The notes below the pieces were generated by a model. That model did no database searches, was not told where the DNA came from, and was given only the letters and a program-made list of their open reading frames with translations. The position numbers and the translations under genes were made by a program. DNA of 64,000 nt from an uncultured Colwellia sp. (GTDB lineage Bacteria; Pseudomonadota; Gammaproteobacteria; Enterobacterales; Alteromonadaceae), in assembly GCA_913058145.1 (NCBI GenBank), contig CAJXQM010000001.1, positions 124,001 to 188,000 of the forward strand, given 5' to 3'. Below, in pieces: positions 1 to 64,000 of this stretch. Each line of letters starts with the position of its first letter. Within the stretch, counting starts at the first letter, position 1.

Positions 1-638
1 AAGTGAGTGAGATACTTCAACAAGCTATTTCACTAAAAGGCAAAGCCAGTATTGCCGTTTCAGGTGGATCGACGCCGAAAGGTTTTTTTAAGGTGTTATC
101 GAATAAAGATATCGATTGGACAAAGGTCACTATTACGTTAGTGGATGAGCGTTGGGTTGATATTCATTCAGATGACAGTAATACCCGTTTAGTCCATGAA
201 AATTTATTACAAAATAAAGCCTGCACAGCCAAGTTTTTTCACCTGAAGCAGGGCGAAGACCTTTGTGATGAAACATTAGCTGACCTTAATGTTGCGGCTA
301 ACAATATATTATTACCTTTAGATGTCCTTATTTTAGGTATGGGTGAAGACGGCCACACCGCTTCACTATTTCCGTGCAGTGCGCAAATTAAGCAGGGACT
401 AGATATAAATAATAAAAATGCTTTAATGAAAGTTGAGCCAACCACTGCGCCATATCAACGAATTACGTTTAGTTTTGCCTCATTAAGTCAAAGCAAAAAT
501 ATCTTTTTACATTTATGTGGCGAGAATAAAAAGCAAGTATTCGTTAAAGCATTAAACGGTGATGATGTATTTGACATGCCAATCCGGAAATTTATACAAA
601 CCGAGCATATTGATACTCAAGTGTATTGGGCAGTATAG
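1..638 (+). CDS. pgl: 6-phosphogluconolactonase, 5' end cut by window
   Basis: Hydrolyses 6-phosphoglucono-lactone to 6-phosphogluconate in the cytoplasm, the step before Edd. The frame is open to the left edge. A GTG at 3 would give 211 residues, but the family is usually about 225-240 long, so roughly 20 N-terminal residues probably lie outside the window. The SGGSTP motif near the N-terminus and GMGEDGHTASLFP in the middle are the DevB/Pgl signatures. It is followed 56 bases later by edd and then eda, so this is the end of an Entner-Doudoroff operon. The usual neighbour upstream would be zwf, which is not visible here. The family assignment is firm; the start is unknown. Confidence 0.93.
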   Translation, partial: VSEILQQAISLKGKASIAVSGGSTPKGFFKVLSNKDIDWTKVTITLVDERWVDIHSDDSNTRLVHENLLQNKACTAKFFHLKQGEDLCDETLADLNVAANNILLPLDVLILGMGEDGHTASLFPCSAQIKQGLDINNKNALMKVEPTTAPYQRITFSFASLSQSKNIFLHLCGENKKQVFVKALNGDDVFDMPIRKFIQTEHIDTQVYWAV

Positions 639-694
639 ATAGAAATTCATGAAAATTTAACATAAGTCATTACATAAATTTTGAGAAGTAAAAT

Positions 695-2509
695 ATGAAA
701 CAAGAAATTGTAGACATTACAGAGCGAATTATTGCTCGCAGTGCTGCCACTAGAGCTAAATATTTAGCTAAAATAGAGGCAGAAAAATCAGATACAGTGC
801 ATCGAGCAAGCTTATCGTGTGGTAATTTAGCACACGGCTTTGCTGCCTGTGGTAAGGATGATAAGTCATCTTTACGCGGCATACATCATTCAGATATTGC
901 TATTGTTTCTGCTTACAACGATATGTTGAGTGCTCACCAGCCATACCAGACATATCCAGATATTATTAAAGCGGCAGTTAAAGACGCCGGTGGTGTTGCA
1001 CAATTTGCTGCGGGCGTTCCTGCCATGTGTGATGGTGTTACACAAGGCCAACCAGGTATGGATTTAAGCCTGATGAGCCGAGATGTTATTGCTATGTCAA
1101 CGGCTGTTGGCTTATCTCATAACATGTTCGATGGCGCATTAATGTTAGGCATCTGTGATAAAATCGTACCGGGTTTGTTGATCGCGAGTATGACCTTTGG
1201 GCATCTACCAACAGTATTTATTCCTGCAGGTCCAATGCCATCAGGTCTTCCAAACAAAGAAAAAGCACGTGTGCGTCAACAACATGCTAAAGGTGAAGTA
1301 GATGAAGAAGCCTTGCTTGAGGCAGAATCTGCATCATATCATTCTGCTGGTACTTGTACTTTCTTTGGCACAGCAAACTCCAACCAGTTAGTGGTTGAAG
1401 TGATGGGATTACATTTACCCGGTGCATCTTTTATTGCCCCTAATACAGAACTTCGCGAAGCATTAACAAAAGCGGCTGCTCGTCAAGCGACACGCCTAAC
1501 GCAACAGTCGGGTAATTATATGCCAATTGGTGTAATGGTTGATGAACGCTCAGTTGTTAATGCGATTGTTGCGTTACTTGCAACAGGTGGTTCAACTAAC
1601 CTAACAATGCATATAATTGCTTTTGCAAAAGCCGCAGGCATTATTATTAACTTCCAAGACTTCAATGATCTTTCTGAAGCGGTTCCACTCTTAACACGCA
1701 TATACCCTAACGGTCACGCAGATATAAACCAATTCCAAGAAGCGGGTGGTATGGCATTATTATTTCGTGAACTTATTGAAGGAGGTTTAGTGTTTGAAGA
1801 TGTTGAAACTATTTGTGGCCGCGGTTTAACTCGATACACTAAAAAGCCAGTTTTAGATAACGGTGAGCTTAAGTGGATTGACTGTGTTGAAAAATCACTT
1901 GATGACGCAATTATTGCAACGGTGGCTAAGCCATTTAGCGCTCATGGTGGTTTACGCGTTATGAAAGGTAACCTGGGGGTTTCTGTTATCAAAACGTCAT
2001 CCCTTCATAAAGATAATTTGGTAATTAAAGCACCCGCGATTGTTTTTGAAGACCAACATGAATTACAAACGGCTTTTGACGCCGGCGAACTAGAAAAAGA
2101 TTTTGTTGCAGTAGTCCGATTCCAAGGACCTAAGGCTCGCGGCATGCCTGAATTACATAAATTAACGCCATTGTTAGGTGTACTTCAAGACAAAGGTTTT
2201 AAAGTGGCGTTAGTCACTGATGGACGTATGTCTGGGGCTTCAGGCAAGGTGCCTGCAGCCATCCACTTGTGTCCAGAAGCACTTGATGGTGGTTTGATTG
2301 CTAAGGTTAATACAGGCGATATGATGAACCTTGACGGAGAAACAGGTGAACTAACATTATTGGTTGATGAAAAAGTATTGGCTGAACGTGATATTGCCAT
2401 CTTTCAAGTTAATGGACATCATCAAGGTATGGGGCGTGAACTGTTTGGTTTTATGCGTCGTAACTTAAGTTCTGCTGAAACCGGTGCTTGTTCATTGTTT
2501 GATGAATAA
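695..2509 (+). CDS. edd: phosphogluconate dehydratase
   Basis: Dehydrates 6-phosphogluconate to 2-keto-3-deoxy-6-phosphogluconate (KDPG), the first committed Entner-Doudoroff reaction. It belongs to the IlvD/Edd iron-sulfur dehydratases. The 604 residues match the usual Edd length (about 600). The signature CDGVTQGQPGM starts at C112, and the second family signature, TGGSTNLTMH, is present near residue 300. The C-terminal GRMSGASGK motif that binds substrate phosphate in this family is also visible. The ATG at 695 follows a GAGAAG-type ribosome site. It sits between pgl and eda on the same strand and is probably co-transcribed with pgl. Confidence 0.97.
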   Translation: MKQEIVDITERIIARSAATRAKYLAKIEAEKSDTVHRASLSCGNLAHGFAACGKDDKSSLRGIHHSDIAIVSAYNDMLSAHQPYQTYPDIIKAAVKDAGGVAQFAAGVPAMCDGVTQGQPGMDLSLMSRDVIAMSTAVGLSHNMFDGALMLGICDKIVPGLLIASMTFGHLPTVFIPAGPMPSGLPNKEKARVRQQHAKGEVDEEALLEAESASYHSAGTCTFFGTANSNQLVVEVMGLHLPGASFIAPNTELREALTKAAARQATRLTQQSGNYMPIGVMVDERSVVNAIVALLATGGSTNLTMHIIAFAKAAGIIINFQDFNDLSEAVPLLTRIYPNGHADINQFQEAGGMALLFRELIEGGLVFEDVETICGRGLTRYTKKPVLDNGELKWIDCVEKSLDDAIIATVAKPFSAHGGLRVMKGNLGVSVIKTSSLHKDNLVIKAPAIVFEDQHELQTAFDAGELEKDFVAVVRFQGPKARGMPELHKLTPLLGVLQDKGFKVALVTDGRMSGASGKVPAAIHLCPEALDGGLIAKVNTGDMMNLDGETGELTLLVDEKVLAERDIAIFQVNGHHQGMGRELFGFMRRNLSSAETGACSLFDE

Positions 2510-2614
2510 ATAATTATAATTGATGTTTGGCTAAGTGAGTGTATTTAATCTTACTTAGCTGTAAAAATTTTATGTATTAGTGAATTACTGATGCCAGAAG
2601 AAAATAGAGGATTT

Positions 2615-3262
2615 ATGACTGTATCAAAAAATTGGCAGATTATGCCAAGCGAAATTTTCGCTATGGGGCCAATTGTGCCTGTATTAGTTATCAACAAGGT
2701 AGAAGATGCTTTACCCATTGCTGAAGCATTATTAGCCGCCAACATTAACGTATTAGAAGTTACTTTACGTACACCTGTAGCACTTGATGTAATAAGTATC
2801 ATTGCTAAAGAGTTACCTGAAGCAATTGTTGGCTCAGGTACAGTAACTAACCGCCATCAATTACAACAATCTATAGATGCGGGTGCTAAGTTTGTAATTA
2901 GCCCCGGACTAACTAAAGATTTATTACAGGCCGGTAATGAAGGAAATATTGCATTAATTCCAGGTATTTCTTCAGTATCAGAATTGATGGATGCTGCTGA
3001 TTTTGGTTATGACCATTTGAAATTTTTCCCTGCAGAAGCGTCAGGCGGTGTGAATGCAATTAAAGCAATAGGGGCTCCATTTCCTAATATTACATTTTGC
3101 CCAACAGGTGGCATTAATTTAGACAATGTTCGTAACTACCTAGCATTGTCTAATGTTGCTTGTTGTGGTGCTTCTTGGTTAGTACCTAGCGATGTAGTTG
3201 AAAATAAAGATTGGGCAATGATCACTAAACTTGCTAAAGAGACACTTACTTACGTTAAGTAA
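2615..3262 (+). CDS. eda: KDPG/KHG aldolase
   Basis: Class I aldolase that splits KDPG to pyruvate and glyceraldehyde 3-phosphate, completing the Entner-Doudoroff pathway. An upstream in-frame ATG exists at 2591, but the ATG at 2615 has AGAGG four bases before it and gives 215 residues, which fits the family (about 213). Counted from this start, the catalytic Glu is E48 in LEVTLRT and the Schiff-base Lys is K136 in HLKFFPAEA. PGLT and FCPTGGI phosphate-binding segments are present. The 105-base gap after edd holds a weak GCTAAGT...ACTTAGC inverted repeat. A strong hairpin terminator follows the gene. Confidence 0.96.
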   Translation: MTVSKNWQIMPSEIFAMGPIVPVLVINKVEDALPIAEALLAANINVLEVTLRTPVALDVISIIAKELPEAIVGSGTVTNRHQLQQSIDAGAKFVISPGLTKDLLQAGNEGNIALIPGISSVSELMDAADFGYDHLKFFPAEASGGVNAIKAIGAPFPNITFCPTGGINLDNVRNYLALSNVACCGASWLVPSDVVENKDWAMITKLAKETLTYVK

Positions 3263-3305
3263 TACGTAAAGTGTTCCGTTATAGTCTATGTGACGACCTT
3301 AATAT

Positions 3306-3334
3306 AAAGCCAGCTACGTTATAGCTGGCTTTTT
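3306..3334 (+). terminator. rho-independent terminator after eda
   Basis: An 11-base perfect stem, AAAGCCAGCTA with TAGCTGGCTTT, is followed by a run of T. It lies about 43 bases after the eda stop and would end the pgl-edd-eda transcript. Confidence 0.85.
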
Positions 3335-3365
3335 TGTTTGTAGCCGTTCAAGTTCTAGATATTAA

Positions 3366-3399
3366 AAAAGGCAACTGTTACGAGTAACAGTTGCCTTTT
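3366..3399. terminator. bidirectional hairpin between eda and rne
   Basis: A 16-base perfect inverted repeat (AAAAGGCAACTGTTAC with its complement) surrounds two bases. It is flanked by A-runs on the left and T-runs on the right, so it can terminate in both directions. It lies 57 bases beyond the rne stop and is the likely rne terminator, as well as a back-up for eda. Confidence 0.8.
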
Positions 3400-3455
3400 A
3401 TTGTTCAGCTGATAAATATAGACTTAAACTAAAGTTCTAAGCCTTATATTATTAA

Positions 3456-6400
3456 TTAACTGGCTTTAGTCATTCCCGATGAACTTCTGCTTTTTACATC
3501 AGCAGCTATTGCTGTACGACCTGAAACTTGATGTGCCATACGATCTTCATTTGCCATAGAGCTGCGTGGAAGTTCGTTCATGGTAGTAATGGTTTTAGTC
3601 TTTGTCATTGGTGAAGACGCGCGACCAGATAAACGATTAGCTTTTTTAACTTGTCTTGCTAATTTTTTATCTTTTATCGGTGACTTTTTCACAGCCGGAG
3701 TGACAACTTTTGTAATTGTAGTTTTGGCAACTAGCTCAGGTTCTTTAACTAGCTCAGGTTCTTTAACTAACTCAGGCGCTTTAACTAGCTCAGGTTCTTT
3801 AACTAGCTCAGGTTCTTTAACTAACTCAGGTTCTTTAACTAACTCAGGTGCTTTAACTAGCTCAGGTTCTTTAACTAACTCAGGCGCTTTAACTAACTCA
3901 GGTTCTTTAACTAACTCAGGCGCTTTAACTAACTCAGTCGCTTTAACCTCAGATTGTGTCTCAACAGGAGCTACCTCAACAGGTGTTACCTGAACTAATT
4001 CAGCTTCGGTATTGCTATCTCCAGATTGAGTTGGTTCAACATCTAGCTTTTGTTCTTCACTAGGTGTTTCTATAACGGCAACTGGTTCTTGTTTAGGCTT
4101 TTCTTCAACATCAACAAAAGGTAGATCTGGTTGTTTTTCTTCACCAGCTACTTCAACTGTTGATTTACTTTCAATTATTAACGTTTCAGTCACTGGTTCC
4201 GTTTGATGAGCGGGGTAACGTGCTTCAATAGCACCATTACTTTGTACATCTTCAGCTAATAATTCATCAGTTGAAATTTGTTGCACTTGAACTTCAGGTT
4301 TTTTCTCACTACGTCGACGTCCATTGGAGCGTAAATGTCTAGGTGAGCGTCTATTACGAGGACGTTCTTCATTAGTTGCTTCATTAGGAGTACTTAACTC
4401 AGGAGAGTTAACTTCAGTAGTAACCTGTTCATCAGTACTATTTATTTGTTCTGTGATGTTAGCGTTGATGTTCTCTTTTATGTCATTTTGCTGAGTCGTA
4501 ATTACCTGCTCAACATTAGTGTTTTCAGGCTTATCAACACGTATTTTCTTACGGTTATTTCTACGAGGACGACGTTCTTTTTGAACTTCTTCTTTTACTT
4601 GTTTGTTTCTATTATGTTCAGGTTTACTAGTTTGAGGTTGAGGTTGTATTTTAGCCTTATTCTGTGGCTTTCTAGCATCATCGCGTGTATTACTGTTTAT
4701 ATCATCGCTTTTTACATTTTTAGTATTAGGGCGTTCATTGCTACCACGTTCATTACTACCACGATTGTTACGAGAGTTGCCACGACGCTGTCCAGGGCGA
4801 CCACGTTGACCTCGGTTATCTTGACGTTTAGGTTTCTCTTCAGGTTTAGGCTCTTCCTTAACTTCTTCAGGAGAAAACAAACCTTTTAACCACGCAAAGA
4901 AACCGTTTGGCTTTTTAGCTTTTTGAACTACCTGTGTTGTTGATGGATTCTCTGTTTGTGGAACGTTAGGAACTGACATTCCTTGCCCCATTGCTTGGAT
5001 TACAGGTTCGTCAGGCTTTGTTGCTTCTTTATCAAACTTAGGCATTTTTGCTTCTTCAAGCTCTGCCTGTTTAATAGAGATATCATAGCTAGCTTCAGTA
5101 ATGGTTTCATCTGTCTTAACACGTAACACTTCATATTGAGGCGTATCCATGTGCGGATTAGGGATGATTAATACACGTGCACCATGCTGTTTTTCAATAT
5201 GCATCACCGAGCGACGTTTTTCATTCAACAAATAAGTTGCAACAGGAACAGGCACTTGTGCTTGAACATGTTGAGTATTCTCTTTGATAGCTTCTTCTTC
5301 CATTAAACGAAGTATAGATAAAGCTAATGATTCAACACCACGTACTTGGCCAGTGCCGCTACAACGTGGACAAACGCCTTGGCTAGTTTCACCAATTGAA
5401 GGACGTAAACGTTGACGTGACATTTCCAATAAACCGAAACGAGAAATTCGACCTAACTGGATACGTGCTCTATCTTGATGAACAGAATCACGCATGCGAT
5501 TTTCTACTTCACGTTGATGACGTACAGGCGTCATATCGATAAAATCAATTACTACTAAACCACCTAAATCACGTAAACGTAATTGACGGGCAACTTCTTC
5601 TGCTGCTTCTAAATTAGTGTTAAATGCTGTTTCTTCAATATCACTCCCTTTAGTTGCACGGGCAGAGTTAATATCAATTGATGTCATTGCTTCAGTCGGG
5701 TCTATAACAATAGAGCCACCTGAAGGTAAGCGCACTTCACGTTGGAAAGCCGTTTCAATTTGAGTTTCAATTTGGTAATGAGTAAATAAAGGAACATCAC
5801 TTTCGTAAAGTTTTATTTTACTTAAGAAATCAGGACGAACAATTTCAATGTGCTTTTTAACACTTTCAAACGTTTTAGGTCTATCAATAAGTACTTCACC
5901 AATGTCGCGACGTAAATAATCACGAATAGCGCGTAATATAAGGTTAGTTTCTTGATGAATTAAAAAAGGTGCTGGTCGGGTTTTTCCAGCATCGCTGATC
6001 GCTTGCCAGTGGTGTAATAGAACATTTAAATCCCATTCTAATTCTTCATAAGCTTTGCCTACCCCAGCGGTACGAACGATTAAGCCCATACCTTTTGGTA
6101 AGTCTAACTTACTTAAAGATGCTTTTAATTCAGTACGTTCGTCACCTTCAATACGGCGAGAAATACCACCAGCACGAGGGTTGTTAGGCATTAAAACTAA
6201 GTAACTACCAGCAAGGCTGATAAAAGTCGTTAGGGCTGCGCCTTTTTGACCGCGTTCTTCTTTATCTATTTGAACAATAACTTCTTGGCCTTCGCGTAAC
6301 ACTTCTTTAATGTTAGGGCGACCTTGGAAACTATAGCCTTTTGGAAAATATTCGCGGGAAATTTCTTTCATGGGTAAAAAACCATGACGATCAGCGCCAT

Positions 6401-6578
6401 AGTCAACAAAAGCAGCCTCTAGAGAAGGTTCAATACGAGTGATTTTTGCTTTATAAATATTAGATTTTTTTTGTTCATGGCCAGGACTTTCAATATCTAA
6501 ATCGTAAAGTTTTTGTCCATCTACAAGTGCTACGCGCAATTCTTCTGATTGGGTAGCGTTTATTAACATACGTTTCAT
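3456..6578 (-). CDS. rne: ribonuclease E
   Basis: Endoribonuclease for mRNA decay and rRNA/tRNA processing, and the scaffold of the degradosome at the inner membrane. The 1040 residues match full-length gammaproteobacterial RNase E. The catalytic half (about residues 1-510) starts [10 protein letters not shown], contains an S1 domain, the Mg-binding Asp segments TSIDINSA and VVIDFIDM, and the Zn-link CPRCSGTG. The C-terminal half is low complexity: Arg-rich RNA-binding stretches (about 600-690 and 750-780), then a Glu/Pro/Val-rich region with 11 tandem ELVK(A/E)P hexapeptides plus a partial copy. The gene is divergent from rluC, as in E. coli. Autoregulation through its leader is known for E. 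coli and is inferred here. Confidence 0.97.
3729..3935 (-). repeat. 18-bp tandem repeat inside rne
   Basis: Eleven in-frame 18-base units plus half a unit encode ELVKAP or ELVKEP in the C-terminal part of RNase E. Units differ mainly at the Ala/Glu codon and at AGC/AAC-type synonymous positions, so the array is recent enough to stay nearly uniform at DNA level. Confidence 0.9.
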
Positions 6579-7343
6579 AGTTTGTGTGACTCATTTTTAG
6601 TCACAACACACCGTTTGCTTTACACACAAAGCAATCTGTTTTTTGGTAACAGCGAGATGTCATCCTCACGGATGTCATCAAATTGATCTGTCATTTCACC
6701 AGATCAAGCTGTTCTAAATTCTGATTGTTAATTCAATAATATGTTCACAATGCTGCTTAAGCTCGGTGAACAGTGTCAATATATCTTTATGTGCCCAGCC
6801 AGTGTGCCGTGCTTTTTAGTAATCTCATTTTTTATAGTTTAATCATTAGCGGACGATATTTTTTACGTCTTACTTATTGCTAAATTAAACTGTTAGTTGA
6901 CCTTTGTTAAAAAAGCCAAATGAGTGTTACTAAATAATTTAATAAAATTGCTTTATGGAGTTGGGCTAAGATCATTTTAGTGATAAAACTGTTTATGCTA
7001 TTTTTAACAAGTTACACGCGTTAAACGTTGCAATAGGCCGTACCTTTAATATGTCACCTTGCTTTACTGGTTTGTATTAGTTTAGTTTTTGTCATAACAA
7101 AACTATAAATTCCAGTGGGTGCACATTAATGTGGCCGCAGTTTGCCTCTTACGTCTCTCTGTAAAGCTTCATATGTTAGTGTGTGTATAGTTAAGCTATT
7201 AACTAACATTCAAACACTAACGTTTTATTATCCCACTATAATGCGAGATAAGCTAATAAAAAAACGGGGTAATGGTGAAATGCCGTAAAAAAAGTGTGTT
7301 AAACTTCCTGCCATTAAAGAATTGAACCAAAAAGCACAGGCAA
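6579..7343. promoter_or_regulatory. rne-rluC divergent intergenic region
   Basis: This is 765 bases without a supported gene. It must hold both divergent promoters and probably a long rne leader. On the rne strand a perfect 8-base stem, TTGATCTG with CAGATCAA and a 9-base loop, lies at 6683-6707, about 105 bases before the rne ATG. A duplicated GATGTCATC motif sits next to it at 6656-6680. Further inverted repeats occur at 7083-7105 and around 7174-7225. In E. coli the rne leader hairpins mediate autoregulation by RNase E. The same role here is inference from position and structure. Confidence 0.5.
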
Positions 7344-8324
7344 ATGTCACAAAAACCAGATGAAACAGTAGTTCAGGATGAAGAGCGACCTAAAGTTCGT
7401 TTTATTACCATTGATAGTGAAGATGCAGGCCAGAGAATTGATAATTTTCTACTGAGAACTTTAAAAGGAGTTCCTAAAAGTCATTTATATCGTTTAATGC
7501 GTAAAGGGGAGATACGTGTTAATAAAAAACGTATTAAGCCTGTTTATAAATTAGTGTTGGATGATGTGTTACGTATTGCACCTATTCGTGTCTCTGAAAA
7601 AACGAATACGGTTTCTACCGGGTTAAACATTGTTGCTAATTTAGAAAAACAAATACTGTTTGAAGATGAAAGGTTAATTGTTATCAATAAACCCTCAGGT
7701 ATGGCTGTACATGGTGGCAGTGGTTTAAGTTTTGGTTTAATTGAAGCACTTCGAGCACTTCGACCCGATGCGCGTATGCTAGAGCTAGTTCATAGATTAG
7801 ATAGAGATACGTCGGGTTGTTTAATTGTTGCTAAAAAGCGTTCAGCACTACGACACTTGCATGAACAATTACGTAATAAAACAGTACAAAAGTTTTATCA
7901 TGCTTTAGTGAAAGGTCATTGGCCTACGAAACTAACCCGTGTTACTGAAGGCTTAAGAAAAAATGATCTAAAATCCGGTGAACGTGTCGTAATTGTTGAT
8001 AATGTAAACGGTAAAGAATCAGAAACTCGTTTTAGAGTTTTAGAGCGCTATCGTGGTGCGACTTTAGTACGTGCATTTCCTGTAACAGGTAGAACTCATC
8101 AAATTCGTGTTCATTGTCAGGTGACTGGCCATTCTATTGCTATGGACGCTAAATATGGTCATGAAGATTTTGATGTGGACATGAAGGGTAAGGGCTTAAA
8201 ACGTTTATTTTTACATGCGGCTAGCATTGAGTTTACTCACCCATTAACAGAAGAACGCTTAAAAATTGAAGCGCCGCTTGAGCCAAGTTTAGAAAAACTA
8301 CTGACTAAATTAGTTAGAGAATAA
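7344..8324 (+). CDS. rluC: 23S rRNA pseudouridine synthase
   Basis: Makes pseudouridines in 23S rRNA (positions 955, 2504 and 2580 in E. coli numbering). An N-terminal S4 RNA-binding domain covers about residues 28-85, followed by the RluA-type catalytic domain with HRLDRDTSG at 150-158, where D153 is the catalytic Asp. The 326 residues match the usual length (about 320). It is divergent from rne, the conserved arrangement in gammaproteobacteria, and this supports RluC over RluA or RluD. The next gene, a HAD phosphatase, is also its usual neighbour. Confidence 0.95.
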   Translation: MSQKPDETVVQDEERPKVRFITIDSEDAGQRIDNFLLRTLKGVPKSHLYRLMRKGEIRVNKKRIKPVYKLVLDDVLRIAPIRVSEKTNTVSTGLNIVANLEKQILFEDERLIVINKPSGMAVHGGSGLSFGLIEALRALRPDARMLELVHRLDRDTSGCLIVAKKRSALRHLHEQLRNKTVQKFYHALVKGHWPTKLTRVTEGLRKNDLKSGERVVIVDNVNGKESETRFRVLERYRGATLVRAFPVTGRTHQIRVHCQVTGHSIAMDAKYGHEDFDVDMKGKGLKRLFLHAASIEFTHPLTEERLKIEAPLEPSLEKLLTKLVRE

Positions 8325-8332
8325 TTTCATAT

Positions 8333-8377
8333 ATACCCGCTCCAGTTGAATCATGGATATTCAACTGGAGCGGGTAT
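8333..8377. repeat. 19-bp perfect inverted repeat
   Basis: ATACCCGCTCCAGTTGAAT is followed by seven bases (CATGGAT) and the exact complement. It fills the rluC-HAD gap. No T-run follows, so it is not a classical terminator. It resembles an interspersed palindromic (REP-like) element; a related ATACCC-initial element lies at 12649. Confidence 0.7.
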
Positions 8378-8395
8378 CAAATGTAGAAGAGATGT

Positions 8396-9046
8396 ATGCA
8401 AAATTATAAATTAGTAATATTTGATTGGGATGGTACTTTAATGGACTCTGTTGATCGCATTGTTTCTTCAATGCAAACAGCGGCAAAAATGGTTGGTTTA
8501 GCTTCACCACGCGATCATGATGTAAAACAAATTATTGGCTTAAATTTAACTACGGCAATTGAAACGTTATTTACGTCTATAACTGCTGAGCAAGTTGAAG
8601 CCATGTTAGTGCAATATAAATATGAATACGTAAACGGTGATAATACCCCTACGCCTTTATTTGCTAATGCCACTAATTTACTTACTCAGTTAAAGCAAAA
8701 TAATAAGTTATTGGCTGTCGCTACAGGTAAAGGTAGAAAGGGATTAGACCGGGTATTAAAAGTGAGTGAAACAAGTGCATTTTTTACGACGACTCGTTGT
8801 GCCGGTGAAATGCCATCAAAACCTGATCCAACAATGTTGCATAGTATTTTAGAGGAATTAAAAATAGCCCCACATGAGGCCATTATGATTGGTGATACTA
8901 GTCACGATTTAAAAATGGCGCAAAATGCGGGTATAGATAGTATTGGTGTTACTTTTGGCGTGCATGACCGTGATGTGCTTAATCAATACAAGCCTAAAAT
9001 AGTCGTTGACTCGTTGGCTGAACTACACCAACTGTTGCTCGGCTAG
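8396..9046 (+). CDS. HAD-superfamily phosphatase (Gph-like)
   Basis: Predicted phosphomonoesterase of HAD subfamily IA. Motif I is FDWDGTLMDS with nucleophile D10 and acid/base D12. A Thr/Gly-rich motif II (VATGKGRKG) lies near residue 105, and motif IV is IGDTSHDLKMA near 165. A helical cap lies between motifs I and II. At 216 residues it is similar to phosphoglycolate phosphatases, but the substrate cannot be told from sequence. The ATG at 8396 has GAAGAG five bases upstream. It follows rluC on the same strand. Its 3' end overlaps the convergent maf gene by 24 bases. Confidence 0.85.
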   Translation: MQNYKLVIFDWDGTLMDSVDRIVSSMQTAAKMVGLASPRDHDVKQIIGLNLTTAIETLFTSITAEQVEAMLVQYKYEYVNGDNTPTPLFANATNLLTQLKQNNKLLAVATGKGRKGLDRVLKVSETSAFFTTTRCAGEMPSKPDPTMLHSILEELKIAPHEAIMIGDTSHDLKMAQNAGIDSIGVTFGVHDRDVLNQYKPKIVVDSLAELHQLLLG

Positions 9047-9619
9047 TACATCAAGGCCATGTTGTTTTAATAAGCTTACTAGCTTGATAAGTGGCAAACC
9101 GATTAATGTATTAGGATCATCACCTTCAAGCTTCTTAAATAGGCATATACCTAACGCTTCACTTTTGAAACTACCCGCACAGTTGTAAGGCTGTTCCGCT
9201 TTTAAGTAGCTTTCAATTTCAGAGGGTGAAAGTGCATTAAAATGCACGATAAAAGGTTCTACTACTGATGTCACCTTATCATTTTCGCTATCAAGGACAC
9301 ATAAACCCGTATAAAAAGTAACATTTTTATTACTAAATTTATTGAGTTGCTTTACGCCATTATCAAAATTATGGGGTTTACCAAGAATTTCTCCCTCACA
9401 GACGGCTACTTGATCTGAACCTATAATAAGTGCATTAGGAAACCTGTGTGCCACTGCTTTTGCTTTTTCAATCGCTAAACGTTCAACTAATATTTGTGGT
9501 GTTTCATTTGCTAACGCTGTTTCATCAATATTGGGCTTGGCAGTTTGAAAGGGTAGATTGAGTTTTTCTAAAATAGCTTGTCTAAATACAGAGGTAGAGC
9601 TTAATACTAAGGTTTTCAT
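9023..9619 (-). CDS. yceF: Maf-like nucleotide pyrophosphatase (YceF type)
   Basis: House-cleaning nucleoside triphosphate pyrophosphatase. The YceF subgroup of E. coli prefers 7-methyl-GTP. The N-terminal LSSTSVFRQ is the Maf substrate loop, DETA follows at about 32-35, and IGSDQVAV carries the catalytic Asp near residue 69. The length of 198 residues is normal. The gene is divergent from yceD-rpmF, as yceF is in E. coli, which supports the YceF rather than YhdE subgroup. It overlaps the end of the convergent HAD gene. Confidence 0.88.
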   Translation of the reverse strand: MKTLVLSSTSVFRQAILEKLNLPFQTAKPNIDETALANETPQILVERLAIEKAKAVAHRFPNALIIGSDQVAVCEGEILGKPHNFDNGVKQLNKFSNKNVTFYTGLCVLDSENDKVTSVVEPFIVHFNALSPSEIESYLKAEQPYNCAGSFKSEALGICLFKKLEGDDPNTLIGLPLIKLVSLLKQHGLDVLAEQQLV

Positions 9620-9697
9620 ATAAATCCTGAAATCGTTATTTTGATTTATCTAAGTTTTGATCTAAGTTTTGATCTAACTAAAGTGAACACAATAAAG

Positions 9698-9706
9698 TGT
9701 TATAAT
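9698..9706 (+). promoter_or_regulatory. possible extended -10 promoter upstream of yceD
   Basis: TGTTATAAT is a perfect extended -10 (TGnTATAAT). No good -35 is seen. It may be a second, longer-leader promoter for yceD-rpmF. Confidence 0.4.
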
Positions 9707-9791
9707 AAGTCCGTTTTAGTCAAAAAATAAACTATTAATTACTATTATAGGGACAATCTTTAGTTTTTAAACAAAATAAGCTAATTTTCTT

Positions 9792-9820
9792 TTGACACTT
9801 GCTCCTCAGAGCTTTAATAT
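9792..9820 (+). promoter_or_regulatory. near-consensus sigma70 promoter abutting yceD
   Basis: TTGACA at 9792-9797 and TAATAT at 9815-9820 are separated by exactly 17 bases. The next bases are GCGCG, a GC-rich discriminator of the type seen at stringently controlled ribosomal promoters. The predicted start of transcription (about 9826-9830) falls at or just before the yceD ATG at 9830, so the message would be leaderless or nearly so. Confidence 0.7.
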
Positions 9821-9829
9821 GCGCGACTT

Positions 9830-10342
9830 ATGCAGAATCTTAAACTTCCAATAACAATTAACCCATCTCGTAGTGCACAGCGCAGGCTTGTGTGTGACGG
9901 TGTCTTTAAGTTAGCGGACATGACAAGACTGTTGGCTACCAGTGAAGAACGTAGCGAACATGTTCAAGTTAATGTTAAGTTTGATGTGGATGAACGTGGT
10001 TTGACAGTAATGTCAGGTACGGCATCGGCATTAGTTGCATTAACTTGTCAGCGGTGTAATGAACTTTTTGACCATAAGCTTGAAGTAGATTTTACTTTTA
10101 GTCCGGCAAAAAATGCAGAAGCGGCTGAAAAAATTCCGTCATATTATGACGTAATAGAATTAAATGAAGATGGTGAAGTAAACTTGCGAGAATTAGTGGA
10201 AGAAGAGTTTATACTCATTACTCCATTAATTCCACGGCATGACATCGAAGACTGTTCAGCTGATGCTGATAGTGTTTGGGGTGAATTGCCTGTAGAGCTT
10301 GAGAAACCGAATCCATTTGACGCATTAAAACAACTCAAATAG
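9830..10342 (+). CDS. yceD: YceD/DUF177 ribosome-associated protein
   Basis: DUF177 family protein encoded beside L32 across bacteria and linked to 23S rRNA accumulation or large-subunit assembly. It has 170 residues. A conserved CQRC motif lies at 73-76, and the C-terminal LP...KPNPF segment matches E. coli YceD. The N-terminus MQNLKLPITINP aligns with E. coli MQKVKLPLTLDP, so the ATG at 9830 is correct although no Shine-Dalgarno site precedes it. It starts the conserved rpmF-plsX-fab operon. Confidence 0.92.
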   Translation: MQNLKLPITINPSRSAQRRLVCDGVFKLADMTRLLATSEERSEHVQVNVKFDVDERGLTVMSGTASALVALTCQRCNELFDHKLEVDFTFSPAKNAEAAEKIPSYYDVIELNEDGEVNLRELVEEEFILITPLIPRHDIEDCSADADSVWGELPVELEKPNPFDALKQLK

Positions 10343-10390
10343 TTAACGTGTATTTAGCAATTTAACTAATAACCTATTTAGGAGTAACTC

Positions 10391-10561
10391 ATGGCAGTTC
10401 AAAAAAGCAAAAAGTCTCGTTCAAGACGTGGCATGCGCCGTTCACATGATGCTGTAACAGCAGAGCATTTATCAGTAGATCCAGTTTCAGGTGAAACGCA
10501 TCGTCGTCACCATATAACAGCTGATGGCTTTTATAAAGGCGTTAAAGTAATCGCTAGATAG
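10391..10561 (+). CDS. rpmF: 50S ribosomal protein L32
   Basis: A 56-residue basic protein that begins [20 protein letters not shown] and ends [11 protein letters not shown], the standard L32 pattern. The zinc-binding Cys residues seen in some L32 proteins are absent, as in E. coli. TTTAGGAG gives a strong ribosome site eight bases before the ATG. It lies 48 bases after yceD and 44 before plsX. This gene-order block (yceD-rpmF-plsX) is conserved in gammaproteobacteria and couples ribosome and lipid synthesis. Confidence 0.97.
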
Positions 10562-10605
10562 CGTTATTACTTTAAACAACCTATTTAAAGCTACTACATT
10601 TACGC

Positions 10606-11655
10606 TTGAATAGTATCAATAAACTAACCTTAGCGTTAGATGTTATGGGGGGCGATCAAGGCCCCCTTGTAACTATACCCTCTGCAATAATGGCAATAAA
10701 ATTTCTGCCAAATTTGCACCTTATCCTTTGTGGTGATGAAAATATCATTGCAACAGAGCTTGCTCGGTTAAATATCACTCAACAAGATTTAACCCATCAT
10801 AAACAGCTCTCTATTTTTCCGACTACTGAAGTCGTGGAAATGGATGAAAAACCTGCTTTTGCCCTACGCACCAAAAAAAATTCGTCCATGCGTAAAATGT
10901 TAGATTTAGTGCATGAAGGTAAAGCACAAGCATGTGTTAGCGCTGGTAATACGGGTGCTTTATTTTCTATGGCGCATTTTGTCTTAAAAACACTTGTCGG
11001 TGTTGAGCGGCCAGCATTAATTTCTTCTTTACCTACCCATGATAATGACAAACATGTTTTTATGTTGGATTTAGGCGCGAATGTTTTTTGTGATTCACAT
11101 GTTTTATACCAGTTTGGGGTTATGGGCTCTGTAATGGCTGAGCAAGTGGATGGAATCAAAAAACCTCGTGTTGCGTTACTCAATATGGGTGCAGAAGCAA
11201 TAAAGGGGAGCGATCATATAAAACAGGCTGCGCTTGAGTTATCTGCCAATAGTGATATCAATTACATTGGTTTTATTGAAGGGTCTGATATTTTTTCTAA
11301 TACAGCTGATGTGATTGTCTGTGATGGTTTTGTTGGGAATGTTGCGCTTAAAACCTGTGAAGGGGTAGCACGACTAGTTTATAAAAAGTCAGAAGTGTTT
11401 TTTAGTCAAAATATTTTAGCTAAGTTAATGGCCGCTGTTTTTAAACCTAGCTTTAAAAAACTGTTTAAATCAGTGAACCCCGACCAGTATAATGGTGCAA
11501 GTTTGATAGGATTACGCGGTATAGTAGTTAAAAGTCATGGTAACGCTAATTCTAGTGCCTTTTATTCTGCCATTATGGAGGCTGTTAAAGAGGTAAATCG
11601 ACAAGTACCGACAAAAATAAAAAACTCATTAGAGCAAGGGTTATCACCCCCCTAA
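10606..11655 (+). CDS. plsX: phosphate acyltransferase PlsX
   Basis: Makes acyl-phosphate from acyl-ACP for phospholipid synthesis. It is a peripheral membrane enzyme. The N-terminal LTLALDVMGGDQGP is the PlsX signature, and CVSAGNTGAL and CDGFVGNVALK are further conserved segments. The length of 349 residues is normal. The only in-frame start before the signature is a TTG at 10606 with a weak ribosome site, so the gene may rely on coupling to rpmF. In most gammaproteobacteria fabH follows. Here fabD starts only 26 bases after the plsX stop. Confidence 0.95.
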   Translation: MNSINKLTLALDVMGGDQGPLVTIPSAIMAIKFLPNLHLILCGDENIIATELARLNITQQDLTHHKQLSIFPTTEVVEMDEKPAFALRTKKNSSMRKMLDLVHEGKAQACVSAGNTGALFSMAHFVLKTLVGVERPALISSLPTHDNDKHVFMLDLGANVFCDSHVLYQFGVMGSVMAEQVDGIKKPRVALLNMGAEAIKGSDHIKQAALELSANSDINYIGFIEGSDIFSNTADVIVCDGFVGNVALKTCEGVARLVYKKSEVFFSQNILAKLMAAVFKPSFKKLFKSVNPDQYNGASLIGLRGIVVKSHGNANSSAFYSAIMEAVKEVNRQVPTKIKNSLEQGLSPP

Positions 11656-11681
11656 AATTCACTTATAAAGAAGTAAATAAT

Positions 11682-12641
11682 ATGCAAAATCTATCTTCCC
11701 AAGGTAAGTTAGCCTTTATATTTCCCGGTCAAGGCTCTCAAGCAGTTAGTATGCTTAGTGACTTTGCACAAAATGACATTGTTCAGCAAACTTTTAAAGA
11801 AGCATCAGACGCATTAGGGTATGACTTATGGCAGTTAATCGCCCAAGGACCTGTAGAGCAACTTAATCAAACTAATTTTACTCAGCCAGCACTGTTAACA
11901 GCAAGTGTTGCTTTATGGCGCGTTTGGCAAGCTGAATCTGATGTGCTGCCAACTTTTTTTGCGGGTCATAGTTTAGGTGAATATTCAGCGTTGGTTTGTG
12001 CTGGTGTGTTTTCATTAACCCAAGGGGTTAAATTGGTAGAGAAACGAGGCGAGTACATGCAAGCTTGTGTTCCTGCTGGTGTTGGCGCTATGGCTGCTGT
12101 TATAGGGTTGGATGACCAAGCGATTATTGATGCTTGTGCTGAATCTCAAATGGATGAGGTGGTAGCCGCTGTTAATTTTAATTCACCTGGCCAAGTCGTT
12201 ATTGCCGGACATAAATCCGCGGTTGAACGTGCTGGTATTCGTTGCAAAGAAGCCGGTGCTAAACGCGTATTACCTTTACCTGTTAGTGTGCCTTCTCATT
12301 GCGCATTAATGGTAGATGCCGCTCAAAAATTAGCAATTGATCTTGAAAAAATAACATTTACTAAACCCATTGTTAATGTGGTTAACAATGTTGACGTAAG
12401 TATGGAAACAAGTAGTGAAGCTATTAAAACTGCGTTAATTAAGCAATTATATAGCCCTGTTCGTTGGAGTGAAACGATTACCGCACTTGGCGAACAAGGG
12501 GTAACTCAACTGGTTGAAGTTGGACCGGGTAAAGTATTGCAAGGCTTAGTAAAACGCATCAATAAGACGGTCACGTGTGTTTCATTTAATTCAACTGAAA
12601 CCTTAAATAAAGCAAAAGAACTTACGCAAACAAGCGAATAA
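11682..12641 (+). CDS. fabD: malonyl-CoA-ACP transacylase
   Basis: Loads malonyl groups onto acyl carrier protein for fatty acid elongation. GQGSQ at 16-20 forms the oxyanion loop, GHSLGE carries the nucleophile S97, and PSHCALM near residue 205 carries the catalytic His. The length of 319 residues is near the usual 309. AAGAAG lies upstream of the ATG. It is part of the fab operon, directly after plsX and before fabG. Confidence 0.97.
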   Translation: MQNLSSQGKLAFIFPGQGSQAVSMLSDFAQNDIVQQTFKEASDALGYDLWQLIAQGPVEQLNQTNFTQPALLTASVALWRVWQAESDVLPTFFAGHSLGEYSALVCAGVFSLTQGVKLVEKRGEYMQACVPAGVGAMAAVIGLDDQAIIDACAESQMDEVVAAVNFNSPGQVVIAGHKSAVERAGIRCKEAGAKRVLPLPVSVPSHCALMVDAAQKLAIDLEKITFTKPIVNVVNNVDVSMETSSEAIKTALIKQLYSPVRWSETITALGEQGVTQLVEVGPGKVLQGLVKRINKTVTCVSFNSTETLNKAKELTQTSE

Positions 12642-12648
12642 TAAGTTT

Positions 12649-12717
12649 ATACCCATTACCATTCAAAGTGCACTCTGAAATATGCATCTTGATTAGTAAG
12701 GGAATATTTAATAATTA
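12649..12717. repeat. imperfect palindromic intergenic element
   Basis: ATACCCATTACCATTCAA and a degenerate complement ending in AGTAAGGGAATAT form an imperfect inverted repeat of about 24 bases per arm in the fabD-fabG gap. It starts with the same ATACCC as the perfect palindrome at 8333. It is probably an interspersed repeat of this genome; no terminator T-run is present. Confidence 0.4.
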
Positions 12718-12736
12718 AGAATAAATAGGAAATAAT

Positions 12737-13492
12737 ATGTTTTCATTAACAGGAAAAGTTGCATTAGTTACTGGTGCAAGTCGTGGTATTGGTAAAGCAA
12801 TTGCGACACAATTACAAGCGTTAGGTGCTACGGTTATTGGCACCGCTACTTCTGAGCATGGAGCAAATAAAATATCAGAATATTTAAGTTCTGGTGGCCC
12901 TGATGCTTCAAAAGGTATGGGTTTAGTCTTAAATGTGACTAGTGATGACTCTATAGCAGCAATGTTTGTTGCGATTAAAGACGCTCATGGCGCTATTGAT
13001 ATATTGGTTAACAATGCAGGTATTACGCGTGATAACTTGTTTATGCGTATGAAAGACGATGAATGGCAAGATATTCTTGATACTAACTTAAGCTCTGTTT
13101 TTAAAGTGAGTAAAGCCGCTATCCGCCCTATGATGAAAAAACGTAACGGCCGAATTATTAATATTGGCTCTGTTGTGGGTTCAATGGGTAATGCGGGTCA
13201 AGTTAATTATGCAACGTCAAAAGCAGGTTTATTAGGATTCACAAAATCATTAGCGCGCGAAATTGCTTCTCGAGGCATTACAGTTAACACGGTTGCGCCT
13301 GGTTTTATTGATACTGATATGACTCAAACATTAACGGATGAGCAAAAAGAAGGGATTTTCTCACAAGTTCCTGCTAACCGTTTAGGAAAACCAGAAGAAA
13401 TTGCTAGCACCGTTGCCTTTTTAGCATCAGATGCAGCCGCCTATATCACAGGTGAAACGATTCATGTTAATGGCGGTATGTACATGGTTTAA
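12737..13492 (+). CDS. fabG: 3-oxoacyl-ACP reductase
   Basis: NADPH-dependent reductase of the elongation cycle, in the short-chain dehydrogenase family. TGASRGIG at 12-19 binds NADPH, NNAG follows near 94, and the catalytic Ser-Tyr-Lys is in NIGSVVGS and YATSK. The C-terminal GETIHVNGGMYM is typical of FabG. At 251 residues it has a small insertion before residue 60 relative to E. coli (244). AGGAA lies six to ten bases before the ATG. It sits between fabD and acpP. Confidence 0.96.
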   Translation: MFSLTGKVALVTGASRGIGKAIATQLQALGATVIGTATSEHGANKISEYLSSGGPDASKGMGLVLNVTSDDSIAAMFVAIKDAHGAIDILVNNAGITRDNLFMRMKDDEWQDILDTNLSSVFKVSKAAIRPMMKKRNGRIINIGSVVGSMGNAGQVNYATSKAGLLGFTKSLAREIASRGITVNTVAPGFIDTDMTQTLTDEQKEGIFSQVPANRLGKPEEIASTVAFLASDAAAYITGETIHVNGGMYMV

Positions 13493-13656
13493 ACCCCGTT
13501 TTTAAAGGGTTTTTATGCTTTTTTTTTATAGGTTTTATCACCATAACAGGTTAGACCATGTAAAAAAGTAAAACTATAGGCTTGCATGAAAAGCTGTTGA
13601 CGAATACACTACACGCAATTTGAAAAAATGCACTTTCAGTCAGTAAAGGAAAAATA

Positions 13657-13890
13657 ATGAGTACTATCGAAGAACGCGTAAAAAAAATCACTATTGAGCA
13701 ATTAGGTGTTAGTGAAGCAGAAGTTAAAATTAATTCATCATTTGTTGATGACTTAGGTGCTGATTCATTAGATACAGTAGAACTAGTAATGGCGTTAGAA
13801 GAAGAATTTGATACTGAAATTCCTGACGAAGAAGCTGAAAAAATCACTACAGTTCAAGCTGCAGTTGATTATGTTACTGCTAATCAGTAA
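13657..13890 (+). CDS. acpP: acyl carrier protein
   Basis: A 77-residue acidic carrier protein. Phosphopantetheine attaches to S37 in [18 protein letters not shown], which is the family signature. AAAGGAAAA provides a strong ribosome site. The 164-base gap after fabG could hold an additional promoter, as expected for this highly expressed gene, though none was pinpointed. A terminator-like hairpin follows, so acpP may be made in excess of fabF. Confidence 0.98.
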
Positions 13891-13929
13891 TTGTTAAACG
13901 CGCTTTAAAACGCGTACTAATAAAATTTA

Positions 13930-13967
13930 AAAGCGGTGTACTTACTAATTAAGTGACCGCTTTTTTT
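13930..13967 (+). terminator. terminator or attenuator between acpP and fabF
   Basis: AAAGCGGT pairs with ACCGCTTT, with an inner ACTTA/TAAGT pairing, followed by seven T. It can end acpP messages while allowing some read-through into fabF. Confidence 0.8.
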
Positions 13968-14001
13968 GTATCTCCTATTCGATTTTTAAAGGTATAAAAC
14001 G

Positions 14002-15237
14002 ATGAGACGAGTTGTAGTTACCGGCCTTGGTATGCTTAGCCCATTAGGCAATACACCAGAGACAACTTGGGAAAATTTACTGCTTGGTAAAAGTGGTATC
14101 AGTAATATTGATCATTTTGATGCTTCAGAATACACCACTAAGTTTGCTGGTTTGGTTAAAAACTTCAATGCACAAGACTATATAGAAAGAAAAGAGGCCA
14201 AAAAAATGGATCTTTTTATTCAATACGGTGTTGCTGCCGGTGTTCAAGCAATTAAAGACTCAGGCATAGAAGTTACTGATGAAAATGCTCCTCGTATTGG
14301 TGTCGCGGTTGGTTCAGGTATTGGCGGTTTAGGCTTAATTGAGCAAAATCATGAAAAATTGATAACAGCAGCAAGCCCACGCAAACTATCACCCTTTTTT
14401 GTTCCTTCTACCATTATCAATATGATCTCTGGTCACTTATCAATAATGTTCGGCTTACAAGGGCCAAATATTGCTATTACTACCGCCTGTACTAGTGGTG
14501 TTCATAATATTGGTCATGCTGCGCGTATGATTGCTTACGGTGATGCTGACGTTATGGTCGCAGGTGGAGCAGAAAAAGCTTCAACTCCGTTAGGTCTTGG
14601 TGGCTTCGGTGCTGCCAGAGCATTATCGAGACGAAATGATGACCCTCAAGCGGCTTCTCGTCCCTGGGATAAAGACCGTGATGGTTTTGTGCTTGGTGAT
14701 GGCGCAGGTGTCATTGTTGTTGAAGAATATGAACATGCTAAAGCCCGAGGTGCAAAAGTTTATGCTGAATTAGTCGGTTTTGGTATGAGTGGTGATGCTT
14801 ATCATATGACATCACCACCAGTAGATGGTGCGGGCGCAGCGCGTGCCATGGTTAATGCATTAAATGATGCAAAAATTGATGTGAGTAAAGTGGGTTATAT
14901 TAATGCCCACGGCACATCGACATCTGCAGGTGATATCGCTGAAACCAACGCAGTAAAATCTGTTTTTGGTGATGATGCCTATAAAGTGTTAATGGGATCA
15001 ACAAAGTCAATGACAGGACACTTGTTAGGCGCTGCAGGTGCTATTGAAAGTATTTTTAGTATTCAAGCATTGATGCATAACGCTGTGCCACCCACTATTA
15101 ATTTGGATAATCCTGATGAGGGGTGTGATTTAGATTATATTGCCGGTACTGCCCGTGATGTGAACCTAGATTACGTGCTGTGTAATTCATTTGGTTTTGG
15201 TGGAACTAATGGTTCACTGATCTTTAAAAAAGTTTGA
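14002..15237 (+). CDS. fabF: 3-oxoacyl-ACP synthase II
   Basis: Condensing enzyme (KAS II) of fatty acid elongation, important for making cis-vaccenoyl chains in the cold. The nucleophile is C163 in TTACTSG. The two His residues of the triad are in [11 protein letters not shown] and [12 protein letters not shown]. At 411 residues it matches FabF (412). AAAGGTATAAAACG precedes the ATG. It follows acpP in the conserved order. A terminator lies just after it, so pabC onward may also need its own promoter. Confidence 0.97.
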
Positions 15238-15260
15238 TAAAAGCTTGAAATCAATTGATT

Positions 15261-15306
15261 AAGCCTGAATACTTAGCATCTTTGCAAAAGTCTTCAGGCT
15301 TTTTAT
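15261..15306 (+). terminator. terminator after fabF
   Basis: AAGCCTGAA at 15261-15269 pairs with TTCAGGCTT at 15293-15301 around a 23-base loop and is followed by a T-rich tail. Confidence 0.7.
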
Positions 15307-15332
15307 TTTATAGACTGGCTATTACTTAATAT

Positions 15333-16145
15333 ATGAAATTTTGCTTGGTTAATGGCATACAACAGAATCAAATCGATATTGAAAATCGTGGTCTAGCTTA
15401 TGGTGATGGTTTATTTACCACGGCCAAAATCATTGATGGAAAAATTCAATATTTATCATCACATATACAACGTTTGCTTTTAGGGTGTGAAAAGTTAGCT
15501 TTATTAGCGCCAAACAAAGTTGAATTAACGAAGCAATTAAGCCTTGTTGCGAAACAATATGATTTAGCGGTACTCAAAGTCATTATTACGGCTAGCGGTG
15601 GAGGGAGAGGTTATGCTCGCTCTATTGAACCAAAAAATGATTTTATTATTATGGTGCATGATTATCCAAAGCATTATGACGAACTTGCTATTGAAGGGAT
15701 TACATTAGGGAATAGTAATCAGCAAATGGGTATTAACCCTATGCTTAGTGGATTAAAACACCTTAATCGTCTTGAGCAAGTACTTTTACGCCAAGAACTC
15801 ACTAACACTAATGAAGATGATTTAGTTGTCACTAATGTTAATGATGAAGTCATCGAAGCGACGAGCGCTAATTTATTCTTTTGGCTTAATGATAAGCTTT
15901 GCACACCGGATGTAACAAACAGTGGTGTTAATGGCATTATGCGACAAACTATTTTACAAAATTATCCTGAGACATTAATTAAAAAGGTAACATTAGCTGA
16001 GTTGGCAAGTTCTCCAGCGATGTTTATTTGTAATTGTGTGATGGGAGTCATGCCTGTTAAAAATTATAATAGTCGAAATTTATCAATCATGTTATCTCAA
16101 CGTGTGCGTAACGCGTTAAATCAAAAAGCAACCAATGCATCATGA
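15333..16145 (+). CDS. pabC: aminodeoxychorismate lyase
   Basis: PLP enzyme (class IV aminotransferase fold) that releases pyruvate from 4-amino-4-deoxychorismate to give p-aminobenzoate for folate. The PLP Lys is K142 in SGLKHLNRLEQV. The N-terminal NRGLAYGDGLFTT and the EATSANLFFW segment are family features. The length of 270 residues is normal. The stop overlaps the mltG start by four bases (ATGA), so the two are translationally coupled, as in E. coli pabC-yceG. Confidence 0.94.
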   Translation: MKFCLVNGIQQNQIDIENRGLAYGDGLFTTAKIIDGKIQYLSSHIQRLLLGCEKLALLAPNKVELTKQLSLVAKQYDLAVLKVIITASGGGRGYARSIEPKNDFIIMVHDYPKHYDELAIEGITLGNSNQQMGINPMLSGLKHLNRLEQVLLRQELTNTNEDDLVVTNVNDEVIEATSANLFFWLNDKLCTPDVTNSGVNGIMRQTILQNYPETLIKKVTLAELASSPAMFICNCVMGVMPVKNYNSRNLSIMLSQRVRNALNQKATNAS

Positions 16146-17170
16146 TTAGTCACCTCAATAAACTAAGTTTGTTCAAGAAAATACTGATGAGTTTATTACT
16201 TGGCTGCTTAGTCATTATTATTATTTTCTTTGCTTTACTTGAACAACAACTCAATAAAAAGTTAACGCTAGAACAAACACAGCTACTGACGATAGAAAAA
16301 GGAAGCTCTGTAGGATCATTTGCCAAGATATTAGTAAATAAAGGCTGGTTAGCTAATCGTTTTTGGTTAAGAAGTTATGCTCGTTTAAATCCGGATAAAG
16401 TAAGGATAAAAGCAGGCACTTATCAAATACTATCAGACATTACGTTAAGGGCTTTGCTTGAACATGTTTCTACAGGTAAGGAACACCAATTTAGCGTAAC
16501 CTTTATTGAAGGATCAACCTTTAAGGAGTGGTTAGTAAAGTTACAGCAACAACCTAATTTATCGCATCGTTTATCAACATTCACCGTTGAGGAAATAGCG
16601 AAATACTTAAATATCAAACAAACTAATCCAGAAGGTTGGTTTTTTCCAGAAACTTACGCTTTTACTCAGGGTACGTTAGAGATTGATTTATTAACACGGG
16701 CTCATGGTGTTATGCAGTATAAATTAGCACAACTATGGGAACAAAGAGCGAAAGGGTTACCTTATAAAAATTCATATCAAGCGCTAATTATGGCATCAAT
16801 CATAGAGAAAGAAACGAGTTACTTAGCGGAACAACCCTTAATAGCGTCTGTTTTTATTAACCGATTAGCGAAAAAAATGCGTTTGCAAACCGATCCAACA
16901 GTCATTTATGGTTTAGGAGAGCGTTACCAAGGGGATATTACCCGTGCTCATTTACGAGAAAAAACGGCTTACAATACTTATAGAATAAATGGTTTACCCC
17001 CTACGCCTATTGCTATGCCCGGCATATCGGCTATCGAAGCCGCATTAAATCCAATAACGAGCGATTATTACTATTTTGTTAGTCAAGGTGATGGTAAACA
17101 TGTTTTTAGCAAAACACTGACTGAACACAATATTGCTGTGAGGAAGCTGTTGGCAAGCCAAAGCAAGTAA
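16142..17170 (+). CDS. mltG: endolytic murein transglycosylase MltG
   Basis: Inner-membrane lytic transglycosylase (YceG family) that cuts nascent glycan strands and sets their length. It has a cytoplasmic N-terminus of about 12 residues, one membrane segment at about 13-34, a LysM-like region, and then the YceG catalytic domain. The catalytic Glu is E222 in ASIIEKETS. QTDPTVIYGL and the C-terminal YYYFVSQGDGKH segment are conserved. The length of 342 residues is typical. Its start overlaps the pabC stop. Confidence 0.95.
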   Translation: MISHLNKLSLFKKILMSLLLGCLVIIIIFFALLEQQLNKKLTLEQTQLLTIEKGSSVGSFAKILVNKGWLANRFWLRSYARLNPDKVRIKAGTYQILSDITLRALLEHVSTGKEHQFSVTFIEGSTFKEWLVKLQQQPNLSHRLSTFTVEEIAKYLNIKQTNPEGWFFPETYAFTQGTLEIDLLTRAHGVMQYKLAQLWEQRAKGLPYKNSYQALIMASIIEKETSYLAEQPLIASVFINRLAKKMRLQTDPTVIYGLGERYQGDITRAHLREKTAYNTYRINGLPPTPIAMPGISAIEAALNPITSDYYYFVSQGDGKHVFSKTLTEHNIAVRKLLASQSK

Positions 17171-17219
17171 ATATAAAGTAATTGTTTATAGTCAATAGAT
17201 TAGAATAAAGAGAGATAAT

Positions 17220-17858
17220 ATGAAAAAAGGTTTTATGCTTGTCTTTGATGGTAGCAATGGTGCAGGGAAAACAACGGTTATTAAAGGTGTTGAAAAATAC
17301 CTAACCTTGAAAGGATTCGATGTTCTGTTGACAAGAGAGCCGGGTGGTACGCCTATAGGTGAAAAAATTAGAGAGGTGATTTTAGATCCCTCTACGCCTG
17401 AAATGTGTTATATGACTGAGTTAATGTTGTTTGGGGCAGGGCGTGCACAACACGTCCAAGAAAAAATAATGCCAGCATTAGCACAAGGAAAAATTGTTAT
17501 TTCAGATAGGTTTGATGCGGCAACGTTTAGCTTCCAACATTTTGCTAGAGGTATAGATTTAGATACCATTATTAAAATAAATGATTTAGCACTCGCAGGT
17601 TTTATGCCGGACATGAATATTATTTTAGATTTAGATCCCCGCGAAGGATTAAAAAGGGTTATAAGCCGAGGTGAAGGGCTTGACCGTTTAGAAGATGAAA
17701 AGTCTGATTTCTTAGCAAAAGCGAGAGATGGCTATTTAAAGCAAGCAGAGCAGTCTCCTGAAAGATTTGAGATCATTGACGCCGCACAATCAAAAGAAGA
17801 TGTTTTGTCCGATGTAATTCACATTATTGATGCATTACTTGAAAGTCAATTATCATAA
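17220..17858 (+). CDS. tmk: thymidylate kinase
   Basis: Phosphorylates dTMP to dTDP. The P-loop is DGSNGAGKTT at 10-19, followed by the REPGGTPIGE segment that contacts dTMP and the DRFDAATFSFQ motif. The P-loop has Ser-Asn where E. coli has Leu-Glu, but the family pattern (G..GAGKTT) holds. It has 212 residues. GAGAGATAAT precedes the ATG. It sits between mltG and holB in the conserved order. Confidence 0.95.
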   Translation: MKKGFMLVFDGSNGAGKTTVIKGVEKYLTLKGFDVLLTREPGGTPIGEKIREVILDPSTPEMCYMTELMLFGAGRAQHVQEKIMPALAQGKIVISDRFDAATFSFQHFARGIDLDTIIKINDLALAGFMPDMNIILDLDPREGLKRVISRGEGLDRLEDEKSDFLAKARDGYLKQAEQSPERFEIIDAAQSKEDVLSDVIHIIDALLESQLS

Positions 17859-17908
17859 AATAGCAATAAATTTACTAGAATTGGTATAACAGGAAATACA
17901 AACTAAAC

Positions 17909-18886
17909 ATGAAACCATGGTTATCCTCACATCAGCTGATACTCAGCGAGCAATATAGCAACGCTACCTTACCTCACGCTATTTTAATTAGCGGTGTTTC
18001 TGGCTCAGGTAAACTTGAATTAGCACAATGGTTAGTAGGGTTATTGAATTGTAAACAGCCAAATCATTTAGTTGAAAGTAAGGAAAGGATCCTGCAAAGC
18101 TGTGGCCATTGTAAATCATGTTTATTGCTAAGCAGTAATACCTTTCCCGATCATCTTAACCTTGTGGCTCAAAAGAATAGTTTAGGTGTTGATGATGTTC
18201 GTTATGCAAATGATTTCTTACAAAAAACAGCGTATTTAGAGAAATTCAAAACGGTCTTAATTGAAAGCGCCGAAACCATGACACAGCAAGCGATGAACGC
18301 TTTACTTAAAACCTTAGAAGAGCCTAGTGATAATAGTGTTATTATTTTATTAACCAATGATAGTGAAATTTTACTACCAACCATTATTAGTCGTTGTCGT
18401 GTGCTGAATATCAGACCCGCCGTTGGTGAGGCATTAATATCACAATTAAAAGAACAAAATATAAAAGAGGGTGAATTTACTGTTGAATATCCGGCTTTAT
18501 CAACTGATCCTTTTGTTAATTTAACTCAACTTCCTGAGCTAACCAATTCAGCAATTAATGACGCATTTGAAGTCTTTAAAGAATGCTATATACATTATCT
18601 TTGTTATCAGCAAGGCGAATCACAGCTATTACAACATGTGCTTAATAATGAACATGCGCTGCGATGGTTAGAACAAATAACGGTTAATTTACACCGTGAA
18701 TACTTCCTTGATATTATTGACAATGAACACAAACGAATACTAAATGCAGTGCTGCTTAATAATCTCTATAAAATTATCATTAATGCGTGTAAAGTAATTA
18801 AATCTTATAAGCAGGCAAATAAACAATTTGTATGTGAACAGCTTATAATGTCAATGAGTGATGTGGTTGAACAAAATTCAAAATGA
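17909..18886 (+). CDS. holB: DNA polymerase III delta' subunit
   Basis: Clamp-loader subunit of the replicative polymerase. It has a degenerate nucleotide-binding loop (SGVSGSGKLELA), a zinc module with Cys residues in NCKQPN and CGHCKSC, and the KTLEEPSDNSVIILLT and ISRCR segments shared by DnaX-like proteins. The SRC motif supplies the arginine finger. At 325 residues it is close to E. coli (334). The C-terminal third is diverged, as usual. It lies between tmk and pilZ. Confidence 0.93.
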   Translation: MKPWLSSHQLILSEQYSNATLPHAILISGVSGSGKLELAQWLVGLLNCKQPNHLVESKERILQSCGHCKSCLLLSSNTFPDHLNLVAQKNSLGVDDVRYANDFLQKTAYLEKFKTVLIESAETMTQQAMNALLKTLEEPSDNSVIILLTNDSEILLPTIISRCRVLNIRPAVGEALISQLKEQNIKEGEFTVEYPALSTDPFVNLTQLPELTNSAINDAFEVFKECYIHYLCYQQGESQLLQHVLNNEHALRWLEQITVNLHREYFLDIIDNEHKRILNAVLLNNLYKIIINACKVIKSYKQANKQFVCEQLIMSMSDVVEQNSK

Positions 18887-18937
18887 AACAAATTGTAATG
18901 CTTCAGTTCAGTATAGGTGCATAGCAGGAGAGTAAGC

Positions 18938-19264
18938 TTGATCCCCATTAATATAGAATTTCAGTCTGAACATGATTTATATGTCTCCTATATGCCTTTT
19001 TTAAATGAAGGGGGTCTGTTTATTCGTACTGCGGAACCTTATGATTTAGGCTCTGAAGTTGAGTTAAATGTTTTACTGCCTGACTCTTTAGGGCCCTCAA
19101 TAATCAAAGGTGAAATTTGTTGGGTTACTCCTACGGGAGCACAAAATGGAACACCTGCGGGCATCGGTGTTAGTTTTATTGATGATCCTGATAAAATGCG
19201 TCATCAAATAGAACAAGCTATTGCTAGGCAATTAAGTTCACCTGAACCAACATTAACGATGTAA
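18938..19264 (+). CDS. pilZ: PilZ-domain type IV pilus assembly protein
   Basis: Small cytoplasmic PilZ-domain protein, similar along its whole length to the founding PilZ of Pseudomonas type IV pilus biogenesis (YMPF...GG.FI, VCWVTP-like CWVTPTGAQ, AGIGVSF, and a C-terminal T.TM). Like that protein it lacks the RxxxR and D/NxSxxG motifs for cyclic-di-GMP, so it probably does not bind it. A longer GTG-started frame begins at 18917, but AGGAG at 18926-18930 points to the TTG at 18938, giving 108 residues. holB-pilZ-tatD is also the Pseudomonas order. Confidence 0.88.
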   Translation: MIPINIEFQSEHDLYVSYMPFLNEGGLFIRTAEPYDLGSEVELNVLLPDSLGPSIIKGEICWVTPTGAQNGTPAGIGVSFIDDPDKMRHQIEQAIARQLSSPEPTLTM

Positions 19265-19343
19265 TACCATTAACTATAAAGTGCTATTGTCTTGAGTTTT
19301 CTATCCTTTATCCTTATTTTAAATTTATTTGTGGAGTTTTCTG

Positions 19344-20111
19344 TTGTTTATTGATTCTCATTGTCATTTAGACCGACTCGATTTGTCGCTTTATGACAAC
19401 AATTTAGCGAATGTGGTACAGGCGGCAAGTGATGTAAAAGTAAATACCTTGTTGTGTGTTAGTGTAACCTTGAAAGATTTTCCAGCCATGGTGAAGAAGA
19501 CTAAACCTTTTAATAATATTTTACTTTCGTGTGGCATGCACCCTCTTAACCAAGAAGATGAAGTAGATATTAATCAGTTAAGGTTGTTATCAGATAACCC
19601 ATCAGTTATTGCAATTGGTGAAACAGGTTTGGATTATCATTATGCACCTGAAACAAAAACCCTACAGTTAGACTCGTTTAAAAAGCATATTATGGTTGCC
19701 AAAGAACTTAACAAGCCTTTAATTATTCATACCCGTGAGGCTCAAGAAGATACTTTAGCTATGTTACGCTCGGAAGGTGCTGATGCGGTAGGTGGAATTT
19801 TACACTGTTTTACTGAAACGTGGGAGATGGCAAAACAAGCGATTGATTTAGGTTTTTATATTTCTTTTTCCGGTATTGTTACTTTTAAAAATGCGGGTGC
19901 ATTACGAGAAGTTGCTAAACTGGTTCCTGATGATCGGTTTCTTATTGAAACAGATGCACCATATCTTGCACCTGTGCCTCATCGAGGTAAAGAAAATCAA
20001 CCGGCTTATGTTGTTGAAGTTGCTAAACATCTGGCTAGTATTCGTGGGCAGTCTGTTGAAACTATCGCAAAATTATCTACGGATAACTTTAATCGACTTT
20101 TTGGTTTATAA
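19344..20111 (+). CDS. tatD: TatD-family metal-dependent deoxyribonuclease
   Basis: TIM-barrel metallohydrolase of the TatD/YcfH family (3'-5' DNA exonuclease activity is known for E. coli TatD). The metal ligands are in FIDSHCHLD, the GETGLDYHY Glu, IIHTREA, LHCFTE and IETDAPYLAP. An in-frame TTG at 19329 would add five residues, but GGAG at 19333-19336 favours the TTG at 19344, giving MFIDSHCH at the N-terminus and 255 residues. It is the last gene of the fab-tmk-holB operon and corresponds to ycfH in E. coli. Confidence 0.9.
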   Translation: MFIDSHCHLDRLDLSLYDNNLANVVQAASDVKVNTLLCVSVTLKDFPAMVKKTKPFNNILLSCGMHPLNQEDEVDINQLRLLSDNPSVIAIGETGLDYHYAPETKTLQLDSFKKHIMVAKELNKPLIIHTREAQEDTLAMLRSEGADAVGGILHCFTETWEMAKQAIDLGFYISFSGIVTFKNAGALREVAKLVPDDRFLIETDAPYLAPVPHRGKENQPAYVVEVAKHLASIRGQSVETIAKLSTDNFNRLFGL

Positions 20112-20136
20112 GCGCTTATATAAGCACTTAATAAAA

Positions 20137-20165
20137 AAAGCCCGCAGTGATGCGAGGCTTTTTAT
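20137..20165 (+). terminator. terminator after tatD
   Basis: AAAGCC-CGCA pairs with TGCG-GGCTTT around a short loop and runs into T. It also lies just past the end of the convergent sulfotransferase gene. Confidence 0.7.
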
Positions 20166-20172
20166 ATGCACC

Positions 20173-22191
20173 TCAGTCGATATTTAGTACCTTTTTCAAT
20201 GGTGCTAAATGCTGCTCAAAGTGTCGCCATTGTTCAGTGGCATTTTTATAAATGGGCTGGCGAACTTGCTCAGAACTGGGTGTTTTTATATTGCGCTTGG
20301 TTTTATGAAAATCAATACATGATTGTTCAAATTCTAAACCACAAAAATCAAGTAGTCTTCGCACCTGCTTTTCTAAATCATCAACTACATCTTCATGATT
20401 CACGGTTAAAACAAAATCCGGTAATACATCATCCCAATGTGCCATTAATTTTAGATAAGCTTGATAATAGCGACCAATGTCTTCAAGGCTGTAGCTAAAT
20501 TCTTGTCCTTCAGCAAATAACTGCTTAAAACCGCTAAAGCAACAAGCCATAGGAGAGCGTCTTGCGTCAATGATTTTGGCATTTGGCAGTATTAACCGAA
20601 TTAGACCTAGATGTAAAAAATTGTTGGGCATTTTATCAATAAATAGCGGTGCTTTTTCTCTATATTCACGTGTTTCATCAATAAACTGTTGACCAAATCG
20701 TTTAAAATAGTCTTGGTTAATTTCACTTAAATTTTTAGGGTATTGGGCTTCTTTATTACTTTGAGTACCTTGAGTAGTACTTTGACTGGTGCTACGACCT
20801 CGAAGCCGAGAGGCTAATCCTAAAATGTTGTGAAGCTCCATTGTGCCGTCAACTTGACTATGTGAAGCCAGTATTTGCTCAAGTAGGGTAGAGCCTGCAC
20901 GCGGTAAGCCAACAATAAAGATAGGGTCGGGTGAATTAAGCCCCAAATTTCCACGCAGTTCAAATAATTCTGCAGTACAGTATTTTATCTGTTCTGCTAC
21001 TTGTTGTTCCATTTTTTTGATGTCAAAACCACTGTGCGCATGCTGTAAATCATTACCTTGTTGGTAGGCTTGAAAGGCTTGGTTATAATCTTGTCTATCT
21101 TCATGGGCTTTACCTGTAGCAAAATGTAGTTGAACTTTATCGGTTAGCGCTAAGTCGAGATTACCTTGCTGTGCTTGCATTTGGGCAATTTCTTCATCAC
21201 TAAATTTATAGGTTTTAGTATTGGCTAAACTCCAATAAGCATCACCATAACTTGGACTTAACTTATAAGCTTTTTGATAAGCGGCTACGGCTTTTTTGAT
21301 ATCGCCTTTGGTTTTAAGCGCATGGCCTAGCTGCAAATGGAAGCCTGCAATTTGATCATTTTGTTCTACCACTTCCTCAAACAGGCTGATGGCTTGCTCT
21401 ATTTTTCCTAAACCTGTTAAGGCACTGGCTTTAGCTATTTTAAAACTAAGATTATCCGGTTGCACAAGGAGTAACTTTTCAACTTGTTGTTCTGCCATTT
21501 TGTATTTACCTAATCGGATAAGTAAATTGAGATATAGAGAACGCGCATGAATATGAGAAGGGGCTAACTCAAGTGCACTGGCAAGTAAAAATTCAGCATC
21601 ATCATAAATTTTTAGCTCCAACCCTATTTCAGCGAGCAAACACATACCATCAACATGGCGATTATTTTTTTGTAAAAAGTGGCGACAAATTTGTTCTGCT
21701 TTTAATAATTTACCTTCGTGCATTAACTCAGTCACCGCGAGTAGGGCAGGTGGTAAGTCTTTTAATTTCTCTAATTGGTTCACTGCTTTTAGTACATTGT
21801 CTTGTTGATGTAAATCACGGTAAAGATGAATTAATTGTTGCCAACTAGCCACTAAACTTGGGTTAAGTTTTACTGCTTTTTCAAACGAATCTTTAGCCAG
21901 TGCTGATTCGCCTAAGCCAATCTGAATAAAACCTTTTTCTTGATGAGCACGGCTATGTTTTTCATCAAGTTTAAGTAACTCATTAATGCTGGTTAATGCT
22001 TGAGAAAATGTTTTTGCATAGCGTTGGGCAACGGCAATTAAATAGCCTGATTCAATTAGGTGTTGTTTATCTGTGGTTTGCTTTTGTAGCTGTTTACTTT
22101 GCTTAATAGCGTCATTGAATTGTTTTTTTTGGATCAATTGTTGAATTGACTTAACTTGTTCTTCAAATGAGGGAAGGGATGTTTGGTTCAA
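20173..22191 (-). CDS. TPR-repeat sulfotransferase
   Basis: Two-part protein of 672 residues. About residues 1-390 are tandem TPR helical repeats. The C-terminal part (about 430-660) is a sulfotransferase domain beginning with PIFIVGLPRAGSTLLEQIL, the loop that binds the 5'-phosphosulfate of PAPS. A second PAPS-contact segment (DARRSPMACCFS) lies near 560. This architecture is common in marine proteobacteria; the acceptor is unknown. No signal peptide is seen. The start is a TTG at 22191 with GGAG eight bases upstream. It stands alone, convergent with tatD. Confidence 0.85.
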   Translation of the reverse strand: MNQTSLPSFEEQVKSIQQLIQKKQFNDAIKQSKQLQKQTTDKQHLIESGYLIAVAQRYAKTFSQALTSINELLKLDEKHSRAHQEKGFIQIGLGESALAKDSFEKAVKLNPSLVASWQQLIHLYRDLHQQDNVLKAVNQLEKLKDLPPALLAVTELMHEGKLLKAEQICRHFLQKNNRHVDGMCLLAEIGLELKIYDDAEFLLASALELAPSHIHARSLYLNLLIRLGKYKMAEQQVEKLLLVQPDNLSFKIAKASALTGLGKIEQAISLFEEVVEQNDQIAGFHLQLGHALKTKGDIKKAVAAYQKAYKLSPSYGDAYWSLANTKTYKFSDEEIAQMQAQQGNLDLALTDKVQLHFATGKAHEDRQDYNQAFQAYQQGNDLQHAHSGFDIKKMEQQVAEQIKYCTAELFELRGNLGLNSPDPIFIVGLPRAGSTLLEQILASHSQVDGTMELHNILGLASRLRGRSTSQSTTQGTQSNKEAQYPKNLSEINQDYFKRFGQQFIDETREYREKAPLFIDKMPNNFLHLGLIRLILPNAKIIDARRSPMACCFSGFKQLFAEGQEFSYSLEDIGRYYQAYLKLMAHWDDVLPDFVLTVNHEDVVDDLEKQVRRLLDFCGLEFEQSCIDFHKTKRNIKTPSSEQVRQPIYKNATEQWRHFEQHLAPLKKVLNID

Positions 22192-22288
22192 TGACTTGGC
22201 TCCATGGAAGGTTAGCTAATATTTTTTATTGTAATAATTAGAAATGATTACGTAGTTAATATTATTGGCATCAGTACTGTACCAATAA

Positions 22289-22320
22289 AAAGCCGCTTGA
22301 TACAAACATCAAGCGGCTTT
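22289..22320 (-). terminator. terminator of the 25 kb TonB receptor gene
   Basis: AAAGCCGCTTGAT and its exact complement surround six bases. On the minus strand the stem is followed by TTTTT. It lies about 47 bases past the receptor stop. Confidence 0.85.
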
Positions 22321-22366
22321 ATTAACTTTAACTAAAGTTTATTAACTTTTAGCGTTTGGCTAAGAC

Positions 22367-25027
22367 TTAATAAAAGTCATACGAGAATCTAAAACCAACG
22401 GTGCGTGGTCTATTAGATACTACTTTTGGCGTAAACTGTTGCGTATCAATATAGAGTATTGCACTTTCATCCGTTACGTTGTCGATGAACAGCTCTGCTT
22501 TCCATTCGTCGTTAGTTACGCCAACGCTTAAGTTAGCTAATACGTAGCTATCTTGTATATAACGACCCCCTTCGAATGTTTCACCATTACTGTCTTGATA
22601 ACCTACACCAGAATATACAGCGGCTTCTTTTTCTATGCTTAAGCCTGAGCCGGTACCATAAATTAACTGAGTGGAATCTTCTGTTACATAAGCATCCATC
22701 ACCATACCAGCAAGTCTCTCGCCGGTATAACTTATAGATCCGTTAATATAACCGGTCATATCTTTAGCAATAAGGAAGAAATACTGGGCTTGTAAGTTAC
22801 CTGAGAACTCGGCTGAATAGGGTAAACGACTACCAACTGTTGGTGCAATACCAATTAGCTGGTCATTAATTGACGTTAGCTCACTATCAATAAAACTAAA
22901 GGCACCAGAGATTATTAAATTATCGGTTGCTACCCAAGTAAAGTCACCGTCAATCCCTTTAATTTTTGCTTCACCGACGTTATCGGTAAACACTAAGAAA
23001 CTGATATTGGCTGGATCAAACCGTGATGTTTGTAAATCAGATATTTTTGAATAATAAGCAGTAGCGTTAAAGCGTAAGCTTTGATCAAATAAGGTTGATT
23101 TAAAACCAATTTCAATATTATCTAAACTATCGGTTGTTGAATATACCGGGATGCGGTAATTTTCAAAAGCACCTGGTTCAGAAGCAGTATCTGCCAAACC
23201 ACCACCTACTCGGTTAGTTACCGGTGGTCTAAAGCCTTCTGAATAGGAAGTAAATAGCATAATATTATCAGATACTTTCCAGTCAAGTGATGCTTTGATA
23301 ATTGTATCATCAACCGTTAACGTACCGTCGCTATCAAGTAAGCTCGTCTCTAATTGGCCACTGGCAATAGCGTCTTGAATTGCTGCAGCTTCTGTTGCAC
23401 CAAAAAACTCAGTTAACGATTCAACACTACCATCACCAAACGCTTGTAATCGACCACTAACATCTACCGTTGAAGTAGAACCTTTATACATGTCATCAAT
23501 TTGATACCATCGGGCACCAAAACTGGCGGTAACTGTGTCAGTTATATCGAATTCTAACTGACCAAATACGGCGATTTGATCTATGGTATGGGTAACATCA
23601 TTAATGAAACTGACTTCAGAAGAAAAAGGTCCGCCATTACTATTAATACCATCAGTTCCTGGAAGCATTTTTGCTAAATCAGGGTAAAGCTCTGTATTGG
23701 CAATTTTAAATTGGCCAACCGTTGCTACTTCTTGCGAGTCATAAAAAACACCCGCAGTAACACGCCAGCGGTTTTCAGCCGAAGTGTTCATACGTAATTC
23801 ATGAGTGATACGCGAAGTATTGGTGGCTTCTTTATAAAACTTAGTCGGGTCAAGACATACTTGTACATCCGCTGCAGCTGCATAATTACAAACATAATAA
23901 GTAGAAAATAAACCGCCATTAGTATAGCCGGTGTAATCAATGGTTGAATTGATATCTCTGTCTAGGTAACCACCAGTGTAAACAATGTCAAGGTGTTCAA
24001 GTCGGCCTGCTAATGTCCAAGTAGTTAAACCAAAATCATCATTATTGTTTTCTGGTGTAAAACGGTTAGTTGAGGTCTCGCCTTCAAGGTTTGGATCATA
24101 AGCAAACACTCCTTCAGTATCAAGCGACTGTTGAGTATGTTGAACTAACAGGTTCCACTCATCATTAATTAGATAGGATAAGCCAAAACGTGCACCGGCA
24201 TAATTTGCGGTGTTAAAGTTTTCTTCAACCAAAGCATCATTTTGCGGCGAGGTTGTAGGTGTATTTGCAGGGTTTGCTAATGCACCCCAACTAGCAGATA
24301 CTCTATCAATAACGATAGCGCTGCCTATATAACCCCCTTCACCAGGTACATTGAGTATATTATCTATCCAACCACCTTGGTGATCGTTGTAAGCGGTAAC
24401 GCGTACGGCAAGTGAATCTGTTAATGACATATTAAAATACGCTTCAACCGAATTACTTAAATCGCCACCTTTTGTGGTACTGGTGCTGGTATCAAAACCT
24501 GCAGCAAAACCATCATGGGTGGGTTTGTTAGTAATTAAGCGAACGGTACCTGATTGAGAGCTAGCACCAAAAAGTGTACCTTGTGGCCCAGGTAATACTT
24601 CTATACGTTCAATGTCCGTAGCATAAATATCTAAGTTACGTCCTTGCATCGAAACAGGTTGTTCATCTAAATAAAAGGCAACAGAAGGTTGTAATGCTTG
24701 CACAGATGAAACAGCAATACTGGTTTGTGTTGTCGCCGCACCACGAATATATATTTCATTTTGCCCAGGGCCTGTGCCCTGAAAAACTACGTTAGGTAAA
24801 AATTCTACATATTGGTCAAAATTAGAAACACCAAGCTTTTCTAAGCTATCACCTGTTAATGCGGTGACAGTAACGGGCACTTCTTGAATAGATTCAGCAC
24901 GTTTAGTCGCCGTAACTTCAATGATTTCAATCTGTGCTTTTGTTTGCTTTTTTGCTTCCTCAGCATAGAGAGAGCCTGATGCAGCTAGCGCTGTTAACAC
25001 TGCACAATGCAGCTTAGTTAATTTCAT
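22367..25027 (-). CDS. TonB-dependent outer-membrane receptor
   Basis: Outer-membrane beta-barrel transporter of 886 residues. A signal peptide of about 22 residues ends at LYAEEA. A TonB-box-like segment (IEIIEVTATKR) is followed by the plug (QEVPVTVTALTGDSLEKLG to about residue 170, with YIRGA and the ERIEVLPGPQGTLFGASSQSGTVRLIT plug signature), then the barrel, ending in an aromatic residue (FSYDFY). The substrate is unknown. The iron-complex-receptor family label does not fix it. It is divergent from a BCCT transporter and close to a MarR regulator, so a role in uptake of a small organic ligand is possible. AAGGGA precedes the ATG. Confidence 0.9.
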   Translation of the reverse strand: MKLTKLHCAVLTALAASGSLYAEEAKKQTKAQIEIIEVTATKRAESIQEVPVTVTALTGDSLEKLGVSNFDQYVEFLPNVVFQGTGPGQNEIYIRGAATTQTSIAVSSVQALQPSVAFYLDEQPVSMQGRNLDIYATDIERIEVLPGPQGTLFGASSQSGTVRLITNKPTHDGFAAGFDTSTSTTKGGDLSNSVEAYFNMSLTDSLAVRVTAYNDHQGGWIDNILNVPGEGGYIGSAIVIDRVSASWGALANPANTPTTSPQNDALVEENFNTANYAGARFGLSYLINDEWNLLVQHTQQSLDTEGVFAYDPNLEGETSTNRFTPENNNDDFGLTTWTLAGRLEHLDIVYTGGYLDRDINSTIDYTGYTNGGLFSTYYVCNYAAAADVQVCLDPTKFYKEATNTSRITHELRMNTSAENRWRVTAGVFYDSQEVATVGQFKIANTELYPDLAKMLPGTDGINSNGGPFSSEVSFINDVTHTIDQIAVFGQLEFDITDTVTASFGARWYQIDDMYKGSTSTVDVSGRLQAFGDGSVESLTEFFGATEAAAIQDAIASGQLETSLLDSDGTLTVDDTIIKASLDWKVSDNIMLFTSYSEGFRPPVTNRVGGGLADTASEPGAFENYRIPVYSTTDSLDNIEIGFKSTLFDQSLRFNATAYYSKISDLQTSRFDPANISFLVFTDNVGEAKIKGIDGDFTWVATDNLIISGAFSFIDSELTSINDQLIGIAPTVGSRLPYSAEFSGNLQAQYFFLIAKDMTGYINGSISYTGERLAGMVMDAYVTEDSTQLIYGTGSGLSIEKEAAVYSGVGYQDSNGETFEGGRYIQDSYVLANLSVGVTNDEWKAELFIDNVTDESAILYIDTQQFTPKVVSNRPRTVGFRFSYDFY

Positions 25028-25064
25028 ATTTATTATCCCTTGGAGTTTTTATTATGTTTAGATT

Positions 25065-25126
25065 AAATATAGTTCTAATAGTTATAGTTCTAATAGTTAT
25101 AGTTCTAATAGTTAGAGTTCTAACTA
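25065..25126. promoter_or_regulatory. 15-bp periodic operator-like array
   Basis: Three copies of ATAGTTCTAATAGTT follow each other exactly (25069-25113), and a fourth, changed unit forms the palindrome TAGTTAGA-GT-TCTAACTA at 25109-25126. Each earlier unit is a degraded version of that palindrome. The array lies 40-100 bases upstream of the receptor ATG. It is a candidate cooperative binding site, perhaps for the MarR protein encoded at 27.2 kb. Confidence 0.6.
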
Positions 25127-25238
25127 TATTTAATTTGATGCACAGCTTAACAAAAAAGGGAGAGGGTTTAAAGAGCTCTTTTATTGCAAGTACTTAACAT
25201 TTTTAAAGCCTATTTCAAGGTTATGTTACGCACTATTG

Positions 25239-25266
25239 TTTACAACATAAATTAAGCCGATATAAT
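25239..25266 (+). promoter_or_regulatory. sigma70-like promoter of the BCCT gene
   Basis: TTTACA at 25239-25244 and TATAAT at 25261-25266 are 16 bases apart and lie about 30 bases before the TTG start of the transporter gene. Confidence 0.6.
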
Positions 25267-25296
25267 ATCAACACAAATTAAACGTAGGGGAAAATA

Positions 25297-27246
25297 TTGT
25301 CCGCATCTAATAAGAGTCAACTAAATAAAAACGTATTTGTTGGTGCCTCGTCTATTATCATTTCGCTTTTACTCTATACAGTAGCACTACCTAAACAAGC
25401 GCAAAGTTTTTTTACTCTAATTCAGACCGGTATTGTTGACAATGGCAGTTGGTTTTATGTACTCACTGTGGCATTCATTTTCTTTTTTGTTATCTTTTTA
25501 GGGGTATCACGCTACGGTGATATTCGTTTAGGACCTGATCATTCAACACCTGATTATTCACTCGTCACATGGCTTTCTATGCTATTTGCTGCAGGCATGG
25601 GGATTGGTTTAATGTTCTTTGGTGTTGCTGAGCCATTGATGCACTATTTATCTCCTCCTACGGCGGAAACGGGCACTGTTGAAGCAGTCAAAGAAGCCAT
25701 GAAGATGACTTTCTTTCATTGGGGTCTGCATGCTTGGGCTATCTATGCCATTGTTGCGTTAGTGCTAGCGTACTTTAGTTATCGTCACAATTTACCTTTG
25801 ACGTTACGTTCTGCTTTATACCCTTTGATTGGCGACAAAATTTACAAATGGCCTGGGCATTTAGTTGATATATTCGCTGTAGTTAGTACTGTATTTGGTG
25901 TCGCAACCTCACTTGGGTTAGGTGCAACACAGGTGAATGCAGGTTTTAGCTATTTGTTTGGGCTCGATGTATCTACTACGAATCAAATAATTATTATGTG
26001 CGTGATAACCGGACTTGCCGTGATTTCAGTTGCGACAGGGTTAGATAAAGGCATTAAAATCCTCTCAGAAACCAATATGTTGTTAGCTGTCATCTTGTTA
26101 ATACTGATTTTTGTCCTGGGCCCAACAGTATTTTTAATGCAAGCCTATTTACAAAATGTCGGTGATTATTTAGCCGATATAGTGCATAACACCTTTAATT
26201 TATTTGCTTATAAAAAGACAGATTGGATAGGCGGTTGGACAATATTTTATTGGGGCTGGTGGCTTGCTTGGGCGCCTTTTGTTGGTCTGTTTATTGCTAG
26301 AATATCCCGTGGTCGCACTATTCGAGAATTTATTATAGGGGTAATGTTAATACCAACCGTATTTACCTTATTTTGGATGACTATATTTGGTAATAGTGCC
26401 ATTGATTTAGTTCATAACCAAGGAGTCGTTTCTCTGGGAGAGATGGTAAGTCAAGACTCATCAGTGGCTTTATTTGTTTTTCTTGAAAATTTTCCGCTAA
26501 GTACCTTACTTTCCGCTTTTAGCGTCTTAATGATAGTGATATTTTTTGTCACATCATGTGATTCTGGGGCTATGGTGGTTGATATGCTTTGTTCTCACGG
26601 TAGAAATGACACTCCGTTATGGCAGCGTGTTTATTGGGCTCTGGGTATTGGTATCGTTGCTGCTTTGCTATCGTTGTCAGGAGGTCTTAATGCACTTCAA
26701 ACAATGACTATCGCGAGTGCTTTACCTTTTACTATTGTTTTATTACTCGCTATTATGGGCTTAATCAAAGCGTTAAGGGTTGAAGGCTTTAAGCAAGAGA
26801 GCCAGTTGATTACAGCAATACCACATTCAAGCAATGAAAATAATGATAGTTGGCAAATGCGATTAAGCAATATTGTTGATTTTCCCAACAAGGTCAATGT
26901 TAATAAATTCATTAGTCAGACTATTGTACCCGCTTTTAATTTAGTGGCGAAAGAGCTACAGGAAAATCAAATCAATGTTGAAATTTCTGATAGAGATGGA
27001 TTAAGTTTTATTGTTGACCATGGTGAAGAGCAAGAGTTTATTTATCGGGTACTGGCGAGAAAGTATTCACAACCTGATTTTGTAACTGATGCTGATGAAG
27101 ATGAACAAAGTTACTATCGAGCAGAAGTGCATTTGGTTGAAGGTGGGCAGGATTATGACATTATGGGCTGGTCTAAAACTGAGGTGATCAATAATATTAT
27201 CGATCAATACCACAAGCATCTGCACTTTTTACATTTATTACGTTAA
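25297..27246 (+). CDS. BCCT-family betaine/choline/carnitine-type transporter
   Basis: Sodium- or proton-coupled transporter of quaternary ammonium compounds in the inner membrane. Twelve hydrophobic segments span about residues 10-490, with the family signatures GMGIGLMFFGVAEP and the Trp-rich WTIFYWGWWLAWAPFVG followed by RISRGRTIREFI. A hydrophilic C-terminal tail of about 140 residues resembles the BetT-type tail, which is often osmosensory. The start is TTG at 25297 with AGGGGA six bases upstream. Its 3' end overlaps the convergent marR-like gene by four bases. The exact substrate is not known. Confidence 0.92.
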   Translation: MSASNKSQLNKNVFVGASSIIISLLLYTVALPKQAQSFFTLIQTGIVDNGSWFYVLTVAFIFFFVIFLGVSRYGDIRLGPDHSTPDYSLVTWLSMLFAAGMGIGLMFFGVAEPLMHYLSPPTAETGTVEAVKEAMKMTFFHWGLHAWAIYAIVALVLAYFSYRHNLPLTLRSALYPLIGDKIYKWPGHLVDIFAVVSTVFGVATSLGLGATQVNAGFSYLFGLDVSTTNQIIIMCVITGLAVISVATGLDKGIKILSETNMLLAVILLILIFVLGPTVFLMQAYLQNVGDYLADIVHNTFNLFAYKKTDWIGGWTIFYWGWWLAWAPFVGLFIARISRGRTIREFIIGVMLIPTVFTLFWMTIFGNSAIDLVHNQGVVSLGEMVSQDSSVALFVFLENFPLSTLLSAFSVLMIVIFFVTSCDSGAMVVDMLCSHGRNDTPLWQRVYWALGIGIVAALLSLSGGLNALQTMTIASALPFTIVLLLAIMGLIKALRVEGFKQESQLITAIPHSSNENNDSWQMRLSNIVDFPNKVNVNKFISQTIVPAFNLVAKELQENQINVEISDRDGLSFIVDHGEEQEFIYRVLARKYSQPDFVTDADEDEQSYYRAEVHLVEGGQDYDIMGWSKTEVINNIIDQYHKHLHFLHLLR

Positions 27247-27746
27247 TGACTAGGCGCGTCAGTTTTATTGATACTACTGGCGCTCAGTGCATTTAGTTCT
27301 AATAGTGGCGCAGCATCTATTTCATTAGCATTCATCATGTCTGCGAGCCGTTCAATTGAATAGAGTAGTTGGGATTGCTCCCATTGAGCCAAATTAGAAA
27401 AGTTTTTAATAAAATGTTCTTGCAGGGGTTGTGGGGCTTTAAGCAAAATGGCTTGGCCATTTTCTGTTAAAAACAGACCTACTTTGCGTTTGTCTTTAGT
27501 ATTACGTACTCGGGTAATCAGATTTTTGTTTTCTAGCCGATCAATAATATTTGTCACGGTAGCAGCACTTAAATTAACATTTTTAGCGATTTGACTTGAA
27601 TTCACGCCAGAAGCTTTGTCTACTTCTAACATGATCAATAATTGTGGACCAGTTAAACCGGATGTTTTGCTCAGGTGTTTCGAATGTAAATCTATCGCCC
27701 TGATCACTTTCCTTAATGAAATTAATAATTCTTGATGTTTTTCCAT
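27243..27746 (-). CDS. MarR-family transcriptional regulator
   Basis: A 167-residue winged-helix regulator. The helix-turn-helix segment is NSSQIAKNVNLSAATVTNIIDRLENKN in sense (about residues 54-80), followed by a wing with RNTKDKRKVGLFLT (82-95), the MarR signature. Flanking helices would form the dimer. It is convergent with the BCCT gene. An operator-like array lies 2 kb away between that gene and the TonB receptor. The ligand and targets are unknown; control of the BCCT/receptor pair is inference. Confidence 0.88.
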   Translation of the reverse strand: MEKHQELLISLRKVIRAIDLHSKHLSKTSGLTGPQLLIMLEVDKASGVNSSQIAKNVNLSAATVTNIIDRLENKNLITRVRNTKDKRKVGLFLTENGQAILLKAPQPLQEHFIKNFSNLAQWEQSQLLYSIERLADMMNANEIDAAPLLELNALSASSINKTDAPSH

Positions 27747-27954
27747 AACAGCACTGCTTTTAATGTTGATTTCTTAAATTTTCATTAGTTTAATCAAAAT
27801 TAAAAGCAGTGCCTAGAAAAATCATTAAAATAGGTATTATTAAGTGATTAATACTGAAAAATAAGTGAATATAGGGAGTATAATGTCCCCTTCGACTAAA
27901 AATCATTCCGTTTTCTCAGGATTGCTCAATAAAATAGTACATACCTAGTTATGT

Positions 27955-28494
27955 TTAGATAGCAAACTGCTTATACCACTCAACTTCACTGATCAAATCT
28001 TTAGTCGACTCTAACTGGTCAATAAAAGTTAACCCGTTCAAGTGGTCTAATTCATGTTGGAAAATACGGGCAATAAACCCCGTTAATTCTTTTTGCTGCA
28101 CACTACCTTGTTGATCAAAATAACGTACAGTAATATGAGTATGTCTTGGGACTAACCCGCGCATACTAGGTACACTTAAACAACCTTCCCAGTCTTTTTC
28201 CTTATGACTAGAATAATGCAATATTTCAGGATTAATTATCGCTGTTGGTACCATTAATGGCGCGTCGGGATAACGAGGATTGGGTTTAGAGCACATAATA
28301 AAAATACGCACGCTGTGATGAATCTGTGGTGCGGCAATACCCACACCACCGGCTTCTGAAACGGCCAACATCATTTGATTAATTAATTGTTGGCATTCAT
28401 CGGTAAGTATATTGTTAACCTCACTTGCTTTAAGCCTTAATACCGCATTGCCTAATTGAGCAATAGAATAGCTATTATTTTTAGTTTGGTTCAT
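27955..28494 (-). CDS. def: peptide deformylase
   Basis: Removes the N-formyl group from nascent proteins. All three metal motifs are intact: GVGIAAPQ at 51-57, EGCLSVP with C105, and QHELDHLNG with H147, E148 and H151. The length of 179 residues is normal. It is not beside fmt, so it is probably a second deformylase of this genome. It follows a 56-residue gene by 12 bases. Minor differences (AVSEAGGVGIAAPQ, and MCSKPNPRYPDAP in the middle) resemble the extra deformylases of marine gammaproteobacteria. Confidence 0.9.
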   Translation of the reverse strand: MNQTKNNSYSIAQLGNAVLRLKASEVNNILTDECQQLINQMMLAVSEAGGVGIAAPQIHHSVRIFIMCSKPNPRYPDAPLMVPTAIINPEILHYSSHKEKDWEGCLSVPSMRGLVPRHTHITVRYFDQQGSVQQKELTGFIARIFQHELDHLNGLTFIDQLESTKDLISEVEWYKQFAI

Positions 28495-28506
28495 TTCATT
28501 TTAGCC

Positions 28507-28677
28507 TTAGCCTGTTGTCTTAATTGTCACTTCAATATTTTTATTATCACCGGCAAACCATTTTTGCACGTAGATAGATCCTAAAACAGGTGGCATACCG
28601 TTTTCAGGTACTTCTTTATATCGAATACTGTTTTTATTGTGCTTTTCAAATTCAAATTTAATTATTTTCTCAGACAT
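28507..28677 (-). CDS. small conserved-looking hypothetical protein
   Basis: A 56-residue frame, MSEKIIKFEFEKHNKNSIRY at the start and KNIEVTIKTTG at the end. It alternates polar and hydrophobic residues, as in a small beta-sheet protein, and contains PPVLGSIYVQKWFAG, which looks like a folded, selected segment. It has no signal peptide or membrane segment. It ends 12 bases before def on the same strand, so the two are probably one operon. I do not recognise a named family. The codon pattern and spacing make it likely to be real. Confidence 0.65.
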   Translation of the reverse strand: MSEKIIKFEFEKHNKNSIRYKEVPENGMPPVLGSIYVQKWFAGDNKNIEVTIKTTG

Positions 28678-29049
28678 AAATGGTTCAACCTTTATTTTAC
28701 TAACATAAGTTATAATGACAGCGCTAACCGGTAAAGCAAATTATTTAATAAATGTTAGCCTTAGCGAAATCACTGATATTGCGAGAGGTTAATTGCTAGC
28801 ATTTTATATCAATGAATTGTTTGAATTTTGCTTTTTAGAACTCCCGCAGCTTAACTCTTTTTTATCGCGGTGTGTTCAATTTTTTAACAGCGTCTTTGAA
28901 AATATAGAGGGGATTTATTAATACTAATAGTGGTGAAATACTTGAATTTAGTGAGTAGCTTGCTGTTGTCTGAAAAGAAAGCTTAGGGTATGTATAGCCA
29001 TTCAATTAATTAAATGTATTCAACAAGGCATGAGAGTGCTTGTTAACAT
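28678..29049. other. intergenic region between lipA and the def operon
   Basis: No supported gene. It must hold the promoter of the 56-residue gene and def on the minus strand. A plus-strand frame of 42 codons (28793-28921) with GAGAGG before a TTG is the only coding-like item and is weak. Confidence 0.4.
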
Positions 29050-29084
29050 GAGTACACAATACAAATAAAATCTATTGTGTACTC
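29050..29084. repeat. 12-bp perfect inverted repeat after lipA
   Basis: GAGTACACAATA and its exact complement surround an 11-base loop, 20 bases beyond the lipA stop. No T-run follows in either direction. It may still end or stabilise the lip message. Confidence 0.6.
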
Positions 29085-29103
29085 ACTGTGTTAGTTGATT
29101 AAT

Positions 29104-30114
29104 TTACTTAACTTCTTCGCCAGCTGCTTGTTTATCAGCATGATATGAAGAACGAACTAATGGCCCACATGCTGCATGTTCAAAGCCCATTTTTACCGCT
29201 TCTTCTTGGAACATTTCAAAATCATCAGGGTGAACATAACGCTCTACGGGTAAGTGATCTTTACTGGGTTGTAAGTATTGCCCGATTGTAAGCATCGTTA
29301 CACCATGACTACGTAAATCACGCATCACTTGTAGAATTTCTTCATTCGTTTCACCTAAGCCCACCATGATGCCTGATTTAGTAGTAACCGTTGGGTTTGC
29401 TTCACCAAATTTTTTCAATAAATCTAAAGACCATTGATAGTTAGCACCGGGACGTGCTTTGGTATATAAGCGTGGCGAAGTTTCTAGATTATGATTAAAT
29501 ACATGAGGAGGATGCTGATTTAATATTTCTAGCGCTCTGTCCATACGGCCACGAAAATCAGGGACTAAAATTTCTACTTTAGTACCGGGCGCCTGCTCAT
29601 TAATTTCTCTAACACAATCAGCAAACTGTTGTGCACCACCATCACGTAAGTCATCACGGTCAACGGAGGTGATAACGACATAGCTTAATGGCATACCTTT
29701 TAGGCTTAAGGCGAGTTTTCGTGGTTCATCTTTGTCTACAGCTAATGGACGGCCATGACCGACATCACAAAATGGGCAACGGCGAGTACAAATATCACCT
29801 AAAATCATAAAGGTAGCGGTACCGTGATTAAAACATTCAGATAAGTTAGGGCAAGACGCTTCTTCACAAACAGAGTGCAAACCATGTTTACGTAAGTTAG
29901 CCTTGATTTTGTCGACACGTTCACTACTACGAGGCAGCTTTATGCGTAACCAACTTGGCTTGCGTAACATGCTTTCACGAGTAGAGGTAACCACTTTAAT
30001 TGGAATATGAGCCATTTTGTCGGCGTCACGTAGCTTAGTGCCAGGGACTACTTTGGTTGATTTTATCGCAGTATTAGCTGCGGCATTTGTTATGATAACG
30101 TCATTATTTGGCAT
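29104..30114 (-). CDS. lipA: lipoyl synthase
   Basis: Radical SAM enzyme that inserts two sulfurs into protein-bound octanoyl groups. The auxiliary cluster Cys are C83, C88 and C94 ([12 protein letters not shown]), and the SAM cluster is C109, C113 and C116 (CTRRCPFC). The C-terminal VRSSYHAD supplies the conserved RSSY serine. At 336 residues it is slightly longer than E. coli (321) owing to the N-terminus. Its start overlaps the lipB end by 11 bases, so the two are coupled. Confidence 0.97.
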
Positions 30115-30793
30115 TTTCTTGCTCTTGCTTAAGTGCGTTTAGATCGCTTTGAGGTAATCCTGTTTGATATTCAACGTTTGTGGAATCAAACAAGTCAATT
30201 AAATGTTTTACTAGGGCATTGCCTGCGCTTTCTATATTTTGTGGTCCTTTCAAATCGCAGGTTTGTACCATTTCAAGGCCAGCATAACCACACGGATTGA
30301 TCCGCAGAAAAGGTGATAAATCCATGTTGACATTGAGGGCTAAACCATGAAAAGAGCAGCCTTTTCTTACTCTTAAACCTAGAGAGGCCACTTTTTTTTC
30401 ATCAACATAAACACCTGGCGCATCGGGTTTTGGGTACGCGTTAATACCATAATCTTTGAGTGCGGCAACAATGCTATTTTCAATCAAGGTAACTAGTTGT
30501 CTAATGCCTATTTTTCGTCGGCGTAAGTTAATCATAAAATAGATCACTTGCTGTCCGGGACCGTGATAGGTTACTTGGCCGCCTCTATCAACTTTTACCA
30601 CTTCAATATCGCCAGGCATTAATAAATGTTCTTCTTTACCTGCTTGCCCTTGGGTAAAAACGGGAGGGTGTTCAACTAACCACAGTTCATCACAGGTTTT
30701 ATCATCGCGATTATCAGTAAAGTTTTGCATAGCATGCCAAACTGTACTGTAGTTCATGATCGATAGTTGTCGAATTATCAATGCGCTGTTCAC
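30104..30793 (-). CDS. lipB: octanoyl-ACP:protein octanoyltransferase
   Basis: Transfers octanoyl from ACP to lipoyl domains, the step before LipA. The [12 protein letters not shown] segment, the catalytic Lys in [21 protein letters not shown] and the catalytic Cys in [11 protein letters not shown] are all present. It has 229 residues from a GTG start at 30793, with AAGG about eight bases upstream. A later ATG (13th codon) is possible. It lies between ybeD and lipA. Confidence 0.95.
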
Positions 30794-30846
30794 GAGAAAA
30801 CCTTATTAATTTTTTGAGAAATATAGCTGAATTTACCGTCTAACAA

Positions 30847-31110
30847 TTATAAAACGTAACGCACTTGTTCAATAGTATTGATTGTTTCATAAATTTTTTC
30901 AATGTGCTCTTTGCTAGTGACAGTGACCGCGACTGACACCGCAATATAATTACCTTTAGAACTAGGGCGCAATTTTGGCACGTAATCGCCAGGGGTATGC
31001 TTTTGTATTTCAGCAATAATCAAATCAGGTAGTTCATCGCAGGCGACACCCATTACCTTAAAGTTTAATACGGTGGGAAAGTCTAATAATTCATCGAAAT
31101 GGGTTTTCAT
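30847..31110 (-). CDS. ybeD: YbeD/DUF493 family protein
   Basis: Small ACT-like fold protein found upstream of lipB in gammaproteobacteria; its function is not settled. Motifs VMG, HTPGDYVPKLRPSSKGNY and the C-terminal V.YVL match E. coli YbeD. The frame extends upstream to 31143, but the ATG at 31110 (MKTHFDELLDFPT) gives 87 residues, exactly the E. coli length, with AGAG upstream. The order ybeD-lipB-lipA is conserved. Confidence 0.93.
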   Translation of the reverse strand: MKTHFDELLDFPTVLNFKVMGVACDELPDLIIAEIQKHTPGDYVPKLRPSSKGNYIAVSVAVTVTSKEHIEKIYETINTIEQVRYVL

Positions 31111-31143
31111 GTTTTTCTCTACAAATACATAATATAGCGACAA

Positions 31144-31499
31144 TAAATCGCTTGGGTAATAAGAGATTTATTTTATCATTAATAGTTGTTAATAAAAACA
31201 CCTAGCTGTTTTCAATTGCAAAACCCATTTTAAGGGTGACGTGATAATATGCAATCCCATTATTGATTATATGACAATGAGTCTATATTCTTTACTAATG
31301 CTTGACGACGAAAGCTTCATTAAACTCGGTAATCCCCTAAGCATTACCTACGGTGAGACAGAGAAAATACTTCGAAATGACCTTTGATTAGCTATTTTCT
31401 CTAAATAACCTCAGGTAAGTACTTGTCAGGTGTAAGATGGTGATGAAAATAGCTGGTTGTAAATGAAAAATCATGATTAAATGACTGGTATTATTTACA
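31144..31499. other. intergenic region between ybeD and rmuC
   Basis: 356 bases with the divergent promoters of the ybeD-lip operon and rmuC. It has a 38-codon frame at 31271-31387 (+) and a 10-base inverted repeat, AGAGAAAATA...TATTTTCTCT, at 31360-31402. Neither has a clear function. Confidence 0.4.
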
Positions 31500-32828
31500 G
31501 TGTTTTGGTTTGCTTATATGATATTGTCTTTACAACAACCTGAATTTTTAGTGGTTTTTCTCATCTGTTCATTACTGGTTTTATTATTAGTACTGTTATT
31601 TGTTGTGAGACAAAGTACACAGATAACTAAATTACAATCAACCATTGAGCTTTGTTCAAGTTCACAAAATAATATATTAGCACAATGCTTTGATAAGCAA
31701 CAATTACAACTCGCTAGCGTTTTTGAGCAAAAAATGGCTGATTTACGACTTAAGTTATTAAGAGAGTTGAGTAGCCAGAAAGAGCAACTTAACCACAACC
31801 TAAGTCATAATCAAAACAAAACACTTGAGCAGTTAATTAATCATCTCAATAAAACAACGCAAGCAAATAGAGAAGAGCTAAGTAAGTCGTTAATGCAAAG
31901 TAGTGAGCAAATGACTAAGCGCATTGATGTACTTACCCAAGCGACAGATAAACGCTTGCAAGAAATTAGCGGCCAGGTAGAAAAACGTTTAGCAGAAGGC
32001 TTTGAAAAAACCACTAAGACCTTTAGCGATATTTTACAGCGATTAGCATTAATTGACGACGCGCAAAAAAAGATCACCGAATTATCAACTAATGTAGTCA
32101 GCCTACAAGAAGTATTAAATGATAAACGCTCTCGTGGCGCCTTTGGTGAAGTTCAATTAAGCTCCTTGATCCGTAATGTTTTACCGGAGCAAAGCTTTAA
32201 ACTACAACATACGTTATCAAATGGTAAAATTGCAGATTGCGTCTTATTTTTGCCACAACCAACGGGTAACGTGGTGGTTGATTCTAAGTTTCCATTAGAA
32301 AACTATCGTAAAATGATGGACTTTGAACAAGCTGATTCTGATAGAAAATCGGCACAACGTCAGTTTAAAATTGATATTAAAAAACATATTAATGATATTA
32401 GTGACAAATATTTGATTGATAATGAAACGGCTGATGGCGCGATCATGTTTATTCCCGCAGAAGCTATTTTTGCTGAAATTCATGGCCATCAAAGTGATTT
32501 GGTAGACTTTGCTAATAAAAAACGAGTTTGGCTAGCGTCGCCTACCACCTTAATGGCTATTTTAACGACAGCGCGATCGGTATTAAAAGATGAAGCGACT
32601 CGTAAACAAATACATATTATTCAAGCACATTTATCTGATTTAGCGCAAGATTTTAATCGATTTAAAGGGCGTTTTGCTAGTCTAGCTAAACATATAGATC
32701 AAGCGGCAGTGGATGTGAAACAAATCCATACCTCGGCGGATAAAATCTCCAGTCGTTTTGAAAAAATAGAGCAAGTTGAACTAAAAGAAGAAGCGGCTGC
32801 AGATAAAGCTATTTCTAATGTTAGTTAA
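31500..32828 (+). CDS. rmuC: DNA recombination protein RmuC
   Basis: RmuC limits inversion between short inverted repeats and contains a nuclease-like fold. The N-terminus has one membrane segment (about residues 15-37), then a long coiled coil rich in Gln, Lys and Glu (about 40-210), then the RmuC domain with RGAFGEVQL, VVDSKFPLE and FIPAEAIFAEI. It has 442 residues. The start is uncertain: the GTG at 31500 or the ATG at 31518, neither with a good ribosome site. Single gene, convergent with the NSS symporter. Confidence 0.92.
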   Translation: MFWFAYMILSLQQPEFLVVFLICSLLVLLLVLLFVVRQSTQITKLQSTIELCSSSQNNILAQCFDKQQLQLASVFEQKMADLRLKLLRELSSQKEQLNHNLSHNQNKTLEQLINHLNKTTQANREELSKSLMQSSEQMTKRIDVLTQATDKRLQEISGQVEKRLAEGFEKTTKTFSDILQRLALIDDAQKKITELSTNVVSLQEVLNDKRSRGAFGEVQLSSLIRNVLPEQSFKLQHTLSNGKIADCVLFLPQPTGNVVVDSKFPLENYRKMMDFEQADSDRKSAQRQFKIDIKKHINDISDKYLIDNETADGAIMFIPAEAIFAEIHGHQSDLVDFANKKRVWLASPTTLMAILTTARSVLKDEATRKQIHIIQAHLSDLAQDFNRFKGRFASLAKHIDQAAVDVKQIHTSADKISSRFEKIEQVELKEEAAADKAISNVS

Positions 32829-32870
32829 TGCCCAATATTCACTTATTATAAGCCTTTAATTTTAACAACA

Positions 32871-34211
32871 TTAAAAGGCCACATTAATAAAAACAATGAT
32901 CAGCAACACAGGGCAAAAATAACGTAAATAAAATCCAAAAGCCTTTAATTTAGCATTCCTTTTTAGTGTTGCTATATCCGTAAGTTGATTTCCCCGTTGC
33001 CAAATCCAACCCACTACAATGAAATAAAACAGTGACATTAAGGGTTGTAAAATAGTGGTGAGTAACTGAATCACTAAACCAAATAACACATCAAAAAATG
33101 CCACTAAGGTCATACTGGTGATTAACACGATGGCAGAGACTAACCAAGTTGCCCGTTTGCGATTGATATTCTTATCCTCAACCAAATAAGATACAGGAAC
33201 TTCGGTTGATGAAATGGTAGAGGTGAGTGCCGCAATAGATAATAACGTAAAAAAACTAAAAGAGACGATTAAACCCACCGATCCCATAGAAGCAAATAGT
33301 GATGGTAAAATTTGGAAAATCAGTTGGCCTTCACCAATTAAATTACCGTCTCTAAATACTTCTTGTCCTGCATGTTGAGCAACAAATAAAGCGGGTATGA
33401 TCAATAAGCCAGCTAGGAAGGCAATAAAAGTATCCAGTGCGGCAATAGACAATACAAGTTTACCAATGTCTTGTCCTTTTTTCATATATGAGCCATAAAC
33501 CATCATACCGCCCACACCAATAGAAAGAGAGAAAAAGGCTTGCCCCATCGCTGAAATAATTAATTTTGGTTCTAATACTTGTCTAAAATCTGGAATTAAG
33601 TAAAGGGCAACACCTTCTTGTGCGCCATCTTGTTGCAAAATATAAATAACTAAACCTATTAACATTAATAATAATAGGGGCATTAATCGTCCAGACCAAC
33701 GCTCGATCCCCGCATGAACACCTTGATGAATAATAAAGGCACCTAATAAAATAAAAATAGGGGTAAAAATAATATTACGTAGAGTGCTTGCAGTTGACAG
33801 CCAATTGGCTAAATCAATAAAGCCAAATAGCTCAGTTAACGCGCTTAACGCATGAGCTAACATCCAACCAGCAACAATAGTGTAAAAACTAAGCATCATC
33901 ATAGCGCCAACTAAACCAATGATGCCGGCGTTGCGGCCTGTCTTTTTAAAACGCTCACCACATGCTTGCATTAACGCACTTACCGGGTTTTTTTGCGCTT
34001 GATTACCAATATAAACCTCAGCATAAAGTGCTGGCACTGCAAGTAATATCGTTACAATAAGGTAGACGAATAAAAAGGCGCCACCACCGTTATTAGCTGC
34101 TTGGGTTGGAAATCCCCAAATATTGCCTAAACCAATGGCAGAGCCAGCAGCAGCTAAAATAAAACCAAGTCGAGAATGAAATGAGTCACGGATAGTAGGG
34201 GATGATGACAT
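32871..34211 (-). CDS. sodium-dependent symporter, NSS/SNF family
   Basis: Inner-membrane Na+-coupled transporter of the neurotransmitter:sodium symporter family, probably for an amino acid. The N-terminal signature RLGFILAAAGSAIGLGNIWGFP (split around the Na+ site) and NNGGGAFLFVYL are typical. Eleven to twelve hydrophobic segments span the 446 residues. TM6-like SLSIGVGGMMVYGSYM is present. The substrate is not predictable. It is a single gene divergent from gloC. Confidence 0.92.
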   Translation of the reverse strand: MSSSPTIRDSFHSRLGFILAAAGSAIGLGNIWGFPTQAANNGGGAFLFVYLIVTILLAVPALYAEVYIGNQAQKNPVSALMQACGERFKKTGRNAGIIGLVGAMMMLSFYTIVAGWMLAHALSALTELFGFIDLANWLSTASTLRNIIFTPIFILLGAFIIHQGVHAGIERWSGRLMPLLLLMLIGLVIYILQQDGAQEGVALYLIPDFRQVLEPKLIISAMGQAFFSLSIGVGGMMVYGSYMKKGQDIGKLVLSIAALDTFIAFLAGLLIIPALFVAQHAGQEVFRDGNLIGEGQLIFQILPSLFASMGSVGLIVSFSFFTLLSIAALTSTISSTEVPVSYLVEDKNINRKRATWLVSAIVLITSMTLVAFFDVLFGLVIQLLTTILQPLMSLFYFIVVGWIWQRGNQLTDIATLKRNAKLKAFGFYLRYFCPVLLIIVFINVAF

Positions 34212-34392
34212 AGTGCTTATAATTATTAGGGTAAATTTTATAGTTTGTGAGCTTACCGAGTAAAGTTGCCAGAGTAAAGCTGAGAGAAGAAGTATTAATC
34301 ATTCATTTTTGTTACACATTAAGGGTGATTTAAGCTCGGTTATTTATGTTATTATAGTCAAAATTTTTTCGGCCTTTTTTAAAGAGTTTCTT

Positions 34393-35049
34393 ATGCTGCA
34401 ACATCAAATTATTCCCGTTACGCCTTTCCAACAAAATTGTACTTTATTTTGGTGCGATGAAACGATGCAAGCTGCGGTAGTTGATCCCGGAGGAGATCTG
34501 GATAAAGTGATTGCTGCCATTGATAAACATAAACTAACCTTAGCTAAAGTGCTTCTTACTCATGCTCATATTGATCATGCTGGCGCAACAAATACTTTGG
34601 CAAAAAATTATAGTGTTGAAATTGAAGGGCCCCATAAAGAAGATCAATTCTGGATAGATAGGATTGAAGATCAAAAACAGCGTTTTGGTTTTCATGAGGC
34701 AGAACCCTTTACACCTGACCGATTTTTAAATCAAGGTGATACGGTTAGTTTTGGCAATATCACTTTAGAAGTCTATTTTTGTCCAGGACATACACCGGGC
34801 CATGTGGTTTTTTTCCATCGAGAATCTAAATTAGCCCAAGTAGGAGATGTTTTATTTAAAGGTTCAATTGGAAGAACGGATTTTCCTCGTGGTGACCATG
34901 CAACATTAATCAATTCTATTCGCAATAATATTTTCCCTCTGGGTGATGATGTTCGTTTTATTCCGGGTCATGGGCCTATGAGTACGTTTGGTCAAGAGCG
35001 CCGTAATAACCCGTTTGTTAGTGATTCAGCTGTAGGTGCAAATAGATAA
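34393..35049 (+). CDS. gloC: metallo-beta-lactamase-fold hydrolase, glyoxalase II type
   Basis: Hydrolyses S-lactoylglutathione-type thioesters in E. coli (GloC/YcbL). The metal motif THAHIDH has H57, H59, D61 and H62, followed by CPGHTPGHVVFF, the GDVLFKGSIGRTDFPRGD segment and FIPGHGP. An upstream in-frame start at 34309 exists, but AAAGAG eight to nine bases before the ATG at 34393 and alignment with E. coli (MNYRIIPVT) fix the start, giving 218 residues. The ion channel gene begins two bases after its stop. Confidence 0.92.
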   Translation: MLQHQIIPVTPFQQNCTLFWCDETMQAAVVDPGGDLDKVIAAIDKHKLTLAKVLLTHAHIDHAGATNTLAKNYSVEIEGPHKEDQFWIDRIEDQKQRFGFHEAEPFTPDRFLNQGDTVSFGNITLEVYFCPGHTPGHVVFFHRESKLAQVGDVLFKGSIGRTDFPRGDHATLINSIRNNIFPLGDDVRFIPGHGPMSTFGQERRNNPFVSDSAVGANR

Positions 35050-35050
35050 T

Positions 35051-35902
35051 ATGGCTAGCTTTGTTTTTCGTGCGCAGCGTCGTCTAAAAAAAATTGATTC
35101 AAGTAAAATTTTTCAAGGCATTATTATTGCCGTCATTTTATTATCTGCGTTATTAATTGGTGTGAAAACGCATGATTTACCCACTCATTTTGTTGCCGTA
35201 TTAGCGCTACTAGACTTGGCAATCACCATTTTTTTTGTGATAGAAATTGTTATTCGCTATCTAGCTTCCCCCAAGAAAAAGAAATTTTTCCATAATGGTT
35301 GGAATATTTTTGACACGGTAATTGTTATTGGTAGTTTGATTCCTACCGGCGGTTCTGGTGTTCTGTTAGCACGATTACTCCGCGTGTTTAGAGTATTAAG
35401 GTTAGTGTCTATGGTGCCTGAATTACGTTTGTTAATTAATGCACTGCTTAAAGCTATCCCGCGCATGGGCTATATTGCGTTATTAATGTTCGTTATTTTT
35501 TATATATATGCAGCGATAGGAAGCATGTTCTTTCATCAAATCAATGAAGTGCTGTGGGGGGATGTATCAATCTCGATGTTAACCTTGTTTAGGGTGGCAA
35601 CATTTGAAGATTGGACTGACGTAATGTATGAAACCATGGCAGTTCACCCTTTGAGCTGGATTTATTATCTAAGTTTTATCTTTTTAACCGCTTTTGTTTT
35701 TTTAAATATGATGGTGGGCACTGTACTTGAAATCATGAGTAAAGAGCATGAGAACTTCCGTGCAGAACAACATGGTGAAAGTAATGAAGGGGGAGAGCCC
35801 GCAAGTCGTGCTCAAATTGAAAAATTGGAACACGAGTTAAGAGAAATTAAAGCGCTTATATTGAAACAACCGAAATCTAGTGAGTCCGTAAAATTACCTT
35901 AA
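35051..35902 (+). CDS. voltage-gated-type cation channel
   Basis: Six-transmembrane single-repeat ion channel of 283 residues, with NaChBac-like topology. S4 has four Arg at three-residue spacing (R108, R111, R114, R117). The pore helix and filter are TLFRVATFEDWTD, with T184-F185-E186-D187-W188 in the position of TLESW in bacterial sodium channels. S6 is FLTAFVFLNMMVGTVLEIM. The C-terminus (about 235-280) is a charged coiled coil, which would tetramerise. The ATG at 35051 is two bases after gloC; a GTG at 35036 would overlap it. Ion choice is uncertain: Glu-Asp in the filter suggests Na+ or Ca2+. Confidence 0.85.
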   Translation: MASFVFRAQRRLKKIDSSKIFQGIIIAVILLSALLIGVKTHDLPTHFVAVLALLDLAITIFFVIEIVIRYLASPKKKKFFHNGWNIFDTVIVIGSLIPTGGSGVLLARLLRVFRVLRLVSMVPELRLLINALLKAIPRMGYIALLMFVIFYIYAAIGSMFFHQINEVLWGDVSISMLTLFRVATFEDWTDVMYETMAVHPLSWIYYLSFIFLTAFVFLNMMVGTVLEIMSKEHENFRAEQHGESNEGGEPASRAQIEKLEHELREIKALILKQPKSSESVKLP

Positions 35903-35944
35903 TAAAATATAATACCCTGCTAAATAGATAGTATAGAATAATAG

Positions 35945-36406
35945 CTATGTAATCTGTGACTTTTGATAGCGCATTAAAATAGTGTCTAAGTGGTTGGCAA
36001 ATGCTTGTCTATCACCTTGGTTTAACGGTGGTGGCCCACCAGTCTGCACTCCGCTAGCGCGCATGGTGTCCATAAAGTCTCGAATATTGAGTCGAGACTT
36101 TATATTTTCTTTGGTAAATAACTCACCTCTTGAACTTAACACGATACCTGACTTCGTTATCACTTCATCGGCAAGTGGAATATCTGAGGTTATAACTAGA
36201 TCATTTTTTTCCACGCGTTTTACTATTTCATCATCAGCAATATCAAAACCTGAATTCACTTGCATAAAGTGAATAACTTTTGATGGGGGTATTCGAATAT
36301 GATGATTTGCCACTAAGGTTGTTGTTATTTTTGTACGTTCAGCTGCTTTAAATAAAATCTCTTTTATTACAACAGGGCAAGAATCGGCATCAACCCAAAT
36401 TTTCAT
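35945..36406 (-). CDS. yaiI: YaiI/YqxD family (UPF0178) PIN-like protein
   Basis: A 153-residue protein of the UPF0178 family, which has a PIN/NYN-like nuclease fold. Conserved WVDADSCPV near the N-terminus, [15 protein letters not shown] in the middle and the [14 protein letters not shown] segment are family signatures. The Asp residues in ADSC and TSDIPLAD are the likely metal site. The role in the cell is unknown. It is convergent with the ion channel gene. Confidence 0.9.
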
Positions 36407-36534
36407 AGTTATCCTTAATAGTCATAGTTATTTTCAATACTCATAGTTATCTTTAATAAATGTTACTATGGATTATCATAACGTATTCAAATCACTCTCA
36501 CCTTAATACACGTGCGACATCAATATTTATTGAA

Positions 36535-37008
36535 CTATTGTATTTCCAATAGTGTTACTTCAAAAATAAGTAATGAACCCGGTGCTATTTTTCCAGCGGC
36601 TTTATCGCCATAGCCTAATGTTGAAGGAATAAAAAATTTAAATTTATCACCAACAACCATTAACTGAACCCCTTCAGTCCAACCACTTATTACTTGATTT
36701 AAGCCAAAGCTGATAGGAGTATCGCGATCTACTGAGCTATCAAATACAGTACCATCTAATAAAGTACCATGATAATGCACTGTTACTTTTGAACTGGCAG
36801 ATGGATGTTCAGTTCCTTTGCCTCGTTGTAATACTTGATATTGCAATCCCGAATCCGTTTCAACAACATCTTCTACCGCTTTATTTTGTGTTAAAAAAGT
36901 TTGACCTATAGCAACATTTTCAATCGCAGCCGCAGCACTTTTATTATTAGAGCTTCTCGAGTAAAAGAATACTGCTAACGCAATTATGACCAAAACAACA
37001 TATTTCAT
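36535..37008 (-). CDS. membrane-anchored FKBP-type peptidyl-prolyl isomerase
   Basis: A 157-residue protein. Residues 1-18 are a hydrophobic segment (MKYVVLVIIALAVFFYS) without a clear cleavage site, so it is probably anchored with the domain in the periplasm. The C-terminal about 100 residues form an FKBP domain: VTVHYHGTLLDGTVFDSS, VISGWTEGVQLM, and FFIPSTLGYGDKAAGKIAPG. These are the standard FKBP active-site residues (Tyr, Phe, Asp, Trp). It resembles FklB/Mip-like proteins without the dimerisation arm. Confidence 0.9.
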   Translation of the reverse strand: MKYVVLVIIALAVFFYSRSSNNKSAAAAIENVAIGQTFLTQNKAVEDVVETDSGLQYQVLQRGKGTEHPSASSKVTVHYHGTLLDGTVFDSSVDRDTPISFGLNQVISGWTEGVQLMVVGDKFKFFIPSTLGYGDKAAGKIAPGSLLIFEVTLLEIQ

Positions 37009-37276
37009 AACTCATCCCATTAATTTTTATAGTTGCGCATTCTAGCACTGGTTTCTTTAGGTGATATAACTAAATTTAATTTTTAATACCGCATTAGGTA
37101 ATTATTTATATTTTATGAAAAAAGTAGTCATTGAAAGGGGCAGCCTAACTGTTTGGTTATATTTTATTCAAACAAGTTTTTCTCCATATTTTTTTGAAGA
37201 AAATTTTTGATGATGAAACATTAATGAGCTGACAATAACCAGGTAAATTTAGGGCAGGCAATCATTGGAACTCATT

Positions 37277-38275
37277 TTATTTTTGTAGGACAGATTTTCG
37301 TTCAATGAGTTTAGGAGTAAATATATTTGTGATTTTTATTTCTTTTTGTTTATATACATTTTGGAGGATCCAGAGGGTAGACATTTTAGCCATGTCATTG
37401 ACTGGAAAATTAATGGTCGTTAATTGAGGGTAGAGGTACTCAGTGAAAAAAGCATTATCGAAGCCTATAAATGAACATTGTTCGGGAATCAATAACTTGT
37501 GATCTCTTGCTCCTCGCATGGCCCCTGATGCCATCTCATCATTTGAACAAATAACAGCGGTAAACGTGGCTTTATTCTTGATCAGAGAATTGAAGCCATC
37601 TCGACCACTTTCTGTTAAATAATCACCCTCATAGATTAAATTTTCTTTAAAAGAGATATGAGCTTCCGTTAGTGCTTTCTTATGGCCAACTAAGCGTTCA
37701 GCTGTGTCTTGTTTTGTTGTAGGTCCAGAAATGTAGGCAATGTCTTTATGGCCTTGTTCAATCAAATGTTTTGCTGCTAAATAACCACCAAGTTCATTAT
37801 TTAAATAAAAGCAATTATCTTTAATTTCTGAAATATAACGGTTTAAGATAACAAAGGGAGTTTTACCTTTACTTAATTTAATTAAATACTCATCTGAAAT
37901 GGCATCAACATGTAAAATAAGTGCGTCACAATTACGATCAATTAAAAAATCCAACCCTTTCTTTTCACTTTCTTCATCACTATGACCAGCAGTAATTACC
38001 GCGTGTTTACCTGCATTTCTTAACTCTAATTCAATGGTGCTTAACATAGCGCCGAAAAAAGGACCATGAAGTTCCGAAACTAAAACACCTACACTGTTTG
38101 AGCAATTAGAAGCCAATGAGCGGGCAATCGTATTTGGTCTATAATCCAATTCGTTCATTGCCGCGACTACTTTCTGTTTAGTTTTTTTACTAACATGTTC
38201 ATGATCATTCAGTACACGTGATACAGATGATAATGAAACTCCCGCTAATGCGGAAACTTCGTAAATAGTCGCCAT
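37277..38275 (-). CDS. LacI-family sugar repressor
   Basis: A 332-residue LacI/GalR regulator. The helix-turn-helix is TIYEVSALAGVSLSSVSRVLND (residues 3-24, split here as TIYEVSALAG and VSLSSVSRVLND), the hinge helix contains RPNTIARSLAS, and a periplasmic-binding-like effector domain follows. It is divergent from the sugar symporter-GH3-GH16 operon. Two TGRAAGCGCTTYCA-type sites lie in the shared 302-base region, and the same sites occur before the TonB receptor (52.9 kb) and GH1 gene (56.0 kb). It is therefore the likely local repressor of glucan use. The effector may be glucose or a beta-glucobiose; this is inference. Confidence 0.92.
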   Translation of the reverse strand: MATIYEVSALAGVSLSSVSRVLNDHEHVSKKTKQKVVAAMNELDYRPNTIARSLASNCSNSVGVLVSELHGPFFGAMLSTIELELRNAGKHAVITAGHSDEESEKKGLDFLIDRNCDALILHVDAISDEYLIKLSKGKTPFVILNRYISEIKDNCFYLNNELGGYLAAKHLIEQGHKDIAYISGPTTKQDTAERLVGHKKALTEAHISFKENLIYEGDYLTESGRDGFNSLIKNKATFTAVICSNDEMASGAMRGARDHKLLIPEQCSFIGFDNAFFTEYLYPQLTTINFPVNDMAKMSTLWILQNVYKQKEIKITNIFTPKLIERKSVLQK

Positions 38276-38398
38276 TTTATTCCTTTATAAATTCATTTAT
38301 TACTTCATTAAGTCACTTTAGCATAAAATGTCTTTGTTAAACTAGAGTACTAAGCCTATAGATATCACTGTTCTAATATATACACAGAACTTACAATT

Positions 38399-38412
38399 TG
38401 GAAGCGCTACCG
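38399..38412. promoter_or_regulatory. LacI-type operator 1 (symporter promoter)
   Basis: TGGAAGCGCTACCG, a near-palindrome around GCGC with two departures from TGRAAGCGCTTYCA. It lies between the repressor gene and the symporter gene. Confidence 0.65.
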
Positions 38413-38457
38413 ATTAGTTTAAATATTAGTTGCTTTTTCCTTTGATGGCATTCAGAA

Positions 38458-38471
38458 TGAAAGCGCTTCCA
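38458..38471. promoter_or_regulatory. LacI-type operator 2 (symporter promoter)
   Basis: TGAAAGCGCTTCCA matches the pattern fully. Its centre is 59 bases from operator 1 and about 113 bases before the symporter ATG. Confidence 0.8.
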
Positions 38472-38577
38472 GTTCTGGGTGGCTACTTAAATAATTATAC
38501 CTAGGTATATAAACGTGGAAAAATTATAAAAATAACAACAGCAATGTCCTGTTGTTCTGACTTGTTAGGAGAAAAAT

Positions 38578-39840
38578 ATGGCTGGTACCCCGATTCAAGC
38601 AAATGTAAGTACGTTTTCGTTAAACGCTGAAAACAAAAATTATACCTTTGCACTTACATCATTGACATCACTCTTTTTTATGTGGGGATTCATTACCTGC
38701 TTAAATGATATTTTAATTCCTCATTTGAAAGGTATTTTTAATTTATCTTATAGCCAAGCAATGCTGGTACAGTTTTGTTTTTTTGGTGCCTATTTTATTG
38801 TTTCTATTCCTGCGGGAAAAATAGTTAAAAAATTAGGTTTTCAAAAAGGAATCGTATTAGGCTTAATTGTTGCCGCATTGGGTTGTTTTGCTTTTTATCC
38901 CGCAGCATCAATGCACAGCTATCCTGTTTTTCTAATGGCGCTGTTTATATTGGCCAGTGGTATTACGGTATTACAAGTGTCTGCTAACCCTTACGTTAGT
39001 ATTTTAGGAAATGCTAAAACAGCTTCTTCTCGCTTAAACATGACACAAGCATTTAATTCACTTGGAACAACTGTTGCACCATTTTTTGGTGCTTATTTGA
39101 TCTTAGATCAAGTCACAGAATCGATGTCAGCCACTCAACAAGCTGAGTCTGTTCAAATACCGTATGTATTACTCGCTGGTTTATTGTTATTACTTGCTGC
39201 TATTTTTTCTTATATAAAACTACCTGTTGTTGAGCATAGAAAAGAGTCAACTGATATAAAACAGATAAATGGTAGTGCTTGGCAATATCGTCATTTAGTT
39301 TTAGGTGCCATTGGTATTTTTGTCTATGTTGGCGCAGAAGTTTCTATTGGTAGTTTTTTGGTTAGTTTTTTCAATGATCCCAACATTGCTGGTCTAGAAG
39401 AATCTCAAGCCGCAAAATATATTGCCTATTATTGGGGCGGAGCGATGGTAGGTCGATTCATTGGTGCTGCTGTTATGCAAAAATTAGCAGCGGGTAAGGT
39501 ATTAGCTTTTAGCGCTGGTCTTGCAATAGTCTTGATTGTTATTACTATCTTTGCATCGGGACAATTGGCTATGTGGTCAATTTTGTTAGTAGGCTTATTC
39601 AATTCAATTATGTTCCCTACCATTTTTAGCTTGGCTATTAATGGATTAGGTCAGCATACTAGCCAAGGCTCAGGTATTTTATGTTTAGCGATTGTTGGTG
39701 GTGCTATTTTACCACTTATCCAAGGTGTTTTAGCCGACAGTATTGGTCTACAAAACTCATTTTTCTTACCCATCATTTGCTATGTATTCATTGCTTATTA
39801 TGGCTTGTCAGGTAGTAAACCTGTATCAGTAAAGGTATAA
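38578..39840 (+). CDS. sugar/H+ symporter, GluP/FucP type (MFS)
   Basis: Inner-membrane major facilitator of 420 residues and 12 hydrophobic segments. The N-terminal [21 protein letters not shown] and the [23 protein letters not shown] loop are typical of the glucose/galactose (GluP) and fucose (FucP) permeases. [13 protein letters not shown] and [15 protein letters not shown] are also signature segments. AGGAGAAAAAT gives a strong ribosome site. The GH3 gene starts eight bases after the stop, so glucose released by the glucanase is the likely substrate. Two operators lie upstream. Confidence 0.92.
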
Positions 39841-39848
39841 ATATTGTT

Positions 39849-42443
39849 ATGTCTATTCAAATAAATTCAATTAAAAGCGTTGCTAAACCCTTTATGGGGA
39901 TTGCTGTTGCCATGTCACTTTTTGCTTGTACTGATAACGCCAACTCTAACTCTAATTCGGATATAGCTCAGGTTGATGTTGCCCCTTATAGCGAAAACAA
40001 TATAACCATTTGGCCGGTACTTGATATTGAAGTTAAAAAAGACAGTAAAGTTGAAACTAAAGTCGCTAAAATTCTAGCGACTATGACGTTAGAGCAGAAA
40101 GTTGCACAGATGATCCAACCTGAAATCCGAGACATTACTGTTGAAGATATGCGTAGATATGGTTTTGGCTCATATTTAAATGGTGGTGGTGCTTTCCCTG
40201 ATAATAATAAACATGCCACACCTGCTGATTGGATAAAATTAGCAGAAAGTCTGTATCAAGCCTCTGTTGATGATTCGATAGATGGTTCCACTATTCCAAC
40301 CATGTGGGGGACGGATGCGGTGCACGGTCATAATAATGTAATTGGGGCGACATTATTTCCCCATAACATTGGTTTAGGGGCGACTAATAACCCTGGTTTA
40401 ATAGAAAAAATAGCAGAGATAACAGCTAAAGAAGTCATGGTAACTGGCATAGATTGGGTGTTTGCACCTACTGTAGCTGTAGTTCGTGATGATCGCTGGG
40501 GAAGAACCTATGAAGGTTACTCTGAAGATCCTGAAATAGTAAAAGCATATTCAGCGGCCATTGTAAAAGGGCTTCAAGGCTCTGTAGATAATGACTTTTT
40601 AGGCGATACTCGTGTTATCAGTACCGTTAAACATTTTATTGGTGATGGTGGTACTGAAGGTGGTGACGATCAAGGAGATAATTTAACCAGTGAGAGTGAT
40701 CTGTATAAACTTCATGCGCAAGGTTATGTTGGTGGTTTAACTGCGGGTGCGCAATCAGTAATGGCGTCATTTAATAGTTGGCATGGTGATAAACTCCATG
40801 GCAATAAATATTTAATGACAGATGTACTGAAAAACCGAATGGGCTTTGACGGGTTTATCGTTGGTGATTGGAATGGACATGGACAAGTTAAAGGTTGTAC
40901 TAATGAAAGCTGTCCACAAGCAATAAATGCTGGCTTAGACATATACATGGTACCAACTGCTGCTTGGAAGCCGCTATATGAAAATACCATTAAACAAGTT
41001 AACAATGGTGAGATTAGCTTATCAAGAATAGATGATGCGGTTAGCCGTATATTAAGAGTAAAAATAAGAGCAGGTTTATTCACTAAACCAAGTCCAGAAA
41101 ATCGTCTCTTATCTGGTAAAACAAACTTAATTGGCTCGGCTGAACATCGGTTAGTCGCTCGTCAAGCTGTACGTCAATCTTTAGTTTTACTTAAAAATAA
41201 CGCTAATTTATTACCCTTATCGCCGAGTGCAAATGTATTAGTTGCAGGAGATGGCGCTGACAATATTGGTAAGCAGTCAGGAGGATGGAGTATTACTTGG
41301 CAAGGTACAGGTAACACTAACGCTGATTTTCCGGGTGGTACTTCGATTTATGACGGTATAGAGCAAGTTGTTAATGCTGCTGGCGGTAAAGTACAATTAA
41401 GCCCTATAGGTGAGTTCACTGAAAAGCCAGATGTTGCTATTGTTGTTTTTGGTGAAGAGCCTTATGCCGAGGGTAATGGCGACTTAGATAACCTTGAGTA
41501 TCAACGCGGTAATAAAACCTATTTAGCTTTACTCAAACGCTTAAAAGCACAAGGGATACCTGTTGTTTCTGTTTTTATTAGTGGACGTCCACTGTGGGTA
41601 AATGCTGAACTTAATTCGTCTGATGCTTTTGTTGCCGCATGGTTGCCAGGTTCAGAAGGTAACGGCATAGCTGATGTTTTATTTAGTCAAACCGATGGTA
41701 GTGTAAATCATGACTTTGTTGGCAAACTTTCTTATTCATGGCCTGCACACTCAGACCAAACTACCGTTAATAGATTTGATGAAGATTATACACCACTATT
41801 ACCATATGGTTTTGGTTTAGCCTATCAGCAGCAAGATAATAAAAAAATGATCCTATTGTCTGATCAGTTAAGTGAAGTCTCTAAAAAATCTTCTGATGAG
41901 TTAGCCACTTTAAAAATATTTGAATTAGCGATTAAGCAGCCATGGAGTGTTGCGTTGCAATCAGGTGAACAGTCGTCTCCTGTTACTTCAAATACGCAGT
42001 CATTAGGGTCTATTACCTTAAGAACTATGGACAAAGTGGTACAAGAAGATGCTAGAACCATAACCTTTGATGGCAGTGAGCTGGCAAGTGTCAATATCTT
42101 TAGTAACTTTCCGGAAGATTTGCGGGCATATATCGAGGCTGACTCGGTATTAAGTTTTAGCGTGCGTTTAGAAACTACACCAGTAGCACCGATTAATTTA
42201 GCTATGAGTTGTGAAGGGGATTGCAAAGGTTCTCTTGATATTACCTCATTATTAATTGACAGGGGTTTAAATGAATGGCACAAGGTAACAATTGATCTAG
42301 CTTGCTTTAAAAAAGCGGGAACTGATTTTTCTAAAGTGATGTCACCATTTAATTTGTCTACTGCAGGGGAAGTATCGTTAAGTTTTGCAGATATAAATTT
42401 AATGCCACAAAGTACTGAACAAGCGATAATGAGCTGTGATTAA
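39849..42443 (+). CDS. GH3 exo-beta-glucanase/beta-glucosidase lipoprotein
   Basis: A glycoside hydrolase family 3 enzyme of 864 residues. A signal ends in a lipobox-like MSLFAC (Cys at about residue 27), so it is probably a lipoprotein. The GH3 N-domain covers about 60-410, with the catalytic nucleophile D340 in VGDWNGHG and KHFIGDGGTEGG. The C-domain follows (about 440-660). A further region of about 190 residues at the C-terminus resembles the extra sugar-binding-like domain of exo-1,3/1,4-beta-glucanases such as Pseudoalteromonas ExoP. It should release glucose from the non-reducing end of beta-glucan chains. It is in an operon with the symporter and GH16. Confidence 0.93.
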   Translation: MSIQINSIKSVAKPFMGIAVAMSLFACTDNANSNSNSDIAQVDVAPYSENNITIWPVLDIEVKKDSKVETKVAKILATMTLEQKVAQMIQPEIRDITVEDMRRYGFGSYLNGGGAFPDNNKHATPADWIKLAESLYQASVDDSIDGSTIPTMWGTDAVHGHNNVIGATLFPHNIGLGATNNPGLIEKIAEITAKEVMVTGIDWVFAPTVAVVRDDRWGRTYEGYSEDPEIVKAYSAAIVKGLQGSVDNDFLGDTRVISTVKHFIGDGGTEGGDDQGDNLTSESDLYKLHAQGYVGGLTAGAQSVMASFNSWHGDKLHGNKYLMTDVLKNRMGFDGFIVGDWNGHGQVKGCTNESCPQAINAGLDIYMVPTAAWKPLYENTIKQVNNGEISLSRIDDAVSRILRVKIRAGLFTKPSPENRLLSGKTNLIGSAEHRLVARQAVRQSLVLLKNNANLLPLSPSANVLVAGDGADNIGKQSGGWSITWQGTGNTNADFPGGTSIYDGIEQVVNAAGGKVQLSPIGEFTEKPDVAIVVFGEEPYAEGNGDLDNLEYQRGNKTYLALLKRLKAQGIPVVSVFISGRPLWVNAELNSSDAFVAAWLPGSEGNGIADVLFSQTDGSVNHDFVGKLSYSWPAHSDQTTVNRFDEDYTPLLPYGFGLAYQQQDNKKMILLSDQLSEVSKKSSDELATLKIFELAIKQPWSVALQSGEQSSPVTSNTQSLGSITLRTMDKVVQEDARTITFDGSELASVNIFSNFPEDLRAYIEADSVLSFSVRLETTPVAPINLAMSCEGDCKGSLDITSLLIDRGLNEWHKVTIDLACFKKAGTDFSKVMSPFNLSTAGEVSLSFADINLMPQSTEQAIMSCD

Positions 42444-42463
42444 TTCATTATTCATTAATTAGG

Positions 42464-42489
42464 CCGCCCTATTGTTAACCATAGGGCGG
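42464..42489 (+). other. intercistronic hairpin between GH3 and GH16
   Basis: CCGCCCTAT and ATAGGGCGG form a 9-base perfect stem around an 8-base loop. No T-run follows. It may stabilise the upstream message or reduce read-through into the GH16 gene. Confidence 0.55.
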
Positions 42490-42522
42490 TAGGTTCTTAC
42501 AGATATAATAGAGTTACTTCTT

Positions 42523-43674
42523 ATGTATGATTTTAAATTATGGTTAATCGCTTTTTCAATTTTTTTATCTGGTTGCGGTAGCGAATCTGCCAAAACGACC
42601 GCTAATATGCCAATTTCACCAGCGACAGAAGTTACTCCTGAGGTAGTGACACCTGTACCCGTTGAAGACGCATCCACCAAAATTCCGGATTCAGACCCTG
42701 AAAACCCAATAACTACCTCTTTAGTGAATGAGCAATGGCAGTTAATTTGGCAGGATGACTTTACTGATAATACTATTGATTTAAATAAATGGAGTTTTGA
42801 GGTCAATTGTTTCGGCGGGGGTAATGAAGAGCAGCAATGTTATACCGACCGAGAAGATAATGCTTTTATTGAACAAGGTATCTTGAAAATAGTGGCATTA
42901 AAAGAAAACTTTACCGGCCCTGCGGCACATGACGATGACACTAATTACAATCCTATGAATACCCGCACTCTACCTTATACATCAGCACGGTTACGTAGCA
43001 AAAACAAAGGTGACTGGACTTTTGGACGCTTTGAAATTAGCGCTAAATTACCGCAAGGACAAGGCACCTGGCCAGCCATTTGGATGCTGCCGACTGACTG
43101 GGCTTATGGTGGATGGGCTGGCTCGGGTGAAATAGATATTATGGAGGCGGTGAACTTAAAAACACAATCAGATGAAGTGGGTGCTAGCTTAGGGCAAGAA
43201 GAGTCACGTATACATGGCACGCTTCATTATGGGCGTGCTTGGCCTGAGAATGTTTATTCAGGTAAAGGATTTAACTTACCTGATGGTGTCAACCCTGCCG
43301 ATGGTTTCCACGAATACGCCATTGAATGGCAAGCAGGCGAAATCCGTTGGTATGTTGATGATATTCATTTTGCTACCCAGCGTGATACCGGCTGGTATAG
43401 CCAATATATGAATGATGAGGGCTTATTGATAGACGGTGAGGGTGGTGCACCTTTTGATCAAAAATTTCATTTATTATTAAATCTTGCGGTTGGGGGGAAT
43501 TGGCCTGCAACGGTTAACGACAAAGGCATTGATGATAGCGTGTTTCCACAATCATTAGAAATAGATTATGTCAGAGTGTATGAATGCTCGGTGTCACCAC
43601 TTACCGGTGCTGGATGTGAAACAATGGGCGATGAAGCAACATTTGTTGAAGGTAAGCAAACACCTGTATTGTAA
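42523..43674 (+). CDS. GH16 endo-beta-1,3-glucanase (laminarinase-type) lipoprotein
   Basis: A 383-residue secreted enzyme. The signal peptide ends in the lipobox LSGC (Cys at about 19), then a Thr/Pro/Glu-rich linker leads to a GH16 domain (about 70-355). The catalytic motif EIDIME spans E203, D205 and E208, with E203 as nucleophile and E208 as acid/base. Residues typical of laminarinases follow (GTLHYG, FHEYAIEWQAGEIRWYVD). It should cut internal beta-1,3 (or mixed-link) glucan bonds at the cell surface. It is the last gene of the symporter-GH3-GH16 unit. Confidence 0.93.
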   Translation: MYDFKLWLIAFSIFLSGCGSESAKTTANMPISPATEVTPEVVTPVPVEDASTKIPDSDPENPITTSLVNEQWQLIWQDDFTDNTIDLNKWSFEVNCFGGGNEEQQCYTDREDNAFIEQGILKIVALKENFTGPAAHDDDTNYNPMNTRTLPYTSARLRSKNKGDWTFGRFEISAKLPQGQGTWPAIWMLPTDWAYGGWAGSGEIDIMEAVNLKTQSDEVGASLGQEESRIHGTLHYGRAWPENVYSGKGFNLPDGVNPADGFHEYAIEWQAGEIRWYVDDIHFATQRDTGWYSQYMNDEGLLIDGEGGAPFDQKFHLLLNLAVGGNWPATVNDKGIDDSVFPQSLEIDYVRVYECSVSPLTGAGCETMGDEATFVEGKQTPVL

Positions 43675-43736
43675 GCCTATTGAAGAAGCGCTTGAGCAAA
43701 ATCACTTCATTATAAATAATGATAATAGGCATTTTT
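43675..43736 (+). terminator. probable terminator after GH16
   Basis: GCCTATT, immediately after the stop, pairs with AATAGGC at 43724-43730, and ATTTTT follows. The loop is long (42 bases), so this is a modest candidate. Confidence 0.4.
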
Positions 43737-43820
43737 GCATTAGTAGGCTATTCGACAATTGTACCGGCTAATAAGTTTGAGTAAAAAAATACTAATATTA
43801 TGACTATCGTTTGCACGTTA

Positions 43821-44537
43821 TTAGGTAAACTCGATAAAAATATTTGCCGTGAGCCTTCCTGTACGTGGATTTGGATCAATATCTTTCGCTGGAGAGATAA
43901 TGCTCGAATGAAGCAATTGGCCGGGGTAAATTACTAATCGATTAGGTCTATATTCAATTTGTTCATATAACTCAAAGTGCTCATTTGTACGAGTACAGTA
44001 CTCTTGAGGAGACTCACCATTATTATCAATAAAGCGCTGAGCAGAAGCTAAATAGAATTCCACATTATGATCTTCAATTTTGTCTAACCCGGTAGGTTTG
44101 TGGCGAAATAAACCAGTGTTGCCGTGATTATCGTTATTTAGGTAATGTAAAACAGCAAAATAAAATGGTCGACTGGTGTCAAAATGTGGCATCCGTTGTA
44201 GTAGTTGTAATTCTGTTTCAGCTTTAGTTATTAACGAATAATAAGTTTCTTGAGGTTTTAATTGTAAATATTGAGGGATTTTGTAAATACGACAAATGTC
44301 TTGATAAATAGCTTGAAGTACCTTAATTACATAATTTCTAGGTAAGAAGGCTCTTATTCCGGGGTAATATGTATTACTAACCACTTTGAATTCAGCATCA
44401 TTGCAGGCATTATTGATAATATCATCGGTGTTAACAAGAAAGTCATCAATAATGATTACCGGTGTTTCATTAACGCCTACCGTTATTACCTGTAGTGAGA
44501 GGTCACTGTTTATGTTAATGTCTGTTTCTTGCATCAT
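43821..44537 (-). CDS. DUF6445-like protein (2OG-oxygenase-type fold)
   Basis: A 238-residue cytoplasmic protein. It has a His-x-Asp pair in RMPHFDTSRPFYFAVLHYL and a later His in RLVIYPGQLLHSSII, followed by an Arg (GRLTANIF). This spacing is that of the iron and 2-oxoglutarate sites of prolyl-hydroxylase-like enzymes. It resembles the DUF6445 proteins found beside tryptophan-halogenase-like genes; that family name is from memory. It follows halogenase 1 by 80 bases and is the last gene of the five-gene minus-strand set. The substrate is unknown. Confidence 0.7.
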   Translation of the reverse strand: MMQETDININSDLSLQVITVGVNETPVIIIDDFLVNTDDIINNACNDAEFKVVSNTYYPGIRAFLPRNYVIKVLQAIYQDICRIYKIPQYLQLKPQETYYSLITKAETELQLLQRMPHFDTSRPFYFAVLHYLNNDNHGNTGLFRHKPTGLDKIEDHNVEFYLASAQRFIDNNGESPQEYCTRTNEHFELYEQIEYRPNRLVIYPGQLLHSSIISPAKDIDPNPRTGRLTANIFIEFT

Positions 44538-44617
44538 TCATGTCATTAAATAGCTTAAAAAATGAGGAGGGTATTAGACCCTCCAGCAATAGTCGAATAT
44601 TAGTGCGTGTAAATAAA

Positions 44618-46114
44618 TTATACTATCGATGATTTACAATAATGTTGTATAAAATCATTATGATCTGGCCAGTTATCAACTTTATTTTTTACACCTGACT
44701 TTATATTATTTAAAAAAGTGACTAGCTCTTCATCTTCCATTAAATCAACAATAGGGTGATATTGATTAGGCATTAAGCCTTGTCCAAGCATAACTTGAAC
44801 CCAAGAAGCCTCACCGAATAACTCTTCTGCTTTTTTAAATACCTGGCCACTTTCTTTAAACAACGACATGCGATGTTTTAAGGTATCAGGGACATCCATA
44901 TTTTTACAATAACGCCAAAATGGTGTATCTGTCCTGTCAGTTAGATGATAGTGAAGAATAATAAAATCTTTAATGTTGTCTACTTCTGCTCTTGTTTGTG
45001 TATTAAATTCATCTACGTCAGCTTGCTTAATACCTTGAGAAGGAAACATAAGCATTAGTCGAACAATTGCCTTTTGAAATAAATGTATGCCGGTTGACTC
45101 TAGTGGTTCAATAAAGCCTGAAGATAAACCAATAGCTACACAGTTTTTATTCCAATGTTTCCTGCGTGTGCCTGTTTTATATTTGATAACACGCGGTTCA
45201 TTTAACAATTCACCTTCGACATTCTCTAAGAGAGTCTGTTTGGCTTCTTCATCAGTCATATATTTACTACAAAAAACCAGGCCATTACCGGTTCTACTTT
45301 GAAGCGGTATTCGCCATTGCCAACCAGCATCCCGAGCAATAGAACGAGTATAAGGTATTGGCTTGCCGACTGTTTTCGTTTGAACCGCGATAGCACTGTC
45401 ACAAGGTAATATATGGCTCCAATCTTCAAAACCTGTGTGTAGGGCATCTTCGATTAACAGCCCTTTAAAGCCTGTACAGTCTATAAAGAGATCTCCCTCA
45501 ACTATTTCACCTGATGCTAAAGTAATTGAGTCTATATAACCCGATTTATCGTTGAGGTTAACCTGAGATATTTTACCTTCTATACGTTTTGTGCCATATT
45601 TTTCGGCAATATTTCTTAAAAACTTTGCATAAAGGCCAGCATCAAGATGATAAGCATGGTTTAAATCTTGACTTGCTAAAGCTGCGTACTTACCTTTTCT
45701 TGCGCCCAAGTGTTCAGCAACATAATCACCGATATCAGAAGAAAAACCTTTCTTCATGCCTTTTAACCAAAAATGTTGAAAGCCAGCAGCCCAACAACTT
45801 TGGCCTAAGAAACCAAAGGAATGCATATAATCTTTATTGACATCTCGCCAATTTTCAAAAGATATTCCTAGTTTAAAGGTTGCATTGGTTGCCGCCATAA
45901 ACTCTTGCTCATTAATGCCTAGTAATTGATGAAAAATATGTAATGTTGGAATAGTCGCTTCGCCAACACCTACGGTAGGGATTTCGTCTGATTCCACTAA
46001 AACGACCTCGACAAGTTTACCGAGCACTTTAGAGAGCGCTGACGCCGTCATCCAACCAGCAGTACCACCACCGGCAACAACAACTTTTTTGATTGCTTTG
46101 TTATGTTCTTTCAA
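44618..46114 (-). CDS. flavin-dependent halogenase family protein (1)
   Basis: A 498-residue FAD enzyme of the tryptophan-halogenase family. The FAD loop is AGGGTAGW (14-21), the catalytic Lys is K81 in FKLGISFENW, the halogenase signature WxWxIP is present as WQWRIP (W265-P270), and the catalytic Glu is E339 in EPLESTG, where the S-T-G residues form the halide site in characterised enzymes. All key residues are thus intact. Such enzymes need reduced FAD from a partner reductase, which is not seen here. It lies in an operon-like set with cupin-8, SapC and a second halogenase, within a glucan locus. The natural substrate is unknown. Confidence 0.88.
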   Translation of the reverse strand: MKEHNKAIKKVVVAGGGTAGWMTASALSKVLGKLVEVVLVESDEIPTVGVGEATIPTLHIFHQLLGINEQEFMAATNATFKLGISFENWRDVNKDYMHSFGFLGQSCWAAGFQHFWLKGMKKGFSSDIGDYVAEHLGARKGKYAALASQDLNHAYHLDAGLYAKFLRNIAEKYGTKRIEGKISQVNLNDKSGYIDSITLASGEIVEGDLFIDCTGFKGLLIEDALHTGFEDWSHILPCDSAIAVQTKTVGKPIPYTRSIARDAGWQWRIPLQSRTGNGLVFCSKYMTDEEAKQTLLENVEGELLNEPRVIKYKTGTRRKHWNKNCVAIGLSSGFIEPLESTGIHLFQKAIVRLMLMFPSQGIKQADVDEFNTQTRAEVDNIKDFIILHYHLTDRTDTPFWRYCKNMDVPDTLKHRMSLFKESGQVFKKAEELFGEASWVQVMLGQGLMPNQYHPIVDLMEDEELVTFLNNIKSGVKNKVDNWPDHNDFIQHYCKSSIV

Positions 46115-46172
46115 AATAAAACCTTATTAATTAACGTTAACATTTGTCAGGTGAACTATTCTACTTGAGGCA

Positions 46173-47189
46173 CTATCGTTTTAATTTATTTAATAAATCG
46201 GCACGGATTTGTTTTGCTAATAACTCATCAAGGGGTTTTGATAACCTTCCTTGTACCGCTTTAGGGATATGTAAAAAATCTTCTTGATCATGATCAAAAA
46301 TATAATAATTAAATTGTGCTTGCCATGCTTTTCTTTGTGCTAGTGGCAAATCTTTCAAACTTAGCATTGCCAACATTAATGCATTATTAGGACGGCCCAT
46401 AAAGGCTGGGCTATCGCGCCACCAATGCGTAACGAGTACGTTAAATGCCGCTAAGCTTTGTACATGATGCCACCACATACTCGGTAAGAATAGCGCATCT
46501 CCAGCTTCTAATTCGGCAACTTGTGCCGATGCGAGCGCTTGTTTAAATTTGGGATATTTAACAAAATCAGGTTCATCAAAATCCACTAGACTAATTTCTT
46601 GCCCACCTGGAGAAAATTCCATAGGTCCGACGTACAAGTTTTCAAGCTGTTCAGGTGGAAATAGCGTGAATTTACGGCGTCCGACAACACAACAAGCTAA
46701 ATTATTAGGGAAGTCGAAATGTGCCGCTATTTTACTTTGGTTACCAATCCAAATACTTGTTAATGGCTTTAAGTGGTCTATCGAGGCATTATTTTCTTCA
46801 TTATAACCGGGTAACCAATTGTTAATTTCTGTCGAGCCAACATACATTGTCGGAGGTGTTGGATCATCGATATGCTCAAGTAGCTTATCAAATACTTGAT
46901 TTAGATTTGCTTTTGAACGTTGAAAATTAAAACCGCTGATATCTTTATTATAAAAAACACGACCGTTGATTTCAGGTTCACCATAGTAGGCTGTTACTGG
47001 GGTATTGGTATAAAATTTCCTTAGGTAATCAGTGGCCGATTTTGGTGATTTTTTGCCAGCGATTACAGCAGGCCAATTAGTACCAAAATTTTTTAAAATT
47101 ATCGGCTCAGAAGAAGATAAAACAAATTCAGGAATATCACCTGGCAGGCAATTGTAAATTTCTTTTACTTTATGGTTAATCGTTAACAC
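46173..47189 (-). CDS. cupin-8/JmjC-like iron oxygenase
   Basis: A 338-residue protein with the cupin_8 (JmjC-like) fold. Metal ligands are likely H157 and D159 in AAHFDFPNN and H241 or H242 in PSMWWHHVQSL. GRRKFTLFPPEQLENLYVGP between them is typical of the FIH/JMJD5-related bacterial group. Such proteins hydroxylate peptides or small molecules with Fe(II) and 2-oxoglutarate. It lies 58 bases before halogenase 1 and 48 bases after the SapC-like gene, so it is probably in the same operon. Confidence 0.85.
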   Translation of the reverse strand: MLTINHKVKEIYNCLPGDIPEFVLSSSEPIILKNFGTNWPAVIAGKKSPKSATDYLRKFYTNTPVTAYYGEPEINGRVFYNKDISGFNFQRSKANLNQVFDKLLEHIDDPTPPTMYVGSTEINNWLPGYNEENNASIDHLKPLTSIWIGNQSKIAAHFDFPNNLACCVVGRRKFTLFPPEQLENLYVGPMEFSPGGQEISLVDFDEPDFVKYPKFKQALASAQVAELEAGDALFLPSMWWHHVQSLAAFNVLVTHWWRDSPAFMGRPNNALMLAMLSLKDLPLAQRKAWQAQFNYYIFDHDQEDFLHIPKAVQGRLSKPLDELLAKQIRADLLNKLKR

Positions 47190-47237
47190 TGAATATACCT
47201 ATTTAGCTAAGTAATTATCTTTTTACAAGCTTAATGT

Positions 47238-47966
47238 TTATAAGCCAAGTTGTTCATTTTTTTTATTCATTAATGTTCGAATATTTGATTGTGAGGCAAT
47301 AGTCATATAAATGGCTTGTAAATATCCCTTGTCATGCAATAAGGTCAATGTATCGCTTGATAGCTCTTTTAGTTTATCTTCATTAATTGTATAAAAACCA
47401 ACCATTTGGTTTTTGCTTTCATCGTTTAATGTTACATCTAAAGTAAAAGATTCTAATAATTCATGTTCAATCAGCATATCAATGAATAATTTACTATCAA
47501 TAAGCCCATGATGTAATGTTTCTAGCATATCTGCAGCGTTATCTAGATAAGGTGTATTCCCACCAAACTCTAAAAATAGTGCCTCTCCTTTCTCTTTGTT
47601 AACTCTAGGATGTTCAAGGTCAATATGTAAAACTCTTTGTTCTTGATCTGTCCCATCTTCAACAACTTTCTGCACGCCAATTAAGAAAGGTTGTCTGGTG
47701 ATGCTTAATGGGATATAGGCTGCATCCCATTGATTATTTGATAAAAATAAGTTTTCATTATCTTGAAAACCAAATAGCGCAACAGAAAAAAACTGACCAG
47801 TACCTTGGTCTTTGTTAAAAAATATAGGGTAATAGGCTTGAACACTTCTAAATTCAGTAGGGAAGGTGAGTGTGAACCATACATTGTCACCGTATTCTTC
47901 AGAACGTTCGGTAATGACTTTTAAATTTTGATGGTCGCTACTATTTATAGATACATGGTTTGCCAT
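47238..47966 (-). CDS. SapC-family protein
   Basis: A 242-residue protein of the PF07277 SapC family (the name is historical and unrelated to the SapC permease). It has no signal peptide. The segment QAYYPIFFNKDQGTGQFFSVALFGFQDNENLFL (residues 44-76; shown in parts as YYPIFF and ALFGFQDNENLF) and AAYIPLSITRQPFLIG are the family core. Its biochemical role is unknown. In many proteobacteria SapC genes sit next to TonB receptors, halogenases and cupin-8 genes, exactly as here. Confidence 0.82.
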   Translation of the reverse strand: MANHVSINSSDHQNLKVITERSEEYGDNVWFTLTFPTEFRSVQAYYPIFFNKDQGTGQFFSVALFGFQDNENLFLSNNQWDAAYIPLSITRQPFLIGVQKVVEDGTDQEQRVLHIDLEHPRVNKEKGEALFLEFGGNTPYLDNAADMLETLHHGLIDSKLFIDMLIEHELLESFTLDVTLNDESKNQMVGFYTINEDKLKELSSDTLTLLHDKGYLQAIYMTIASQSNIRTLMNKKNEQLGL

Positions 47967-48045
47967 ATTGATTCCAAATTATGTTATGTGTTTATGTGCT
48001 TTTTTATTAATGCTATTTTAACTATTAGTTAAAATATTTTTATGG

Positions 48046-49599
48046 CTATAATTTTGGTAAACCATATTTTTTAATTTTATTTATTAATTCGCGATTTGTT
48101 GGCAAAGAAGATAATAGTTGCTTTGTTTTTTGTACATTATCATTAAACAAACTCTCTGCTTTTGATGATTGATCAATTCTTTTTTTATGGGGTGTTTGGG
48201 TCATAAAGCCCATTCCATATAAAACGAACTGAAAACTTGCCGGTGGAAACATTTCTTCAGTATGTATCGCGTCGTATTTATAAGGGGTTTGGTATTGCCA
48301 TAATGCTAACTGTTCTTGTAATTTTTCAGGTAGCTGCGTTTCGTTTCTATTATCGCACCAATAATCTGAATCAGTCCTTTTACTTAATACGTAATGCAAT
48401 TTGAGAAAATCAACAATGTTTTCCCAACGATGTAAAAATTTTTCGTTAAAACGTTTAGCAACAATATCCATTGTTTGACGATTAACGGGTAGCTGTTCAC
48501 TAATCATTTTAGCTGAAAGTTCTATCAAGGCTAATGCTGAAGCTTCTAGAGGTTCAATAAAGCCTGCCGCCATTCCTACGGCAACACAGTTTTTATGCCA
48601 GAACTTTTCTCTATGCCCTGGATTGAGTCCTATTTTTCTAATCATAGCCGCGTCGGCAGATTTTTTACCCATAAGAGGAATAATGTGATTCCTTAGTTCT
48701 TCCTCAGCTCTTGTGTCGCTAATATGGGCGCTTGAATAGGTATAACCTACACCTCGTCGTGAAGGTATACCTATATCCCAAATCCACCCCGAGGTTTGTG
48801 CTGTAGAAGAGGTAAATGAAGCAATCGGACACTCTTCACTTTCATAAGGCACATGAACCGCTAAAGCTGAATCGTTAAATAAAATATGCTTTTTACTTAT
48901 AAAAGGAATTTTGTAGTGTTTAGCAAGTAAAATTGATGCTGTACCTGTGCAGTCAATAAAAAGGTCACCCGCAATATCACCATTTTGTGCGGTGGTAATC
49001 GACTCAATATCACCTGTTGTTGATGCATTTATTTTAATAACATGATCAATCACGTGCTTAACGCCTAACTTTATTGTGCAATGTTTTTGTAAAAACTGAC
49101 CAAACTTACCCGCATCTAAATGGTAACCATAATTTACTGCAAATGAATACTCAGCGGTTGTTATTTGTTTTGGGGCTAAATTATGAGTACCTAAGTGACT
49201 TTGTTCACAAACAGCATCTGCAAAACTAATTTTATCACTAAAAGGTTGCCAATATGGTGCAAGGTTTATGTCATTGAAACCATTTGGCATGGTAAATGGG
49301 TGATAATAGTGCTCGTTAGTATTGGTCATCCAGTTGGTAAATTTTGAACCTTGTTTAAAACTTGCATCGCATTCGATTAAAAATTCAGTTTCTGAAATCC
49401 CCATTTTTTTTAAGGTACTTCGCATTGACGGCCAAGTACCTTCACCAACACCTATAGGGGCAACCGTTGCCGATTCAACCAGTGTTATTTCTAACCCGAA
49501 ATTTTCACTGGTAGCATGTTCTGCAGCAATTATTCCAGCAGTTAACCATCCTGCGGATCCGCCACCAACAATCACTATTTTTTTTAATGGTTTGTTCAT
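48046..49599 (-). CDS. flavin-dependent halogenase family protein (2)
   Basis: A 517-residue paralogue of halogenase 1. The FAD loop is VGGGSAGW (11-18) and the catalytic Lys is K82 in FKQGSKFTNW. The signature is WIWDIGIP (W272-P279), with two more residues between the second Trp and IP than in WxWxIP. The Glu motif is EPLEASALAL: E352 is kept, but the halide-site S-T-G is A-S-A (353-355). It may use another halide, or carry out another flavin reaction. It is the first gene of the five-gene set, 79 bases before the SapC-like gene. Confidence 0.85.
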   Translation of the reverse strand: MNKPLKKIVIVGGGSAGWLTAGIIAAEHATSENFGLEITLVESATVAPIGVGEGTWPSMRSTLKKMGISETEFLIECDASFKQGSKFTNWMTNTNEHYYHPFTMPNGFNDINLAPYWQPFSDKISFADAVCEQSHLGTHNLAPKQITTAEYSFAVNYGYHLDAGKFGQFLQKHCTIKLGVKHVIDHVIKINASTTGDIESITTAQNGDIAGDLFIDCTGTASILLAKHYKIPFISKKHILFNDSALAVHVPYESEECPIASFTSSTAQTSGWIWDIGIPSRRGVGYTYSSAHISDTRAEEELRNHIIPLMGKKSADAAMIRKIGLNPGHREKFWHKNCVAVGMAAGFIEPLEASALALIELSAKMISEQLPVNRQTMDIVAKRFNEKFLHRWENIVDFLKLHYVLSKRTDSDYWCDNRNETQLPEKLQEQLALWQYQTPYKYDAIHTEEMFPPASFQFVLYGMGFMTQTPHKKRIDQSSKAESLFNDNVQKTKQLLSSLPTNRELINKIKKYGLPKL

Positions 49600-49780
49600 A
49601 AAATCACTTGAAGTTAAAACGCTTACAAAAAATATAAGACAGTATAATTAATAAAACTATACCGTGCTTTGTTTTGTCAATCTAATGTTACTTAAAAAAT
49701 TGAAACCGTTATTTTATCTGTTTCAAAATATAAGTGTAATACTTAAAGTTTTTGTAATAATTTTATTATTAATAGGATAT

Positions 49781-49847
49781 AAAAAGGCCGCATAAATAAT
49801 CGAATACATTGTCGAATACATTGTCGAATAAATTATGCGGCCTTTTT
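49781..49847. terminator. bidirectional terminator after the 993-residue TonB receptor
   Basis: AAAAAGGCCGCATAA and its exact complement surround a 37-base loop that holds two copies of TCGAATACATTG and a partial third. A-run and T-run flanks allow termination in both directions. It separates the receptor gene from the halogenase set. Confidence 0.75.
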
Positions 49848-49878
49848 CTCATTTCTTAATGACCTAATTAAATGGCTT

Positions 49879-52860
49879 TTAGAAAGTGTAACGAGCACCT
49901 AAAGAGTAGCGTGCACCTTGTTGTATTGAATCTAATACTTGGCGTTCATCACGTCCACTAGTACGAGCATTCTCTTCAGTAATGTTGATAGCATTGAAGA
50001 AAACAGTCAACCCTTCCGCTTGTGGTACATCGTAACTTACCGTCATATCAACTTGACCGTACTCTTCTATGTAACGAGGACCGGGACCTGCTTGACCATC
50101 TTGTACTAGTGCCACTAGGAACTTATCACGCCAGTTATAAGCAATACGTACTGATAAACCATATTTCTCGTAGAAACCGACAACGTTAGCTGAATCACTA
50201 ATACCTAGCTCAGCAGCTTGAGTACCAAGATCAAAGTCATCATGTTCATTGTCAGTATTTGTTTTAGTATAATTTACAATACCTCCAAAACCACTTTCAC
50301 CAAATAGGTGTTGTACGGCAAATTCAATACCGTCATAACCCGTAGTCTCACTTAAATTTTGAGGCGTATTAAGAGCAAAGTTCATCAAGTTATCAGTCGC
50401 TTCATTACCTAAAATAATTATGTTGCCATTATCCATAAATACGTGTTCTGGGTCAGTTGCTCCATAAGTATCAAAGATATATTGACGTTGTGCTAAGCCA
50501 TCGTTACCAACAGCAGCACGCGCTTCTGCTACATAAGGACCATCTGCAGGGTTAACGATACCCGCGGTTGTATTAACAGGGTTTACCAAAATATCGTTTG
50601 TTACGTCTTTAGTGAAATACCCTAAAGACACATAGCTACCTTCGTTATAATACCATTCAGCTGACAAATCGTAGTTTTCTGATTCAAGCGGTAATAAAGC
50701 AGCGTTACCAGTAGAACCAATACCACCACCAACACGAGCACCAGAATTCAAGTTGGTACCACCGATCATACTTGTGTACTGTGGGCGACCAATTGTTTGA
50801 CTATATGCAGCACGAAGAATAACATCATCAGTTACTTCTAAGTTAAAGTTAATACTTGGTAAAGTATGATCATAACTTGCATCTTGTGTACCGTAGACAA
50901 CATTACCAGAGCTTAATAGTGATACTTCACTGGTACCTTCCCAACGAGGTTCGTTAGTAAATTCAGGTACTGACGAGGTTGAAGTTACATCTGTTTCTTC
51001 ATAACGTACACCTAGATGCACATCAAATGGCATTTCACCAATTTCACCTTCATAGTTATATTGAAGATAAACCGACGTCATTTTTTCTTCAGTGTATTGG
51101 TCAGTTTGTGAAGCATAGTCACTTGATGGACAAAATGAATTACCACAATCCCCTAACGCAGATTGCTGTACACTTAATACATCAACAGCACGTTCTCTTA
51201 CACCATTAAAGTCAAAAGCGAAATAATTTTCTAAAATTTCTACATCGCCATTATAACCTTCAAAATTACCACCGCTGAGGTTATCAAACTGGTCATGAAT
51301 ACTTACTCGTGGAAATAACGACTCATCAAATGACCCAGCAGTACCTTCTCCACCCCAGTTATTTCGTTGAACATTCTTTTCTCTGTGACGGTTTTCAGAG
51401 TTTGTTAATGAAAGGCCAAAATCTATGCTACCCGCTTCTTCAAAAATATAATTACCATGCAATTGAGTTTGTGTAATATCAGCTTGGTTTTTGATATTTA
51501 CAAAAGAGCTACCGGTTATTATCATGTCTGAGGCTTGAACGGCGTTGCCCCCAGTGACTGAAAGCATTGGAATATCGCCAGTATAATCAGTTGCTGATGC
51601 TGTGCGAACAAAAGCTGCCATAGCTACAAGATTACTTGAACCTAGTGGGCTATTTGGATTACTTGTCGCTGAAGAATCATGATGATCAAGTCTCATTGAT
51701 AAACTATCATTGACTTGCCATTCTAGGTTTAAACCTAATGATTTAGTTTCATCTTTAACACTATAATCACCGCCACCCATTGCAAGATCGGTAGGATTAC
51801 TTGGATCAAACGTTTCAGAATAAATAGCAGGAGAACTAATAGGGCCATCTGTCCAAACGTTTTCACTTGGACCAAAGTTATACCATACTGAAATGTCATT
51901 GAATTGTGTGTCATTTTCTTTTTTAACGTAAGTATAATCCAATGTCGCAGTAAAATTGTCCATCGGTTTATATTGCAGTACTAACTGAGCATTACTTCTT
52001 GTACGTTGTTGTTCTTCAAATTTATAAATTGTATTTTGTGGTACTGAGTAAATATCATCATCACCAGGTCGGTTTGTTTGTGTATCATCTTTTGCTACAC
52101 CACCCCAAGCTGCATTAGCACCACTCCAGTCAGTATCTTGAATTCCGGCAAAACTACGCCAAAATGCAGTTTTACCTTGCTGACTGCCACTTTCACGCTC
52201 TGAATAACTGCCTGAGATTGAAACACCAAATTTACCATCATCAAAAGTGTTTGAATATAATCCCGAAAATTGTGGGGTAGTTGAACCTTTTTTAGTCGAC
52301 TGATCCTTTAGTGCTTCTGCACTGATTACCGCTTGTAAACCTGGGTTATCAAGAGGGCGGTGAGTAGAAATATTGATTGTTGCGCCAATACCACCGGTAG
52401 GAACATCAGCTTTTGATGTTTTGTATACTTGAACTCCGCTAACACCCTCAGCAGCTAGGTTGGCAAAATCAAATGAACGCTCACCTGTGGTAGTAGGAAG
52501 TTGACGGCCATTAAGCGTTACTAAGTTGCGTTGAGGACCAAAACCACGAGCGGTTACTTTACTACCTTCGCCGTTTGATCTTTCAATAGAAATACCCGTA
52601 ATACGTTGTAACGATTCAGCTAAGTTACTATCTGGAAATTTACCAATGTCTTCTGCGTTAATCGCATCAACGATCCCACTAGAAGAACGTTTAATATCCA
52701 TTGATTTGATCATACTGCTACGGATACCGGTAACTTCAATTACTTCAACTACTTCTTTATTTACTTCTTCAGCAGCAAAAGCAGGTGCTATCGCCGTTAC
52801 CCCTAAAATTAGTGATAAACTTTTAGCAAGTTGAGTTTTTTTAAAATGTGAATTATTCAT
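49879..52860 (-). CDS. TonB-dependent receptor, Caulobacter type (TIGR01782-like)
   Basis: Outer-membrane transporter of 993 residues. The signal peptide ends at about APAFAAEE. The segment VEVIEVTGIRSSMIKSMDIKR is the typical start of saccharide-type receptors, followed by the plug with IGKFPDSNLAESLQRITGISIER and GFGPQRNLVTLNGRQLP. The barrel ends with GARYTF, with a terminal Phe. The gene has two LacI-type operators 42-97 bases upstream of its ATG. It should import oligosaccharides made by the GH16 enzyme. Downstream on the same strand lies the halogenase set, beyond a terminator. Confidence 0.92.
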   Translation of the reverse strand: MNNSHFKKTQLAKSLSLILGVTAIAPAFAAEEVNKEVVEVIEVTGIRSSMIKSMDIKRSSSGIVDAINAEDIGKFPDSNLAESLQRITGISIERSNGEGSKVTARGFGPQRNLVTLNGRQLPTTTGERSFDFANLAAEGVSGVQVYKTSKADVPTGGIGATINISTHRPLDNPGLQAVISAEALKDQSTKKGSTTPQFSGLYSNTFDDGKFGVSISGSYSERESGSQQGKTAFWRSFAGIQDTDWSGANAAWGGVAKDDTQTNRPGDDDIYSVPQNTIYKFEEQQRTRSNAQLVLQYKPMDNFTATLDYTYVKKENDTQFNDISVWYNFGPSENVWTDGPISSPAIYSETFDPSNPTDLAMGGGDYSVKDETKSLGLNLEWQVNDSLSMRLDHHDSSATSNPNSPLGSSNLVAMAAFVRTASATDYTGDIPMLSVTGGNAVQASDMIITGSSFVNIKNQADITQTQLHGNYIFEEAGSIDFGLSLTNSENRHREKNVQRNNWGGEGTAGSFDESLFPRVSIHDQFDNLSGGNFEGYNGDVEILENYFAFDFNGVRERAVDVLSVQQSALGDCGNSFCPSSDYASQTDQYTEEKMTSVYLQYNYEGEIGEMPFDVHLGVRYEETDVTSTSSVPEFTNEPRWEGTSEVSLLSSGNVVYGTQDASYDHTLPSINFNLEVTDDVILRAAYSQTIGRPQYTSMIGGTNLNSGARVGGGIGSTGNAALLPLESENYDLSAEWYYNEGSYVSLGYFTKDVTNDILVNPVNTTAGIVNPADGPYVAEARAAVGNDGLAQRQYIFDTYGATDPEHVFMDNGNIIILGNEATDNLMNFALNTPQNLSETTGYDGIEFAVQHLFGESGFGGIVNYTKTNTDNEHDDFDLGTQAAELGISDSANVVGFYEKYGLSVRIAYNWRDKFLVALVQDGQAGPGPRYIEEYGQVDMTVSYDVPQAEGLTVFFNAINITEENARTSGRDERQVLDSIQQGARYSLGARYTF

Positions 52861-52901
52861 ATATCTCCCCTGAGTGTTTCATATTTTGATATTTATTTTT
52901 T

Positions 52902-52915
52902 TGGAAGCGCTTTCA
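52902..52915. promoter_or_regulatory. LacI-type operator 3 (TonB receptor promoter)
   Basis: TGGAAGCGCTTTCA, a full match to TGRAAGCGCTTYCA, 42 bases upstream of the receptor ATG. Confidence 0.85.
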
Positions 52916-52943
52916 ATACAATTTAAAAAAAAACATTTTATTT

Positions 52944-52957
52944 TGGAAGCGCTTTCA
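52944..52957. promoter_or_regulatory. LacI-type operator 4 (TonB receptor promoter)
   Basis: Identical to operator 3. The centres are exactly 42 bases apart, four helical turns, which would let two bound repressors face the same side. Confidence 0.85.
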
Positions 52958-53181
52958 TAATCTAAGGTAGTTGGTTGAGAAGGTCAATAGTATTTTTATA
53001 AATAAACCAAACTATTTTAGAGCTTTTACTCGTAAAGCTTGAGATTTAATTTGTTTTATTTATTTTACATTTTTGAATTTGTTGAATTAAACTTAATATT
53101 GACGTGCGGTTACTTGTTAATTCATTATTGAAGGAGGTGCTTAATCTAGGAGATTTTTTGAAGGGCACTTTTTGCTAGAGG

Positions 53182-53225
53182 TTTGTAAACGCTAACGATA
53201 TTTTTCAGAGGTTAGCGTTTACAAA
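53182..53225 (-). terminator. 15-bp inverted repeat after the GPH symporter
   Basis: TTTGTAAACGCTAAC and its exact complement surround 14 bases and end eight bases past the symporter stop. No T-run follows on the minus strand, so a terminator is likely from position only. The rest of the 52958-53181 gap shows no gene. Confidence 0.5.
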
Positions 53226-53232
53226 TTGAAAT

Positions 53233-54564
53233 TTAATTACAGGTTTTATTTTGTAATGATTGATGAATAGACTCTACTGTTTTTGTATCAAGTATGTACC
53301 AGCGCATTACCCATGCAACCAATATTGAGCCTATGGCAGGAAAAAGAGTAAAGGAAGCCAGTATTCCTTGTTGTGCAGTTATACTTTGTTCAATGTCAGC
53401 TTGGTAGCCATAATAAGCTAATAACCAACCGGCTAAGGCACCGCCAATTGCGACACCAAGTTTGATGAAAAAAACAATAGCAGAATAAACCATTCCCGTT
53501 ATTCTAACGCCAGTTTTCCAATGACCATAATCAATAGTATCCGCCATTTTTGCCCAAAGTAATGGCGTTGCCATTTGTAGGAAAAAACTCCAAAGAAAGA
53601 ATAAAGTGAAGGCCATAACTGTTTGTTCACTACCAACAAAATAACTGATAATACAAATAAAAGCAGCGATTGATTGTAAACTAATATAGGCTTTAATTTT
53701 ACATACTTTTTTAGAGAGTGGTAACGCCAGTGCACAACCTAGAATGCTGCCTATCATCCCTAAAGTCATAAATAACGTGATCAGATCAGCGCGACCTAGA
53801 TAATATTTTACATAATAAACGGCGAGTGTGCCGCGCAGTACTTGGCCACTTAATAACATTAATCCAGCTAAGCAAAGAATTCGCCATTGATCATTTTTCC
53901 ATAAGGCAGACAAATCTTCTTTAAAGCTTGAGTTTTGATCTTTTGGCGGGCTGACTCTTTCTTTGGTTCCGGCAAAACAAAGCAGAAAAAGCATTAAGCC
54001 TAGTAAGCTCATAGCTATCATAGTGTATTGATAGCCTTGTGCTTTATCTCCAGCACCAAACCACTCTACTAATGGCATAGTGCCTGCAGCAACAATTAGA
54101 CCACCTAGCATACCAAAAACAAATCGATATGATTGTACTGATACACGTTCTTGAGGGTCAGCGGTAAGCACACCACCTAGCGCTGAATAAGGAATGTTTA
54201 TCGCGGTATAAGCGATCATTAACAAAGTATAAGTAGCAAATGCATAAACGATTTTACCATTTTCAGATAAATCAAAGGTGGTAAAAGCTAAAATACTGAT
54301 CAGGCAAAAAGGCAGGGCTAGCCATAATAAATAAGGCCTGAATTGTCCCCACTTAGTTTTTGTTCTATCAGCCATTGCCCCCATTAAGGGATCAGTGATT
54401 GCATCGAATATTCTAACCACAAGAAAAAGAGTGCCAACAAGTGCAGGAGAAAGACCAACAACATCGGTATAATAAATAAGTAAAAACATCATCACGGTTT
54501 GGAAAATGATATTACTGGCTGTGTCACCCAAACCGTAAGCTATTTTTTCTTTAATTTTCAGCAT
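53233..54564 (-). CDS. GPH-family sugar:cation symporter
   Basis: Inner-membrane transporter of 443 residues in the glycoside-pentoside-hexuronide (MelB-like) family. The N-terminus KIKEKIAYGLGDTASNIIFQ and the DPLMGAMADRTKTKWGQFRPYLLW motif are family hallmarks. About 12 hydrophobic segments are seen. It lies 67 bases downstream of the GH1 gene on the same strand, so it is probably co-transcribed from the GH1 promoter and imports beta-glucosides or glucobiose. The substrate is inferred from the neighbours. Confidence 0.9.
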   Translation of the reverse strand: MLKIKEKIAYGLGDTASNIIFQTVMMFLLIYYTDVVGLSPALVGTLFLVVRIFDAITDPLMGAMADRTKTKWGQFRPYLLWLALPFCLISILAFTTFDLSENGKIVYAFATYTLLMIAYTAINIPYSALGGVLTADPQERVSVQSYRFVFGMLGGLIVAAGTMPLVEWFGAGDKAQGYQYTMIAMSLLGLMLFLLCFAGTKERVSPPKDQNSSFKEDLSALWKNDQWRILCLAGLMLLSGQVLRGTLAVYYVKYYLGRADLITLFMTLGMIGSILGCALALPLSKKVCKIKAYISLQSIAAFICIISYFVGSEQTVMAFTLFFLWSFFLQMATPLLWAKMADTIDYGHWKTGVRITGMVYSAIVFFIKLGVAIGGALAGWLLAYYGYQADIEQSITAQQGILASFTLFPAIGSILVAWVMRWYILDTKTVESIHQSLQNKTCN

Positions 54565-54631
54565 GTGAATCTCTTTTTTTAAAGTTAATATTCTTCTTAT
54601 TTTATATACAACGACACTTTAAATTTTTCAA

Positions 54632-55984
54632 TTAATTATTTGATAAATAATTACTATTTCGTTGATGGATTAAATCACTATAGGCATAACCACTGGCTTT
54701 TATTGTTCTCTCTTGGCTTTGATAATCGACATAGACAATACCAAACCTTTTTAAATAGCCTTCAGCCCATTCAAAATTATCCATTAAACTCCAAGCAAAG
54801 TAACCTCTGATGTCGACACCTGATTCAATGGCTGTATTTACCGCGTTAAGGTGGCTTTGGTAATAAGCGACTCGGTGAGCGTCTTCTACTTTGCCATCTT
54901 TGATACTGTCAGGCATTGCTGCACCATTTTCAGTGATATAAATAGGAGGTAGGGTATATTTGGCATTTAAAGAAATCAATAAATCAGAAAACCCTGATGG
55001 ATATATTTCCCAACCCATATCGGTTAATGCAACATCTTTAAGGGTAATTTGAGCGAATATTTCATTGTCATCAGCTTGATATATTGCACGTGTATAATAA
55101 TTAATACCTAAAAAATCAACAGACTCTGCAATGATGTCCATATCACCTGCAATGATATCAGGATGTTGTGATAATGGCAGTTGCGAAAGTATTTCTGGAT
55201 ATTGAGCATCAAAAATAGGCTTTATATACCATTGATTAAAATAATCATCGGCGAATTGAGCTGCTGCTATATCAGCTGGGTTTTTGGAAGCAGGGTAGCT
55301 AGGGCTAAAATTAAGTACTATGCCATTAAGTGTATTCGGGCTTAATTTTTTAAGTGATTGCATCGCTAAACCATGAGCAAGTAATAAATGATGTGCTGCC
55401 TTTTTGCCGAACTCTTTACCTTTAATACCGGGTGCATGAATGCCAATTTCATAGCCTAAATAAGCGCTGCAAAAAGGCTCATTTAACGTAGCATACGAAT
55501 GCACTCTATTGCCAAATGCTTTAATCACTATTTCTGTATATTTTTGAAATTCATAAGCTGTTTCTCTGTTTAACCAACCCCCTTTATCTTCAAGGTGTTG
55601 AGGTAAATCCCAGTGATAAAGCGTAACAAAGGATTTAATGTTTTTCTCAACTAATTTATCTAACAAGGCAATATAAAATGCTACACCTGTTGCATTGATA
55701 CTGCCATCTTCATTAACAACTCTTCCCCACGAAATAGATAAACGATAAGCATCAACGCCGAGAGATTCAATAATTTCGATGTCTTGAGGCCATTTATGGT
55801 AATGATCACAGGCAAGGTCTCCATTTGAACCATCGACAATACTGTTTTCTAAAGAGCAAAATGTATCCCAAATGCAGGGTAATCGTTGGTTAATTCCCCC
55901 CTCTATTTGGAATGAGGCAGTAGCAACACCATAAATAAAATCTTGTGAATTCATTTTTGAGTTGTTAGGTAAAGTCAATTTCAT
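54632..55984 (-). CDS. GH1 beta-glucosidase
   Basis: A 450-residue cytoplasmic glycosidase without a signal peptide. The acid/base is E169 in ATLNEPFC and the nucleophile is E352 in YITENGAA, the two GH1 signatures. The N-terminal FIYGVATASFQIEGG motif is the second family signature. It should split beta-glucobioses brought in by the GPH symporter encoded just downstream. Two LacI-type operators lie 40-86 bases upstream of the ATG. Sequence cannot separate beta-glucosidase from beta-fucosidase or related activities, but context favours glucose. Confidence 0.93.
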   Translation of the reverse strand: MKLTLPNNSKMNSQDFIYGVATASFQIEGGINQRLPCIWDTFCSLENSIVDGSNGDLACDHYHKWPQDIEIIESLGVDAYRLSISWGRVVNEDGSINATGVAFYIALLDKLVEKNIKSFVTLYHWDLPQHLEDKGGWLNRETAYEFQKYTEIVIKAFGNRVHSYATLNEPFCSAYLGYEIGIHAPGIKGKEFGKKAAHHLLLAHGLAMQSLKKLSPNTLNGIVLNFSPSYPASKNPADIAAAQFADDYFNQWYIKPIFDAQYPEILSQLPLSQHPDIIAGDMDIIAESVDFLGINYYTRAIYQADDNEIFAQITLKDVALTDMGWEIYPSGFSDLLISLNAKYTLPPIYITENGAAMPDSIKDGKVEDAHRVAYYQSHLNAVNTAIESGVDIRGYFAWSLMDNFEWAEGYLKRFGIVYVDYQSQERTIKASGYAYSDLIHQRNSNYLSNN

Positions 55985-56023
55985 AGTTGTTTATTCTTAA
56001 TGATTTTAATTGGATTAAGTAAT

Positions 56024-56037
56024 GGGTAGCGCTTTCA
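56024..56037. promoter_or_regulatory. LacI-type operator 5 (GH1 promoter)
   Basis: GGGTAGCGCTTTCA, with two departures from TGRAAGCGCTTYCA. Confidence 0.6.
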
Positions 56038-56056
56038 TATATTGTGATTTTAGCTT

Positions 56057-56070
56057 TGAAAGCGCTTCCA
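56057..56070. promoter_or_regulatory. LacI-type operator 6 (GH1 promoter)
   Basis: TGAAAGCGCTTCCA, a full match and identical to operator 2. Its centre is 33 bases from operator 5, about three helical turns. Confidence 0.82.
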
Positions 56071-56278
56071 ATTTAGCGCGATTAATATTAAAGGTCAAAC
56101 TATTTTGTCGAAGTAATACCGTAACTAATCACTAGGGAAAATGTTTGTTAAATGGTTAGCACTAATAATATTAAGACACATATTACTAAATTAAGGTTTA
56201 TTTTAGCCACGATCGTGAATTTTCATTCACATTATCCAAAATATATACTGTATTAATAGTTTTCTATTTTTGGAGTGA

Positions 56279-56297
56279 ACTGTTACTTAGTAACAGT
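56279..56297. repeat. 8-bp inverted repeat upstream of the exonuclease gene
   Basis: ACTGTTAC-TTA-GTAACAGT. It lies about 65 bases before the exonuclease ATG in the 377-base GH1-exonuclease gap. It shares the CTGTTAC/GTAACAG core with the eda-rne hairpin. It could be an operator or a weak hairpin. Confidence 0.45.
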
Positions 56298-56361
56298 AGT
56301 TTATTTATCTTCTTCAGCGTAAACTGAAGCAGTAGCCATTAGATAATAAATACAATTCAAC

Positions 56362-56973
56362 ATGAATGCTAATTCACTTATAATTCTCGATTTTGAAACA
56401 ACAGGTTTATCACCTGATTTAGGTGATCGAGCCATTGAAATAGGTGCTGTTAAACTTGAGAAGGGGAAAATAGTTGATCAATTTCAAGCGCTGATGAATC
56501 CGGGACGTCCCGTTAGCTCTTTTATTGAAGAGTTTACAGGTATTACTAATAACATGCTGAGTAAAGCTGATACTTGTGAAGAGGTGATGGTAAAATTTGC
56601 CGATTTCATTCAAGGTCAAAACTTGGTGGCACATAATGCCTCATTTGATAAACGTTTTTTAGATAGTGAGATGCAACAAATATCATCAAACTATGGCGGG
56701 CAGTTTGCTTGTTCTTTGTTAGTTTCTCGTCGGCTATACCAATCAGCGCCAAACCATAAGTTAGATACACTAATAAGCTACAAAGGGATCGCTTCAAATG
56801 GTAGTTATCATAGAGCACTTTACGATGCACAAATGACGGCAAAACTCTGGCTAATAATGATTGATGATATTAAACAACAAACGGGTATCGATAAAGTACA
56901 TTTTTCCATGGTGCAAAAGCTGACTAAAACAACTAAAGCCAATGTAAATAAGTTTCTCGCTAGCTTAAGTTAG
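56362..56973 (+). CDS. DEDDh 3'-5' exonuclease (DnaQ-like)
   Basis: A 203-residue exonuclease of the DnaQ/epsilon family. ExoI motif LDFETTGLSPDLGDRAIEIG gives the first Asp and Glu, NLVAHNASFDKRFL is ExoII, and YHRALYDAQMTAKLW is ExoIII with the His-x4-Asp of the DEDDh type. It lacks the clamp-binding QL(S/D)LP-like tail of a replicative epsilon, so it is a stand-alone nuclease. It is a single gene divergent from the GH1 unit; no link to glucan use is apparent. Confidence 0.88.
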   Translation: MNANSLIILDFETTGLSPDLGDRAIEIGAVKLEKGKIVDQFQALMNPGRPVSSFIEEFTGITNNMLSKADTCEEVMVKFADFIQGQNLVAHNASFDKRFLDSEMQQISSNYGGQFACSLLVSRRLYQSAPNHKLDTLISYKGIASNGSYHRALYDAQMTAKLWLIMIDDIKQQTGIDKVHFSMVQKLTKTTKANVNKFLASLS

Positions 56974-57196
56974 TACTGCAAACCAAAACCGAGGGGAAGA
57001 ACGGCTTATTCACCCTTATTTTGTTCTGGGGATAAAGTTATAGCCCAGAAAAAAGATAGTTAATTACTTTTCAACCGATTTACCAATGATATGAGCGCTG
57101 GTTTGGTTTTGTCCGTAATCACGCCGCAGTACCATGATACGCTAAATACAAAATACCGCCATATCCGTAATGCTTTGCACAGATTTTATCCATTGC

Positions 57197-58186
57197 TTAT
57201 TGTTGCAATAGATAGGCAGCAGCGCCTAATAAACCAGGTTGTTGTTCAGTAATGACATACGTAGGCGTTTGCAAGGTAATATGCGACAAACGCCCTTTAG
57301 TTTCAAAGCGTTCTCTAAATTGACTTGCTTTAAGAAAGTTAATAAAACGGGGTACGATGCCACCCGCAATATAAACACCGCCTTGGCTATTCATTATTAA
57401 TGCTAAATTACCAGCAAAACTGCCTAATGTTTGGCAGAAAATTAATAAGGCTTGATGGCAAAGAGGGCAAGTTTTTTCAAGTCCCTGTGTGCTAATTTCT
57501 TCTGCAGATAAGGTTAATTTTAGTTCTTTGTTTTCTTCATTCACTAACGCTTGATAAATTTGCTCAAGACCATAACCAGAAAGCAATTGCTCGTATGAAA
57601 CTCTTTTTTTAATGGTATTTAAATAACGTAATACCGTGATTTCTTGCTCGCCAATGGGGGCGAAATCGACATGACCACCTTCACCACCAAAACAGTGCCA
57701 TTGGCTAACACCGGATGTAGACACAGGTACTAAATTAGCAACACCTAGGCCAGTACCAGGACCACATACCGCGATTGGTTTGTTAGCAACCACCTTGCCA
57801 CCACCAACTTTTACTTTCTGTTTATCGCTTAATAATGGTATTGCCATCGCAATAGCCGTGTAATCATTAATTAGCGTCAAATTGTTTAGCTTTAACTGTG
57901 ATTTTAAATCAGTTTGTGAAAACTGCCAAGGCAAGTTGGTCATTGAAATCAAGTCATCATCAACAGGACAGGCTATCGCCAAGCAGGCATTAATAACAAG
58001 GCCACTAAGCTGTTTATTATTGATATAAAGCGCTAGTACATCGGCTAAGCTGTTAAATTCGGCGCATCGATAAGTTTCAATTTCTTTGTAGTTTGCCTTA
58101 CATGATTTATCGGCAAGTGCTAGTCGAATGTTAGTGCCACCAATATCGGCAATTAAGTTAATAGTGTTTATTTCTAGTGCGTTCAT
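57197..58186 (-). CDS. glk: glucokinase
   Basis: Phosphorylates glucose with ATP in the cytoplasm. It is the proteobacterial Glk type (not ROK): LIADIGGTNIRLALAD at the N-terminus, GPGTGLGVANLV in the middle, FGGEGGHVDFAP and YIAGGIVPRF. At 329 residues it matches E. coli Glk (321). It should feed glucose from the glucan genes to glucose 6-phosphate and then the Entner-Doudoroff genes at the left end of the window. No LacI-type operator was found before it. Two short frames just downstream are noted under findings. Confidence 0.95.
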   Translation of the reverse strand: MNALEINTINLIADIGGTNIRLALADKSCKANYKEIETYRCAEFNSLADVLALYINNKQLSGLVINACLAIACPVDDDLISMTNLPWQFSQTDLKSQLKLNNLTLINDYTAIAMAIPLLSDKQKVKVGGGKVVANKPIAVCGPGTGLGVANLVPVSTSGVSQWHCFGGEGGHVDFAPIGEQEITVLRYLNTIKKRVSYEQLLSGYGLEQIYQALVNEENKELKLTLSAEEISTQGLEKTCPLCHQALLIFCQTLGSFAGNLALIMNSQGGVYIAGGIVPRFINFLKASQFRERFETKGRLSHITLQTPTYVITEQQPGLLGAAAYLLQQ

Positions 58187-58766
58187 TATGAAAAATTACC
58201 TAATATAATATATTTTTACTTTACGTCGTGCGTTAAAGTTTAATGTTTATAAGCTAATGCAATGGTTGATTTTTCGCTTTTTTGAGCAAACTTATTTTCT
58301 TGGTTGATAGCTTGAAAGCTTTTATTGACCATTAGGGATCACTTAAGTCATCTCTCTATCTCTTGCATGCTAACATAACACCTATTACGGTGTTAACTTA
58401 ACGTTCGAGTTATGTTTTCTATTTCCAATATAAGATAATAACTCAAAAATCTTTTGCTTGTTAGCTTGAAACATTTCACCATCAGAGTCATACAGTTTAT
58501 GATGCTATTTTTCTCTGATTTATTGGTGTAATAGTGAACGTTCTGTTGTAGCGATTATAATATTTAGTTGATTGAATATCACCAATCATCTAAATAACAG
58601 TGCACACTGCCAATTTTACTCATTAACGTTTGATAATATGGCCCTCAATATGAGGCGTTTTTAATAATTTTTTTTCATTCTTTATATTCAAATATTCTGC
58701 ATAAATACTCATAAAATGATTGACTCAGAGGCATTTTACGGGTAATTTTGCCGTCCGCATTAAGTA
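58187..58766. other. glk-gltB intergenic region
   Basis: 580 bases without a recognisable gene. It must carry the glk promoter (minus) and probably the gltB promoter (plus). A short CCTCA-ATA-TGAGG hairpin followed by a T-rich stretch lies near 58645-58675, and an AGTGCACACT palindrome near 58600. I see no clear operator or riboswitch. Confidence 0.5.
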
Positions 58767-58964
58767 ATGACTTTCATAAATGATATATCGTTTAATAAAG
58801 ACGCAATAAAGGTCTGGCGAGAAAGACTCAATAAAGGTCTAGCGAGCGATGTTCAAGAAATTATAAGTAGCACTCTGAAGGATCAGCATCACACACTTTT
58901 AGCATATAAAATATATAGCTTAATAAATAAGCAATGTTTAGCTGATAGCAACAGTTTGATATAA
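58767..58964 (+). CDS. possible small protein upstream of gltB
   Basis: A 65-residue frame ending 12 bases before gltB. I recognise no family. It contains a repeated 16-18-base stretch (CAATAAAGGTCTRGCGAG) that encodes part of VWRERLNKGLASD. The ribosome site is poor. It may be a real small gene, a leader read through before gltB, or chance. Charged helical composition is consistent with a small soluble protein. Confidence 0.35.
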   Translation: MTFINDISFNKDAIKVWRERLNKGLASDVQEIISSTLKDQHHTLLAYKIYSLINKQCLADSNSLI

Positions 58965-58976
58965 TAGGAATAAGAA

Positions 58977-61900
58977 ATGAATGATATGAGTAAAAAATAT
59001 CAAGGCCTTTATCGCGCCGAGTTTGAACATGATAGTTGTGGTATTGGCTTTGTCGCCAACCTAAAGGGTAAAAAATCACACAATATTATTGAAAATGCAC
59101 TCACCATGTTGAGCTGTATGGAACATCGTGGTGGTACTGGTTTTGACGTCAAAAGTGGTGACGGCGCCGGTATTCTTATTCAAATACCTCACGCGTTCTT
59201 CTCAGAAGAAACTGTAAAGTTAGGCTTTAGCTTACCTGAAGCCGGTGATTACGGTGTCGGGATGATTTTCTTTCCAAATATTGAAGAGCAAAGCGCAGCA
59301 TGTAAGGCTATATTAAATGAAAATATCGCTGAACTCGGTTTAACCATATTAGGTTACCGTGATGTTCCTGGTGATAATTCAATGCTGGGTCAAGCTTCTC
59401 TTGAAACTGAACCTAATATACAACAAATATTTATAGCTAAGCCTGCAGGGTTATCTGCACAAGAATTTGAACGTAAGTTATTCGTATTACGTAAATACAC
59501 ATCACATAAAATTAATGGCACTAGCATCACAGAACGTGATGAATTTTATGTAACATCTATGTCTTCGACTAAAATTGTCTATAAAGGGCAGTTTACTACT
59601 GAGCAAGTTCGTCAATATTATTTAGATCTACAAGACGAACGTACAGTCTCAGGTTTAGCGATGTTCCATTCTCGCTTTTCAACAAATACATTTCCAGCTT
59701 GGCGTCGTGCTCAGCCATTCCGTTATATTGCTCACAATGGTGAAATAAACACTGTTCGCGGTAATATCAATTGGATGAATGCTCGTGAAGCATTATTCAG
59801 TTCAGTTAACTTCTCTGATGCTGAATTGAAAATGTTGAACCCAATTTGTAACAAAGACAATTCAGATTCAGCCAACTTAGATATGGCTATTGAATTGTTA
59901 GTGCTTAGCGGACGTTCGTTAGCCCAAGTAATGATGATGATGGTGCCAGAAGCTTGGCAAACCCAAACAGACATGGATCCAACAAAGCGTGCTTTCTACG
60001 AGTATTACGCTTGTATTATGGAACCATGGGATGGCCCAGCTTCACTATCATTTACTGATGGTAATATTATTGGTGCTACATTGGATCGCAACGGGTTACG
60101 CCCATCACGTTACTTGTTAACGGAAGATGGTACCTTGGTTATGGGCTCTGAAACAGGCACTTTATGTGTTGATCAGTCAACTGTTGTTGAAAAAGGTCGT
60201 TTACAACCAGGTAAAATCTTTATTGCCGACTTAAATCAAGGTCGTATCATCAGTGATGATGAAGTTAAAACTCAAGTCAGTTCATCACAGCCTTATGGTC
60301 AGTGGTTAGAAGAAAACAAAATTGAGTTAGCTGATATTCCTGTACCAACGGCTTCTATTGCACAGCCACCGTTAAGAGAGCTGCGTAAAATACAAAAAGC
60401 ATTTGGTTATACAAGTGAAGATTTAAATGTAGTACTTGCGGGTATGGTTGGCACGTCTAAAGAGCCGTTAGGTGCTATGGGTACAGATACGCCTTTAGCT
60501 GTTTTGTCACATCGTCCACAACAATTGTCTCATTACTTTAAACAATTGTTTGCTCAAGTAACTAACCCGCCAATAGATCCTATTCGTGAAGAATTGGTTA
60601 TGTCTCTACGTGGTTATGTGGGTAAGTCACTAAACTTACTTGAAGAAACAGCAGCACATTGTCACAAAGTTGAAATTGATCAACCTGTACTAACGAACGA
60701 GCAACTTCGTAAGTTACAACACATTGATCATGATCACTTACAATCAAAAACTATTAGCATTACTTTTAAAGCTAATGGCCAGGCTGGCGCACTTAAAAAA
60801 GCCCTAGACCGTGTTTGTTTATACGCAAAAGATGCCGTTGAAGATGGTTACGCTTTATTAATATTAAGTGACCGAGAAGTCGATAGTGATCATGTTGCTA
60901 TTCCATCTGTTTTAGCGACAGCCGCGGTTCATCATTATTTAATTCGTGAAAAATTACGTTCTCATGCTGATATTATTCTTGAATCAGCTGATATCCGTGA
61001 AACACATCACTTTAATACTGTTATTGGTTATGGCGCAGCTGCTGTAAACCCTTATTTAGCATTAGAAAGTATGTATGGTTTGCGTGATGAAGGTGTATTG
61101 AACAAAGACTTAACGAATGATCAAATTACCGCAAAATATACTGCTGCGGTTGGTAGTGGTTTATTGAAAACCTTCTCTAAAATGGGTATTTCAACTTTAC
61201 AGTCTTATTTAGGTGCACAAATTTTTGAAGCATTAGGTATTAACTCTGATGTGGTTGAACAGTACTTCACTGGTACTGTTAGTCGTATTGAAGGTTTAAG
61301 CCTTGATCAAATCGCTCAAGAAGCCCTTTTGCGTCATCGTGAAGGTTTCCCTGAAGCGAGTCGTATTGCGATTGAAACTTTATTGCCAACAGGTGGCGAA
61401 TATTCATGGAGACATGATGGCGAACGTCATCTGTTTAGCCCAACGGTTATTCGTTTACTACAGCATTCAACGGCAAGTAACAATACTAATCAATTTAAAG
61501 AATATGCAAAGACTGTTGATAATCAAAGTAAAGACGCGTTTACCTTACGTGGTTTACTTGATTTGAACAGCGACCGTCCTTCAATTGACTTAAGTGAAGT
61601 TGAACCGATTGAAAACATTTTCAAACGTTTTGCTTCGGGTGCAATGTCATTTGGCTCTATTTCGTGGGAAGCACACACTACGTTAGCTATTGCAATGAAC
61701 CGCATTGGCGGTAAGAGCAATAGTGGTGAAGGTGGTGAAGATCCAATTCGTTTTACACCATTAGAAAATGGCGACTCAATGAATTCGCGCATCAAGCAAG
61801 TCGCTTCTGGTCGCTTCGGTGTTACCAGCCATTACTTAGCAAATGCTGACGAATTACAAATTAAAATGGCGCAGGGTGCTAAACCAGGTGAGGGTGGTCA

Positions 61901-63584
61901 ACTACCTGGTGATAAAGTCGATGCTTGGATTGGTAAAACCCGTGGTTCAACACCGGGAGTTGGTTTGATTTCACCACCACCACATCACGATATCTATTCA
62001 ATTGAAGATTTATCTCAGCTTATTTTTGATCTGAAAAATGCTAACCGTGAAGCACGCGTTAACGTTAAATTAGTATCAGAGGCAGGTGTTGGTACTATCG
62101 CCTCAGGTGTAACTAAAGCTTATGCTGACGTTGTATTGATTGCAGGCCATGATGGCGGTACAGGTGCTTCTCCGCTAAGTTCTATTAAACATACGGGCTT
62201 ACCATGGGAACTTGGTCTAGCTGAGACGCATCAAACGTTAGTACGTAACAAGCTTCGTAGCCGTATTACTGTACAAACTGATGGTCAACTTAAAACACCA
62301 CGTGATTTAGCGATTGCTACCTTACTTGGCGCTGAAGAATACGGTATGGCAACCGCCGCATTAGTTGTTGAAGGGTGTATCATGATGCGTAAGTGTCATT
62401 TAAATACTTGTCCTGTTGGCATCGCCACACAAGACAAAGGTTTACGTGATAAATTTACCGGTCGAGCTGATATTCTTGTTAACTTCTTTACCATGATGGC
62501 TGAAGGGTTGCGTGAAATAATGGCAGAGCTTGGCTTTAAGAGCATTGAAGAAATGGTTGGCCAAACGCAGTGTCTTACACAGCGTAAAGATGTAGACCAT
62601 TGGAAATATAAAGGTGTTGATTTAAAACCACTTCTACATAAAGAAGAATGTGGCGAAAACGAAACACTCTATAAATCAATTGACCAAAAACATCTTATTC
62701 ACGACATCATAGATCGCAAGATGATTGAAGATGCTCAAGCAGCACTTGAATCACAAACAAGCGTTGAACTCGAATATGATGTTATTAACACAGATAGAAC
62801 AATTGGTGCGATGATTTCTAACGAAATCTCTAAAAAGTATAACGATATAGGCTTACCTGAAAATACTATTAAAGTTAAGTTTAACGGCTCTGCTGGACAA
62901 AGTTTTGGTTGTTTCTCCGCTAAAGGGTTACGTTTTGAACTTGAAGGCGATTCAAATGATTACTTCGGTAAAGGCTTATCGGGTGCAAACCTTGTAGTTT
63001 ATCCAAGCAAAGAAGCTAAATTTTCACCACGTGAAAATATTCTTATTGGTAACGTAGCCTTTTTTGGTGCTACTTCAGGTACTGCATTTATACGCGGCAT
63101 AGCTGGCGAACGTTTCTGTGTTCGTAACTCAGGTGCTACAGCGGTTGTTGAAGGTATAGGTGACCATGGTTGTGAATACATGACTGGCGGTAAAGCCGTA
63201 ATATTAGGTGCTACGGGTCGTAACTTTGCGGCGGGTATGTCTGGTGGTGTTGCATATGTACTTGATGTAAATAATGACTTCGCACCGAAATGCAACATGG
63301 AAATGGTTTCATTAGAAACAGTTGACACTGATGCAGAAAATGCTGAATTGAAAGCACTGATTTCTGAACATTTCGACGCTACAGGCTCAGATGTTGCCAG
63401 TGAATTATTAGCTGACTGGAGCAACAGTGTTAAACGTTTTGTTAAAGTTATGCCGGTAGATTATAAGCGTATGCAAGGTTACATGAATGAAGTTCGTGAA
63501 AGCGGCAAGTTCGAGTCAGAATATGACATTGCCGTTCAAGCATTCGATATCCATTTAAACAAACTAGCTAGCGCAAAAGCTTAA
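58977..63584 (+). CDS. gltB: glutamate synthase large subunit
   Basis: Makes two glutamates from glutamine and 2-oxoglutarate with GltD. The 1535 residues match the family (about 1490-1520). The glutaminase domain has its catalytic Cys at C21 (HDSCGIGF) after a short 20-residue propeptide, then the central and FMN-binding domains. The 3Fe-4S Cys are in [15 protein letters not shown], and the C-terminal beta-helix ([22 protein letters not shown]) is complete. AGGA lies seven bases before the ATG. gltD follows 20 bases later. Confidence 0.97.
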
Positions 63585-63604
63585 GCTGCCAAGGAGAATA
63601 TATT

Positions 63605-64000
63605 ATGGGAAATCCAACAGGATTTATCAACGTAGGTCGTGCCTTGCCAACTGAACGCAAAGCAGGAGAACGTTTATCTGATTGGCTTGAAGTCTATGAA
63701 GAAATACCACTAAAAGCTGTAGAGAAACAAGCTTCTCGCTGTATGGATTGTGGCGTACCATTTTGTCAGTCGGCAAAATCAGAATTTGCACCAGCCGTTG
63801 CGGGTTGCCCTGTAAACAATGTTATTCCTGAGTGGAATGACTTGATTTACCGAGGCCGTTGGAAAGATGCGATTGAGTTATTGCATAAAACCAATAACTT
63901 TCCTGAGTTTACTGGACGTGTATGTCCAGCACCTTGTGAAGGTGCTTGTGTATTAGGTATCAATGCTGATCCAGTGGCGATTAAGTTGCACGAAAAAGAA
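63605..64000 (+). CDS. gltD: glutamate synthase small subunit, 3' end cut by window
   Basis: The first 132 codons of GltD, which brings electrons from NADPH through FAD and two 4Fe-4S clusters to GltB. The N-terminal [12 protein letters not shown] and the Cys-rich cluster segments [22 protein letters not shown] and [12 protein letters not shown] are the family hallmarks. AAGGAG lies nine bases before the ATG, a strong ribosome site. It forms an operon with gltB. The rest lies outside the window. Confidence 0.96.

Follow-up and report, generated by a model that had tools for sequence, protein, structure and literature searches.

Why should genes for two flavin-dependent halogenases, a SapC-family protein and two putative oxygenases lie next to the gene of a TonB-dependent receptor in a locus for beta-glucan utilisation, and what would their products act on? 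Here, we analysed this five-gene set in a stretch of 64,000 nucleotides from an uncultured Colwellia sp. (hereafter the window). We tentatively suggest, with somewhat less than even confidence, that the set is a receptor-linked, cytoplasmic protein-tailoring cassette, which would most likely act on the precursor of the adjacent receptor.

The original prediction placed five genes of the families given below on one strand, with gaps of 48-80 bases, between a GH16 gene and a TonB receptor gene. The ORFs and our Pfam profile search, in which all five genes score far above the cut-offs, agree with it in each of these respects. The locus has the following features:

37277..38275, minus strand: LacI-family regulator (PF00356, 66 bits)
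38458..38471, no strand assigned: LacI-type operator TGRAAGCGCTTYCA, upstream of the MFS-GH3-GH16 genes (sequence match)
38578..43674, plus strand: MFS transporter, GH3 and GH16, the beta-glucan side of the locus (profile matches)
43821..44537, minus strand: DUF6445 protein, 238 aa (PF20043, 229 bits), a probable Fe(II)/2-oxoglutarate oxygenase
44618..46114, minus strand: halogenase A, 498 aa, TTG start (PF04820, 630 bits), Xcc4156/BrvH type
46173..47189, minus strand: Cupin_8/JmjC-type oxygenase, 338 aa, GTG start (PF13621, 238 bits), FIH-like
47238..47966, minus strand: SapC-family protein, 242 aa (PF07277, 242 bits)
48046..49599, minus strand: halogenase B, 517 aa (PF04820, 387 bits), 2pyx-like subgroup
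49781..49847, minus strand: hairpin resembling a terminator, followed by a T-run, in the gap that separates the receptor gene from the set (region 49775-49850: -27.4 kcal/mol, z -6.2)
49879..52860, minus strand: TonB-dependent receptor, TIGR01782 (629 bits; cut-off 310)
52902..52957, no strand assigned: two exact copies of the LacI-type operator TGRAAGCGCTTYCA, ahead of the receptor gene (sequence match)
53233..55984, minus strand: GPH symporter and GH1 beta-glucosidase (profile matches)
56057..56070, no strand assigned: LacI-type operator TGRAAGCGCTTYCA, upstream of the GH1 gene (sequence match)

The set (43821-49599; intergenic gaps of 80, 58, 48 and 79 bases) lies downstream of the TIGR01782 receptor gene on the same strand and is flanked by the GH16 gene on the side away from it, in a wider neighbourhood of LacI, MFS and GH3 as well as GPH symporter, GH1 and glucokinase genes. 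N-termini judged by eye show no signal peptide in any of the five proteins, as had been predicted. A small peptide substrate hidden within the set was considered and rejected, as the gaps leave no room for it.

Since a strong hairpin with a T-run separates them, receptor and set need not share one unbroken transcript. The stem is also visible by eye in two (L026 and L027) of three aligned relatives. Our consensus terminator scan, which permits loops of 3-8 only, missed it; between 43500 and 53300, short-loop terminator-like sites (6 vs 5.8) and promoter-like sites (36 vs 34.3) were found at shuffle level. Coding-strand ORFs of 27 and 32 aa lie around the hairpin in the 279-base gap before the halogenase B gene. 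A LacI-like site just upstream of this gene (49614) was discarded as a chance-level match (22 matches at up to three mismatches vs 17.75 expected). The exact operators suggest that LacI-type control would extend over the receptor and the beta-glucan genes, and the intervening hairpin would make the five cytoplasmic proteins less abundant than the receptor.

Is the neighbourhood of set and receptor a peculiarity of this genome? It had been claimed that the gene set recurs by TonB receptors, a random distribution being named as one outcome that would speak against it. Among 11 single-contig genomes of the family, 49 of 55 halogenases have a TIGR01782 receptor no more than 5 kb away, compared to about 1.6 by random placement, in a count that left out 11 weak PF04820 matches (20-64 bits). 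In six genomes outside the family the same holds for 24 of 28 halogenases (1.0 at random), these being at most six scored candidates per genome among the matches listed, with one G279 match omitted and one weak G279 match (142.7 bits) used; for the receptors, this count excludes two matches on contig 2 of G376 as well as two that score below the cut-off, and it merges the fragments of two receptors. PF04820, PF07277 and TIGR01782 also each give matches in the genome of Caulobacter vibrioides. Halogenases thus recur next to TIGR01782 receptors and are not randomly distributed, and for them the claim holds. For the whole set it holds less well, as SapC genes of the 11 genomes lie near a receptor in 16 of 27 cases (11 away) and DUF6445 genes in two of five (three away); one of the 10 Cupin_8 matches in this count is weak (40.8 bits). 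Receptor numbers may be low, since the first receptor scoring in three genomes took 37 of 43-54 candidates. About half of the receptors in the 11 genomes (35/68) have no halogenase within 5 kb.

Outside the family, our own receptor profile found a receptor within 2.1 kb in 17 of 20 loci, which were taken from about 46 distinct halogenase loci in genomes partly the same as those of the 24/28 count. A receptor was found within 6 kb in 50 of 53 halogenase loci, a non-random collection (SapC searches gave 47 of them and this genome two, and the other four had been retrieved for their receptor or halogenase), and in 47 of 49 when the loci fetched for receptor or halogenase were excluded. No catabolic, regulatory or other protein cluster was present in more than 15 of these 53 loci. 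Of the halogenase or SapC genes close to a receptor, 58 of 65 lie downstream of it on the same strand. Adjacency to a single candidate substrate that is exported is conserved for the halogenases, and more weakly for SapC and DUF6445.

Halogenase A matches Xcc4156 (6y1w, E 6e-187) and BrvH (6frl, E 1.5e-138) over nearly its full length and by sequence groups with these enzymes; halogenase B matches 2pyx (E 1.4e-195). The catalytic lysine and glutamate as well as the first glycine of the GxGxxG FAD motif are invariant in the aligned relatives (35/35 for halogenase A, 52/52 for halogenase B). Invariant, too, are both tryptophans at the place of the WxWxIP motif of flavin-dependent halogenases; it reads WQWRIP in halogenase A of the window and WIWDI in halogenase B, in which the P is missing, as it is in most relatives of this protein. 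Judged by profile, FAD motif and catalytic residues, both proteins belong to the flavin-dependent halogenase family PF04820. The Cupin_8 protein has FIH as its best PDB matches (E about 8e-18), and its HxD...H iron triad is present in 26 of 26 relatives; profile and triad place it in the Cupin_8/JmjC hydroxylase family. JmjC/Cupin_8 relatives with structures include protein hydroxylases, FIH among them. For the DUF6445 protein, we aligned 17 relatives, all of which match PF20043; HxD...H plus an arginine are invariant in all 17, and a weak match to PF13640 occurs in just two of them (best E 0.008). A sequence profile search of the PDB gave no credible match for it, and its structure model (pLDDT 43) is too poor for fold reading; the protein is probably an Fe(II)/2-oxoglutarate oxygenase.

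The SapC-family protein found no credible match in a profile search of PDB sequences, no PDB fold match at E <= 0.001 with its AlphaFold model (pLDDT 66) and no match in a scan of viral contigs. The window SapC alone, compared with genome contigs, gave seven close loci (L026-L032). In total, 86 of 91 SapC loci were tallied, our own ORF caller having missed SapC in five where Pfam had found it. The composition of the set is variable: halogenase A or halogenase B occurs alone, with or without the oxygenases, and one of the 11 family genomes (G182) has SapC without any halogenase. One relative (G162) joins halogenase B to a shortened SapC-like region; the SapC part of this fusion scores 20.7 bits and was left out of the 11-genome count. 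We propose that SapC is a partner of the halogenases or a substrate-handling subunit.

But, which substrate would such a set of enzymes modify? Characterised flavin-dependent halogenases mostly act on small molecules, and the set might accordingly make or alter a small aromatic molecule, such as a ligand, a signal or a phenolic decoration of the polysaccharide. We consider this unlikely, given the protein hydroxylases among the structural relatives of the Cupin_8 protein and a third halogenase of the genome, which lies next to a receptor in a locus for alpha-glucan (GH13, GH13, GH31), where no aromatic substrate is expected. BrvH and Xcc4156 are reported to halogenate indole in vitro, but BrvH shows low activity on it, and the authors of that study therefore question indole as its natural substrate. 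The alpha-glucan locus also indicates that the set is not tied to beta-glucan. Together with the lack of a catabolic cluster common to the halogenase loci, it speaks against a beta-glucan-specific role and against an aromatic group on the polysaccharide; of the targets in the original prediction, the receptor or another exported protein fits best. Since relatives of the set recur by receptors in many bacteria, and in loci for different sugars, its target is probably a protein and not the sugar.

If the protein were the receptor, the set might be expected to follow it in evolution. Within the same loci, halogenase A correlates with the receptor at rho 0.87-0.95, compared to 0.21-0.68 with the LacI, MFS, GPH, GH3 and GH1 neighbours, and SapC at 0.68-0.83 compared to 0.11-0.75. 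For Cupin_8 the correlation is moderate (rho 0.46). Halogenase B is inconsistent: of its five same-locus comparisons with the receptor, three gave rho 0.06, -0.01 and 0.17, and its correlation with the GH1 cluster is higher (rho 0.74). Co-inheritance of adjacent genes alone can produce such co-divergence.

The receptor could also be a mere genomic landmark, with the set modifying another exported uptake protein, for example a surface glycanase, a lipoprotein or a part of the TonB system. This would suit the SapC genes that elsewhere adjoin giant ORFs, some with export features and probably encoding exported proteins, without a receptor, an arrangement that equally fits protein tailoring in general, and also the halogenases with no receptor within 5 kb (6/55 in the family, 4/28 outside). 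We nevertheless regard it as quite unlikely, as no protein cluster besides the receptor is widespread in the 53 halogenase loci, and a distant shared substrate explains neither the tight adjacency to the receptor nor the co-divergence of SapC and halogenase A with it.

Modification of the receptor itself might leave a signature in its residues. A column comparison for 16 residue types (all but A, I, L and V) between 54 receptors with the set and 35 without it gave no column that cleanly divides the two groups, and tryptophan content did not differ (p = 0.23). Receptors with the set contained less tyrosine and histidine (p = 0.001 and 0.002), but as these values are not corrected for kinship, we made no use of them. 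In phylogenetically paired tests, none of nine receptor residues was significant, a weak negative since fewer than six informative pairs cannot reach 0.05; the best residue, W326, differed in the same direction in 3.5 of 12 pairs and in the opposite one in 0.3 (median p 0.25). This missing signature, the inconsistency of halogenase B and the at least 14 changes of halogenase presence on a tree of 91 receptors are what would be expected if the genes only travelled with mobile, sugar-induced receptor loci through shared regulation, with no action on receptor or sugar. Such hitchhiking appears very unlikely to us, considering the same-strand downstream order, the recurrence outside the family, the invariant catalytic residues and the closer tracking of the receptor by SapC and halogenase A than by catabolic genes of the same loci. 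Hardly credible is that the halogenases produce reactive halogen (hypohalous acid or peroxide chemistry) near the polysaccharide, be it for competition or for redox defence: PMC11337851 offers bactericidal intermediates as one of two explanations for Colwellia and phage halogenase transcripts, but with no signal peptides seen there is no evident route outside, and the two oxygenases, SapC and the receptor adjacency would be left unexplained.

Following modification of the receptor precursor as the preferred reading, SapC would bind the precursor of the exported protein and work with a halogenase, as the one natural fusion suggests. The halogenases A and B, with their catalytic residues intact, would halogenate or hydroxylate aromatic side chains of this protein, and the Cupin_8 and DUF6445 proteins, with their metal triads, would hydroxylate further side chains. 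Once modified, this protein, which is most likely the TonB receptor encoded next to the set, would be exported; the effect would be to tune or protect the receptor, with no action on the sugar. In the most specific form of this reading, TonB-dependent receptors would have a maturation machine of their own in the cytoplasm, in which SapC holds the precursor while halogenases and 2-oxoglutarate oxygenases halogenate or hydroxylate residues of the later plug or extracellular loops; we consider this form possible, if doubtful.

How does the set compare to known systems? With its LacI, GPH symporter, GH1, GH3, GH16 and TIGR01782 receptor genes, the locus resembles TonB carbohydrate loci of the Shewanella/Xanthomonas type, such as the bgl system with a TonB receptor and the GPH-family BglT (PMC2996990), but the main texts of PMC2996990 and PMC1790865 contain no halogenase, SapC or cupin. 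A word search in the main text of a TonB review (PMC11658791) likewise gave no mention of halogenase, posttranslational or post-translational, covalent modification or hydroxylation, and our literature search found no link between these enzymes and receptors. Similar in logic is the Qhp system, in which the flavoprotein QhpG, a peptidyl-Trp dihydroxylase, modifies tryptophan in a protein precursor in the cytoplasm. Both halogenases show weak NCBIfam similarity to QhpG (E 2.6e-6 and 1.5e-5) but stay far below the cut-off (26.6 and 24.1 of 240 bits), and the set includes neither a radical-SAM partner nor a small gamma subunit. With FIH and the JmjC hydroxylases, the PF13621 protein shares family, iron triad and best PDB match; it differs in that the position of its Lys173 varies in relatives (Arg 20, Lys 4, Gln 2; n = 26). 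A further likeness is that of halogenase A to Xcc4156 and BrvH, with the near full-length matches given above, and a second halogenase gene is reported upstream of brvH. Halogenases of this type have so far been studied as brominating enzymes, and the main texts of the two papers mention neither TonB nor SapC. The authors of the Xcc4156 study describe an open active site and propose a peptide substrate. The adjacency described here names a concrete candidate for this substrate. If the receptor is modified, nutrient receptors in many proteobacteria would carry a post-translational layer, and the maturation machine, if real, would modify outer-membrane transporters covalently and supply the missing natural role of Xcc4156/BrvH halogenases.

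The five open reading frames that the original prediction had placed in one set were all found at their coordinates and on the expected strand, separated by gaps of 80, 58, 48 and 79 bases. Their Pfam assignments, in order of rising coordinates DUF6445, Trp_halogenase, Cupin_8, SapC and Trp_halogenase, lie far above the cut-offs, and the same-strand gene upstream encodes a TIGR01782 TonB-dependent receptor (629 bits).

43821..49599, minus strand: set of DUF6445, halogenase A (HalA), Cupin_8, SapC and halogenase B (HalB) genes
49879..52860, minus strand: TonB-dependent receptor gene

The proposed beta-glucan setting was likewise borne out by a LacI regulator, an MFS transporter, GH3 and GH16 genes around the set, together with a GPH symporter, a GH1 gene and a glucokinase gene.

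The enzymes look intact judging from their conserved residues. Among the relatives collected, the catalytic lysine and glutamate are invariant in HalA (35/35) and HalB (52/52), the iron triad HxD...H of Cupin_8 is kept in 26/26, and all 17 DUF6445 relatives keep HxD...H and an arginine. Xcc4156 (6y1w), 9luq and BrvH (6frl) align nearly end to end with HalA, 2pyx is closest to HalB, and FIH is the nearest solved structure to Cupin_8. DUF6445 is a candidate 2-oxoglutarate oxygenase on the basis of these residues and a weak PF13640 match in 2/17 members; its predicted structure was too poor in quality to confirm the fold. The window's DUF6445 protein (43821-44537) also matched PHROG 1644, annotated as minor coat protein (E 3e-17), and its halogenases matched PHROG 2928 (tryptophan halogenase), indicating that phages carry relatives of both.

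Does the arrangement recur? All three halogenases found in the source genome adjoin TIGR01782 receptors, the third starting 95 bases past the receptor frame in a locus with two GH13 genes and one GH31 gene; on contig C4, a receptor beside a mannitol dehydrogenase gene stands without a halogenase. A second TIGR01782 receptor of this genome (contig C48; L023, 529-5173), adjoining a pullulanase gene, is interrupted by two transposase-like frames (rve, HTH_Tnp_1 matches). We surveyed 11 single-contig genomes of the Alteromonadaceae, counting genes within 5 kb of a receptor above the TIGR01782 cut-off against 300 random placements. Such proximity was found for 23/27 HalA-type (random mean 0.8), 26/28 HalB-type (0.8), 16/27 SapC (0.7), 8/10 Cupin_8 (0.3) and 2/5 DUF6445 genes (0.1), and 58 of the 65 close halogenase or SapC genes lie downstream of the receptor on the same strand. 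Outside the family, six genomes gave 28 listed halogenases, of which 24 lie within 5 kb of a receptor (500 random trials: mean 1.0, maximum 5); 20/48 receptors have a halogenase at that distance. Direct inspection of 20 non-family loci, which overlap in part with these six genomes, placed a receptor within 2.1 kb in 17 using a profile of our own; with this profile the other three (L161, L165, L174) had no receptor within their 20 kb. One halogenase scored as receptor-less (G146:C1:2515882-2517243) adjoins a receptor-like frame below the TIGR01782 cut-off. The order receptor-HalB-SapC-Cupin8-HalA occurred in 15 of the 86 SapC loci tallied, with DUF6445 directly next in nine of them, including the window. 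The original observation is sound and generalises strongly.

Among 53 halogenase loci, 50 have a receptor within 6 kb (47/49 without the four fetched for receptor or halogenase); none was found at this distance in L090, L108 and L152. SapC is present in 46/53, a figure biased by the discovery of 47 of these loci through SapC, Cupin_8 in 25/53 and DUF6445 in 15/53. The commonest other clusters are GPH symporter and LacI (15 each), and the set is not sugar-specific, since the loci of the source genome already cover beta-glucan and alpha-glucan. On identical sets of loci, co-divergence with the receptor reached rho 0.87-0.95 for HalA and 0.68-0.83 for SapC, compared to 0.21-0.68 and 0.11-0.75, respectively, with LacI, MFS, GPH, GH3 and GH1 neighbours. 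Cupin8 was moderate (0.46), and HalB gave 0.67 and 0.79 in two comparisons and 0.06, -0.01 and 0.17 in three, in one of which it tracks the GH1 cluster better (0.74). As neighbouring genes tend towards joint inheritance, co-divergence supports a partnership rather than proving it. On a tree built from 91 receptors, the halogenase is gained or lost at least 14 times.

SapC was detected in 54/59 genomes of the family and in 21/143 drawn from the class. In locus L117 (1217-3205), HalB runs into a C-terminal SapC-like region within a single 662-aa frame; the HalB profile spans residues 2-505 and the SapC profile approximately 509-656 (33 bits; E 1.9e-12 when this protein alone was searched), and the Pfam SapC model exceeds its cut-off (34.4 vs 28.9 bits). 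The SapC part is shortened. We read this single fusion as a sign of joint action of SapC and the halogenase. The class survey fetched 23 loci, of which 18 had SapC by our own profile; in seven of these (L034-L037, L039, L042, L049), a frame exceeding 1800 aa is no more than 1.5 kb from SapC. L035 has TolC-like and HlyD-like genes, and the three giant frames scanned gave a TPS secretion domain (L049), DUF5649 repeats and no match. Solitary SapC genes occur in conserved settings, one group adjoining mraZ-mraW (e.g. L062, 9551-10309) and the second copy of the source genome lying beside DUF416 (L021, 9047-9808). SapC thus extends beyond the receptor system, and its general role may be in the handling of proteins for export. 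Its predicted structure, a model of moderate quality, matched no known fold.

A palindromic operator, TGRAAGCGCTTYCA, occurs in exact copies at 38458, 52902, 52944 and 56057, one preceding the MFS-GH3-GH16 genes, two the receptor and one GH1. Allowing up to two mismatches yielded six matches (0.69 expected), none upstream of the set. The gap between receptor and set contains a strong hairpin with a T-run (49781-49847; -27.4 kcal/mol, z -6.2), whose stem is also seen in two Colwellia loci (L026, L027); a short direct repeat, tattcgacaatg, lies in its loop. This layout suggests that the receptor promoter would drive reduced expression of the set, or that the set would have its own promoter.

Adjacency and gene order, intact catalytic residues, the single fusion, co-divergence of SapC and HalA with the receptor, the operators and the hairpin are observations; that the substrate is a protein and that this protein is the receptor, the chemistry, the regulation and the part played by SapC we infer. 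The best explanation appears to be tailoring of an exported protein in the cytoplasm, ahead of export, with the adjacent receptor as the most likely target. Several results count against this explanation: approximately half of the TIGR01782 receptors in the 11 family genomes lack a halogenase (33/68 have one within 5 kb), set composition varies, HalB co-divergence is inconsistent, and genome G182 has SapC and DUF6445 and no halogenase. Across the residue types scanned, receptor columns did not separate cleanly between set-bearing and set-free receptors (largest frequency difference 0.60), paired tests on receptor residues were non-significant in 9/9 cases with too few informative pairs for strength, and tryptophan content was equal with and without the set. 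These results keep two rivals to the receptor alive as substrate, a different exported protein and a small molecule.

The enzyme families are already known. Searches of the open-licence literature for halogenase with TonB, SapC or cupin, for DUF6445 and for SapC found no such set in the titles and abstract starts among the matches listed; a description elsewhere is possible. Within that searchable literature, neither the cassette beside the receptor nor what it does appears to have been described, in line with the original proposal. That the set comprises dedicated protein-tailoring enzymes with a new target class is plausible but unproven. Proteins are hydroxylated by FIH-type enzymes, which offer one precedent for the tailoring proposed here. 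For Xcc4156, peptide substrates were proposed in its structure paper (PMC7336383), and for BrvH a low activity on indole is described, along with a second halogenase gene next to its own (PMC5945002). A precedent for cytoplasmic protein tailoring is QhpG, described as acting in the cytoplasm, where it dihydroxylates a tryptophan of a precursor protein (PMC7876137).
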